A DNA stretch of 43,825 bases. It comes from a virus. The notes below the pieces were generated by a model, which did not search any database, had not been told where the DNA came from, and worked only from the letters and a program-made list of their open reading frames with translations. Position 1 is the stretch's first letter. Each line of letters opens with the position of its first letter. This document shows, one piece after another, positions 1 to 43,825 of this stretch. The position numbers and the translations under genes are program-made. The stretch lies in IMG/VR virus record IMGVR_UViG_3300021963_000233, positions 1 to 43,825 of that record; one strand, given 5' to 3'.

Positions 1-741
1 ATTTTGGGATGGGCAGTTACAGCGTATGATCTACCAGTTTGCAATATGCTGATTGGAAAAGATAAAACTACTCTACTTGCCGCTGGAAGTGTATATCACT
101 GTGGCTTAGGTGGCCCTGTTCCTGCTCTCGGTGTTGACCAGCATGGATTCTTTGGTCAAACTAGATTCTTTGGTATTGAGATTGATGACCCTGGTATTAA
201 AGTTGGCACGATAAATGACTATCAAATTGATACTACTGCTAGAACAATGGCAGCATTAGCCGAACTTTGTGGCTGGGATGTATCTAAGGCTATTGGTACC
301 CATAAATGTTATACAGATGGATGCCATGGCTGGAATCCAAACGGCCCATCACCTAGCATTGGACGGAAGAACGATACTATTGATGGTGCTTGGGGCAGTT
401 ATCCAGGATCATCTTCTATTGAGCCATATAATGCTCCATACTGGAGAGATCAAATTAAAAAGCGTATGAAGCAGCCTCTTTGGGACGGCACTATTCCTTC
501 AAGATCCGCTGCTACGAAAGCAGCGCAAGAGGGTATTGCAAATAAAGCATCATGGAGAGTATCCTGCAAGTTGTATGATGCTGGAGTATTAAAAGTAAAA
601 CCACTTGCAGCAGGAACTCAGAAATATCCAATTAAGGCTGTTCAGAGATATCAATCTCAAATTGGAATTAACCCAGATAGACAAGATGGGCTTCCAAATA
701 AGACAACGTGGATTAAATTATTTGGAAAGGATAAACCATAG
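1..741 (+). CDS. Endolysin, N-acetylmuramoyl-L-alanine amidase (5' partial)
   Basis: The reading frame is open from base 1, so the true start and the N-terminal zinc-binding part lie outside the window. The visible part resembles an amidase_2/PGRP-type domain: the FGIEIDDPG strand, then THKCYTDGCHGW and a GRKNDTIDG loop, the usual place of the second zinc histidine and the K-x-D motif. The family cleaves the amide bond between N-acetylmuramic acid and L-alanine in peptidoglycan. After a linker of about 20 residues, the C-terminal 65 residues (SWRVSCKLYDAG ... IKAVQRYQSQIG ... GLPNKTTW) look like a peptidoglycan-binding repeat. It sits just upstream of a small membrane protein, as in a lysis cassette. 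The call is fairly sure; the exact subfamily is not, because the N-terminus is missing. Confidence 0.8.
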   Translation: MLGWAVTAYDLPVCNMLIGKDKTTLLAAGSVYHCGLGGPVPALGVDQHGFFGQTRFFGIEIDDPGIKVGTINDYQIDTTARTMAALAELCGWDVSKAIGTHKCYTDGCHGWNPNGPSPSIGRKNDTIDGAWGSYPGSSSIEPYNAPYWRDQIKKRMKQPLWDGTIPSRSAATKAAQEGIANKASWRVSCKLYDAGVLKVKPLAAGTQKYPIKAVQRYQSQIGINPDRQDGLPNKTTWIKLFGKDKP

Positions 742-763
742 TTTAATCTGGAGATAACTAAAT

Positions 764-1126
764 ATGAACAATTGGCTGGTTGCAGAAAATATCATTGCAA
801 TTGCTGCACTTCTTACAGCGGCAACAGTAATTATCATTGCCACAATTAAAACAAGTAAATTCATAAAGAGAATAGTTCACTTCTTTGATGACTTTCTTGG
901 AGAAGAAGAAAGGCCAGGAGTTCCACCTAGACCAGGAATTTCTCAAAGAATTTCTAGTATAGAAAAAAGTTTAGAAGTAGGAACTGAAAGATTTTCTGCA
1001 ATAGAGTATAAAATAGACAAAATAGACTATGAACTTCGACCCAACTCTGGAATGTCTTTAAGAGATGCTGTTAATAGAATAGAAAAAAGAGTACATGCTT
1101 TAGAATCTGGAGATACAAATGTCTGA
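764..1126 (+). CDS. Membrane protein with C-terminal coiled coil, holin-like
   Basis: A 120-residue protein with one clear N-terminal membrane segment (about residues 8-28, IIAIAALLTAATVIIIATI), a basic stretch, then the acidic-proline segment EEERPGVPPRPGISQRISSIE and a predicted coiled coil to the end (SLRDAVNRIEKRVHALE). Actinophages often encode proteins of this build next to the lysin, called holin or membrane protein. That resemblance is from memory, and the one-helix topology is not diagnostic. A GGAG Shine-Dalgarno sequence lies about 10 nt before the ATG. The gene overlaps the next one by 8 bases, so the two are probably co-translated. It could be a holin, a holin regulator or a structural membrane-associated protein. 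Confidence 0.6.
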   Translation: MNNWLVAENIIAIAALLTAATVIIIATIKTSKFIKRIVHFFDDFLGEEERPGVPPRPGISQRISSIEKSLEVGTERFSAIEYKIDKIDYELRPNSGMSLRDAVNRIEKRVHALESGDTNV

Positions 1127-1523
1127 TATCGATAATATAACTATTAACTATAGCAACTCTATTGACGCCATCGATATAGAATATACAAATGAATCTATTG
1201 ACGCCATCGATATAGAATATACAAATGAAATAGATACAATTGTTTTATCATTAGGAGCAGATGCTCAAAGTGTTTTTTCCGTTAATGGATTAACTGGAAA
1301 TGTTGTACTTACCGCCAGCGCCACCCTTCCATCTGTTTCCGCCTCATTAGGAATTTATTCCTACACCATCAATCACAATCTTCAACACAGTACACCGATT
1401 ATTTCTTTATATAATTTGAACAATAACTTAGTTATATCAGATCTAGAACTGCTTAATGCCAATAGTGTTAAAATTAAGTCTGTAATAGATCTCAATGGAT
1501 ATAAGGTGGTTGTACAAAGATGA
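1119..1523 (+). CDS. Small tail-surface protein with a 12-residue tandem repeat
   Basis: A 134-residue protein of unknown function. Its N-terminus holds two exact copies of a 12-residue unit (SIDAIDIEYTNE), followed by a partial third (IDTIVLS). The middle contains SVNGLTGNVVLTA, a beta-turn motif common in phage tail fibres and baseplate proteins. The C-terminal 80 residues look like a beta-sandwich (YTINHNLQHSTPIISLYN ... VKIKSVIDLNGYKVVVQR). The ATG overlaps the previous gene by 8 bases and the stop overlaps the next start. A GGAG lies 6 nt upstream of the start. A virion role is inferred from the motif and the neighbours. Confidence 0.6.
   Translation: MSDIDNITINYSNSIDAIDIEYTNESIDAIDIEYTNEIDTIVLSLGADAQSVFSVNGLTGNVVLTASATLPSVSASLGIYSYTINHNLQHSTPIISLYNLNNNLVISDLELLNANSVKIKSVIDLNGYKVVVQR
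1158..1229 (+). repeat. Perfect 36-bp tandem repeat, two copies
   Basis: Bases 1158-1193 and 1194-1229 are identical and directly adjacent. The unit is 36 bp, so it keeps the frame and duplicates 12 residues at the N-terminus of the small tail-surface protein. No base differences are seen, which suggests a recent slippage duplication or ongoing copy-number variation. Confidence 0.95.
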
Positions 1524-1861
1524 CAATGCCAGCATATAACTCTTTTGAATTGTATAAAGGTGATACTTTAAGGTTTTCACTTACATTACAAACTAGTGGT
1601 AGCGCATACCTAATTCCTAGTGGAACAACTTTTTCTGGAGCAGTAAAGAAAAAAGGAACTGCTACCCCCACAGCCAGTTTCGATAGCAGCATAACATCTG
1701 CATCATCAGGAAGAGTTCTGTTTACATTAAATTCAATAAATTCTACATTATTAGATGCAAGTAAAAACTGGGTATACGATGTTCAAATGATTTCTTCTTC
1801 TAGTGTAGTTACAACACTAATGACTGGTAACATTTTTGTTACCGATGAAGTAACCCTTTAA
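1520..1861 (+). CDS. Small beta-rich tail/baseplate protein
   Basis: A 113-residue protein starting NSFELYKGDTLRFSLTLQTSG and ending in a strand-rich segment (WVYDVQMISSSSVVTTLMTGNIFVTDEV). The early YKGDT-x-RFS-x-TL motif followed by beta strands is like the N-terminal domain of baseplate upper proteins and similar fibre-anchoring domains. The similarity is from memory and would need a profile search. The ATG overlaps the upstream stop (ATGA). AAGGTGG at 1502-1508 could serve as the ribosome site. It is convergent with the minus-strand gene downstream and overlaps it by 23 bases. Confidence 0.55.
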   Translation: MTMPAYNSFELYKGDTLRFSLTLQTSGSAYLIPSGTTFSGAVKKKGTATPTASFDSSITSASSGRVLFTLNSINSTLLDASKNWVYDVQMISSSSVVTTLMTGNIFVTDEVTL

Positions 1862-2051
1862 TATAGTCTTCTTTAAATTCACCTAGATAAACTTTTGCAT
1901 TACAAAATATGCACCATAAACATATTTTGTCCTCTTCATCTATCCATGGAAACACTTCTGTATGAAATACATCTACTGGGCAAACTAAAGATGGAACTAG
2001 ACCCAATTCAGATAATTTTTTGTACGCATGAAGTTCTTGGATTGTAATCAT
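1839..2051 (-). CDS. Small Cys-containing (zinc-ribbon-like) phage protein
   Basis: The only convincing minus-strand gene in the window. It encodes 70 residues with a composition unlike an antisense shadow: an N-terminal helix (MITIQELHAYKKLSELGLVPSL), VCPVDVFHTEVFPW, then DEEDKICLWCIFCNAKVYLGE. Cysteines at CPVD and CLWCIFC plus a histidine could bind one zinc. Similar short proteins with a CPVD...H...C-x2-C layout occur in actinophage structural regions (from memory). Function is unknown. No Shine-Dalgarno sequence precedes the ATG; instead a TATTAT box ends 6 nt before it. It overlaps the convergent plus-strand gene by 23 bases. Confidence 0.7.
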   Translation of the reverse strand: MITIQELHAYKKLSELGLVPSLVCPVDVFHTEVFPWIDEEDKICLWCIFCNAKVYLGEFKEDYIKGLLHR

Positions 2052-2056
2052 GTCGA

Positions 2057-2062
2057 TATAAT
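2057..2062 (+). promoter_or_regulatory. Candidate -10 box for the ribonucleotide reductase
   Basis: TATAAT on the plus strand overlaps the minus-strand -10 box, so this short A+T-rich patch may fire in both directions. A second candidate, TAGAAT at 2103-2108, lies closer to the gene and would place the RNA start right at the hairpin at 2115. No -35 consensus is seen for either. Confidence 0.4.
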
Positions 2063-2063
2063 A
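2058..2063 (-). promoter_or_regulatory. -10 box of the minus-strand gene, probably leaderless
   Basis: Reading the minus strand, TATTAT occupies 2063-2058, then six bases, then the ATG at 2051. With normal spacing, transcription would start at or next to the ATG, giving a leaderless mRNA. No -35 consensus is obvious. Confidence 0.5.
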
Positions 2064-2114
2064 TCACAGACTAAAATGATATCTTTTAGATGCTAGACGT
2101 AGTAGAATAATTAA

Positions 2115-2139
2115 GGTCGCCATACTAGTGCTGGCGACC
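2115..2139 (+). terminator. GC-rich hairpin in the leader of the reductase gene
   Basis: GGTCGCCA (2115-2122) pairs perfectly with TGGCGACC (2132-2139) around a 9-nt loop. It is followed by A+T-rich DNA with TTTT only after about 8 bases, so it is weaker than a classic intrinsic terminator. It lies between the minus-strand gene and the AGGAG ribosome site (2155-2159) of the reductase. It may be a terminator, an mRNA-stabilising 5' hairpin or a regulatory leader. Confidence 0.5.
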
Positions 2140-2164
2140 AATTTATATTTTAACAGGAGTAAAA

Positions 2165-4099
2165 ATGACAGTTTCACTACCAACCGCCTACCAACAAGTT
2201 ATCCATAAGACACGTTATGCAAGATGGATAGAAGAAGAAAACCGTAGAGAGGACTGGCATGAAACTGTTAGAAGATTTGTAAACTATATAGTCGAAACTC
2301 TTGATAAACATAATGATTATCAAGTATCAGATGAAGTAAAAGAAAGAATAGAGCAAGCAATACTTCATACTAACGTAATGCCTTCTATGCGTGGTCTTAT
2401 GACCGCTGGACCAGCATTAGAAAGAGATAGCACATGTTTATATAATTGCTCCTATCTCCCTGTTGACTCACTTCGCTCGTTTGATGAAGCAATGTACATC
2501 CTTATGTGTGGGACTGGTGTTGGGTATTCAGTAGAATCAAAATACATTAATCAACTCCCTGTCATCAATGAACACTTTGAGAATTCATCAACATCCATTG
2601 TTGTAGATGATTCTAAGGCTGGGTGGGCTAAAGCCCTAAGAGAACTTATCGCTCTTCTTTATCAGGGACAGGTTCCATCATGGGATGTTTCTAATGTTCG
2701 TCCCGCAGGCGCAAGACTTAAAACTTTTGGTGGAAGAGCATCAGGGCCAGAACCTTTAGAACGTCTTTTTAAATTTACCGTTGAAACAGTTAAAAGTGCT
2801 GCTGGAAGAAAACTTACTCCATTAGAGGCTCATGACATTATGTGTAAGATTGCAGAAGTTGTAGTTGTCGGTGGTGTTCGACGCTCTGCGATGATCTCCC
2901 TCTCGGATCTTGAAGACCGTAATATGGCATCATCTAAGTCTGGCTCATGGTGGGAATATAACGGACAACGCGCTCTTGCTAATAACTCTGCCGTATATGA
3001 ATCAAAGCCAAGCATGGAAGTATTCATGGCTGAATGGAAATCATTGTATGACTCTAAGAGTGGAGAAAGAGGTATTTTTTCTAGAGATGCCGCCCGTAAA
3101 GTAGCAGCAGTAAATGGTCGCAGAGATGCAACAGCAGAATTTGGCACGAACCCATGCAGCGAAATTATCCTTAGACCGTTTGAGTTTTGTAATCTTACAG
3201 AAATTGTTGTGAGAGAGAATGACACACTAGAAGACCTTTTAGAAAAAGTTGAGGTAGCAACTATTCTTGGAACATTTCAGTCTACATTCACAAGATTTAA
3301 ATATCTACGCAAACAATGGCAAAAAAATTGTGAAGAGGAAAGATTGCTTGGAGTATCATTAACTGGTCAACTTGGGCATAAAATTCTTAATGGTAGTAAA
3401 GGAGAGGCGAAACTTATTGACTGGCTTAATGCCATGAGAGAGAAGGCTGTTGAAGTAAATGCAGAGTGGGCAAAGACACTAGACATTAATCCTGCCGCTG
3501 CTATTACCTGTGTAAAGCCTTCTGGAACGGTATCTCAGTTGGTCGGCTGCTCATCAGGAATGCATCCTTGGCACAATGAATTCTACGCCCGTACTATCCG
3601 TGGAGACAATAAAGACCCCATTACCACTATGCTAAAAGATTTTGGAATTATCTCTGAGCCAGATGTAATGAAACCTTCAGAGACAACAGTGTTTACATTT
3701 CCTATTAAGGCTCCAAAAGGTTCTCTTACAAGAAAAGATCTTACTGCTATACAGCATCTAGAACTTTGGCTAATGTATCAAAGACACTGGTCTGAACATA
3801 AACCATCGATTACTATTTCTGTAAAAGAAAATGAATGGATGGCGGTTGGTGCCTGGGTCTATGATCATATGGATGAGTTATCGGGGGTATCATTCTTACC
3901 ATACTCAGACCATACTTATCAGCAGGCCCCCTACCAGGATATAACCGATGTAGAGTATAATGAATTATTAGAAAAAACTCCGAATAATATTGACTGGGCA
4001 TGGCTAAGTTACTATGAATCATCAGATGGTACTACTGGGAGCCAGGACTTAGCCTGTGCCGCAGGGTACTGTGAAACGGTAGATATTAATTCGGCATAG
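2165..4099 (+). CDS. nrdJ: Class II (adenosylcobalamin-dependent) ribonucleotide reductase
   Basis: A 644-residue single-chain reductase that makes deoxyribonucleotides using vitamin B12 as the radical source. The active site is visible. Cys331 and Glu333 in NPCSEI match the thiyl-radical cysteine and glutamate of the family. Cys91 (STCLYNC) and Cys342 (EFCNLTEI) match the reducible disulfide pair. The C-terminal CAAGYC (Cys631, Cys636) matches the swinging redox tail. The mid-protein stretch VGGVRRSAMISLSDLED and CVKPSGTVSQLVGCSSGMHPW are typical of the monomeric Lactobacillus-type RTPR. It is shorter than that enzyme (about 740 residues), as in other phage versions. The start has AGGAG 5 nt upstream. 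Its place among tail genes is odd for a metabolic gene. Class is sure; ribonucleoside tri- versus diphosphate preference is not. Confidence 0.93.
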   Translation: MTVSLPTAYQQVIHKTRYARWIEEENRREDWHETVRRFVNYIVETLDKHNDYQVSDEVKERIEQAILHTNVMPSMRGLMTAGPALERDSTCLYNCSYLPVDSLRSFDEAMYILMCGTGVGYSVESKYINQLPVINEHFENSSTSIVVDDSKAGWAKALRELIALLYQGQVPSWDVSNVRPAGARLKTFGGRASGPEPLERLFKFTVETVKSAAGRKLTPLEAHDIMCKIAEVVVVGGVRRSAMISLSDLEDRNMASSKSGSWWEYNGQRALANNSAVYESKPSMEVFMAEWKSLYDSKSGERGIFSRDAARKVAAVNGRRDATAEFGTNPCSEIILRPFEFCNLTEIVVRENDTLEDLLEKVEVATILGTFQSTFTRFKYLRKQWQKNCEEERLLGVSLTGQLGHKILNGSKGEAKLIDWLNAMREKAVEVNAEWAKTLDINPAAAITCVKPSGTVSQLVGCSSGMHPWHNEFYARTIRGDNKDPITTMLKDFGIISEPDVMKPSETTVFTFPIKAPKGSLTRKDLTAIQHLELWLMYQRHWSEHKPSITISVKENEWMAVGAWVYDHMDELSGVSFLPYSDHTYQQAPYQDITDVEYNELLEKTPNNIDWAWLSYYESSDGTTGSQDLACAAGYCETVDINSA

Positions 4100-4109
4100 T
4101 GGAGGGTAA

Positions 4110-7100
4110 GTGTCTTACAGTAAACTTATTTTACGAGACTCTGCAGAAATTGTTTGGCCTTTAGATGATATTACTAACTCCTCATCAATATCTAAACCTA
4201 TAAATTTTTTTAATAGCAACCAGAATTCATATAGTGCTTCTATAAATATTTCTAATACAGATGTTATGAATAACCCCATAGTTTTTGGCGGAGGTCTAGC
4301 ATTAAGCCTTTCAAGTTCCACCGTGGGTCTATCTATTCCAGCCCTTGGAAAATTCTCAGAACTTTATTCTAGTAAAGATTCATCTATATCTTTATGGTTC
4401 CAGTCAAACAATTTATTTCCAACAGAATATCCTATATTTAAAAAACGCAACTATAAAAATATAGGTTTATTCATTAAAGACAATTATTTAATATTTAGGT
4501 ACGGCACAACTGCTAGTTACGCAGAAGTATCTGCTGATGTAGTGGACTTATCCGAGCCAACACATATTGTAGTTTCTAAAACATTCTCTGGTCTATCTCT
4601 TACAATAAATGGCGCACAGTTTAATACGTTTGATAATATCCCTGCATTGGATATAGACCTACAGCATACCGCAAACGACTACATTGATTTTTATGGTCCA
4701 CCGCAAGAATCTTGGGTGGTAGATTCTATTGCATTTTATCCAAACGCAATCAATACTTCTGTTGCCAAAAGACATTATGTTTATGGATTAGGTAAGACAG
4801 TCACTGATGATGTATTTTATACAAGAGGTGGCAACTTGTATAACTTATCTACATTACCGACTGAAAAAATTATTGATATTAACTGGGATTATAAAAACGA
4901 GTGGAAATTAACAGAACTACTTGACCTTTCTCTAGAAAATGACGGAATAAAATCAGCACAATACTCTAATCCAAAACTATATTCATTTGATAACAATATA
5001 GACACTGCATCAGGAAGAATTTCATTTTATCGATCTAGCAGTGCTACTCAGGCTTCATATATAGAAATTGACAAACTATATAACAAAATTGGCGGAGGAG
5101 AATATCCATTTTTTGTTAAATTTAAACTCAATGGACAACTTCCATTCCCATACCTATCTCAAAGATTAGTGTCCTATGGAAAGTTTCCTGAGAATGAGAT
5201 AATTAATTTTGATTTATATAATGATCAAAACAGTTATAGGGTTGTAGCCAATGTACCTGGCTCATCTTCTATTTCCTTTCCTGTATCTAATATAAGTTCA
5301 AGCCCATCATTTTATATTGGTATGAAGTTTTCTGGAAACACTACAGTATTTTTTGCACAAGAAAATCAATCTATTCAGTCCGCATCGTTTAATTATGTTA
5401 GTTCAGACGGGTACGGTATAGATCCTTTGACTCCATACTTTCCACCGTCTGCTGATATATCTTTAAGAATAGGGAGTTCATTAAACTATAATGAATTCAG
5501 TTTCACTGACAGTGTTTATGACGTTAGTCAATTCAATGGATCGTTTGAAGAGTTCTTAGTTGTTCAAAAAGATTTTTCTGCCTCATCAACATTTCAACAT
5601 TTAAATTCATATAGAAAAGATAAATATAGATTTGTCTATGACTCTGAAAAAAATAGATTTAAAGTTTCATCATACGGGTATGGTAGTTTTAATATTCATT
5701 CTATTAATTTTTCGGAGTATATCTCAGACACTGAGCAGAAACTTTTTGCTAATGTAATAAAGGTTGGTTACCCAGACATTAATTCTGCTTCACAGGTATA
5801 CTTTTATGTAACACATTTATCTTATAGCGGAAGCGTCATTTATCCAAAAACCCTACTCTCTCATGAGAATTATTTATCATTTATAAACAATAAAAACCTT
5901 TCAGACTCCTATCTTAAGTTTGACTTTGAGGTGTACTCAGAAGATTCTATTAATTACCCTCCTAAAATTAAATATTTTCAAATGCAGACATTTAAGTCAA
6001 CTGAACAATATTTGTCAATGAGAGACGATGCTGGTCCAGACTATAAACTTTATCCAACATCATCCACCGTATTTCTTCCTGAAATAAGATATACTCCAAC
6101 GATTTTTATGACTGATAATTCTGGTATTAGCATGAATAGAACAATATCTGACTTTTCTGAAAATATTATGTCTAAGCCTTTAGACCCAAGAGTTATTAAT
6201 GGATTAAAGTTGTGGCTAGATGCAAGATTTGTTAATGGTTTAAATGCCGCTCCACCAGAAGATGATTCAAGGCTTACTTTTTGGCAGGATCTATCTAACA
6301 ATAATAATAATTGCATTCAAAATAATATTGTTGTAGCACCAGTTTATCGGTCTCAGTCTCTGAATATTCTTAGAAGCAACCAGTTAAATGGATCAGACAC
6401 AAATAATATTAGTTTTATAACACCTGTAAATACAACAATAGAGTCTTCTACTGCCGCTGCTGTTAATGGAAATAAGGGAGTAAAAGTTACACCAAGCACT
6501 ATCTCCAATGATTCATACATAGATTTAACATTTAATACGGCATCAATAGGAACATTTTCTAATCAAACTTATACTGTAGTTGGATCTATAAAACTAGATA
6601 AACCTCAAACGGCATCTAGTATTAATTTTAATGCTAGGAAAATAGTTGTATTAAGTAGCGACGGGGTTTCTGAAACATTTACGGCTTCATCTTATGCATC
6701 AAGCAATTCAAAAGGAATATATTCTTTATCTGCTGTATTTACAACACCCTCTTCAAGTATTAGATCAGTATTAAGATTCTATAATGGATCAAATGATCCT
6801 AGAGATTATGTTTCCTGGGACAATTTAGGACTATATCCAGTAACTTCAAGTTCATATATATCTCAATGGAGAATTCCTCTTACTTCTAATGATTTTCCAA
6901 CAATTAAATTTAATGGATCTACAACATTTATGGAGTCTTCAGCCTCTTCTACCGCTCCCAACTCACTCTATGTAGTTGCAAGAAACTTTGGAGACTCTAT
7001 ATTTCTTCAATCAACTACGGCATCTATACTTTATTCTAATAGTGCAAGTTACTTTATATCATATGGCTCCACCCAAAACTATTTATTATCAGACAATAAA

Positions 7101-7325
7101 TTTAAATTATTCTCTATATTAAATAATGGAACAAGTGCCTCAGTATTTATTAATGGAAATTTTGTGAGTACAAAAAATACTGGATCTCTTAGTATAGATA
7201 AATTGTTTATAGGTAGACAACTTAGAGGAGATATTTCAGCAGTGGTTCTATATGAAGGTATCAATTCTATAAAAGACAGGGAAAGAATTGAACGGTGGCT
7301 TAATGAATCGTTCCCCATGTACTGA
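4110..7325 (+). CDS. Large tail fibre / surface protein with LamG-like domains
   Basis: A 1,071-residue virion-surface candidate. Starts at GTG with GGAGGG 5 nt upstream and only 10 nt after the reductase stop. The N-terminal part (about 50-235) has a LamG/concanavalin-like pattern: SISLWFQS, a K-rich strand, LSEPTHIVVSKTFSGLSLTINGA. A second similar segment follows at about 290-500. From about residue 695 (VINGLKLWLDARFVNG ... LTFWQDLSNNNNN) a third sandwich domain of the laminin-G/pectate-binding type ends with YVVARNFGDS ... SVFINGNFVSTKNTGSLSIDKLFIGR, a classic LamG ending. Such domains bind carbohydrate, so receptor binding is plausible. Very Ser/Asn/Tyr-rich with few cysteines. Domain boundaries are approximate. 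Confidence 0.7.
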   Translation: MSYSKLILRDSAEIVWPLDDITNSSSISKPINFFNSNQNSYSASINISNTDVMNNPIVFGGGLALSLSSSTVGLSIPALGKFSELYSSKDSSISLWFQSNNLFPTEYPIFKKRNYKNIGLFIKDNYLIFRYGTTASYAEVSADVVDLSEPTHIVVSKTFSGLSLTINGAQFNTFDNIPALDIDLQHTANDYIDFYGPPQESWVVDSIAFYPNAINTSVAKRHYVYGLGKTVTDDVFYTRGGNLYNLSTLPTEKIIDINWDYKNEWKLTELLDLSLENDGIKSAQYSNPKLYSFDNNIDTASGRISFYRSSSATQASYIEIDKLYNKIGGGEYPFFVKFKLNGQLPFPYLSQRLVSYGKFPENEIINFDLYNDQNSYRVVANVPGSSSISFPVSNISSSPSFYIGMKFSGNTTVFFAQENQSIQSASFNYVSSDGYGIDPLTPYFPPSADISLRIGSSLNYNEFSFTDSVYDVSQFNGSFEEFLVVQKDFSASSTFQHLNSYRKDKYRFVYDSEKNRFKVSSYGYGSFNIHSINFSEYISDTEQKLFANVIKVGYPDINSASQVYFYVTHLSYSGSVIYPKTLLSHENYLSFINNKNLSDSYLKFDFEVYSEDSINYPPKIKYFQMQTFKSTEQYLSMRDDAGPDYKLYPTSSTVFLPEIRYTPTIFMTDNSGISMNRTISDFSENIMSKPLDPRVINGLKLWLDARFVNGLNAAPPEDDSRLTFWQDLSNNNNNCIQNNIVVAPVYRSQSLNILRSNQLNGSDTNNISFITPVNTTIESSTAAAVNGNKGVKVTPSTISNDSYIDLTFNTASIGTFSNQTYTVVGSIKLDKPQTASSINFNARKIVVLSSDGVSETFTASSYASSNSKGIYSLSAVFTTPSSSIRSVLRFYNGSNDPRDYVSWDNLGLYPVTSSSYISQWRIPLTSNDFPTIKFNGSTTFMESSASSTAPNSLYVVARNFGDSIFLQSTTASILYSNSASYFISYGSTQNYLLSDNKFKLFSILNNGTSASVFINGNFVSTKNTGSLSIDKLFIGRQLRGDISAVVLYEGINSIKDRERIERWLNESFPMY

Positions 7326-7369
7326 TCGTTTTTATGTTAATATTAAATAAATAAATATGAGGAGTTTTT

Positions 7370-7846
7370 ATGGCTATCCCTCCCATTAGGGACCATGGAC
7401 AATCTGGACATTTACAAGATCACAATAATCTTAGAGATACGTTGTCGGTTCATGATGGTTATTTGGACCAAGGGGTTAAGACTACTGATTCTCCTATTTT
7501 TGGTGGAGTTAAGTTTGGTCAAACATCTCATTCTTCTGCCGTAATTAATATTACTACTAATCTTTCAACCACAATAGACTCCTTTTCTGCCAGTGCCTAT
7601 AGAAGCGCAGAGTATAATATACAAATTAGCCAAGGGGCTAAGTATACAAATGTAAAATCTACTGTGCTGCATAATGGTGCAAATGCGGGTATATCAGAAT
7701 ACGGTAAGGTAGAAATGGGTGGAAGCATTCCCTATACACTATCCGCAGATATTTCTGGCCCCAATGCACTACTTTCGTGCCTGATATCGGATGGAGATAC
7801 TTCTTCCGCAGTTGTCAAATTTTTCAGAACAATAATAAACTTATAA
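7370..7846 (+). CDS. Short tail fibre protein sharing a C-terminal domain with the next gene
   Basis: A 158-residue protein with an N-terminal GHLQDHNNLRDTLSVHDG segment (a H-x2-HN-x-LRD motif seen in phage fibre adaptors) and TDSPIFGGVKFG, typical of trimeric fibre repeats. Residues 67-158 align by eye with the last 92 residues of the next gene: TTIDSF-SA-YRSAEYNI against TTIDTFAVSSFTTAEYTI, then ISEYGKVEMGG against LSEYSIMDAAT, and KFFRTIINL against KAVRTAIDA. AGGAG lies 7 nt before the ATG. Likely a structural tail protein; the partner is not known. Confidence 0.65.
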   Translation: MAIPPIRDHGQSGHLQDHNNLRDTLSVHDGYLDQGVKTTDSPIFGGVKFGQTSHSSAVINITTNLSTTIDSFSASAYRSAEYNIQISQGAKYTNVKSTVLHNGANAGISEYGKVEMGGSIPYTLSADISGPNALLSCLISDGDTSSAVVKFFRTIINL

Positions 7847-7855
7847 TGATATAAT
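7842..7855 (+). promoter_or_regulatory. Two overlapping-phase TATAAT boxes before the 562-residue fibre gene
   Basis: TATAAT at 7842-7847 and again at 7850-7855, beginning inside the stop of the previous gene. A start near 7862 would leave a leader of about 24 nt with GTGAGG before the ATG at 7886. No -35 consensus is evident. Confidence 0.4.
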
Positions 7856-7885
7856 TTTATTAAATTCATCTTTTGTGAGGTTCGT

Positions 7886-9574
7886 ATGGCTACTGTAAAT
7901 AAAGACTTTGTTGTTAAGAATGGTGTGGTGGCTGGCGCTAATGTCCAAGGCGTCCAGATTGTATCCACTACATCTTCACTTCCACCGTTTACTGTTACAT
8001 CTTCTGCAAACGTTGGCAACCTTTCTGCCGATCTTTTAGACGGTAAGCATGGTTCTTACTACCTAGATTTTAATAATGTTACTAATGTCCCTGATCCAGT
8101 AATTGGGGTTGAATTAACTGGAGACATTACTGGTGCTGCTAGCGCCACACTTACAAATCTTGGTAATGGTCAAATTTCTATTGCTACTACAATTGCAGGA
8201 AATTCTATTGCACTAGGAACAGATACAACAGGCAACTATATTGCTGGAATATCTGCAGGAACAGGTGTTTCTGTATCTTCTTCAGCAGGAGAAGGTGCTG
8301 TATCAGCAATATCAATTGGTCAGGACGTAGCCACTTCAGCAAATGTATCCTTCAATACCATTACTTCAACTGCTCTTACAGGCGCACCATTAGTAGTTTC
8401 ATCATCCGTACAGGTTAATAACCTTAACTCACAATATCTAGGTGGGTACTCAGCATCTGAACTTCTTGGAATGTCTGGAGTTCAATCTGTTAGTGGAACG
8501 GCTAATGAAATTACTGTATCAGCCTCAACTGGAAATATTCAGATAGGTCTTCCAGATAATGTAACTATTGCTGGGTCACTAACTGTTGGTGAAAATCTTA
8601 TTATTTCAGGATCTACAGTAGTTATTAATTCAACAGTTGTTACTATCGATGATCCAATCTTTACTCTTGGTGGAGATACCGCCCCAACTGTAGATGACAA
8701 TAAAGATCGCGGCATCGAATTTAGATACCATAATGGAACTTCTGCAAAAGTTGGATTCTTTGGTTTTGACGATTCTACTGGCAAGTTTACCTTTATTCCA
8801 GATGCTACAAATACATCTGAAGTTTTTAGTGGAACAAAGGGAGAACTAGATGCTAATGTAGATTGGTCAAATATTCTTAATAAGCCAGACCCAACAATAA
8901 CTCTAGGTGGGGACCTTTCGGGTAATGTAACGTTAACAGATCTAGCCTCTGGTACGTTGACTGCAACTGTAGAAAAAGATTTTAATCTTGTTTTTACAGG
9001 CGATGTTACTGGTACAGGTACTGTATCCAATCTTGATAGTGCAAGTATTGCTCTTACTATTGCTGCAAATTCTATTGCCCTTGGAACAGATACCACAGGT
9101 AACTATGTTGATGGCATATATGGCACGCCAAGCCAAATTTTGGTCGCAGGATCTGGTGTAGAAAGTGCATCTGTTGTACTTAGCCTTCCACAAAATATTG
9201 CTACTACATCAACTCCTACATTTGCTGGTGTAGACCTACCAGAAGGCAGAATTACTTCTTCTTCCGCCACAATAACAGCAAATAATACCCCAACAACAAT
9301 TGATACTTTTGCTGTCTCTTCATTCACCACCGCTGAATATACGATAAGAGCAAAGCAGAGTACAAAAATGACAGTAGAAAAGATTCTTGTTATGTGGGAT
9401 GGAACAGATGTTTCACTATCAGAATACTCAATAATGGATGCTGCAACAGGTGCTGCCAATCTAACATTTAGCGCTACCGAATCTGGCGGAACAGTATCAT
9501 TAACGGGTTCATCTCCAGATGCTGCATCTACAAATATTATAATTAAGGCAGTCCGTACTGCAATAGATGCATAA
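7886..9574 (+). CDS. Tail fibre protein with repeated shaft motifs
   Basis: A 562-residue fibre protein. The N-terminus KDFVVKNGVVAG matches the start of the next gene (KDFKVKNGLIVG), suggesting a shared attachment segment. LSADLLDGKHGSYYLDFNNVTN is the LLDG-x-H-[GA]-S motif widespread in phage tail fibres. Two internal repeats each carry ANSIALGTDTTGNY (about residues 103-118 and 392-407) after a GDITG/GDVTG strand pair. The C-terminal 92 residues are shared with the upstream 158-residue protein. The codon pattern and low aromatic, high Ser/Thr/Ala content fit a fibrous trimer. Host recognition is inferred from family and position. Confidence 0.75.
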   Translation: MATVNKDFVVKNGVVAGANVQGVQIVSTTSSLPPFTVTSSANVGNLSADLLDGKHGSYYLDFNNVTNVPDPVIGVELTGDITGAASATLTNLGNGQISIATTIAGNSIALGTDTTGNYIAGISAGTGVSVSSSAGEGAVSAISIGQDVATSANVSFNTITSTALTGAPLVVSSSVQVNNLNSQYLGGYSASELLGMSGVQSVSGTANEITVSASTGNIQIGLPDNVTIAGSLTVGENLIISGSTVVINSTVVTIDDPIFTLGGDTAPTVDDNKDRGIEFRYHNGTSAKVGFFGFDDSTGKFTFIPDATNTSEVFSGTKGELDANVDWSNILNKPDPTITLGGDLSGNVTLTDLASGTLTATVEKDFNLVFTGDVTGTGTVSNLDSASIALTIAANSIALGTDTTGNYVDGIYGTPSQILVAGSGVESASVVLSLPQNIATTSTPTFAGVDLPEGRITSSSATITANNTPTTIDTFAVSSFTTAEYTIRAKQSTKMTVEKILVMWDGTDVSLSEYSIMDAATGAANLTFSATESGGTVSLTGSSPDAASTNIIIKAVRTAIDA

Positions 9575-9599
9575 TAATAAAACGAGGGGATAGGGAACC

Positions 9600-10994
9600 T
9601 TGTCCAGTATTGATAAAGACTTTAAAGTTAAGAACGGCCTTATTGTAGGCGATTCTACTAACCTTGTTAACTATTCCTCTTCATCACCATCAAATCCTTT
9701 TATTGGACAACTATGGATTTCTGCAAGTTCTTTATATGCATGGTCTTCCGATTCAACCTGGGTTTTAATTGGTGATGGAAATAGTGGTGGCGGAGGCGGT
9801 TCAGCATCTGGAACCCCATTAAATATACCTAATACATTAGTTTCTAGAAGTGCTTCTGGAACATTTTCTGTGGGAGCGCTAGACATTGATATTACTGCTT
9901 CACCAGGGCTGGCAGTAGGAAGATTCCAATGGAATCAAAGTTTTGGAACTCCAGAAGTTGGCCTTATTGGTGGAAATGTTGCCGCTCATATCGGACAGCA
10001 TGTTCATGCATATGTAACAAATGCTGAAGGTTCCCCCCTTGTTAAAGGTGATGTTGTTTATTTATTTGGAGCGTCAGGAGATAGAGCATCTGTTAAAAAA
10101 GCAATCAACACAGGAGATCCCACATCTGCTAAAACTTTAGGAGTGGTGGCAGAGGCAATAGGAATAGGTAGTCAAGGTTTTATTACCGAATTTGGCGTTG
10201 TAGATGGACTTAATTTAAGTGCATATTCACCTGGAGATACTTTATGGTTATCTGCTTCTGCTGGTAAATTTACTAATATTAAGCCTTCTGCTCCAAATCA
10301 TACAGTTTTTATTGGTGTTGTGCAAAGAGCAAATGCTGGAAATGGTTTACTTTTTGTAAACGTGCAAAATGGATATGAGTTAGGTGAAATACATGACGTT
10401 TTAATAAATAGTGTTACAAACAATGACATTATTTCATACAATGCGTCATCTAGTGTATGGTTTAATCAAAATCTTGCAACTGCTATACAAGAAGTTGACG
10501 GAGCGGGATCAGGAATAGATGCCGACCTACTTGACGGTCAACATGCATCAGACTTCCTGCCAGTATCTGCATCCTCTAGTTTCCTGACGGCTGGAACGGC
10601 ATCAGCGATATATCTTAGACAAGATACAGCAAGCGTTGTATATGTAATAAAAAATAGCACAGACAATGAATTAGTTCAATTAGATCGAACGCAATTCGAC
10701 GGAATATCAACTAGATTTATTCCTACATATAATGGAGCATCAGTAACAATTACTTCTCCACTAAGACTTTTTATGTCTATAAATGGTATAATGCAAAGTA
10801 TAAGAGATGTAGATAATGTTTGGCTATGTGAGGTCCAAGATCCAGGATTCATCATTGATAGTCAAGGCTATGTGTCTTTTACAGAAGCACCACAACCTGG
10901 ATCAGTTTTCGACGGTAGATTGATGCCAGCCACAAATATAAAGCAAAGAAGTGCCTATCCGTTTAAGGCATTAAATATTTTACTAGGAGTTTAA
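9600..10994 (+). CDS. Tail fibre protein (LDGQH motif, Gly-rich hinge)
   Basis: A 464-residue fibre protein. TTG is the chosen start because it follows GAGGGG and restores the SSIDKDFKVKNGLIVG N-terminus shared with the upstream fibre. Residues 20-60 contain a SSSPSNPFIGQLWISASSLYAWSSDSTWVLI-type segment, a well-known fibre motif, followed by a GGGGG hinge. The middle (about 115-260, HIGQHVHAYVTNAEGSPLVKGDVVYLFG) resembles a beta-rich head or chaperone-like domain. LLDGQHASDFLPVSASS at about residue 310 is the fibre LDG motif. The C-terminal 100 residues are a small globular domain (GIMQSIRDVDNVWLCEVQDPGFIIDSQGYVSF). Probably a virion surface protein. Confidence 0.7.
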   Translation: MSSIDKDFKVKNGLIVGDSTNLVNYSSSSPSNPFIGQLWISASSLYAWSSDSTWVLIGDGNSGGGGGSASGTPLNIPNTLVSRSASGTFSVGALDIDITASPGLAVGRFQWNQSFGTPEVGLIGGNVAAHIGQHVHAYVTNAEGSPLVKGDVVYLFGASGDRASVKKAINTGDPTSAKTLGVVAEAIGIGSQGFITEFGVVDGLNLSAYSPGDTLWLSASAGKFTNIKPSAPNHTVFIGVVQRANAGNGLLFVNVQNGYELGEIHDVLINSVTNNDIISYNASSSVWFNQNLATAIQEVDGAGSGIDADLLDGQHASDFLPVSASSSFLTAGTASAIYLRQDTASVVYVIKNSTDNELVQLDRTQFDGISTRFIPTYNGASVTITSPLRLFMSINGIMQSIRDVDNVWLCEVQDPGFIIDSQGYVSFTEAPQPGSVFDGRLMPATNIKQRSAYPFKALNILLGV

Positions 10995-10998
10995 AGAT

Positions 10999-13900
10999 AT
11001 GGCGAGAAAAATATTGCAAGAGACTGGGTATGTATTCACCCCGTCCACAAATACAATTGTAATCCCTAGGTATATTCCTAGAGAAAAACTTGTATTAATT
11101 ACAAACGTAACAACCAATCAGGTAATCTATAATTTCTCCGACCAATCTTTAAGATCAACTAGTTATAACGCTATCGTTTCTGGTGCTACTGGGACAACAA
11201 CTATTGTTCTCAACTTTAATACTTCTGGAATGTCTTCTACAGATAAACTTCAAATTACTATTGACGAGTTTTCTGAGTCATTTAAGCCAGACGAGACATA
11301 TTTAGATCCAGTTAATAAACTGAGAGTATCTACTCCTCAGGCACTTATTGATACTGACTTTGAGTATGGCACACAGGTAACTAAGTGGGAAAACATTCTA
11401 CTGATGAACAATAGACCATTTGCTTACCCCTCAACTATTCCTCTAACTGCATCTGCAATTAGCCTTGGAGCCAACTCCAGGATTGTTACGGTGGCAACAA
11501 CTAATCCTCCTGCAGTTGGAACTCCAATATTTATTTTAGACTCCGCTCTACCAATTGCAAACGGTAACTTTGTAGTAGAATCTGTTTCGGCTGGGGTTTC
11601 ATTTACTTATACTGCAAAAGCAGTAAACACTACAACACTTACCAATCTTTTAGAGCCTACTAGAACAATTATTTATCCTGGAACTTTATATACTGGTGCA
11701 GCAATTGGAGCGGCACCAACGATTTCAGTATCTGGATCAGATTTAAGAGTAACTGTTACAACAACTGTTCCCCATGGACTATCTATAGGTAATGAGATTG
11801 CTGTTGCTGGTATTACTGGCACCAACCCACCAAATGGTAATTATGTTGTTGCTGGTGTTAACTCACCTACACAGTTTGTCTACTATGCACACCCATCTAC
11901 TGGCACTCCAGCCTCTTTGACGGCTACTTCTTCAAGAGTCTATTGCAGGCCACAAGGACAGATTTTGCACAGACCATTCGACGGCGGCGTTCTATTCTCT
12001 GCAAACTCTTCATCAAATAATACATCTACTGCAAGACAAACTAGAAGATACTTTAGGTATCAGTCAGGTAAAGGTTTGCAGGTATCATCAGGCACTATTT
12101 TAAAACCCTACTCTGGAATTGAGTCGCTAGTTTCTAGTGGAACCACGGTTACGGTACAAACAAGAGAGCCGCATAATATAGCGCCTGGTACAACTATTAT
12201 TGTTTCAGGTGCAAATGAGACTGCATATAATGGTACATTTACGGTAGAAACTACTGTAAGCCCAACTAAATTCACATATACTGCAGCATCAACTCCAGCA
12301 TCTTCAATGGCATCAGGAATTGTTTCTGTATCTGTTCTTACTTGGTCTGGTGCATCAAATAGATTAGGCCAGTACGACTCTCAGAATGGTTTATTCTGGG
12401 ATTTTGATGGCACAACTCTTTGGGCGGTAAGACGTTCATCTAATCTACAAATTTCTGGTAGATCAACAGTAACTACCAACTCAAATACTGTAACTCAAAC
12501 TAACGCAGAATATCCAACAGCCTATTCAAAGCAATTAATTCCTGGAGACTCTGTAGTTATTAGAGGTCAAACATATTTAATTTTGTCAATTGAGTCAGAT
12601 ACCTCAATGACTATTTATCCAGAGTATCGTGGGACTAATACATCATTAGCAACTATTACAAAAGTAACTGAAACAAAAATTCCACAGTCACAATTTAATA
12701 TAGATAGATTAGATGGAACTGGTCCTTCTGGATACAATATCGATCTATCTAAGATGCAGATGTTTTACATTGACTATTCTTGGTATGGTGCAGGATTCAT
12801 TAGGTGGGGCGTAAGAGGTCCAAATGGCGATGTAATTTATTGCCACAAGTTGGCTAATAATAATCTCAATACTGAAGCATATATGCGCTCAGGTAACTTG
12901 CCAGCAAGATATGAGACAATAAACCTTCCACCTTACACTATAACTGCATCTGCCATATCTACAACAGACTCAATTTTGTATACTATCGGTAATACGGGAT
13001 TCCCAACATCTGGAACTCTAATGATTAGAGATGGGGCTAAAACTGAATATGTTAACTATACTGGTAGAACAGCAAGTGCATTTACAGGATTAACCCGTGG
13101 TCAAGTTGGAACTGCCGTGGCTGGTATTTCTACTACTTGGACGGCAAACTCTGCAAGTGGTGTTGTATCAAGTGCAACTGGACTTCAAGTTGGACAAAGA
13201 GTATTTAGCACAACAAATCCATCACCAATTCAAGAGGGTGCATATATTACTAGTATTAGTGGGACTACTGTAACTCTGAGTGAGGCTCCAACTGCTGGAA
13301 GTCCGAATATGATTTTTGCTCCAATGGGTACAGCATCTGCAATGGCATTCAATTATTCTGGTACTAATCCAGTATTAGTTCAGTTTGCATATCCAAACTT
13401 TGCACCATCTATTTCACATTGGGGAACCTCTGTGATGATGGACGGTAGATTTGATGATGATAAATCTCTTATCTTTACCTATGGACAAGAAAGATTCTCT
13501 GTCCTAAATGCAAGTGCATCAAAAGCATTGTTCTCTATTAGAATTGCTCCATCTGTAGATAATGGTATCGCTGGAGCATTCGGCGCAAGAGAAATTATTA
13601 ATAGAATGCAACTTAAACTAACTGCTCTAGATATTAGTACCAGCACTTCAAATGCAAACATGTTGATTAGAGCGTTCCTTAATACAACTCCAACATCATC
13701 TGTAGTTTGGACTAATGCTGTTAATAACTCTGCAAGCATTCAGAATTCTTCACTAGCCCAGATTGCTGACTTTGGAACTGGTCCAGTAACTGTTAATGGT
13801 GGAGAAATTACAGGCGGCTTCTTCGTCAATACAGTAGGCAGCGTTGATTTGAGTAACCTAAGAGATCTTGGTAACTCTATCCTAGGCGGTGGAACAGCAT

Positions 13901-14022
13901 CTGCTGGATCTGGCATCTATCCTGACGGCCCAGATACACTTACTATTGTTGTAACTAATTTGAACCCTTCCGCTTCAGTTAACGTTTTGGGAAGACTTTC
14001 TTGGACGGAAGCCCAGGCGTAG
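10999..14022 (+). CDS. Large tail/baseplate surface protein (VrlC-like repeats)
   Basis: A 1,007-residue protein. The N-terminus (KILQETGYVFTPSTNTIVIP) leads into about 120 residues of beta structure, then LDPVNKLRVSTPQALIDTDFEYG. A repeat unit occurs at least twice: TVPHGLSIGNEIAVAGI ... GNYVVAGVNSPTQFVYYA and REPHNIAPGTTIIVSGA ... GTFTVETTVSPTKFTYTA, with a degenerate earlier copy. Such P-H-[GN]-[LI] repeats occur in large T4-like cyanophage virion proteins annotated VrlC or tail protein; the comparison is from memory. The region IDYSWYGAGFIRWGVRGPNGDVIYCHK is highly distinctive for that family. The C-terminus is a structural sandwich. AGGAG lies 9 nt before the ATG. Function beyond virion structure is unknown. 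Confidence 0.65.
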   Translation: MARKILQETGYVFTPSTNTIVIPRYIPREKLVLITNVTTNQVIYNFSDQSLRSTSYNAIVSGATGTTTIVLNFNTSGMSSTDKLQITIDEFSESFKPDETYLDPVNKLRVSTPQALIDTDFEYGTQVTKWENILLMNNRPFAYPSTIPLTASAISLGANSRIVTVATTNPPAVGTPIFILDSALPIANGNFVVESVSAGVSFTYTAKAVNTTTLTNLLEPTRTIIYPGTLYTGAAIGAAPTISVSGSDLRVTVTTTVPHGLSIGNEIAVAGITGTNPPNGNYVVAGVNSPTQFVYYAHPSTGTPASLTATSSRVYCRPQGQILHRPFDGGVLFSANSSSNNTSTARQTRRYFRYQSGKGLQVSSGTILKPYSGIESLVSSGTTVTVQTREPHNIAPGTTIIVSGANETAYNGTFTVETTVSPTKFTYTAASTPASSMASGIVSVSVLTWSGASNRLGQYDSQNGLFWDFDGTTLWAVRRSSNLQISGRSTVTTNSNTVTQTNAEYPTAYSKQLIPGDSVVIRGQTYLILSIESDTSMTIYPEYRGTNTSLATITKVTETKIPQSQFNIDRLDGTGPSGYNIDLSKMQMFYIDYSWYGAGFIRWGVRGPNGDVIYCHKLANNNLNTEAYMRSGNLPARYETINLPPYTITASAISTTDSILYTIGNTGFPTSGTLMIRDGAKTEYVNYTGRTASAFTGLTRGQVGTAVAGISTTWTANSASGVVSSATGLQVGQRVFSTTNPSPIQEGAYITSISGTTVTLSEAPTAGSPNMIFAPMGTASAMAFNYSGTNPVLVQFAYPNFAPSISHWGTSVMMDGRFDDDKSLIFTYGQERFSVLNASASKALFSIRIAPSVDNGIAGAFGAREIINRMQLKLTALDISTSTSNANMLIRAFLNTTPTSSVVWTNAVNNSASIQNSSLAQIADFGTGPVTVNGGEITGGFFVNTVGSVDLSNLRDLGNSILGGGTASAGSGIYPDGPDTLTIVVTNLNPSASVNVLGRLSWTEAQA

Positions 14023-14036
14023 GGTAGGAGGCACTT

Positions 14037-14456
14037 ATGCCATTAAGTAGGGATCAATTTGATGCAAATTCTATATATAGAATTGTTAATCAAGCCTATA
14101 CAACATCAAATGGTGTAAAAACATCTATTCAAAGACAACTTGACACTACTACATCCAATGCTCAAACCGGAACATCATATACTTTAGTATTATCAGATGC
14201 TGGTAGAACAATAGAAATGAATAGTGCTTCTGCAAACACTATTACGGTTCCACTTAACTCATCTGTTGCATTCCCTACTGGTAGTAGAGTTGATATTATT
14301 CAAACTGGCTCTGGTCAGACTACCATTCAATCAGTACCTGGAGTAACACTAAATAGTTTTGACTCAACAACAAAATTGTCTGGTCAATGGGCGGCAGCAT
14401 CATTAATAAAAAGAGCAGAAAATACCTGGGTACTTATTGGTAATGTCACAACATGA
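14037..14456 (+). CDS. Short beta-helical tail fibre protein
   Basis: A 139-residue protein with LSRDQFDANSIYRIVNQAY at its start and then TGTSYTLVLSDAGRTIEMNSASANTITVP, FPTGSRVDIIQTGSGQTTIQ and WAAASLIKRAENTWVLIGNV. This pattern (T-x-Y-T-L-x2-D-x-G-[RK]-x-[IV] ... G-x2-[IV]-x2-x-Q-x-G-x-GQ) is widespread in phage fibre tips and head decoration proteins. AGGAGG lies 5 nt before the ATG, and the stop overlaps the next ATG (ATGA). Likely a virion protein. Confidence 0.65.
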   Translation: MPLSRDQFDANSIYRIVNQAYTTSNGVKTSIQRQLDTTTSNAQTGTSYTLVLSDAGRTIEMNSASANTITVPLNSSVAFPTGSRVDIIQTGSGQTTIQSVPGVTLNSFDSTTKLSGQWAAASLIKRAENTWVLIGNVTT

Positions 14457-15520
14457 ACATTATAACGGGAATAATTGCATCTTCTAGAAACGTTTTCGCA
14501 TCTATTATAGATTTATTTAATAGGGCAGATAATTCAACCAATTTAGGAACTCTATCTGGGCAAAAATGGAGAGTTTGGCGAGGAGTTTGGGGAATTGTAA
14601 GCAATAGGGCTTCTTCTTCCACCGCCGACTCATCTTATCCATTAGCCACTCTTACGTTTACAAGACAAGATGTTACTGTGGGAATAGGTGGTCCAAACCC
14701 AGGAACGGGGGCGGCATTCTGGGTAACAGATGCTAATAATTGGTATTCAACTGTATATGTGCAACAAGAAGTATGTCAAACTTGCACAAACTGCAATTCT
14801 TGGAATGCGTCTAATTGCAATTCACTTGGAGGAGGAAATTGTATTGGATGGACTTGTAATGGTGGCTGGAATGCGTCTACTTGCAATGCATTTAGTGGAG
14901 GAACTTGTCAAACTACAAGCGGCGGAAACTGTGCTACTGTTAATGGGTCAAATTGTAATGGTTTTAGCCCAGGACCCTGCGTTCAATGGAACAATACAGC
15001 ACCAAAAGGATTTTGCTCTGGAAGAGGGTTCCCAGTATGTAGTGGTGGATGGAATACCTCTAACTGTGCGTCTTGGAATGGAATTAACTGCATAGCCTGG
15101 AATGCAACAGTATGTAGTGGTAATTGGAATGCGTCTGTTTGCAATGCATCAAGTTGTACTGGTGGATTCAACCCAGTAGTTTGTGTAGGAACTTTTAACC
15201 CATCAAATTGTAACTCATTCTTTAGTTTTTCATGTAACTGTGTAACAGAAAATAGAATCAATATTGTTTCATCTATAACTTCAACCATTACCACGTTAGT
15301 TTCCACACTTTGGTCTGGAACAATTGGATCTTTTAAAGCAATTCTATCTGGAAATAGCGTAACTATACGGGCGTACACTTCTACAAACTATACATCGCAA
15401 ATAGGTTCAGATAGCGTACAAAATATATCTTCTCCGCAAAAATCAAAATTATTTGGTATAATTAAGGCTCCAAGTTCCTTTGGACAGGGGAATTCAATTG
15501 ATGAGTTTAGGGTTGAATAA
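14453..15520 (+). CDS. Concanavalin/LamG-like tail protein with a Cys-Trp-Asn repeat insertion
   Basis: A 355-residue protein. Its two ends form one recognisable lectin-like sandwich: LFNRADNSTNLGTLSG-x-KWRVWRGVWGI and FWVTDANNWYSTVYVQQ before the insertion, and IGSFKAILSGNSVTIRAYTS ... KLFGIIKAPSS ... IDEFRV after it. Between them, residues 108-263 carry 22 cysteines, mostly spaced by 7 or 8 residues, with an aromatic residue and asparagine midway (C-N-x-W-N-A-S-x-C). At least eight N-x-[ST] triplets lie in it. The insertion could be a disulfide-laddered or metal-binding surface loop used for receptor binding. No catalytic motif is seen. It is translationally coupled at both ends (ATGA and TAATG). 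Confidence 0.7.
   Translation: MNIITGIIASSRNVFASIIDLFNRADNSTNLGTLSGQKWRVWRGVWGIVSNRASSSTADSSYPLATLTFTRQDVTVGIGGPNPGTGAAFWVTDANNWYSTVYVQQEVCQTCTNCNSWNASNCNSLGGGNCIGWTCNGGWNASTCNAFSGGTCQTTSGGNCATVNGSNCNGFSPGPCVQWNNTAPKGFCSGRGFPVCSGGWNTSNCASWNGINCIAWNATVCSGNWNASVCNASSCTGGFNPVVCVGTFNPSNCNSFFSFSCNCVTENRINIVSSITSTITTLVSTLWSGTIGSFKAILSGNSVTIRAYTSTNYTSQIGSDSVQNISSPQKSKLFGIIKAPSSFGQGNSIDEFRVE
14774..15241 (+). repeat. Degenerate Cys/Trp/Asn repeat array inside the lectin-like gene
   Basis: This in-frame array encodes 22 cysteines over 156 residues. At DNA level the 12-mer TGGAATGCGTCT appears at 14801-14812, 14867-14878 and 15125-15136, each followed two bases later by TTGCAAT. The repeats are degenerate rather than exact, which suggests old duplications followed by divergence. 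Confidence 0.8.
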
Positions 15521-15855
15521 TGAAAAATAATAAAAATAAAAAAAGAGATACCTATAGATCTTATGTTTTTAAAAAAACATTTAATAAATTAAATTTATTT
15601 AAAAAAAATACTAAGGTCAAAAGTGATATAAATAATCTTCCTAGGTCTCCATACGGGGCGGCTCAGGATGCCCCCATGCACATAGCATTTATAGTAGATG
15701 GTATTGTAGAAGATATAATTCATTGCGATGAAAGATTTGGATATCTACTTATCAGTTCTCCAATAATAGTACAGTTAGATACATTTGATACTGCTAAAAT
15801 AAATGATTCATACAACGAGTCATCAAATACATTTACTAGACCGTTTGAGGTATAA
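15520..15855 (+). CDS. Small protein, Lys/Asn-rich N-terminus plus a conserved small domain
   Basis: A 111-residue protein of unknown function. Residues 1-45 are basic and Asn/Lys-rich. Residues 54-95 (HIAFIVDGIVEDIIHCDERFGYLLISSPIIVQL) align by eye with the gene at 16088: both have AF-I-[VI]-DG-x-V, a central DER and a [LI]-[IL]-SSP-x-I strand, so the two are paralogues. Short proteins with such an AFxxDGxVV start occur in T4-like phages without known function (from memory). The ATG overlaps the upstream stop. An internal ATG at 15676 would give just the conserved domain and cannot be excluded. Confidence 0.6.
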   Translation: MKNNKNKKRDTYRSYVFKKTFNKLNLFKKNTKVKSDINNLPRSPYGAAQDAPMHIAFIVDGIVEDIIHCDERFGYLLISSPIIVQLDTFDTAKINDSYNESSNTFTRPFEV

Positions 15856-15856
15856 T
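15851..15856 (+). promoter_or_regulatory. TATAAT box overlapping the stop of the preceding gene
   Basis: TATAAT at 15851-15856 ends 5 nt before the ATG at 15862. It may drive a leaderless or near-leaderless transcript of the zinc-ribbon gene. A GAGG at 15847-15850 could alternatively be a distant ribosome site, so this call is weaker than the similar boxes further right. Confidence 0.35.
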
Positions 15857-15861
15857 ATAAA

Positions 15862-16086
15862 ATGCATGAAGAAAGAAATGCAAGACCCTGGGACCTTTTT
15901 AATAAAAAAATAGGAAGAGTTTCTTATATAAAAGCAAAAGAAAGATATGATATATGTAAAGATTGCCCATTTTTTTTAAGTTTAACAAGACAATGTAAAA
16001 AGTGTGGTTGTTTTATGCCAGAAAAAGTAAAATTATCAAATGCATTCTGCCCAGAGCATAAATGGGAAAAGGAAAAAGGAGGTTGA
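15862..16086 (+). CDS. Small zinc-ribbon protein (DUF6171-like)
   Basis: A 74-residue protein with ARPWDLFNKKIGRVS at the start and then ERYDICKDCPFFLSLTRQCKKCGCFMPEKVKLSNAFCPEHKW. Six cysteines in the order C-x2-C, C-x2-C-x-C, C, plus a histidine, form a likely zinc ribbon. The same layout is common in small proteins of T4-like marine phages and is covered by a domain of unknown function. It lies directly before its neighbour with one base between, in the accessory cassette behind the fibre genes. Function is not known; an assembly or protein-binding role is only a guess. Confidence 0.75.
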   Translation: MHEERNARPWDLFNKKIGRVSYIKAKERYDICKDCPFFLSLTRQCKKCGCFMPEKVKLSNAFCPEHKWEKEKGG

Positions 16087-16087
16087 C

Positions 16088-16306
16088 ATGGAAGATAGAG
16101 CGCTCGCATTTATTATTGACGGAGAAGTTGTTTCCGTTATGAGGTTTGACGAAAGAACAGCATCAATTATTTTAAGCAGCCCAACTATTATTGACATTAG
16201 CCCAGTAGCCATCAATCAGGGATGGAATTACGATCCTGAAAAGGGCTTTTATACAACAATAGATGGTTCAGAAGTAATTGCAACTCCAGGCGATATTGAA
16301 ATCTAG
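16088..16306 (+). CDS. Small conserved protein, paralogue of the 111-residue protein at 15520
   Basis: A 72-residue protein. The start at 16088 is preferred over an upstream in-frame ATG because AAGGAGG stands 6 nt before it and because it begins exactly at the conserved domain (RALAFIIDGEVVSVMRFDERTASIILSSPTIIDI). This matches the C-terminal domain of the protein at 15520. The rest (GWNYDPEKGFYTTIDG) is not recognised. No catalytic residues are apparent; a small beta-sheet structural or regulatory protein is likely. Confidence 0.65.
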   Translation: MEDRALAFIIDGEVVSVMRFDERTASIILSSPTIIDISPVAINQGWNYDPEKGFYTTIDGSEVIATPGDIEI

Positions 16307-16320
16307 TAGAAAGAATTTAA

Positions 16321-17073
16321 ATGAAAAGAATAAGGTTCATACCACAAAATCAATATGTGTTAAATAACCTTAATCCACCAAGACCAACCAGACAATATCT
16401 CCCAAAGTGGTACAAAGATGGAGAGTCTGCTATTTTTAGCGATACGTTAAAAAAAGCCAACCTAAACGACGCAAATATACATGGTGGGATGAAGTCTTGT
16501 ATACCATTTTTTGATGCAATGGCTTCTGGCTACATTATGGAAACTTGGGAGTCTATAGAAGTTTATGAAAATTATGAAAATATTCTTAAATGGAGATATG
16601 TAGAAAAAAATCCATATACCGATGAGTGGGAAGAAAAAACTCATGTTCAACTAAACATGATAGAAGAAAGACACGGAGATAGCGGGTCTACAATACCAAG
16701 ACCACAAGGACATTCTAGCAATCATATGATTTTTCAAGGAAGGTGGGGAGTGAGACTTCCAAGAGGATGGAGTTTATTAATCACCCATCCATTTAATAGA
16801 TGGGACCTGCCTTTCACAACTACCTCGGGAATAATTGATTCTGATGAGTGGTGGACTAGTGGAAATATTCCATTCTTTTTTAAGGAGGGGTGGACGGGAA
16901 TAATTCCAGCAGGAACTCCTATATGTCAGTTAATGCCAATAAAAAGAAGTTCGTGGGTGGCTCATATTAGTGTTTTAAGCACTCCAAGAAATAATTATCT
17001 TTCTGAAAAAGTCGGAGGTAAAAGTATTGGTTGGTATAAAAAGAATATCTGGGTAAAGAAACAGTATGACTAA
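16321..17073 (+). CDS. Conserved phage protein, DUF6065-like family, copy 1
   Basis: A 250-residue protein, first of three paralogues in the cassette. Shared landmarks are a start with IRFIP, a P-x-W-[YF]-K segment, K-x-C-[IV]-P-[FV]-x-D-x-[FM]-x-[ST]-GY, then GVRLPRGWSLLITHPFNR-x-DLPF, GIIDSD at 170-175, a PFF strand and AGTPICQLMPIKR near 197-208. The order P-x-G, G-[IV]-[IV]-D-[ST]-D, I-x2-GTP-x2-Q resembles the beta-barrel core of dUTPase/dCTP deaminase, but the nucleotide-binding motif GRSS and the C-terminal Gly-rich arm are not seen. Function is unknown. It overlaps the next gene by 8 bases. Confidence 0.65.
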   Translation: MKRIRFIPQNQYVLNNLNPPRPTRQYLPKWYKDGESAIFSDTLKKANLNDANIHGGMKSCIPFFDAMASGYIMETWESIEVYENYENILKWRYVEKNPYTDEWEEKTHVQLNMIEERHGDSGSTIPRPQGHSSNHMIFQGRWGVRLPRGWSLLITHPFNRWDLPFTTTSGIIDSDEWWTSGNIPFFFKEGWTGIIPAGTPICQLMPIKRSSWVAHISVLSTPRNNYLSEKVGGKSIGWYKKNIWVKKQYD

Positions 17074-18058
17074 AATTTTTGTCTCTGTTCCATCTGTTCA
17101 AGATACAGAATACTATAAGACACTTAAAGATATTTTTGAAAATTCAGATAATCCGCAAAACATATTTGTTGGTTCTGCTCATTCAATTCCATTTAAAAAT
17201 TCTAGAATAATACAAGAAACCAAAAATCTAACTAATAAATATTCTAAAAATGTTAGGTTAAAGTTTTTAAATAAATATAGAGCAGAAGGTGTCGGGTTCG
17301 GCAGGCTTGAATCAATGAGCATGTATGACGGCGAAGACTATGTTTTACAAATAGACTCTCATACTCTTCTTACTAAATCATGGGACAGCAAACTTTTACA
17401 AAGTTATGAAGAAGCAAAATCTTTTTCTAAATCTAAAAAAACAATTATGTCTTGTTATCTTCCAGGATATCTATATGTTTCCGAATCACAAAGACAGTTT
17501 AATGAAAATAAAAATCCTATGTATGCATGTTATTTAACGGAAGAAGATAAAAAGGCTGGCGTAGATAAAGATAAAGTTGAAATATGGGACAGCATATATT
17601 CATTAATTCCTAGGTGGACAACTCCAATAAATTTAGATTTTTATGATTTCATTAATAGCCGCTACACATTTGCTAGAAAATTAAATGCTAATTTTATATT
17701 TTCAGATCGTCAATTTGCTGAAGATTATAAGTATATTATTCCATGGAATTTTCTTTTTTTTGAAGAAGAATTTATAATGTCTGTAGAAGCACACTCTCTC
17801 GGGTACTCTTTTGTTCATCCTAATTTTAACTTTTTCCTTGGCCATATATATTCAAATCAATATAATGAGTTCTATTCAAGGAGTAGCGCCGTTGACCCGT
17901 CATGTGATAGAATTAACGAAGCAAAAAGACTAATAAATGAATACTTTGAAACTGAAAATAATAAAATAAAACTAAAAAAATATTGCGAATATGCTGGACT
18001 TTCTTATCCAGAAATGCATTCAGTTTCTTTAAAATACCTACCAAAAGGACATATATGA
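17066..18058 (+). CDS. GT60-type glycosyltransferase (Skp1 hydroxyproline GlcNAc-transferase-like)
   Basis: A 330-residue GT-A fold transferase. The N-terminus IFVSVPSVQDTEYYKTLKDIFENSDNPQNIFVG is the opening strand-helix unit of the PF11397 family. Residues 84-110 (SMYDGEDYVLQIDSHTLLTKSWDSKL) carry the characteristic DSH (97-99), the metal-binding D-x-H that replaces D-x-D in this family. Near residue 230, FLFFEEEFIMSVEAHSLGYSFVHPN matches the family's second conserved block, and FLGHIYS follows. Dictyostelium Gnt1 of this family adds GlcNAc to hydroxyproline of Skp1. A prolyl-hydroxylase-like gene lies two genes downstream. The sugar donor and acceptor in this phage are not known. The start overlaps the upstream gene by 8 bases. 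Confidence 0.8.
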   Translation: MTKIFVSVPSVQDTEYYKTLKDIFENSDNPQNIFVGSAHSIPFKNSRIIQETKNLTNKYSKNVRLKFLNKYRAEGVGFGRLESMSMYDGEDYVLQIDSHTLLTKSWDSKLLQSYEEAKSFSKSKKTIMSCYLPGYLYVSESQRQFNENKNPMYACYLTEEDKKAGVDKDKVEIWDSIYSLIPRWTTPINLDFYDFINSRYTFARKLNANFIFSDRQFAEDYKYIIPWNFLFFEEEFIMSVEAHSLGYSFVHPNFNFFLGHIYSNQYNEFYSRSSAVDPSCDRINEAKRLINEYFETENNKIKLKKYCEYAGLSYPEMHSVSLKYLPKGHI

Positions 18059-18798
18059 AAGAAATAGAGTTTATCCCAGTAGAATCCACAGGGACCAATA
18101 GCGTGGAGGTTATTCCAGCGATTAAAAGAATACCCCCCTGGTTTAAAAAGATTGAGTCTTTAAGAAAATTTTATAAAAATATACCTAATCAAAAAGAAGA
18201 TTTTACAATTAAAAAATGCATCCCCGTCCTTGATGCTTTCACTACAGGATATTATTTAACAACCAAGTACGATATGGAATGGACGATAAATCAAGAAGGT
18301 CAACATGTTTGCTCCTGTGATGCAAAATTAGTTGAAGGGGGAGGCAAGCCAGTAACTATGCACCCATTTGAGCAAATCAGAGATATTGAACTAGGTAGTA
18401 TATATAATGAATACGCCTATAAATTTACAAATCCATTTGTAATAAAGACTCCCCCTGGCTATAGTTGTATATTTACACATCCATTTAATCAAATATCTCC
18501 TTTCTACACATTAACTGGAGTTGTTGATACTGATATGCACCCTCTTGCAGTACAATTTCCATTTTTAATGGTAAAGGGATTCGAAGGAAAAATTTCGGCT
18601 GGGACCCCCATAGTACAGATAATTCCATTTAAAAGAGAGGACTGGAAAATGTATAATGTACGCCCTAGCAAACAAGATAGAAGAGACAATGAACGGGCAC
18701 AAGATGAATTTTATATGAGCAGGTATAATTTAGAAAGTGGAGCGCCTACAGGCGGAGAATACAAAAAGAAGTATAGAAAACCAAAGAAATATTTGTAG
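18055..18798 (+). CDS. Conserved phage protein, DUF6065-like family, copy 2
   Basis: A 247-residue paralogue of the proteins at 16321 and 19400. The start at 18055 overlaps the transferase stop as ATGA and has AAAAGGA just upstream; a longer in-frame start would lie deep inside the transferase gene. Landmarks: IEFIPVEST, IPPWFKKI, KKCIPVLDAFTTGYY, IKTPPGYSCIFTHPFNQ, GVVDTD at 155-160, and SAGTPIVQIIPFKRE near 182-196. The C-terminus is lysine- and arginine-rich (YKKKYRKPKKYL). As in the other copies, the core motif order suggests a dUTPase-like beta barrel without the catalytic set. Function unknown. Confidence 0.65.
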   Translation: MKEIEFIPVESTGTNSVEVIPAIKRIPPWFKKIESLRKFYKNIPNQKEDFTIKKCIPVLDAFTTGYYLTTKYDMEWTINQEGQHVCSCDAKLVEGGGKPVTMHPFEQIRDIELGSIYNEYAYKFTNPFVIKTPPGYSCIFTHPFNQISPFYTLTGVVDTDMHPLAVQFPFLMVKGFEGKISAGTPIVQIIPFKREDWKMYNVRPSKQDRRDNERAQDEFYMSRYNLESGAPTGGEYKKKYRKPKKYL

Positions 18799-18805
18799 GA
18801 GAACA

Positions 18806-19396
18806 ATGTATACAGAATTAGCACAGGCTATTTTTCAATATGAGTTTCCAGAAGATATTGCTAAACAAACAATAAAGCAATTAAATAAAACCTCCGAGTC
18901 TGATTGGCAACAATCCTTAATTGGTAATAATGAGTTAAAATCATACATTAGGTCAAGTTCTGGACTGGCTCTAGATGTCTTTATGCCCGATCTTTCCCAG
19001 AAAGTAAGACAAAATTTTTATTCATGTGTAAAGCACTACACAAACTATTTTGATATTATTGTTACACAAGATGAGGGCCTAAATGTTTTAAAGTATGAGA
19101 ACTCAGACTCATACGATTTCCATGTAGATGGCTCTTGGGATATGTATAGAACAGTGTCCGCTTTGATTTATTTGAATCCATCTCAGTATGAAGGTGGAGA
19201 AACATACTTTAAACATTTTGATATTTCAGTAAAGCCGGAAAATCCATCAATAGTATTGTTCCCATCAGATTACGCATATTTACATGCTGCAATGCCAGTA
19301 ACAAAGGGTAAAAAATATGTAATTGTTTCTTGGATGAATGACAAGCCAAAAAATTTAATGCAGCAACCACCTAACGCATGTGCTTGTTCTAGGTGA
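18806..19396 (+). CDS. 2-oxoglutarate/Fe(II) dioxygenase, prolyl 4-hydroxylase-like
   Basis: A 196-residue dioxygenase. The start at 18806 is chosen over an earlier in-frame ATG because AGGAG lies 4 nt before it and because it starts just after the previous stop. Iron ligands are His106 and Asp108 (FHVDGSW) and His160 (YLHAAMPV). Lys170, ten residues on in TKGKKYVIVSW, is in the place of the residue that binds the 2-oxoglutarate carboxylate (often arginine or lysine). LIYLNP...YEGGETYF is the usual strand between them. The family hydroxylates proline in proteins, and other members act on nucleic acids or small molecules. Its place beside a GT60-type transferase favours protein-proline hydroxylation, by inference only. 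Confidence 0.82.
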   Translation: MYTELAQAIFQYEFPEDIAKQTIKQLNKTSESDWQQSLIGNNELKSYIRSSSGLALDVFMPDLSQKVRQNFYSCVKHYTNYFDIIVTQDEGLNVLKYENSDSYDFHVDGSWDMYRTVSALIYLNPSQYEGGETYFKHFDISVKPENPSIVLFPSDYAYLHAAMPVTKGKKYVIVSWMNDKPKNLMQQPPNACACSR

Positions 19397-19399
19397 AAA

Positions 19400-20134
19400 A
19401 TGTTTAAAAGAAAACAACTTTCAAATACAATAAAATGGATTCCTTATTCTATACATTCATGGCAAAAAGTAAGATTTCCACAACCATCTAAATCATATAT
19501 ACCTCAATGGTATAAAGATATTCCTTTGTGGGAAGGAAATAAAAAAAATGTAAAAATTTTTAAAGATGGATCATGGGAGTCTAATGCTACATTAAAAAAG
19601 TGTGTTCCTTTTATGGATACATTTTTAACTGGATATATACAAGAACTTTGGTGTGACGTTATATTTTATGAAAATGATGATGGATCTATTGGCTATGAAC
19701 ATAATGGAAAAATAGACCCTATCTCAAAAAGAGAATCAAAACTTCTCCCAAATAATGGAATGTGGCATAATGAAGAATTTGTTTGGAAAACTCAATGGGA
19801 GCCTAAAACTCCAGAAGGATATAGTAGTTTATATATTCATCCATTAAATAGAATAGATCTTCCATTTTATACATTAAGCGGAATTATTGATACTGATGAT
19901 TGGCCTATAGCCGGGAACTATCCGTTTCTACTTAACAAAAATTTCCTTGGTGAGATAAAAAGAGGAACGCCCATGTATCAAATTATACCTATAAAAAGAG
20001 AAACTTGGGTTTCAGAAGAAGTTGAGTTTAATAAAAATATTGAAAAAGAAATAAATGAAAAGGTGTCAACAGTAAAGTCACATATTGTTGATGGATATAG
20101 AAATGAATTTTGGAAAAAGAAAAACTATGGATAA
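19400..20134 (+). CDS. Conserved phage protein, DUF6065-like family, copy 3
   Basis: A 244-residue third paralogue. Landmarks: IKWIPYS, SKSYIPQWYKDIP, KKCVPFMDTFLTGY, KTPEGYSSLYIHPLNRIDLPFYTLSGIIDTD (GIIDTD at 161-166), NYPFLL, and RGTPMYQIIPIKRETW near 188-203. It is closest by eye to copy 1 in the HPxNR-x-DLPF block. The gene starts 3 nt after the dioxygenase stop, with AGGTG 4 nt before the ATG, and overlaps the methyltransferase by 8 bases. It has only one cysteine in the conserved KKC-[IV]-P motif plus one elsewhere. Function unknown. Confidence 0.65.
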   Translation: MFKRKQLSNTIKWIPYSIHSWQKVRFPQPSKSYIPQWYKDIPLWEGNKKNVKIFKDGSWESNATLKKCVPFMDTFLTGYIQELWCDVIFYENDDGSIGYEHNGKIDPISKRESKLLPNNGMWHNEEFVWKTQWEPKTPEGYSSLYIHPLNRIDLPFYTLSGIIDTDDWPIAGNYPFLLNKNFLGEIKRGTPMYQIIPIKRETWVSEEVEFNKNIEKEINEKVSTVKSHIVDGYRNEFWKKKNYG

Positions 20135-20849
20135 AATAATATTTTTAAATGAGGATGCGGCTAATCTAAGTCTTCCAGATGAGTCTGTAGACTTAATTTT
20201 AACTGGCCCACCGTACTTTGGGGTCGATCCATTTAGGTATGGTGGAGACCATACAAAGCAAATTAACTATGTAGAGAATGAAAAACAATATGTAGAAAAG
20301 TTAATTGAGGCTACTAAAGAGTTTAAAAGAATTTTAAAGAAAAATGGTAGCCTTATAATTAACTTAAACTTTCCAATAACATACAGGTATTATGTGGAAG
20401 TTGTCGATAATGAAATTCTTAAATATGGATCGACATTTTTATGGGACTATTCCGATGAAGAGAAATTGCCAAATACGGAAAAATTTTTTCAAACCCATCA
20501 AACTTGGTTACATTTCTATAAAGGTGATACATTCCATGAGAACCCGTTTGGTGTAAAAAAACATAGTGGATCAGTTTTAAGAGTAAAGTTCAATAATGCA
20601 CATACAGAAAAAGAACAGGAACTAGGGAAGCACGGATTCATCCTGGATGCGTATTCTATAGATATAGCAGAACATTTTATTAAAACCTATAGCGCACCAA
20701 AATCCGTTGTCATGGACCCGTTTGGAGGGTCAGGAGTCGCTGCTGTTACAGCCTACATGAATGATAGGATTGGAATAACAAATGATATCTCCCCTGAGTC
20801 CGTTGAATTAGCCAAGAAAAGATTTGAGATCTACACTAAAAGTGACTAA
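20127..20849 (+). CDS. DNA methyltransferase, N6-adenine/N4-cytosine type
   Basis: A 240-residue amino-methyltransferase of the N6_N4_Mtase family with beta-class order. Catalytic motif IV comes first (TGPPYFG, residues 26-32) and the AdoMet-binding motif I comes last (DPFGGSG, 197-203, followed by a helix and an acidic GITNDIS). The start at 20127 is taken because it begins right before the DKIIFLNEDA strand and overlaps the upstream gene by 8 bases. The catalytic tetrapeptide is GPPY rather than the usual SPPY or DPPY, so base specificity is hard to call. No restriction partner is visible, so a solitary protective or regulatory methylase is likely. Confidence 0.85.
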   Translation: MDKIIFLNEDAANLSLPDESVDLILTGPPYFGVDPFRYGGDHTKQINYVENEKQYVEKLIEATKEFKRILKKNGSLIINLNFPITYRYYVEVVDNEILKYGSTFLWDYSDEEKLPNTEKFFQTHQTWLHFYKGDTFHENPFGVKKHSGSVLRVKFNNAHTEKEQELGKHGFILDAYSIDIAEHFIKTYSAPKSVVMDPFGGSGVAAVTAYMNDRIGITNDISPESVELAKKRFEIYTKSD

Positions 20850-20896
20850 TATATGTAAAAAATCTGTTTCGGCTGGCGGATCAATTAGAATTAGAG

Positions 20897-20902
20897 TATA
20901 AT
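20897..20902 (+). promoter_or_regulatory. TATAAT box, leaderless-type promoter
   Basis: TATAAT ends 6 nt before the ATG at 20909 and there is no Shine-Dalgarno sequence, so transcription probably starts at the ATG. It lies in the short gap after the methyltransferase and would open a new transcript for the LamG-like protein. Confidence 0.5.
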
Positions 20903-20908
20903 TCTAGT

Positions 20909-21757
20909 ATGATTAAATACCTTGGTGCAGTTGGGGCTTTCATACGTTTAAATGATAGTGAAAATAAGACGTATAAGTTGTTGGAGATTTTTTCTTCTTC
21001 CGCCGCTTCCGAATTGCTATTTTCTGCAAGTGTCAATAATTTGAACGGATCGGTGATAATAAATACCGCCTCAACATCTATATATGTCAATGGATATACT
21101 GCATCAGTTCTGCCGTCCCAACAATGGGCGCACTTGACATTATCCTTTGACAATAAGTTATGGACCTATGACAATAATAATTTCCTTATTAGATTTGGTC
21201 ATTCTGGTTCAAGTAATTTCAACCTACAAAATGTTTATATTTTAGATAATTCATTTAGTTCCTCTGCCGCTGCGTTCTTACATGAAGAATTTACGGGCGG
21301 GACCAGCATGAAGGTCCGTGTATCTGACTCAGCATCTTATTCTTTTAATATTACTGATGCGATAGAAACTAATTTTATTTCAGCATCAACAAATGTCATC
21401 TATCAGCCATTGAAGAATCAAAATAGGTACGCCTTTGATCTATACGCAGCGACGGAAGACAGTCTATCTAGGTTTGTTTCAGCGTCTTTGATGACTAATG
21501 ATAATCTTTATGTAGACACCGTTGGACTAATTCCAGGGTCTAAAGTTTTATCTCTAGCAGATAATCAGGTGTATGAACTTACAGCATCATCTAATTTATC
21601 TATAGTAAGTGCATCTGTTGGAGATATATTTAAAGTTCTCTATGGTCAGTATTTGTCAAATACATTCTTTGCAAAGTCTAGTGCGTCGTTCACAATTAGC
21701 CCTGCTAGGGTAAAAATTGCTTCATATGTGAACAGAATACAGCCAAATAACACTTAA
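20909..21757 (+). CDS. LamG-like structural protein
   Basis: A 282-residue Ser/Ala/Asn-rich protein. The first 110 residues have the strand order of a laminin-G domain: GAVGAFIRLND, KLLEIFSSS, GSVIINTASTSIYVNGYTAS, QQWAHLTLSFDNKLW, FLIRFGHSGSSNFNLQNVYILDN. The rest (FISASTNVIYQPLKNQNRYAFDLYAATEDSLSRFVSASL ... ADNQVYELTASSNL) is a second beta domain. Composition matches the fibre proteins at the left. It stands alone between the methyltransferase and the portal region, with its own -10 box. A surface or carbohydrate-binding role is inferred from the fold pattern. Confidence 0.6.
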   Translation: MIKYLGAVGAFIRLNDSENKTYKLLEIFSSSAASELLFSASVNNLNGSVIINTASTSIYVNGYTASVLPSQQWAHLTLSFDNKLWTYDNNNFLIRFGHSGSSNFNLQNVYILDNSFSSSAAAFLHEEFTGGTSMKVRVSDSASYSFNITDAIETNFISASTNVIYQPLKNQNRYAFDLYAATEDSLSRFVSASLMTNDNLYVDTVGLIPGSKVLSLADNQVYELTASSNLSIVSASVGDIFKVLYGQYLSNTFFAKSSASFTISPARVKIASYVNRIQPNNT

Positions 21758-21762
21758 TATGA

Positions 21763-21768
21763 TATTAT
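21763..21768 (+). promoter_or_regulatory. TATTAT box with extended -10, leaderless-type promoter
   Basis: TGATATTAT (TG-n-TATTAT) ends 7 nt before the ATG at 21776. Only a weak AGG precedes the ATG, so a leaderless transcript is the simplest reading. It would start the portal operon. Confidence 0.5.
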
Positions 21769-21775
21769 CAGGTAC

Positions 21776-22102
21776 ATGGGACTACAAGTAGTAAGAGATA
21801 AGAGCAGTTACGGTATATATGTATGGCTTCTGCCAGAAGGCGGAGTCTTTAAGGATGATGATAATAACGTTCTTAATATTCCTTCTGAAAGAGGAGATAT
21901 CACAAAGATGGCGGAGATTCGTAAAGCCGCCGCTCATTATGGACAGCCAGAAGGACAAGCAGTATTCATTCCTGGAATTGGTCGGGTAACAGAAGAAGAA
22001 TACCAAGAAGACAAGTATAGAATGGAAAACGGCCTTCTATCTTATGGAGATACGGGAGCATGGAAAGATGCAGCAAGAACCAGAAGATCTTTGGATCAAT
22101 GA
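21776..22102 (+). CDS. Small conserved protein preceding the portal
   Basis: A 108-residue protein: MGLQVVRDKSSYGIYVWLLPEGG, VLNIPSERGDITKMAEIRKAAAHYGQPEGQAVFIPGIGRVTEEEY, GAWKDAARTRRSLDQ. Actinophages have a short protein of this kind directly before the portal gene (from memory). Function is unknown; the position suggests a head or packaging-related role. It overlaps the portal start by 35 bases. Confidence 0.65.
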   Translation: MGLQVVRDKSSYGIYVWLLPEGGVFKDDDNNVLNIPSERGDITKMAEIRKAAAHYGQPEGQAVFIPGIGRVTEEEYQEDKYRMENGLLSYGDTGAWKDAARTRRSLDQ

Positions 22103-23669
22103 AGTAAACCTTAGCAAGTCTATAGGTCAAGAATCCTTTATTGCTTCAGAAAAAGATGACTTTCGTCAGGATGCTGACGATATTTTGTCGTTAAACGGAC
22201 TCTCTCAAAACTTTAAGCGTTCTGCTCGTAGAAAAATTAGCAAGTCATTAATTACTGCTGGCGGAGAAATAGTAACCGCTGAAGACAATATGTATTCTGG
22301 TGATGGGGCTACTTCTAAGCAAATCATTCCAGATAAGTACGGGTACGGCATCTTTGATGTTGTTGAGCCTCTTTACAATCAGGCGGCACTTGCTAAAATT
22401 TATGAACTTTCCGCTGCAAACTATTCAGCCATCAATGCTAAAGTAGCAAATATTGTTGGCCTGGGGTACGATCTTGTTCCAACAATCAACGTTATGGAGA
22501 GACTTGAGTCCATTAGTAATGAAGAAGAACTTGGGAGAGTAAGAAGAAACCTTGCTCGTCAAAAGCACCGTATCGTTGACTGGCTAGAAACAAGAAATGA
22601 CGATGACACATTTACCATGACACTTATGAAAGCCTATATTGATGCCGAATCAACAGGAAACGGGTACATTGAAATAGGCAGAAAGACAACTGGAGAAATT
22701 GGTTACATTGGTCATATCCCTGCTCCTACGATGAGAGTACGTCGCCTCCGTGACGGATTTGTTCAAATTGTTAACGGTAAGGCTGTATTCTTCCGTAATT
22801 TCCAAGGTGAAGAAAAGAATCCTATTACCACCGACCCTAGACCAAACGAAATAATCCATATTAAGAATTACACCCCAACAAATACTTACTATGGACTACC
22901 TGCAATTGTGGCGGCAAAGAATGCAATGGCAGGAAATGAATTTGCCTCTCGCTTTAATCTAGAGTATTTTGAGAACAAGGCTGTCCCCCGCTATATTTTC
23001 TGGCTTAAGGGTGCAAAGATGAGCCGCGCAGCAGAAGAAAGATTGTTTGAATTTTTCCAAGGTAATCTGCGCGGACAGTCCCATAGAACCGCTATCATTC
23101 CTATCCCTGGAGATACACCAGATAACAAGGTAGAAATGAAGATGGAGCCGATTGAAACTAATATCCAAGACTCATCATTCAATAACTATAAAAAGATGAA
23201 TAAGGATGAAATCCTTATGGCTCACCGCGTTCCTGCCTCAAAGGTTGGTGCTACGGACGGTATTGGTTTGGCGGCAGCAAGAGAATCAGATAGAACATTC
23301 AAGGAACAAGTATGTCGTCCAGCACAAGACGCCCTTGAAAAGAAAATCAATAGAATCATTGCTGAAAAAACGGACGCATTCAAATTTGAATTTAATGAAC
23401 TTACTCTTACTGATGAAGAAACTAGATCTAAGATTGACGAGCGCTATTTGAGAATGCAAGTAATTGTTCCAAATGAAGTAAGAGAAAGACTGGGAATGTC
23501 TACACTTCCTAGTGGTGATGAGCCAGTTGTTCTTAATGCTCAACAAAGAGCAGAGCAAACGGCTCAGACAACTCGCAATAGAGTAAGAGACCAAAATAGA
23601 TCTTCTAACGCCCCAGACATAGATGAAACAGGACGGGCAACACAAGGAGAAGGTAGGCAGCAAAATTAA
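22068..23669 (+). CDS. Portal protein
   Basis: A 533-residue portal, the dodecameric channel through which DNA enters and leaves the head. It matches the PBSX/SPP1-like portal type: SAANYSAINAKVANIVGLGYDLVP, a helix-rich middle, MKAYIDAESTGNGYIEIGR, NEIIHIKNYTPTNTYYGLPAIVAA and the NRYFLEYFENKAVP-like segment, then EILMAHRVPASKVG, the usual C-terminal block. The start at 22068 has GGGAG 9 nt upstream; an in-frame ATG at 22044 lacks a clear ribosome site. The C-terminal 50 residues are Gln/Arg-rich and probably disordered. It is followed by the protease after a 30-nt gap with a new -10 box. Confidence 0.88.
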   Translation: MQQEPEDLWINEVNLSKSIGQESFIASEKDDFRQDADDILSLNGLSQNFKRSARRKISKSLITAGGEIVTAEDNMYSGDGATSKQIIPDKYGYGIFDVVEPLYNQAALAKIYELSAANYSAINAKVANIVGLGYDLVPTINVMERLESISNEEELGRVRRNLARQKHRIVDWLETRNDDDTFTMTLMKAYIDAESTGNGYIEIGRKTTGEIGYIGHIPAPTMRVRRLRDGFVQIVNGKAVFFRNFQGEEKNPITTDPRPNEIIHIKNYTPTNTYYGLPAIVAAKNAMAGNEFASRFNLEYFENKAVPRYIFWLKGAKMSRAAEERLFEFFQGNLRGQSHRTAIIPIPGDTPDNKVEMKMEPIETNIQDSSFNNYKKMNKDEILMAHRVPASKVGATDGIGLAAARESDRTFKEQVCRPAQDALEKKINRIIAEKTDAFKFEFNELTLTDEETRSKIDERYLRMQVIVPNEVRERLGMSTLPSGDEPVVLNAQQRAEQTAQTTRNRVRDQNRSSNAPDIDETGRATQGEGRQQN

Positions 23670-23679
23670 TAAGACTATA

Positions 23680-23690
23680 TATAATATAAT
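23680..23690 (+). promoter_or_regulatory. Tandem TATAAT boxes, leaderless-type promoter
   Basis: TATAAT at 23680-23685 and again at 23685-23690, sharing a base, then 9 nt to the ATG at 23700. No Shine-Dalgarno sequence lies in the A+T-only spacer. This would start a transcript for protease, scaffold and capsid, ending at the hairpin at 27113. Confidence 0.5.
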
Positions 23691-23699
23691 TTAATTGTT

Positions 23700-25940
23700 A
23701 TGATTATTAATAAAGCACATTTTGACGTAGACGGAGACAATGTTCGTCTCACTATGCCCATCGCTAAAATCGATGAAGAGCGTAGAATAGTTAGTGGATT
23801 TGCCACCCTGGACAATGTAGATCGCCAGGGTGATGTTTTATTAACAGAGGCTTCTCGTAAAGCATTTGAAAATTTCCGAGGAAATGTGCGTTTAATGCAC
23901 CAACCAATTCCTGCTGGAAAAGTGGTTTCATTTAGAGAGAATACTTTCTATGACAAGGAATCTGGAAAAATGTACAGCGGAATCTTTGTTGATGCATATA
24001 TTTCTAAAGGTGCTGAAAATATCTGGCAAATGGTTCTAGACGGCACACTTACAGGATTTTCAATCGGTGGCAGAATTGTAGACTACGAAACAAAAATGGA
24101 TGACGGTAAAGAATATCCAGGGGTAAGAGTTGTAAAAGAATACGAACTTATGGAACTATCCTTAGTCGATTCCCCCGCCAATCAATTTGCTAATATTCTT
24201 TCTATTCAAAAACTTGGGGATGAACTTATCACCTCAGGCATCGCTACTGAATTCTCTACTGAAAATGTATTCTGGTGCAGCACAGATAAAATTGCATTAA
24301 CTGAAAAATCAGACGCATTCAAATGTCCAGCATGTAAGTCAGAAATGATTGAAATTGGTTGGGTGGAATCATCCGACGTTAATAAAAATCAAGAGATAGG
24401 TAAACTTGTTGACGCCCTCATTAAAGCAGAATCTTTAAGTGTAGGAGACTTTGTTTCATGGAATTCAAGCGGCGGAACGGCTAGAGGTAAAGTAGAAAGA
24501 ATTGCCCGTTCTGGCTCCATTAATGTCCCCGACTCAGATTTTACTATTAATTCAGAAGAGGGAGATCCAGCGGTACTTATTAGAGTTTATCGTAAAGGTG
24601 CAGAAGGCTGGGCGGCATCAGACACTCGCGTCGGTCACAAAATGAGTACTCTTAGAAGAATATCCTCCCTTGATAAAATGCATCATGAAGACATGGAAGA
24701 TGATGTAGAAGATGATATGGATGATGAGGGCGTAAGAAAAGAAACTGTTACTAATGAAGTAACTCCTAATCGTAATGCCCAGCAGGGTCTTCCTAGTGGT
24801 ATCCCCCGTCCATCTAAAAAGAAAAAGATTAAATACAAGAAAGAAGCAGGAGATATTGTTTCTGGAGACTATGTTGCCTTTACAGAAAATAATAAATTAG
24901 TAAAGGGTCGTGTCGATGTATTAGAAAATACTATGGCGGCAGTAAGAGTGTATAACAATGAGTCAGACAACAAATTCCGTCCGACAGATACACTGATAAC
25001 AAAAAATATTTCAGACTTAACAAAAATTAAGGTAGCCAGTAAAGTAGTTATTAAATCACTTGCGGCAGAAGATGAAGAACATCTAAATGCCTTAGTTTCT
25101 CAGCATAATGAAAAATATGGTAATGTTATTTTTAAGAGTGTCACGTTTGATGCCATTCGTCAGGTTTTTGAAAGAGGGGTTGCTGCATTTAAAAGCAATC
25201 CCATGATGAATAAATCAAATGAGTACTCCCCTGAACAATGGGCGTATGCAAGAGTAAATGCTTTTTTGCAGGCGGTAAGAACAGGGAAATTCAAGAATAG
25301 ACCATATGACACAGATTTGTTGCCAAAGGGTCACCCATTGTCAACGGAAAAGTCAGACGAAATAGAGGAAAACAGTTTGACTGTACAAAAAAGAGAAGGA
25401 GGTGTTGAAATGGCTGAAAATACAAGCCATGAAGAACTTGACACCGCCGAGGCTGCAAACGAGGCTTCTGAAGAAGTTACGTTTGAGGTAGAAGAAACTG
25501 TAGAGGACGTAGTTACGGAAGCCCTTGCAATGGCTAAGTCCGATGGTGTTGAGGCTGAAGTTTCCGAGGACACCACCTCTGACGTTTTCGATATGGAAAA
25601 GGCCCTTGGCGAGGTTAAGTCCTTCGTAGAAGAGACAATTACCAAGTCCACTGAAACAAATACTGAATCACTTGACAAGATTTCCAGTGCAGTAGTCGAA
25701 CTTGCTAAAGCAGTCGATGAAAAAATTGGACAACTACAAGCCAAGTATGAAGAGGTTACCAAAAGTTTATCCGATCTCAATTCCGCCGCGACTGAAATCG
25801 CTACCCGCGTAGAGTCCGTTGAGGAAGAGACGGCTATGAAGAAGTCTGGTGAACTGGAATCCAGTATCCCAGAGCAACCCGTAATGAAGAAATCATTATG
25901 GGGCGGACGCTTCCTCAGTTCCGCAGAATTATTTAACTAA
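23700..25940 (+). CDS. Prohead protease fused to accessory domains and scaffold
   Basis: A 746-residue multi-domain capsid maturation protein. Residues 1-170 are an HK97-type (S78) protease: His67 in RLMHQ, Ser121 in GFSIGG and Glu152 in MELSLVDSPANQ form the likely triad. A small zinc-ribbon-like segment follows (Cys193, Cys209, Cys212). Residues about 247-322 form a TUDOR-like domain (VGDFVSWNSSGGTARGKV ... GHKMSTLRRI), then an acidic linker and a basic PSKKKKIKYKK tract. A second KOW/TUDOR-like unit is at about 378-441, and a helical domain with EQWAYARVNAFLQAVRTGKF and DLLPKGHPLS is at about 450-550. Residues 571-746 are acidic and coiled-coil, as in scaffolds, with their own internal start. 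Such mosaics occur in actinophages. Confidence 0.85.
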   Translation: MIINKAHFDVDGDNVRLTMPIAKIDEERRIVSGFATLDNVDRQGDVLLTEASRKAFENFRGNVRLMHQPIPAGKVVSFRENTFYDKESGKMYSGIFVDAYISKGAENIWQMVLDGTLTGFSIGGRIVDYETKMDDGKEYPGVRVVKEYELMELSLVDSPANQFANILSIQKLGDELITSGIATEFSTENVFWCSTDKIALTEKSDAFKCPACKSEMIEIGWVESSDVNKNQEIGKLVDALIKAESLSVGDFVSWNSSGGTARGKVERIARSGSINVPDSDFTINSEEGDPAVLIRVYRKGAEGWAASDTRVGHKMSTLRRISSLDKMHHEDMEDDVEDDMDDEGVRKETVTNEVTPNRNAQQGLPSGIPRPSKKKKIKYKKEAGDIVSGDYVAFTENNKLVKGRVDVLENTMAAVRVYNNESDNKFRPTDTLITKNISDLTKIKVASKVVIKSLAAEDEEHLNALVSQHNEKYGNVIFKSVTFDAIRQVFERGVAAFKSNPMMNKSNEYSPEQWAYARVNAFLQAVRTGKFKNRPYDTDLLPKGHPLSTEKSDEIEENSLTVQKREGGVEMAENTSHEELDTAEAANEASEEVTFEVEETVEDVVTEALAMAKSDGVEAEVSEDTTSDVFDMEKALGEVKSFVEETITKSTETNTESLDKISSAVVELAKAVDEKIGQLQAKYEEVTKSLSDLNSAATEIATRVESVEEETAMKKSGELESSIPEQPVMKKSLWGGRFLSSAELFN
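25396..25403 (+). promoter_or_regulatory. Strong internal Shine-Dalgarno sequence for a nested scaffold
   Basis: AAGGAGGT lies inside the protease gene, 6 nt before an in-frame ATG at 25410. It is the best ribosome site in the neighbourhood, whereas the protease's own ATG has none. This strongly suggests separate translation of the C-terminal part. Confidence 0.8.
25410..25940 (+). CDS. Nested capsid scaffold protein (in-frame internal start)
   Basis: Translation from the internal ATG would yield 176 residues, identical to residues 571-746 of the protease. It is strongly acidic at the start (EELDTAEAANEASEEVTFEVEETVEDVV) and then a long heptad-like coiled coil (LDKISSAVVELAKAVDEKIGQLQAKYEEVTKSL), ending MKKSLWGGRFLSSAELFN, a basic-hydrophobic tail that could touch the capsid protein. 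It is the same arrangement as lambda C/Nu3, where the scaffold is a nested product of the protease gene. Excess scaffold over protease is expected from the much better ribosome site. Shown by sequence only; the product itself is inferred. Confidence 0.7.
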   Translation: MAENTSHEELDTAEAANEASEEVTFEVEETVEDVVTEALAMAKSDGVEAEVSEDTTSDVFDMEKALGEVKSFVEETITKSTETNTESLDKISSAVVELAKAVDEKIGQLQAKYEEVTKSLSDLNSAATEIATRVESVEEETAMKKSGELESSIPEQPVMKKSLWGGRFLSSAELFN

Positions 25941-25972
25941 TTAAAATAAGAAAGAGAGGTGTAAAGAAAAGC

Positions 25973-27091
25973 ATGAGTGACATTATTAATAAAGCCGCTG
26001 CCGCTGTAAACGTTGGTACTGGTGCAATCATCTCAGATCTCGCTTCAAGCGGTGATATGGAGAACTTGACCACTAACCCACTAACTCAGAACGGTGGCGT
26101 GCTACTTCCAGAACAATCCCGTCAGTTCCTAGACTATGTGTTTGATCAAATGGTTCTAGGTAATGACGGTCGTAGACAAGTCATGCGTTCAAATACTGCC
26201 GAATTTGATAAGATTCAGGTCGGTACACGTTTGATCCGTAAAGCATCACAAGCAAGTGATAACATTCTTGATGCTGGTGCAGGCACAGTGGGTTACGCAA
26301 ACCGTGGTGCCCAATTTACCAAGGTCGAAATCGTCACCACTAAGTTCCGCTTGGACTACGAACTCTCAACTGAGGCACTTGAGGATAACATTGAAGGCTC
26401 TGCTCTTGAGGACCACATTGTCCGGCTAATGGCTGGTCAGTTTGGTAACGATCTTGAGGACATTGCAATCAATGGTCTTGCTGCTCAGGGAACTGCATCC
26501 TACGCTGGTACAACCTACCCATACACAATCGATGGGTTCGTTAAACTAGCCGATGGCGCTGCTGGTGGTACTCACTTTGGTACCGCAGCAACTGTTACCA
26601 CAGCATCCACATTCTTCACCGCAGCAACCACCGCAGGTCAACTGAAGTCAGGTTCTGCAATTGCCTTCTTTGAGAATCTCTACAACAGCCTTGGTCGTAA
26701 GTACAAGGCTCGTCGTGGCGAATTGAAGTTCTATGCTTCAACAAAGAACGTTCAAACCCTTCTTACGGATCTTCGTCAGATTGGTTCAGGCGGTGTACCT
26801 GAGGATATCGCTTCTGGCATCCTTCGTGGTACTCCCCCTCGCGTAGGCGGTCCTGCTGGTATGACAACTTCTATTTACGGTATCCCCGTAATGGAAGTTC
26901 CACTATACCCAGATCACTATGTTGATCTCACATTCCCCCAAAACAGAATCTGGGGCTTCCAGAGAGACGTTACGGTTCACCGTGAGTTCAAGCCAAAGAA
27001 AGACACCGTAGAGTACACAGTTTACGTCCGCATGGGTCTTAACATTGAAGAACTTTCTGCAATGGCTAAGGCTAACGCCGTAACTGGCTGA
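25973..27091 (+). CDS. Major capsid protein, HK97 fold
   Basis: A 372-residue capsid protein. After an N-terminal arm (AAAAVNVGTGAIISDL) come NGGVLLPEQSRQFLDYVFDQMV, the usual N-arm/E-loop start, then VEIVTTKFRLDYELSTEALEDNIEG and FGNDLEDIAINGLA, the hallmark spine helix. GIPVMEVPLYPD, RIWGFQRDVTVHREFKPKKDTVEYTVYVRMGLNIEELSAMAKANA is the typical HK97 C-terminal P-domain/A-domain block. Codon use is visibly richer in C and G at third positions than in neighbours, as expected for the most abundant protein. The nearest ribosome site (GAGAGG) is about 13 nt from the ATG, longer than usual. A strong terminator follows. Confidence 0.92.
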   Translation: MSDIINKAAAAVNVGTGAIISDLASSGDMENLTTNPLTQNGGVLLPEQSRQFLDYVFDQMVLGNDGRRQVMRSNTAEFDKIQVGTRLIRKASQASDNILDAGAGTVGYANRGAQFTKVEIVTTKFRLDYELSTEALEDNIEGSALEDHIVRLMAGQFGNDLEDIAINGLAAQGTASYAGTTYPYTIDGFVKLADGAAGGTHFGTAATVTTASTFFTAATTAGQLKSGSAIAFFENLYNSLGRKYKARRGELKFYASTKNVQTLLTDLRQIGSGGVPEDIASGILRGTPPRVGGPAGMTTSIYGIPVMEVPLYPDHYVDLTFPQNRIWGFQRDVTVHREFKPKKDTVEYTVYVRMGLNIEELSAMAKANAVTG

Positions 27092-27112
27092 TAATTAAAT
27101 ATCTTTTGGTTT

Positions 27113-27137
27113 GGGGGTCGCGCAAGCGGCCCCCTTT
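27113..27137 (+). terminator. Intrinsic terminator after the capsid gene
   Basis: GGGGGTCGC (27113-27121) pairs with GCGGCCCCC (27126-27134), with one wobble pair, around a GCAA tetraloop, followed by TTT and further A+T-rich DNA. It is a stable hairpin in an otherwise A+T-rich region and would end the protease-scaffold-capsid transcript. Confidence 0.85.
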
Positions 27138-27160
27138 CCATATTCCAAAATATAGTAAAA

Positions 27161-27166
27161 TATAAT
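27161..27166 (+). promoter_or_regulatory. TATAAT box opening the neck operon
   Basis: TATAAT lies 24 nt after the capsid terminator. A start near 27173 leaves a leader of about 17 nt with a CGGCGG-like ribosome site before the ATG at 27190. No clear -35 sequence. Confidence 0.5.
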
Positions 27167-27189
27167 TAATCTAATAACGGCGGTGTTAC

Positions 27190-28104
27190 ATGAAAGAACT
27201 TTTAAGACAGGACGGCGCTGCGTATAATTTTATTTATACTGCTAGTTCATACGCTACTAGTGTTTTCTATGAAGTCTATGACCTTGATACCAACGAATAC
27301 CTACAAGGTGGCAAAGGGGCGGGGCCAACAGCATCTTTTAATTACACAATTAGTCTTAATAAAGATACTACAGAATATGATAGAAATATAAAAATTGAAT
27401 TTGTTACTACAAGTCAAGGTGGAGCATTTTCAGAAATACAATATCTTGCTCTAGTTAGACCATATGCAACAGCGAATAGAATTATAGAACTTGCAGATAT
27501 CCCAAGTTCTGCGTCAGCCAATACTAATCTTTTGAGACAGTTAGAAAAGAAGGCACGCTTGAGTTTAAATTCATACATTGGTGATAATTTTTATAAAGAA
27601 AAAAGAACATTGACAGTTTTTGGGCAGAACGCAGATATTATTACTACTCCAATTCCTATTCAAAGAATTGATAAAATATATGAAGATGATCTAATTGTTT
27701 ATGAAAAAGATAACCCAGATTATCAATTAGACTTCCCATTAGAAATTGACAATTCAAAAACACGAATTAAAATTGTTAACTCTTCAACAAATAATAAAGA
27801 AATTCTTGAATCTCCTAAGTTCTCAGTTTTCTATTACGAGGGGATTTTTAGAAAAGATTTTGCCTACAAGATTGATGGAATTTGGGGATGGGAGTATGTT
27901 CCATCAGATATAGAACTTGCAACGGCATTATTGGTAGAAGACTATCTTTGTAATGATTTTAACATTCGTAATAAAAATATTAGCCAACTGTCTAACGACT
28001 CCTATAATATTAAGTATGGCTCAGACTTCTCCACAGGGACGGGCAATTTAGTGGTTGATAACCTTATCGCTAAATATAAAGAAGCACGTTATATGGTGGT
28101 TTAA
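27190..28104 (+). CDS. Head-tail connector (adaptor) protein
   Basis: A 304-residue neck protein. The first 110 residues form a separate beta domain (FYEVYDLDTNEYLQGG, RNIKIEFVTTSQGG). The remainder carries the adaptor pattern: LRQLEKKARLSLNSYIGDNFYKEKRTLTVFGQ, TTPIPIQRIDKIYEDD, and near the C-terminus IWGWEYVPSDIELATALLVEDYLCNDFNIRNKNI, like the gp6/gp15-type connector helices. It would bind under the portal. The next gene starts at the base after its stop. Confidence 0.7.
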   Translation: MKELLRQDGAAYNFIYTASSYATSVFYEVYDLDTNEYLQGGKGAGPTASFNYTISLNKDTTEYDRNIKIEFVTTSQGGAFSEIQYLALVRPYATANRIIELADIPSSASANTNLLRQLEKKARLSLNSYIGDNFYKEKRTLTVFGQNADIITTPIPIQRIDKIYEDDLIVYEKDNPDYQLDFPLEIDNSKTRIKIVNSSTNNKEILESPKFSVFYYEGIFRKDFAYKIDGIWGWEYVPSDIELATALLVEDYLCNDFNIRNKNISQLSNDSYNIKYGSDFSTGTGNLVVDNLIAKYKEARYMVV

Positions 28105-28545
28105 ATGGCTAATTGCATCACTTCTACAGCCTATACTATGCAAGCAGATATTTACTCTGCCTCCGTCACCCAAGATGTTAACTCTGGAATTGTTCAAAAA
28201 GTTTGGACGTACGAAAGAACTGTTGACTGTGTTGCAAGAGGAGTCGTTCGTAAAGGAATTGGAGAAAACTCCACTGCTGTAGAAGTAAATAATTATTTAA
28301 ATATATTAAACTCAATGGTTAAATTAAGAACTACCACACCCATTTCATACGACCGCCGAGTTGCAAATGTAAGAAATGAAGATGGAATAATTTTTCTAGA
28401 AAATCAAGACCCATCATCAGAAAGATATCCCAATCAATCTACGATATTTGAGCCCAGGGGAAGCACCCCGCTTATTAATTTCGACGGATCAGTGATTGAG
28501 TATGAAACCGTACTCATGAGACAAGAAATACAAAGGTTCATATAA
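28105..28545 (+). CDS. Head closure (stopper) protein candidate
   Basis: A 146-residue neck protein placed directly between connector and tail-completion genes. The pattern is small and beta-rich: TMQADIYSASVTQDVNSGIVQKVWTYERTVDCVARGVV, LRTTTPISYDRRVANVRNEDG, and a C-terminal strand EYETVLMRQEIQRFI. Head-closure proteins of the SPP1 gp16 type have the same layout with a start in ADIY and an RT-x-DC-strand. The call rests largely on gene order. The next gene starts at its last base. Confidence 0.6.
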   Translation: MANCITSTAYTMQADIYSASVTQDVNSGIVQKVWTYERTVDCVARGVVRKGIGENSTAVEVNNYLNILNSMVKLRTTTPISYDRRVANVRNEDGIIFLENQDPSSERYPNQSTIFEPRGSTPLINFDGSVIEYETVLMRQEIQRFI

Positions 28546-29249
28546 TGGCAACCGTAGCCTTCAACACGGGAAAATTTTCTGAAAAAGTTTTGGCTTTGTC
28601 AACATATGATGGCACATTATTGCAAAGTCTTTATATAAACCCAATAAATAAACAAAAGATAAATCGTGGGGCTGCGCTTCTTATTAAAAATTATTTTAAT
28701 CAGTATATTGACTCAAGGGCTAGGCAAAATCCATCAGCCTATCACCATGTATATGAATTTGATAAAACAGGAAATCCTTCTGCTAGATTATTTAATGCAG
28801 TCATTTCTAATACGTCAGATGGTTCAGCAATAATAAATTATTCTTTTACTCCAGCCAAAGAACCTAATAGAGAGGGTTTTCCTTTCCCTAACAAAGCCGA
28901 AATAATGGAGGCAGGACAAACAGTTATTGTTACTCCTAAAAAAGCAGAATATTTAAGATATGAATTAGAAGACGGTAGGTTTGTAACTTCAAAGAAATCA
29001 GTTATTAATAACCCTGGCGGCACTCAGGTCAGAGGAAGTTTTGAATCAACATTCAGAGGGTTTATTGCCAGCCAAGGTCCAGTCATACTTAATAGATTAG
29101 GATTCTTTAAAAAGATTGAGCAAGGTATGATAAATAAAAGACGACTTATGATTCCTAGAATTAATTCTGGAATGGTTACAGATGCTTCTATGCGTGGTAA
29201 AATGGACGCAATGAACATTGCTGATGGAGTGGTAACAATTTATGCCTAG
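28545..29249 (+). CDS. Neck / tail-completion protein (HK97 gp10-like position)
   Basis: A 234-residue neck-region protein. INRGAALLIKNYFNQYIDSRARQNPSAYHHVYEFDKTG is like the N-terminal helix-loop of HK97 gp10-type proteins. A beta segment follows (LFNAVISNTSDGSAIINYSFTPAK), then YLRYELEDGRFVTSKKSVINNPGGTQVRGSFESTFRGFI. The C-terminus is helical. It overlaps the next gene by 8 bases. Gene order between closure and terminator proteins supports the call. Confidence 0.6.
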   Translation: MATVAFNTGKFSEKVLALSTYDGTLLQSLYINPINKQKINRGAALLIKNYFNQYIDSRARQNPSAYHHVYEFDKTGNPSARLFNAVISNTSDGSAIINYSFTPAKEPNREGFPFPNKAEIMEAGQTVIVTPKKAEYLRYELEDGRFVTSKKSVINNPGGTQVRGSFESTFRGFIASQGPVILNRLGFFKKIEQGMINKRRLMIPRINSGMVTDASMRGKMDAMNIADGVVTIYA

Positions 29250-29736
29250 TTATACAGAACTTCCTATAGTTCTAATTAATAATTATTTATGGGATTTAGC
29301 AAAGGGAAATGTTGTTGGTCAGCCAGCAATAGCAAGTGCTGTTTGGAACACTAACAATTATTCTTTTACACCATTCTATCCAGTGAGCGAGAATCTTGCT
29401 CCAGATTCAGCCACTCTTCCATACATTCTATATGACTACATGTTTGTTCCAGGATCAGGAACATTTTGGCCTATGCAAAAAGAAGATGCAGATTATATTA
29501 TTGTAGGAGATCTTCCTCAAATATTTTATGTCAAGAACTGGATTGTTGAATCACTGGAGCGGTGGGATGAAAGTGCTAGAAATATAAATAACCATCTAGC
29601 CTCGCGGGGATATCTAACAAAATTTAAATACATTAATGTATTTCAAGAAAATTTTATAGCAGATGAAAGAAGGATAGATAGTTTTCAACCTAAATTTATC
29701 ACTTGCCTTAAAGTTTGCTACGAATATACAAAATAA
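29242..29736 (+). CDS. Tail terminator protein candidate
   Basis: A 164-residue protein directly before the tube gene, the usual place of the tail terminator that caps the tube at the neck. Features are LPYILYDYMFVPGSGTFWPMQKEDADYIIVGDLPQIFYVKNWIVESLERWDESARNINNHLAS, i.e. a strand-helix-strand layout with a solvent-exposed helix, and a C-terminal FITCLKVCYEYTK strand. SPP1 gp17-type terminators have this size and fold. The call relies on order and size more than on diagnostic residues. Confidence 0.6.
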   Translation: MPSYTELPIVLINNYLWDLAKGNVVGQPAIASAVWNTNNYSFTPFYPVSENLAPDSATLPYILYDYMFVPGSGTFWPMQKEDADYIIVGDLPQIFYVKNWIVESLERWDESARNINNHLASRGYLTKFKYINVFQENFIADERRIDSFQPKFITCLKVCYEYTK

Positions 29737-29751
29737 TCTTGTACATGATAG

Positions 29752-29757
29752 TATAAT
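29752..29757 (+). promoter_or_regulatory. TATAAT box before the tail tube gene
   Basis: TATAAT just after the terminator-protein stop. A start near 29764 gives a 40-nt leader carrying AAGGAGGTGA at 29787-29796, the strongest ribosome site in the window, before the ATG at 29804. This fits high expression of the tube protein. Confidence 0.55.
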
Positions 29758-29803
29758 TAACGAGGAAGCGTATATATTATCGCTCCAAGGAGGTGAAAAA
29801 TAA

Positions 29804-30571
29804 ATGGCAAGAGACTTTAATGCTAAGAATATTATCGTTGGTGCAGCCGTTGTCTATGTAGGCAAGAATGGTTCAGAAAATGATAGAATCAATGTATCTT
29901 CTGCTACCGTAACCGCACAAGATCCCAAAAACGTTACATCCATTACCAGTGGTGAGTGGTACCACCTTGGTTACACCATGGAGGGTGTCACACTCAACAT
30001 TGAGCCTACCTTCAATGACGTTATGGTTGACCAGTTGCTTGACACTGCTCGTCTGTTCAAGACTCAGCAAAGAGTTAGCGTTGCTACATCTTTGACTGAA
30101 GCATCACTTGAAAATCTTTACGTTGCTATTGGTGGTGCAGGCGGTGCTACAGGTGATTACCAAACTGCCTCCGCAGGCGCATCATACAACCAAATCGCTA
30201 TCGCTGACGGTTCTGCAAGTGCATTAGGCGTTGCTGGTGCAAGCGCAGTATTTGCTGGCGCTTCAGCACAGGCTCAGGTTCAAAACCTTCTCCACCTTAA
30301 CGGTGGCTCTCTAGGTATTTCTCCTGTAGAACGTTCTATGTGCTTCGTTGGTTCTGCTCCTACCTCCGTTGCTGAATCTGCTGGTACAGGTAAGAAGGCT
30401 GAAAGAATCTACATGGTTTACCGCGCTGTTTCTGTTGAAGCAGTCGGTGTTGGCGTTCGTCGTGACGACGCTACTGTATTCCCTGTTAACTTCCGCGTTC
30501 TTCCCTCAACCGCTAACGAGGCTCCTGACGGTAACGCTGCATACGGCAAGATTATTGACCGTATCTTCTAA
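29804..30571 (+). CDS. Major tail tube protein
   Basis: A 255-residue tube protein. The start ARDFNAKNIIVGAAVVYVGKNG, then SGEWYHLGYTMEGVTLNIEPTFNDVMVDQLLDTARLFKTQQRVSVATSLTEASLENLYVAIGGAGG is the common siphovirus tube pattern (a G-x-T-[ED]-G-x2-[LI] strand followed by D and TSLTEAS-x-E-[NL]-L). The C-terminal half is Ala/Ser/Gly-rich and ends FPVNFRVLPSTANEAPDGNAAYGKIIDRIF. Third positions are rich in C and G, as in the capsid gene. It is bounded by its own promoter box and a terminator, so it is a single-gene transcript. Confidence 0.88.
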   Translation: MARDFNAKNIIVGAAVVYVGKNGSENDRINVSSATVTAQDPKNVTSITSGEWYHLGYTMEGVTLNIEPTFNDVMVDQLLDTARLFKTQQRVSVATSLTEASLENLYVAIGGAGGATGDYQTASAGASYNQIAIADGSASALGVAGASAVFAGASAQAQVQNLLHLNGGSLGISPVERSMCFVGSAPTSVAESAGTGKKAERIYMVYRAVSVEAVGVGVRRDDATVFPVNFRVLPSTANEAPDGNAAYGKIIDRIF

Positions 30572-30595
30572 TAATTTAATACAGTTTATGATAGG

Positions 30596-30620
30596 GACGC
30601 AGCATTTTTGCTGCGTCTTT
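30596..30620 (+). terminator. Intrinsic terminator after the tail tube gene
   Basis: GACGCAGCA (30596-30604) pairs perfectly with TGCTGCGTC (30609-30617) around a TTTT loop, followed by TTT. G-U pairs could extend the stem outward. It ends 16 nt before the next TATAAT box. Confidence 0.88.
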
Positions 30621-30633
30621 ATCATTTATACGG

Positions 30634-30639
30634 TATAAT
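30634..30639 (+). promoter_or_regulatory. TATAAT box opening the tail assembly operon
   Basis: TATAAT follows directly after the tube terminator. A start near 30646 leaves about 20 nt of leader with GAAAGGA before the ATG at 30667. No -35 consensus. Confidence 0.5.
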
Positions 30640-30666
30640 ATTTGTAAACAACGAAAGGATTTGTTA

Positions 30667-31002
30667 ATGGCTACTAAGGTTTTTGAAACGGTCGAATTAG
30701 AACTTCTTGACGGTCAAACTATTATCGTCAAGCCACTTAACCTTAAGAATTTAAGAGAGGTTATGAAGGAATGGCAGAAGGCTTCAGAGGTAGAAAATGA
30801 AGATCAGTTCCTTGATGTTCTTATCAAATGTACCTCTATTGCATTCCGTCAGTTTGCACCAGATTTGGCAGACGACACAGAAAAACTTGAAGAAGCAGTA
30901 GATCTTCAGACCATGTACAAGATTCTTGAGGTCGCTGCTGATATCAAGTTGAATGACCCAAACCTAGTAGCGACGGCTCAGGAACTCGCTGGGAGGATCT
31001 AG
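30667..31002 (+). CDS. Tail assembly chaperone, short product
   Basis: A 111-residue acidic chaperone (VFETVELELLDGQTIIVKPLNLKNLREVMKEWQKA, FLDVLIKCTSIAFRQFAPDLADD, LQTMYKILEVAADI). Proteins of this kind (lambda gpG and relatives) bind the tape measure during tube assembly. The ATG at 30667 is preferred over an upstream TTG because GAAAGGA lies 7 nt before it. The tail gene order (tube, chaperone pair, tape measure) and the slippery site near its end support the identification. The N-terminal beta part and C-terminal helices match the general family layout. Confidence 0.85.
   Translation: MATKVFETVELELLDGQTIIVKPLNLKNLREVMKEWQKASEVENEDQFLDVLIKCTSIAFRQFAPDLADDTEKLEEAVDLQTMYKILEVAADIKLNDPNLVATAQELAGRI
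30957..30963 (+). promoter_or_regulatory. -1 ribosomal frameshift slippery site CCCAAAC
   Basis: C-CCA-AAC in the frame of the short chaperone is a canonical X-XXY-YYZ heptamer. Slipping back one base gives CCC-AAA and continues in the frame that is open to 31352. That frame has its last upstream stop (TGA) at 30954-30956, immediately before the heptamer. Confidence 0.85.
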
Positions 31003-31352
31003 ATCTAGCCTCTATGCTAGGGGAAGTATTTCTTCTGGGTCACTGGAAGGACTACGATGAACTTGAATCGTCGCTATCAATGCCAGAACTTGCTGCAACA
31101 CTAAAAGCAGTATATGAATCTGAACGTAGGAGGCAAAAGTTTATGGCTGCACTTCAAGGCGTAGACCTTGACGAAAAAATCGATGAAGATATCGATGCAG
31201 AAATAAGCAGAATACCGACTATTGAAGAAATTCAAGCCAGGGCGGTGGAGAGGTTGACTGGTGATAGAAGTGCTGCAGGAGCCATAAGCCAAGGTTTAAC
31301 TCCAGATATGGGAGTAATTTATCAAATAGCGGAGGGCACAGAACTTGGCTAA
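30957..31352 (+). CDS. Tail assembly chaperone, frameshift extension (gpGT-type)
   Basis: A frame of 131 codons reached by the -1 shift, giving a fusion with the first 99 residues of the short chaperone. The joined sequence runs through SGTRWEDLDLASMLGEVFLLGHWKDYDELE, then MPELAATLKAVYESERRRQKFMAALQGVDLDE and a helical acidic tail. In lambda the longer gpGT recruits tube subunits to the tape measure. An ATG at 31014 exists, but it lies inside a conserved-looking block and has no ribosome site close by, so independent translation is unlikely. Overlaps the tape-measure start by 8 bases. Confidence 0.82.
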   Translation, partial: PKPSSDGSGTRWEDLDLASMLGEVFLLGHWKDYDELESSLSMPELAATLKAVYESERRRQKFMAALQGVDLDEKIDEDIDAEISRIPTIEEIQARAVERLTGDRSAAGAISQGLTPDMGVIYQIAEGTELG

Positions 31353-34300
31353 TATTAATTCAGTTATTACATATAACGCGAACCTTTCTCCTGCCCAGGC
31401 TCAAATTAAAGCACTTACTGGTCAGATTGGCGCTTTAAGTGCTGCTTTTAACACCTTAGATAAATCTGCTCTTTCAGCGCAAAGAAGCCTGGCAGCAACA
31501 TTTGCTACTGGTGTTGGACAAATTGGTGGATTTACTGCTAAAACTGTTCAAGCAACTAATGCTGTAGATACATTTGGAAAACAAATTGAGGCTAACCGCC
31601 TAGGAATGCGTCAGTATTTCCGTGAGGCTATTACAGGATATACTCGTCAAAATAGTATGTTGCGTCAACTTGCTGCACAGCAAGTTAGATATCAACAGTC
31701 CATCGCTGTACCCGTAGGCGGTGGACAGGCTATGATGCTTACTCCCCAAAGTATAAATGCTGCAGGCAGTGCGGCAGCACTAGCATCTCAAAGATTTTCA
31801 ATATTTAATCAATTAGTTAATGGTGGCGCTACTGCAATGCTTAACTGGGGTAAAAATACTCAATGGGCTGGTCGTCAGTTAATGGTTGGCTTTACCGTCC
31901 CGCTAATGTTATTTACGGCTGTTGCATCTAAGCAGTTCCGCGAACTTGACAAAGAGTTGACAAGGTTCCAAAAAGTTTATGGGTCAGATCTTGGTGGAGC
32001 AATGAGCGATGCTACTGCAAGAATGAGAGAAGATGTTAAAGAATTAGCATACGAAATTTCAAGAACTTATGGTATTGCTGCTAAAGAAACCGCCGCTCTC
32101 GCTGCTGATATTGCTGCCACGGGTGCAGAGGGCGAACAGTTAATGGCATCTGTTCAACAAACCACTAGATTGGCTGTTCTTGGTGAAGTAGATAGACAAG
32201 AGGCTATGAAGGCAACACTAGCCCTACAATCAGCATTTAGACTTAATACTAATGAATTAGCAGAATCAATTAACTTTCTTAATGCTGTAGAAAATCAAAC
32301 ATCAGCAACACTAGAAGATCTTTCTACAGCAATTCCTAAGGTAGGTCCAGTTGTTAGAAGTCTTGGTGGAGATATTAGAGATCTAGCAGAACTTCTTGTT
32401 GCTATGCGTGAAGGTGGTATTCCAGCAGCGGAAGCAGCAAATGCATTAAAGTCTGGTCTTGCATCACTTATTAACCCAACAAAACAAGCCTCTGCAGTTG
32501 CTAAAAGTTTTGGGGTAGATCTTGTTGGGATAGTAGAAGCAAATCGCGGACAACTAATGCCTACTATTTATGCAATGAAAGATGCTTTGGCGGGGTTAGA
32601 TAGTTTTTCAAGATCACGAATTATTGAACAAATATTTGGTAAGTATCAGTTTGCAAGAATTACAGCCCTGTTTGACAATATTGGCAGGGCTGGATCTCAG
32701 ACACAACAAGTTGTAGAACTTGCATCTAAGAGTTCTGCTGAGTTAGCAGCAATTGCTAATGGAGAAATTAGAACACTAACTGAATCAACTGCTGTCAAAT
32801 TCCAAAGAACATTAGAAGAATTAAAAAATTCAATAATGCCAATAGGCGAGGTGCTTACTGAAACACTTATTCCAATATTTGAATTTATTGGTAAGGGTGT
32901 AAAGATGTTTACATCATTCTTCCAAGCCCTTCCAGAGCCAGTTAAGAATTTTGCAAAATATGGAGTTGCTATTGCAGCGTTGGCTGGTCCAATAATTATG
33001 TTGGTGGGCTTGTTTGGAAACCTTTTTGCTAATGCCCTTAAATTTGGCATGATGTTGACTAGGATCGGCGCAAGAATCGCAGGAATTAAAACAGAAAAGT
33101 TTGAATTACTTACTGCAGATGTTATGGCTGCAAAACTTGGTGTGGACAGACTTACAACATCATTTGATACTCAGGAAAAGGCTCTCCTTAGACTTACAGG
33201 AGTTCTTTCTTCCTATGAAGCATCTCTTAGAAGATTAACTACTGCTAACCCAGCATTATTTGTTCCTGGGGCTATTCCATCGGCTCGCGGAGCAATGCCA
33301 ATTAGAAGGCAAGGTGGGTCAGATAGACCAGAGTTTGTTCCAGGATCTGGCCGTGGAGATAAGATTCCCGCGATGCTTGAGCCTGGTGAATTTATTGTAA
33401 ACCGTGCGGCTACAGAAAAATATGCTCCAGTTCTTATGGAGATGAATCGTGGGACCTTAAAAGGATTTGTTAAAGGGACACAGGAGTATAACCTATCTCA
33501 TCTAGGAGCCCCAAGAGTTGCTACTGCTGGTCAAGTATTAATGATGCCTGGTATATCAGAAAGTGCCAGAGCCATGGCATCACTAGTTGCCGCTCTTCAT
33601 GGAGCAGAAGCACAGATACTCATCTATTCTAATGCTGTAGTAAATCTAACAAAAGATACAAACTTACAACTAGAACGTGGCAAAGGTGTAAAGGCTAAAA
33701 TATTAAGACAAGAACTAGCAACATCAGATGCTTTTATTCCATTACAAGATCAATTACGAAGACTTATAATAGAAACTGGAGAATTCGCTGGAGATATTAA
33801 TTTAGCGGAACAGGCGGCTAATGAGTTTGCTACAAAAATAAGATCTGAACTTTCTGGGATTAGGGGAACAGTCAGCGCTGCTAAACTAGGAGAAATAACA
33901 AGATCTGCTGTTGGTGGGATGAGTCCTGCTACGTCAGCACTTATGACTAGGTTGCTAGAAAGAGAAACAACTATGCAGCCTAAAGGCCTAGGCGCTGGAA
34001 ACCTATCAATGTTTGCTGCAATGACTGGCCAGCCATTAAGAGGAAAGGGCGATAGTTTAACTGTTGGCATTGGTGGAAAAGATGTAAGAATACGTTCTAG
34101 TAGGGGCGGGGAAAGAGTTGGATTATATGAAGATATCAGGCCATATAAAGGCTCCGCAACATCTATCCTTAGTTCATCGGCAGCATCTCAATATTCTAAA
34201 GTTTCCACTTCAACATTACCAAAACCTTATTCATATACATCAGAGGGTAGTCGTTTTTATGGAGCCGCCGCTGCCTCCGTTATTGAATCTAATATAAAAG

Positions 34301-37300
34301 ATGCAATTCTAAAAGGAATTATTCTTGGCACAAGATCATCATCTCCATCTAAAGAAGCAGATGCTAGGTTCACTAGAGAAGGTAAAAATGTAGCCGATGG
34401 AATGCTTATGGGCCTTCAAAAGGGTTTCAGAGCAGGGGCTAGTATGGCTGGATCGTCTGGGGTACTTGGACCTGTAACAGGAAGACCTGTTGGCCCAGGG
34501 TTAGAATCTACTGGTCCTGCTATTAAAGTAAGAGAAGCCATGCACCATGAGGCAGGAGCAAGAACAACACTAGCAAGAGCCCTTCAAAAAGAAGTAATTA
34601 TACAAGGCATGATTACAGATAGCCAATTAAGAACAGATGCACTTCAAAACCAAGGGAATGTAACTCTTGCTAATTGGACAAAGAGCCTTGAAACAGGGAT
34701 ATGGGTTCATAAAGATGGAGCAGTTGCTGCTAAGAAAAGAACAGAAACACTAGAAGCGCTTGCTATAGAAGAGGCAAATAGATTAGCCCTAGAGAAAAAA
34801 CTTTCTGGGATTGTAACTATAAGACAACGTGCTGAAGAGCGTGCAGCAGAAACAGCCCGTATTAAAGCAAGTTCAGACGAGGCGCTATCAAGAGCAAATA
34901 CTGCTCGCGCAGCGGCGTCATTTGGAGTAGGTCCAGGCGGATCAATGGGATACTTTATGGGTGGAGTTTCTCCATATGGGGCAGGAAAACCTGGCCCAAG
35001 TTCTAGCCTATCCAATAGACCTACTGCTCCTACTGGTCCAGCCGTTGCAATAGGAGCGGCAAAAGATTCTGCACAGGGCGGAATGCGCGGTATGGGCGCA
35101 ATGAATGCAATGTTTGCTCTATCCATGGTTACCTCTAGTATTTCAATGATGGGCGGAGCGTCATCTGACGCCGCCATGAAACTCGGTTTATTCACCACCG
35201 CGTTGATGACTGCCACTATGATGATGAACATGGGGATAGGGAAAAATACTTTCACGAACTTCTTGGGGATGAGAAGTTTGGGTGGAAAACTTGGACAAAC
35301 AAATGCTGCACGATTAGCAGCGAATCCCGCTCTAGCCCAGCGTGCATCTAGTATTGCATCTGCTGGTGGTCTAGCAGGCGGTAGAATGGCTGGACAGGGT
35401 GCTGCAGCAGGACTAGCATCAGGTGGTGGAAGAATGGGTGCGACTCTTCTAGGCGCTAGTAGAGTCCTTAGTGTTGCCGGAGGGCCAATAGGCATTGCCG
35501 CTGGGCTTGGAATAACTGCTGCAATAACTGGATTTATGATGTATCGTAATGCAGCAGAAGAAGCAAGAGAAAGAGCGATTGCCGCGTTTAATGATCCCGT
35601 AAAGAGTGCTGAATATTTTGGTGAGACTATAACCAACGTTTCAGACATTCTTGAAAAAAATAGATTATCAAATATTTCAGAGGATCTACAAGAAGTAGAC
35701 CAAGCATTAAGAGATGCAGTTTCTCAAGACTACGCCCCACTTATTGAACAAATTAAATTTTTAAGTGCAGGAGCGGGGGCACAACAACTTTCTGTTGCTT
35801 ATAGCAACATGATTCTCTCTGGAATGTCTGCTGAAAATGCAAAAGCAGCGGTTGAAGCGATTGCAGCAGAAGCAGGAATTGCAGGCGGACAGGCATTTAA
35901 TGAAGCAGTAGCACAGGGCTTCTTAAATGAACTTACAACATCAGAAGCACTTCAAAATATTATTGGTCAGTTCAAACCATCAGAAACAACTTATGGAAAA
36001 ACTGGTGAAACTTTAGAAAGTAGGTTAAGAAAAGATATTGCTCAAGCGGAGAGCGATCTTGAAGATGCAAGAAGGGCGGCAGATGAGCAGGCAGCCGCAA
36101 ATGCTAGGGCTGTAGGGGGAGAACCGTTACCAGACTGGTTCCCAGACTTTATGAAGCCTTCTGCTGTCAATCCAGAAGTAGAGAGACTAACAAATCTTGT
36201 AGATCAATTAAGGGATCGCCTGGAAGATCTTATGAGTATTAATCCTGAACTTATATCTGGTGTTTTAGATTCACTTATTTTAGCATACCAGCAAGATCCT
36301 ACTGCTGCTATTAATGGAATAAAAGAATTTGCAGATACTATTAATTCATTAGAAAATGAAGATGATAGAACTGCTGCACTAGATAGAGTTACTGATTATT
36401 TAAGAGATAGTTATGGAGAGCAGTGGACAGTAGTTGGTGAATCTATAGATACTGCAAATGAAAAACTTTTAGCAGCACAAATGCTTGCAGCAGGAATATC
36501 TTTGGATCGTGCTGTTAATAGTGCCTATGAATTTGACTCTGCTCTTGCTCAATCACTAATTACTGCAAAACTTCTTGCAGATGAAGCAGGTAGAGCCGCC
36601 TCCGAACTACAGACAGAACTTACAGATGAAATAGTTTCTGACATAGAGGATCAAAGAAGAACTGTCGAAACAGAGATGCAGGATATTGAAAATGCCAATG
36701 CAAAAATTATAAGAGGTTATAACAGAAGAAAGCGAGAAGCGCAGACGGCATTTGAAACAGAGCAAGAGGGTCGTCAAGAAAATATTGACTCCATGCAAGA
36801 TGAAATGGATCAAAGTCGGCGCATTTTTGATGAGGAAATGCAGCAACTTGATGATAAAAAAGAAGCCGTTAGTAAATCTTCAGAAGCGTATATCGACTCA
36901 TTAGAAAAAACTCAGAAGGCTGAATCATTCTATTCTCAACAAAGAAAAACTGCCTTTGGTGCCCTTCAAAAATTAGCATCAGGGGATGTATTTGGGTTCC
37001 TTCAAGAACGTCAGCAAATGTCTCAGGACGCACAGGAATTTTCCTATGATGAAATGATTTCTGGGATTGAAGAAAGAAGAGATCTTGAACTAGAGGGTAT
37101 TGATGAAGTTCGTGAAAAGAAGCAGAGAGAGCAAGACGAATACGAACAAATGATGGAAGACCGTATTAAATCGGAGCAAGATCTTATGGATGAGCAACAG
37201 AAGACTCATGACGCTCAGATGGAACATTATGAAAAACAAATTAAAAAGGCAGATAGAGAAAAAGAACAAAAGATTACTAGGAAGCGTGAAGAAATAGAAG

Positions 37301-39210
37301 AGTTAAATACTATGCAGGAAACTGCTTCCAGGGACATTCTTGAATTCCAAAAGAAGTATGCTAAAGAATTTGAAAAGTATGATCAATACGCACGACAATT
37401 AGAAAATCTTAAAATTCTTAGAGTTCAAGAAATTTATTTCCGTGGAGGAGTGACATTAAATGAAGCCGCGTTACAAGCGGGAATTGTTTCAGGTCAGGTA
37501 GGCCCATTCATTGAAAAAAATGCAGGGCAGTTCTCATTTGTTGAAAATGCTGGAACTTCTTTTGCACAAAATGTTATTCCCACTGGCAGTACATATTATA
37601 AAGGAATAACTACACCACTTCCCGATACACAAGATTTATCTCAAACCGTTAAAGATATGACTGTTACTGGAGATATTGTTGTCAATGGAGATATTGTTGG
37701 GGGGAGTGCTGATACTGGCTCAGATCCATCTACCTGGAGTCCTGGCACAGCAGGAGATACAAGGCAATGGAATGGTGAAACATATACTTACTCTCCAGGA
37801 AGTGGCTGGGTACCAGCAGCAGCAACTGGTGGATATATCCAAAACGGTCGTGTAATGCTAGAGGGCGGCGGAAAAGTAACTGGCCCAGGTGGACCTAAGT
37901 CTGATGTAATCCCAGCAATGCTTTCCAACGGCGAATATGTAATTCAAGCCTCTAGCGTAGGTAAGTACGGCAAAGACATGATGGATACTATCAATGCTGG
38001 AAAATTTGCTGAAGGCGGCCTAGCCGCTCCAAATCAAGGTCTTTTTGGAATTCTTAATAAAATACCCGCAAAAGAGAAGGCTCCAGCCCCAGGAACTACT
38101 GGTATGCCAGGAACTGGAACTACAGGTGTTGCTGCGGCTGCACGACCAACAACTACAACTATTGGTGGTCAAGGTGGTCCTAATGGATGGCCTTGGATAT
38201 CATCCTATAATTCTGGTTTATTGGACACTAAAAAGATCCCTGGTACCAACGTAAATCTGACCATGAATAAAGATGTTTTGCCATTGTTCTTAGCATTAGC
38301 AAGTGATTATAATAGAACAATTAGAAAAATTGGCCCAGGCAGCGGCGGTTTCGATCCAAGAACAGATAGGCCAGAAAGCGAAAGGGCAAAATCAAATCAT
38401 CCATCTGGAACAGCAATGGATATTAACTGGTCAGAAGAAGGCGCTCTGTCAGATAGTACAGATTTATTTAATTGGTGGAAAACAGGAAAAACCTCTGCTG
38501 GGGCACCTTGGAAACCTATTTCTCCACAACCATATAAAACTGCTTTAAGTTTAAAGAACAAATATAAGGTTGTTGACTGGTTTGGACCCACTTCATTAGG
38601 TGGCTATATTAATGGCACACCAGACTATATGCATTGGCAAATATCTCAAGGCGGTGGAGTAGTCACCCCACAAAGAGTAGCACAGGTCATAGGCGAACTA
38701 GGACTTAATCCAGATGGAACATTCAATAGACCTAATACTTACGCGGCTGGAGGATTTATTTCTGGACCTGGCGGCCCCAGGTCTGATATGATCCCAGCAA
38801 TGCTTTCTAATGGAGAATATGTAGTTAAAGCATCAGCCGTTTCCAAATACGGTAAAGGATTTATGGATCAGGTTAATGCTGGACAATTTGGAATGGGTGG
38901 TCTTGCTACTACCGCTCCAAGAATGGTTTCTCCCGCCAAATATGCTGGTGGTGGTTTTGTAGGATCTATATCTACGGCTACTCCAACGTTTGGTATCCCC
39001 CAGATGGAGTCAATAAATCCCTCAAGCATGAACGCTAACATTGCAAATAGTTATGGTGGATCTAACAGTTCTTCAGTAAGGAATTCCAGTAAAGTAAATA
39101 TTGTTATTAATGGTGCGGGTGGAAAGAGTAGTAACGCAATTGCTAATAAAGTTATTAGTATGATAAATCAAGCAAACGGTAGAAGAAATCATAGTAGGAG
39201 TGCTGGGTAG
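31345..39210 (+). CDS. Tape measure protein with an M15 peptidase domain
   Basis: A 2,621-residue protein that sets tail length and enters the host during injection. At roughly 0.15 nm per residue it would give a tail near 390 nm. The TTG start has GGAGGG 8 nt upstream. Residues 1-530 are the helical TMP core; 535-575, 1250-1300 and 1380-1400 are hydrophobic; about 1770-2025 is a long charged coiled coil. The motif I-P-A-M-L-x2-GE-[FY]-[IV] occurs at 674, 2189 and 2483. Between the last two copies, SNHPSGTAMD (His2352, Asp2359) and DYMHWQ (His2430) are the zinc ligands of an M15 D-Ala-D-Ala carboxypeptidase-type domain, likely to cut cell-wall cross-bridges at entry. Confidence 0.93.
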   Translation: MANINSVITYNANLSPAQAQIKALTGQIGALSAAFNTLDKSALSAQRSLAATFATGVGQIGGFTAKTVQATNAVDTFGKQIEANRLGMRQYFREAITGYTRQNSMLRQLAAQQVRYQQSIAVPVGGGQAMMLTPQSINAAGSAAALASQRFSIFNQLVNGGATAMLNWGKNTQWAGRQLMVGFTVPLMLFTAVASKQFRELDKELTRFQKVYGSDLGGAMSDATARMREDVKELAYEISRTYGIAAKETAALAADIAATGAEGEQLMASVQQTTRLAVLGEVDRQEAMKATLALQSAFRLNTNELAESINFLNAVENQTSATLEDLSTAIPKVGPVVRSLGGDIRDLAELLVAMREGGIPAAEAANALKSGLASLINPTKQASAVAKSFGVDLVGIVEANRGQLMPTIYAMKDALAGLDSFSRSRIIEQIFGKYQFARITALFDNIGRAGSQTQQVVELASKSSAELAAIANGEIRTLTESTAVKFQRTLEELKNSIMPIGEVLTETLIPIFEFIGKGVKMFTSFFQALPEPVKNFAKYGVAIAALAGPIIMLVGLFGNLFANALKFGMMLTRIGARIAGIKTEKFELLTADVMAAKLGVDRLTTSFDTQEKALLRLTGVLSSYEASLRRLTTANPALFVPGAIPSARGAMPIRRQGGSDRPEFVPGSGRGDKIPAMLEPGEFIVNRAATEKYAPVLMEMNRGTLKGFVKGTQEYNLSHLGAPRVATAGQVLMMPGISESARAMASLVAALHGAEAQILIYSNAVVNLTKDTNLQLERGKGVKAKILRQELATSDAFIPLQDQLRRLIIETGEFAGDINLAEQAANEFATKIRSELSGIRGTVSAAKLGEITRSAVGGMSPATSALMTRLLERETTMQPKGLGAGNLSMFAAMTGQPLRGKGDSLTVGIGGKDVRIRSSRGGERVGLYEDIRPYKGSATSILSSSAASQYSKVSTSTLPKPYSYTSEGSRFYGAAAASVIESNIKDAILKGIILGTRSSSPSKEADARFTREGKNVADGMLMGLQKGFRAGASMAGSSGVLGPVTGRPVGPGLESTGPAIKVREAMHHEAGARTTLARALQKEVIIQGMITDSQLRTDALQNQGNVTLANWTKSLETGIWVHKDGAVAAKKRTETLEALAIEEANRLALEKKLSGIVTIRQRAEERAAETARIKASSDEALSRANTARAAASFGVGPGGSMGYFMGGVSPYGAGKPGPSSSLSNRPTAPTGPAVAIGAAKDSAQGGMRGMGAMNAMFALSMVTSSISMMGGASSDAAMKLGLFTTALMTATMMMNMGIGKNTFTNFLGMRSLGGKLGQTNAARLAANPALAQRASSIASAGGLAGGRMAGQGAAAGLASGGGRMGATLLGASRVLSVAGGPIGIAAGLGITAAITGFMMYRNAAEEARERAIAAFNDPVKSAEYFGETITNVSDILEKNRLSNISEDLQEVDQALRDAVSQDYAPLIEQIKFLSAGAGAQQLSVAYSNMILSGMSAENAKAAVEAIAAEAGIAGGQAFNEAVAQGFLNELTTSEALQNIIGQFKPSETTYGKTGETLESRLRKDIAQAESDLEDARRAADEQAAANARAVGGEPLPDWFPDFMKPSAVNPEVERLTNLVDQLRDRLEDLMSINPELISGVLDSLILAYQQDPTAAINGIKEFADTINSLENEDDRTAALDRVTDYLRDSYGEQWTVVGESIDTANEKLLAAQMLAAGISLDRAVNSAYEFDSALAQSLITAKLLADEAGRAASELQTELTDEIVSDIEDQRRTVETEMQDIENANAKIIRGYNRRKREAQTAFETEQEGRQENIDSMQDEMDQSRRIFDEEMQQLDDKKEAVSKSSEAYIDSLEKTQKAESFYSQQRKTAFGALQKLASGDVFGFLQERQQMSQDAQEFSYDEMISGIEERRDLELEGIDEVREKKQREQDEYEQMMEDRIKSEQDLMDEQQKTHDAQMEHYEKQIKKADREKEQKITRKREEIEELNTMQETASRDILEFQKKYAKEFEKYDQYARQLENLKILRVQEIYFRGGVTLNEAALQAGIVSGQVGPFIEKNAGQFSFVENAGTSFAQNVIPTGSTYYKGITTPLPDTQDLSQTVKDMTVTGDIVVNGDIVGGSADTGSDPSTWSPGTAGDTRQWNGETYTYSPGSGWVPAAATGGYIQNGRVMLEGGGKVTGPGGPKSDVIPAMLSNGEYVIQASSVGKYGKDMMDTINAGKFAEGGLAAPNQGLFGILNKIPAKEKAPAPGTTGMPGTGTTGVAAAARPTTTTIGGQGGPNGWPWISSYNSGLLDTKKIPGTNVNLTMNKDVLPLFLALASDYNRTIRKIGPGSGGFDPRTDRPESERAKSNHPSGTAMDINWSEEGALSDSTDLFNWWKTGKTSAGAPWKPISPQPYKTALSLKNKYKVVDWFGPTSLGGYINGTPDYMHWQISQGGGVVTPQRVAQVIGELGLNPDGTFNRPNTYAAGGFISGPGGPRSDMIPAMLSNGEYVVKASAVSKYGKGFMDQVNAGQFGMGGLATTAPRMVSPAKYAGGGFVGSISTATPTFGIPQMESINPSSMNANIANSYGGSNSSSVRNSSKVNIVINGAGGKSSNAIANKVISMINQANGRRNHSRSAG

Positions 39211-39734
39211 TGCCAACAACGACATTAGATAGAATTTGGACGCGCCCAGCGCTGATGATTTTTTCAGAGTCTCAGCCTATAGCAGTTAACTCAGCATCAG
39301 GCCAGTGGGACCTAGGATCTAGTTTCCTTTATCTTACAGATGATAGTAGATCAGAAATGCAAGTTTCTTTAGAAAGAATAGAATATAAGAAACGAATGAT
39401 TAATGGTCGAATGAGATCGTATCATGTTGCCGATAAGAAAACTTTCTCAGTAAACTGGGAAGATTTACCTTCTGCAAAAATAGAAATATCCGAATCTATG
39501 TTTGGGACAGGAAATAATTGGGCGTCATGCCAACAGATGCTTGACTGGCATAAAAATAATACAGATAGTTTTTATCTTACTTTAGTGTATGATACCCCAA
39601 CTGCTTCAGCCCTCCCATTAAGATATAGATTAGAAAACTACAACGTATTTTTTGATGACTTTAGTTATACCATAAAAAAGAGGGGTTCGACTCACGATCT
39701 TTGGGATATTTCCATGACATTGGTGGAGGTATAA
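39210..39734 (+). CDS. Minor tail protein (distal tail region)
   Basis: A 174-residue protein directly after the tape measure, with a GTG start overlapping its stop codon and AGGAG 8 nt upstream. It has WTRPALMIFSESQPIAVNSASGQWDLGSSFLYLTDDSRSEMQVSLERIEYKKRMINGRMRSYHVADKKTFSVNWEDLPS, then YLTLVYDTP and a strand-rich end (YNVFFDDFSYTIKKRG). The beta-rich layout and the position fit a distal-tail (Dit)-like or adaptor protein that joins tube and tip. Individual motifs are not diagnostic. Confidence 0.65.
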   Translation: MPTTTLDRIWTRPALMIFSESQPIAVNSASGQWDLGSSFLYLTDDSRSEMQVSLERIEYKKRMINGRMRSYHVADKKTFSVNWEDLPSAKIEISESMFGTGNNWASCQQMLDWHKNNTDSFYLTLVYDTPTASALPLRYRLENYNVFFDDFSYTIKKRGSTHDLWDISMTLVEV

Positions 39735-42700
39735 ATGTTAGACTTTAGTCAAATAAGAAATTTATATAAAAGCACCGACCGAATTAATAGCCAACATCAG
39801 GTAATTGCTGAATGGAATATGAATAAATATATTCCTATTAAAGAATACGGCGTATACAGAGGATTTCCTGGAACTAATCAGCCAGGATTTGGTGTATCAA
39901 ACATATATAATACATCCTCTTCAGTATCAGATATTTTTAGTGGACAAAATTACTTAGTGTATGATGATGGATCTAAACAAGTAGATCCATCACAAGAATA
40001 TTTTTCAGACTTAGCATCAGTCTTTAAACCAGGTAGGCCAGATCCAGGAATTATATTATTACAAAATTTTGGAAATATGACTTTTTCCCCATCAAGCAAT
40101 AATATAAAAGTTACAAGTATGACAACTTCAAGCGCTAGATACTATCCTGGATCTAAAAATAGATTATACGATTATTTTAATTCTGCCAAGTTAATGGATT
40201 TAATTCCAGTTGCGGCGGGGGAGCAAAACTTTAACTTGTATTCTCAGGCTTGTTATGGTATATCAGACGCAGTAAGTGGAAAGATTGCTCATGCAAATCC
40301 CTTTGTCGTGTATGAAACAGCATCTGGGGTTCCATGTAATAAAATTACTATTAAGGTACAAAATCATCTATCTATACCTGTAAAATTCTATGTAGATATT
40401 TTAACAAATTCATCCAGTTGGTCAACAGTTTATTCGTCATCTAGCACTATTGATTTTTCTAATGGAATTTTAAACTTGTACTACAATGCGGGAACGTGGT
40501 CTAAAACGGTATCTAGAGTAGATGATATAAATCAATTAACTGCCGTCAATCCTACAGAGTTACAAAAGATAAATGGGATCAGGTTTAAAGTAGAACAGTT
40601 ATCATTGGTTAAGTCTGACGCTGAGCCCCTTGTAGTAACATATAGCCCAGGGTCTTTAGAGTTAATTGAAATATCTCCAAGACTAGAAATTGATCTTAGT
40701 GCATATACAGAATCTTTTAACTTTGCTTCATCTATTGGAGACTCAACTAGTTTTGGTTTACCAGTTGGATCTATTGTAACTGGTGCAGGAACGGTAAGTT
40801 TATCTAATGAAGATAATCAATTCTTAATATCTAGCACACTCAGTTCATTAAAAATGTTAAATCAAGATGTTAAGTTTTCTTTTTATCAAAAGGTATATAC
40901 TCCATCAGCATCTCAGACTTTAACTGTACCGATGAAGGTTCTATATTCTAATGAATGGAATGTTGGAGAAGATTACTCAGTATCAATTAATCTAGAAGAT
41001 GGAATGAAGTTTCTTAGAGAGACTAATGCTCCAGACATTTTATTTTCATCTAATGCCGCTTTGTCTTCAATAATTTTAATTTTACTAGATAATATTGGCG
41101 TTACGGGGATGGAATTTAAAAAATCCTCCGATGAAATAAGTTATGATAAAGAGGACACTAGAATAAAAAACTTTTTCTGTAAAAAAGAACAAACAGTTGC
41201 AGAAGTGCTAGAACAAATTGCTTTGGCTACACAATGTTCTATGTTTTATGATGCTGTTGGTAGATTAAATGTACTTACAAAAGAAAAATTAACAGAGAAT
41301 GCTACTATAGAAGACTCTTCACAAATAATTATTTTAAACCCAGACCGATATAAATATGTTTGGTACAACAATAATTGGTTCTTCTACGGAGGCAATACTG
41401 ACGCTCTTCCATCTGAAACAGAGTGGACCTATAGTGATTACTATGGGTTTTGGGTTTCTGAGGATCATCCCGTTCCAGCACAGTCTCCTGGAACAGACTT
41501 TTGGTTTTTAGGCGATGAAGATTATTCAGTGGCGGACCCAGAATATTCTTACATCAATGGATACAAGGCTAATATTGCTTCTTTGTCAGAGCAAAAAATA
41601 AGCCCTCTTACAGATGGAGAGATTACTTATCATACTTATGGTCCAAGAAAAAGTGCTTTAGTAGATAGTCTTCAAAAAGAGAAGTCAAAAGTTCTTGAAC
41701 AATTAAACATAGATGAAGTTCCTATGGCCTCTTTAGCATTTTCAAACTATGGATATACCTCTACTATTTTATGGAGTGCTGGGGATAATAATGAGTCTGC
41801 TTTAGGTGCATCTAATTTAGTTAGAGATATTCCTTTACAAAGATTAAAAACTGCCTTTCCAGGAACATATGTAGCAGTAGATGAAAATGATTTAATAGCA
41901 CAGTTATATAATACTTCAGCGAATGATGACCTAGATAGAAGATCTTTGATCGTCTATCTTGATACTAATGAAGGGTTAACGCTAGACCCGTTTGAAGGAA
42001 TTGTTCTTATTGATAATGAATACATAAGGTATCGCGGAAAATTATATTATATTGCTAGTACCTCATCTAATTTATCTAGATATCAAATTATTTTTACAAA
42101 AGATGATTTTAATCAATTAAAATCTACTATGAGAAAGGGCGATTCGTTATCATTTAGAGGATTAGTTATCGACGTTAAAACTCAAATTGTTGGGAAGAGC
42201 GATGATAAATATCAGTACAAAATTATTGGTGACGGTCGTGCAGCATTAAATAGTAAGCCTGGTACACACTTTGCTTTAGCAGAGGATTCCGATGGTATAG
42301 AAGACAGTAACAGATTTAAACTTATGCTTGGTGGATCATTATCAGAGTCTAGGGGTATGCCTGGAAATCTAAAAGCAACTACAAAATTTAATTTCTTAGA
42401 CAAGGTGAGATATAAGTCTGCTAGAAAGAATTTAGGAACTATTCCGTCAGAATCATTACAAAGTTATTTAGGATTCCTTCATCTATCTGGGCCAACCTCT
42501 CCCAAGGAAGATACAGATATTCTTTTATCTATCCTAGATTCTAACAGAAACAAAAATGTTGCTAAAAGGCTCCAAGAGTTGAATAAACAAGTAGATAAAG
42601 ATGTTCCAGGGGAATCCTTTGATGATTACGTTTTTATGCAGGGGGAAAGAAATATATATGGTCAAAGGATAACTTTAGATTTCCAGCCTAATGCTATCTC

Positions 42701-43825
42701 AACAAGAATGAGGCTTTACTCTCCAAGAAGACAAATTAAAAATCAGCAAGATATTATGTCTACTAATTCATCTATTGCTGGAATAGGCTTTGGACTGAAT
42801 AATGATAATGAAGGATATTTCCTAGAAGTAGAGTCTGCTGGATCGGGCAAGAATGTTGTTGAAAAGAATGCCTGGAAATATAATTTAAGATTTTATAAAA
42901 TATCTTTAAAATCTCAGGACAATGGAAAGACTGAGTATGAACCAGAACTATTATTACGCGCAGGAGTGGCAGGGTTTACTGTATTTAATACCTCTATAGA
43001 AGTTATTAAAAGTGATGATGTTCCAACCGATCCCGTATTTGAATTAGATATCATAATAAATAAATATCAAAATGGAATGGAATATTCAATATTTTACGGT
43101 GGACAAAAAATAGGCTCATACACTGAACCAATTGGAAAAGCAGTTGGAGTAAATTCCAAAGATATATTCCTATTTGTAAGAAATGATTCGCAAGCCATTT
43201 ATGAGTATGTAATGGCTGCTGCTCGTCCATATAGTGGAGTTATCTCAAAGAATAATGAAAAAGATTGGCTAAAAAACTATAAATACTTCAACAATCAATT
43301 AGAAAAGGGAATTATACCTGTCAACAAAAACTTCCTATTTAAAGACTCTGACAAGGGGATACAGTTTTATTTTAACGATTTTGCTAGACTGGCTAGAGAA
43401 GTAAAGGAGTATAACGTTAGATTCTCTGCTCCAGCCTATGTTTCAGCACTTTTAGATATTTCAAAAATTAATCCTAAGTATTTTGTTAAAAATTATGAGT
43501 CAACATCTTTTGGGGCTAAACTTACATTAGTTAATAGTTCTGGCGGGGCTATAACTTTGGGAGATAGCAGTAACCTTCCTATTTATATTGTTGGTATATC
43601 TGCCGAAGAAATAAATACTGGTGCCGTCAACATGAAAGATTATTATGACATGACTCAGGATGATAAAAAGCGTGTGACAGAAAGAGAAAAAAATATATCA
43701 ATCTACGGGGCACAATCTTTTACACTAGATAGCCAATACATTCAGTCAATTTCTCATGCAAGAGATCTTATGAGATGGATTTCAAAACACTGCAATAGAC
43801 CAAGAATAAAACTAAGTATTGAAAC
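39735..43825 (+). CDS. Large minor tail / tip protein (3' partial)
   Basis: The frame runs without a stop from the ATG at 39735 to the end of the window, 1,363 full codons, so the gene continues beyond it. The ATG follows the preceding stop directly, with GGAGGT just upstream. Residues 1-450 are beta-rich (IRNLYKSTDRINSQHQVIAEWNMNKYI ... SCTYFSGAL-like strands), followed by SPRLEIDLSAYTESFNFASSIGDSTSFGLPVGSIVTGAGTVSLSNED, typical of tail-tip/hub proteins of actinophages. The region near 750-790 has PFEGIVLIDNEYIRYRGKLYYI, and near 1030-1170 a LamG-like stretch. The size and position suggest the tail-tip hub that contacts the receptor or peptidoglycan. No catalytic motif was identified. Confidence 0.75.
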   Translation, partial: MLDFSQIRNLYKSTDRINSQHQVIAEWNMNKYIPIKEYGVYRGFPGTNQPGFGVSNIYNTSSSVSDIFSGQNYLVYDDGSKQVDPSQEYFSDLASVFKPGRPDPGIILLQNFGNMTFSPSSNNIKVTSMTTSSARYYPGSKNRLYDYFNSAKLMDLIPVAAGEQNFNLYSQACYGISDAVSGKIAHANPFVVYETASGVPCNKITIKVQNHLSIPVKFYVDILTNSSSWSTVYSSSSTIDFSNGILNLYYNAGTWSKTVSRVDDINQLTAVNPTELQKINGIRFKVEQLSLVKSDAEPLVVTYSPGSLELIEISPRLEIDLSAYTESFNFASSIGDSTSFGLPVGSIVTGAGTVSLSNEDNQFLISSTLSSLKMLNQDVKFSFYQKVYTPSASQTLTVPMKVLYSNEWNVGEDYSVSINLEDGMKFLRETNAPDILFSSNAALSSIILILLDNIGVTGMEFKKSSDEISYDKEDTRIKNFFCKKEQTVAEVLEQIALATQCSMFYDAVGRLNVLTKEKLTENATIEDSSQIIILNPDRYKYVWYNNNWFFYGGNTDALPSETEWTYSDYYGFWVSEDHPVPAQSPGTDFWFLGDEDYSVADPEYSYINGYKANIASLSEQKISPLTDGEITYHTYGPRKSALVDSLQKEKSKVLEQLNIDEVPMASLAFSNYGYTSTILWSAGDNNESALGASNLVRDIPLQRLKTAFPGTYVAVDENDLIAQLYNTSANDDLDRRSLIVYLDTNEGLTLDPFEGIVLIDNEYIRYRGKLYYIASTSSNLSRYQIIFTKDDFNQLKSTMRKGDSLSFRGLVIDVKTQIVGKSDDKYQYKIIGDGRAALNSKPGTHFALAEDSDGIEDSNRFKLMLGGSLSESRGMPGNLKATTKFNFLDKVRYKSARKNLGTIPSESLQSYLGFLHLSGPTSPKEDTDILLSILDSNRNKNVAKRLQELNKQVDKDVPGESFDDYVFMQGERNIYGQRITLDFQPNAISTRMRLYSPRRQIKNQQDIMSTNSSIAGIGFGLNNDNEGYFLEVESAGSGKNVVEKNAWKYNLRFYKISLKSQDNGKTEYEPELLLRAGVAGFTVFNTSIEVIKSDDVPTDPVFELDIIINKYQNGMEYSIFYGGQKIGSYTEPIGKAVGVNSKDIFLFVRNDSQAIYEYVMAAARPYSGVISKNNEKDWLKNYKYFNNQLEKGIIPVNKNFLFKDSDKGIQFYFNDFARLAREVKEYNVRFSAPAYVSALLDISKINPKYFVKNYESTSFGAKLTLVNSSGGAITLGDSSNLPIYIVGISAEEINTGAVNMKDYYDMTQDDKKRVTEREKNISIYGAQSFTLDSQYIQSISHARDLMRWISKHCNRPRIKLSIE

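Follow-up and report, generated by a model that had tools for sequence, protein, structure and literature searches.

In Dictyostelium and Toxoplasma, the Skp1 pathway joins a prolyl 4-hydroxylase (P4H)-type oxygenase to a transferase of family GT60, with PhyA acting before Gnt1. A comparable viral system is that of Mimivirus L230 and its kin—collagen lysyl-hydroxylase/glycosyltransferases encoded as one fused protein by a eukaryotic giant virus. Papers on these enzymes include PMC9614988 and PMC9546862. In Dictyostelium and T. cruzi, mucin-type glycosylation of Ser/Thr is initiated by GT60 enzymes, a family related to the polypeptide GalNAc-transferases (PMC8724618, PMC3188802), and the Skp1 hydroxyproline enzyme belongs to the same family (PMC6939170). 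For mycobacteriophages, virion glycosylation by phage-encoded transferases has been proposed (PMC11256854). Our literature search found no paper linking GT60 with phages, and none that names DUF6065.

Here, we describe a phage locus that invites comparison with each of these systems. It lies in a window comprising a whole IMG/VR virus record (43,825 bases), which is possibly a fragment of the virus, and it holds both a GT60 gene and a P4H-like oxygenase. This combination of enzyme types is shared with the Skp1 pathway; however, phage GT60 genes mostly occur without the oxygenase, the phage cassette has an extra component (DUF6065) and, in place of Skp1, probably acts on a fibre protein of the phage. 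Moreover, hydroxyproline is a feature of the Skp1 pathway but only a possibility for the phage cassette. The mucin-type polypeptide α-GlcNAc transferases of T. cruzi and Dictyostelium have the same CAZy/Pfam family and GT27-related fold, but the window's GT60 is phage-encoded and shares a fibre cassette with DUF6065. In Mimivirus L230, a virus likewise couples a 2OG hydroxylase to the glycosylation of collagen-like proteins, yet the system differs in being lysyl rather than prolyl, in its glycosyltransferase family, in its fused architecture and in its eukaryotic giant-virus setting. Finally, the mycobacteriophage system resembles the locus in that a phage transferase is proposed to modify virion proteins, although P4H, GT60 and DUF6065 are not named in the abstract that describes it (PMC11256854).

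Organization of the gene cluster

The cluster (14453–20849) runs on one strand downstream of the tail genes, with three DUF6065 paralogues interleaved with the two enzymes in the order DUF6065–GT60–DUF6065–P4H–DUF6065 (Table 1). Immediately before the interleaved genes come several small genes and, ahead of these, the gene of a fibre-like protein with a repeat insert. GT60 overlaps both of its neighbours, by 8 bases and by 4 bases, and the latter overlap, with DUF6065 paralogue 2, has the sequence ATGA; the sequence-only reading was thus right to describe an overlapping operon. What it missed is that GT60 and P4H are not side by side: one DUF6065 gene (18055–18798) separates the pair, and a further copy stands on either outer side. 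The oxygenase start was set at ATG 18806 rather than GTG 18737, since the former aligns with the start of a relative and has AGGAG upstream, while the start given for the methyltransferase is our choice. A relative of the DUF6171-like protein (L001:6784-7020) matched PF19668 at E=3.5e-4, below the family cut-off, and the methyltransferase family was found near DUF6065 in 21 of 80 loci. A promoter and terminator scan yielded no excess over shuffled sequences.

Table 1. Genes of the cluster in the window and the basis of their assignment
Position (strand)	Product	Basis
14453..15520 (+)	Fibre/adhesin-like protein, candidate substrate	No Pfam/PHROG match; putative role
15520..15855 (+)	Small conserved cassette protein (IAFIVDGIVEDIIHCDERFG family)	Neighbour cluster 1, 55 loci
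15862..16086 (+)	DUF6171-like small Cys-rich protein (CxxC...CxxCGC)	Neighbour cluster 3, 38 loci
16040..16306 (+)	Second small VIDGEV-type protein	Likeness to neighbour cluster 1 judged by eye
16321..17073 (+)	DUF6065 paralogue 1	phrog_7084 E=1.9e-36; PF19541 below cut-off
17066..18058 (+)	GT60 (PF11397) polypeptide HexNAc-transferase homologue	Profile match and model
18055..18798 (+)	DUF6065 paralogue 2, predicted dUTPase fold	PF19541 E=1.6e-7, above cut-off
18806..19396 (+)	P4H-like 2OG-Fe(II) oxygenase, C-terminal CxC tail	PF13640
19400..20134 (+)	DUF6065 paralogue 3	phrog_7084 E=5.2e-37; no Pfam match
20121..20849 (+)	N6/N4 DNA methyltransferase, cluster end	PF01555 E=2.3e-18

The transferase and the oxygenase

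A profile search with the GT60 product (330 aa) returned PF11397 at E=1.3e-29, scoring 104.2 bits against a cut-off of 21, and both D97-x-H99 and H260 are invariant across 20 diverse viral relatives; score and motif together confirm the family proposed from the sequence alone. By analogy with GT27, we infer that H260 is a metal ligand. An AlphaFold model (m1488e5654f14; pLDDT 86.9, pTM 0.90) found polypeptide GalNAc-transferases as its first PDB matches, with Z 19.6 to ppGalNAc-T10 (2d7i; rmsd 3.6, 268 residues), which points to a GT-A fold related to these enzymes—an expected match, given how the family has been described (PMC8724618, PMC3188802). No GT60 structure was found by sequence search of the PDB. 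Among INPHARED phages, tblastn gave zero matches to the window's GT60 and, for a more typical member, only Xanthomonas phage XacN1.

The oxygenase matched PF13640 (E=1.6e-13; 51.8 bits, cut-off 27), and among PDB chains it is closest to bacterial prolyl 4-hydroxylases (E=4.5e-11). Its score falls well below the NCBIfam PKHD cut-offs. With H106, D108 and H160 invariant and K170 nearly so, the H-x-D...H...K set is intact, and the earlier P4H-like assignment stands. Such an enzyme may hydroxylate proline.

DUF6065 is a predicted dUTPase-fold protein

All three DUF6065 copies match phrog_7084, copies 1 and 3 at E about 1e-36; against PF19541, only copy 2 passes the cut-off (31.5 bits vs 26.6). Residues K53, G65, Y66, D160, T184 and Y236 are invariant in 79 sequences. 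The model of paralogue 2 (m9881d5442094; pLDDT 92.2) retrieved dUTPases as all of its top 50 PDB entries (Z 9.6–8.5), and a G-[IV]-[IV]-D-x-D segment looks, by eye only, like dUTPase motif 3; a dUTPase sequence profile gave no match at E≤1 for any of the three copies. On this basis, we file DUF6065 as a protein of predicted dUTPase fold and do not class it as a dUTPase. DUF6065 also occurs in Hafunaviridae, tailed viruses of haloarchaea, beside adhesin and tail-fibre genes, and in HF1 it adjoins ribonucleotide reductase. Given the fold and this neighbour, it could have an independent nucleotide-related job.

The same two observations, together with the N6/N4 methyltransferase that closes the cluster, would also suit DNA hypermodification, with the oxygenase, the sugar transferase, DUF6065 and the methyltransferase acting on nucleotides or bases. 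However, the oxygenase fits a P4H-type family and has no Tet/JBP match at E≤1, GT60 matches polypeptide transferases, and the cassette lies among fibre genes with DUF6065 in up to three copies. We therefore disfavour this explanation and consider it very improbable.

Recurrence of the cassette in viruses

IMG/VR was scanned three ways, rooted on GT60, P4H and DUF6065; the resulting sets are ranked by similarity to the window, and the loci inside them are related. The GT60-rooted scan gave 531 relatives, and among 79 new loci read, 56 had DUF6065 and 4 had P4H. At the level of GT60 clusters (60% identity), DUF6065 lay within 3 kb in 22 of 28, making it the regular partner of phage GT60, and P4H lay within 8 kb in 5 of 28. 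The P4H-rooted scan recovered DUF6065 in 56 of 79 loci and GT60 in 22 of 79, all 22 with DUF6065. Among 34 DUF6065-rooted clusters, six had both enzymes, six GT60 only, one P4H only and 21 neither, an association of GT60 with P4H given DUF6065 (Fisher p=0.004) that is indicative only, since the loci are related and similarity-ranked.

Many aquatic phages carry versions of the cassette, and GT60 and P4H occur together in at least four arrangements (D, DUF6065; G, GT60; P, P4H): D-G-D-P in the window, L001, L018 and L019; P-P-oxygenase-G-D-D-D-G in L046, L060, L063, L086 and L276; G-P-D in L039; and P-P...D...D-G in L148 and L164. The pair foreseen by the sequence-only reading does co-occur, as the six DUF6065 clusters show, and these several arrangements, along with those in unrelated bacteria described below, indicate that GT60 and 2OG oxygenases are paired non-randomly.

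Each enzyme is also found on its own. Close relatives (L015, L016 and L017) carry DUF6065-DUF6065-P4H without GT60, and further P4H/DUF6065 arrays lack GT60 (L004–L009, L013). PF13640 was absent from 31 of 37 whole GT60 phage records and from 28 of 31 other DUF6065 records, which may be fragments (L028 is counted in both sets). The separate assortment of GT60 and P4H among near relatives, and the arrays without GT60, would fit enzymes that work independently, each on a residue or protein of its own—GT60 modifying Ser/Thr in mucin-type fashion, the oxygenase another residue—with nothing shared beyond a fibre-modification island. Initiation of Ser/Thr mucin-type glycosylation by GT60 in Dictyostelium and T. 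cruzi (PMC8724618, PMC3188802) agrees with this explanation, as does the proximity of the GT60 model to Ser/Thr polypeptide GalNAc-transferases. However, the two genes are paired directly in unrelated bacteria and are associated in phages given DUF6065, which suggests that they have more in common than their location, and we put independent action at somewhat less than an even chance.

GT60 and 2OG oxygenases in bacteria

GT60 is rare in bacteria (about 1–3% of sampled genomes), and in GTDB genomes a 2OG oxygenase lay within 200 bp of it in 21 of 52 loci, or 6 of 22 clusters; DUF6065 was found at none of the 52. The two genes are divergent in SAR86-type genomes and convergent in Halieaceae, where the oxygenases are without a Pfam match and were recognised by a custom profile and, by eye, the H-x-D...H pattern. 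Additionally, GT60 is followed in Pseudoalteromonas rubra by a GT2-PqqD-2OG fusion—PqqD being a peptide-recognition domain—and a Saprospiraceae genome has a 2OG oxygenase beside an O-FucT-GT60-GT2 protein. Three SAR86-type genomes contain a single PF13640 gene each and have a 2OG oxygenase beside GT60 in each; in one SAR86-type locus (L187), the coordinates of the sole PF13640 gene are those of the neighbour of GT60.

These bacterial pairings strengthen a two-step hydroxyproline–GlcNAc reading, as first proposed, which is possible for the window's phage. In its strict form, the oxygenase would make 4-hydroxyproline on a phage protein and GT60 would add GlcNAc to it, as PhyA and Gnt1 do on Skp1. 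The membership of the Skp1 hydroxyproline enzyme in GT60 (PMC6939170) speaks for this form, as do the repeated clustering of GT60 with 2OG oxygenases—in phages given DUF6065, and in bacteria within 200 bp—and the three SAR86-type genomes. A fixed order of proline hydroxylation and then GlcNAc transfer is, however, not general, because P4H lies near so few GT60 clusters, most GT60 records are without PF13640 and GT60 is missing from close relatives that retain P4H; Ser/Thr residues, too, serve as acceptors of GT60 enzymes (PMC8724618). The non-random pairing in the original proposal is thus upheld, and the obligate sequential pathway is not. Phage GT60 does not, as a rule, come with a prolyl hydroxylase in the same genome, for which fragmentary records or a host enzyme may account; the window itself holds both. 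Overall, we regard the strict pathway as rather unlikely.

Fibre context and candidate substrates

The fibre/adhesin-like protein of the window has conserved N and C parts that enclose a hypervariable, Cys-rich insert of repeats (CNSWNASNCNS...). Its family was found near DUF6065 in 54 of 80 DUF6065 loci (within 5 kb in 50), and either this or a second, unrelated repeat-insert family lay within 5 kb in 53 of 80; both family names are our own. In the P4H-rooted loci, a fibre family occurred within 5 kb in 46 of 56 with DUF6065 vs 0 of 23 without it, and in the GT60-rooted set no recognised fibre family was found within 5 kb in 37 of 79 loci. The position behind fibre genes noted at the outset is borne out by these neighbourhood counts. 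The first family has no Pfam/PHROG match, and for the second only Collagen and tail-fibre profiles came up, both weakly; with such scant support for either, the label 'adhesin' reflects position and repeat character. Since the cassette adjoins two unrelated repeat-insert fibre/adhesin families, fibre modification is our best reading.

Collagen-like repeats were inspected as a possible trace of proline hydroxylation. In Gly-X-Y runs, proline occupied Y 67 times and X 13 times in P4H-bearing loci, vs 580 X and 24 Y in P4H-lacking loci, and in one P4H+GT60 clade the adjacent adhesin carries (Gly-Ser-Pro)n repeats whose prolines fall at Y, which is consistent with the strict pathway. Against that pathway, an unbiased scan placed P4H near 4 of 105 Gly-X-Pro vs 8 of 129 Gly-Pro-X repeats among the matches listed, many with short flanks, and the window has no collagen-like run of at least five triplets. 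The proline-position signal came mostly from one clade and had no link to P4H in the unbiased scan, and we dropped it as general evidence. The proline density of upstream fibre proteins had a median of 9 per 60 aa with P4H vs 7 without, a weak enrichment (p=0.06).

A candidate fibre-modification cassette

Our most solid new result is the DUF6065-marked cassette itself, in which GT60, 2OG oxygenases or both follow variable fibre genes. We think it somewhat more probable than its converse that this phage-encoded cassette modifies fibre or adhesin proteins after translation, an explanation whose computed parts are the families, the catalytic residues, the folds, the interleaved order and the recurrence beside two unrelated fibre families. 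GT60 would attach an α-linked N-acetylhexosamine to side-chain hydroxyls in a peptide region of a phage protein; the sugar is most likely GlcNAc, with UDP-GlcNAc of the host as donor. Where present, the P4H-like oxygenase would hydroxylate side chains of similar regions as a further layer of modification, possibly making some of the GT60 acceptor sites, and both enzymes would have DUF6065, with its predicted dUTPase fold, as a partner. Both probably act on the fibre/adhesin proteins encoded nearby, whose repeat inserts are hypervariable, such as that of the window. Which sugar is used, on which substrate and in what order, and what DUF6065 does, are points that we infer. A wider proposal, which we hold only tentatively and consider doubtful, is that bacteria and phages share a peptide hydroxylation-plus-GlcNAc system paralleling that of protist Skp1, to which phages would add DUF6065 as a dedicated partner and which they would use to decorate the hypervariable repeats of their receptor-binding fibres.

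If the fibre-modification reading is right, phages would possess a cassette dedicated to modifying the proteins with which they bind receptors, and DUF6065 would gain its first context. The existence of hydroxyproline O-glycosylation outside eukaryotes would also become testable, with the bacterial GT60/2OG-oxygenase pairs offering tractable systems in which to ask about it.

Inserts of the fibre-like proteins and variation of the cassette

The fibre-like protein of the window and its relatives in four phage loci (L025, L030, L042 and L051) carry inserts that are wholly different from phage to phage, built from WNxSNC, NPYNPC or GGNCNTSGGNC repeats or, without Cys, from YTSGST. Because both the N- and C-terminal ends are conserved around these entirely dissimilar inserts, their sequences suggest rapid diversification.

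The P4H-like oxygenase closes with a conserved Cys-x-Cys tail lying beyond the known catalytic core, which reads CACSR in the window and CACGR, CTCGR or CSCG in relatives. In phage loci L004, L005, L006 and L013, P4H-like genes (up to seven) alternate with DUF6065 genes. We also observed a further cassette member, the short oxygenase-like family phrog_2954, whose proteins in L276, L268 and L271 had no Pfam match. In the haloarchaeal viruses Halophage HF1 (L258) and HJTV-1 (L260), ribonucleotide reductase and adhesin/tail-fibre genes adjoin DUF6065 homologues.

Features of the window and of related loci
Feature	Locus	Coordinates	Remark
Ribonucleotide reductase gene	Window	2165-4099	Among structural genes
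Fibre-like protein	Window	14453-15520 (+)	
P4H-like oxygenase	Window	18806-19396 (+)	
Short oxygenase-like protein	L276	8576-9112	phrog_2954, labelled ferrochelatase
Short oxygenase-like protein	L268	8521-9042	phrog_2954, labelled ferrochelatase
Short oxygenase-like protein	L271	8464-9018	phrog_2954, labelled ferrochelatase
GT2, PqqD-type peptide-recognition domain and 2OG oxygenase in one protein	L196 (Pseudoalteromonas rubra)	8943-11747	Directly behind GT60
O-FucT, GT60 and GT2 domains in one 1516-aa protein	L198 (Saprospiraceae)	1259-5809	Adjoins double 2OG oxygenase

Among the bacterial GT60 loci with fused enzymes, the domain composition of the Pseudoalteromonas rubra protein and its placement right behind GT60 point to a possible modified-peptide pathway in this bacterium.
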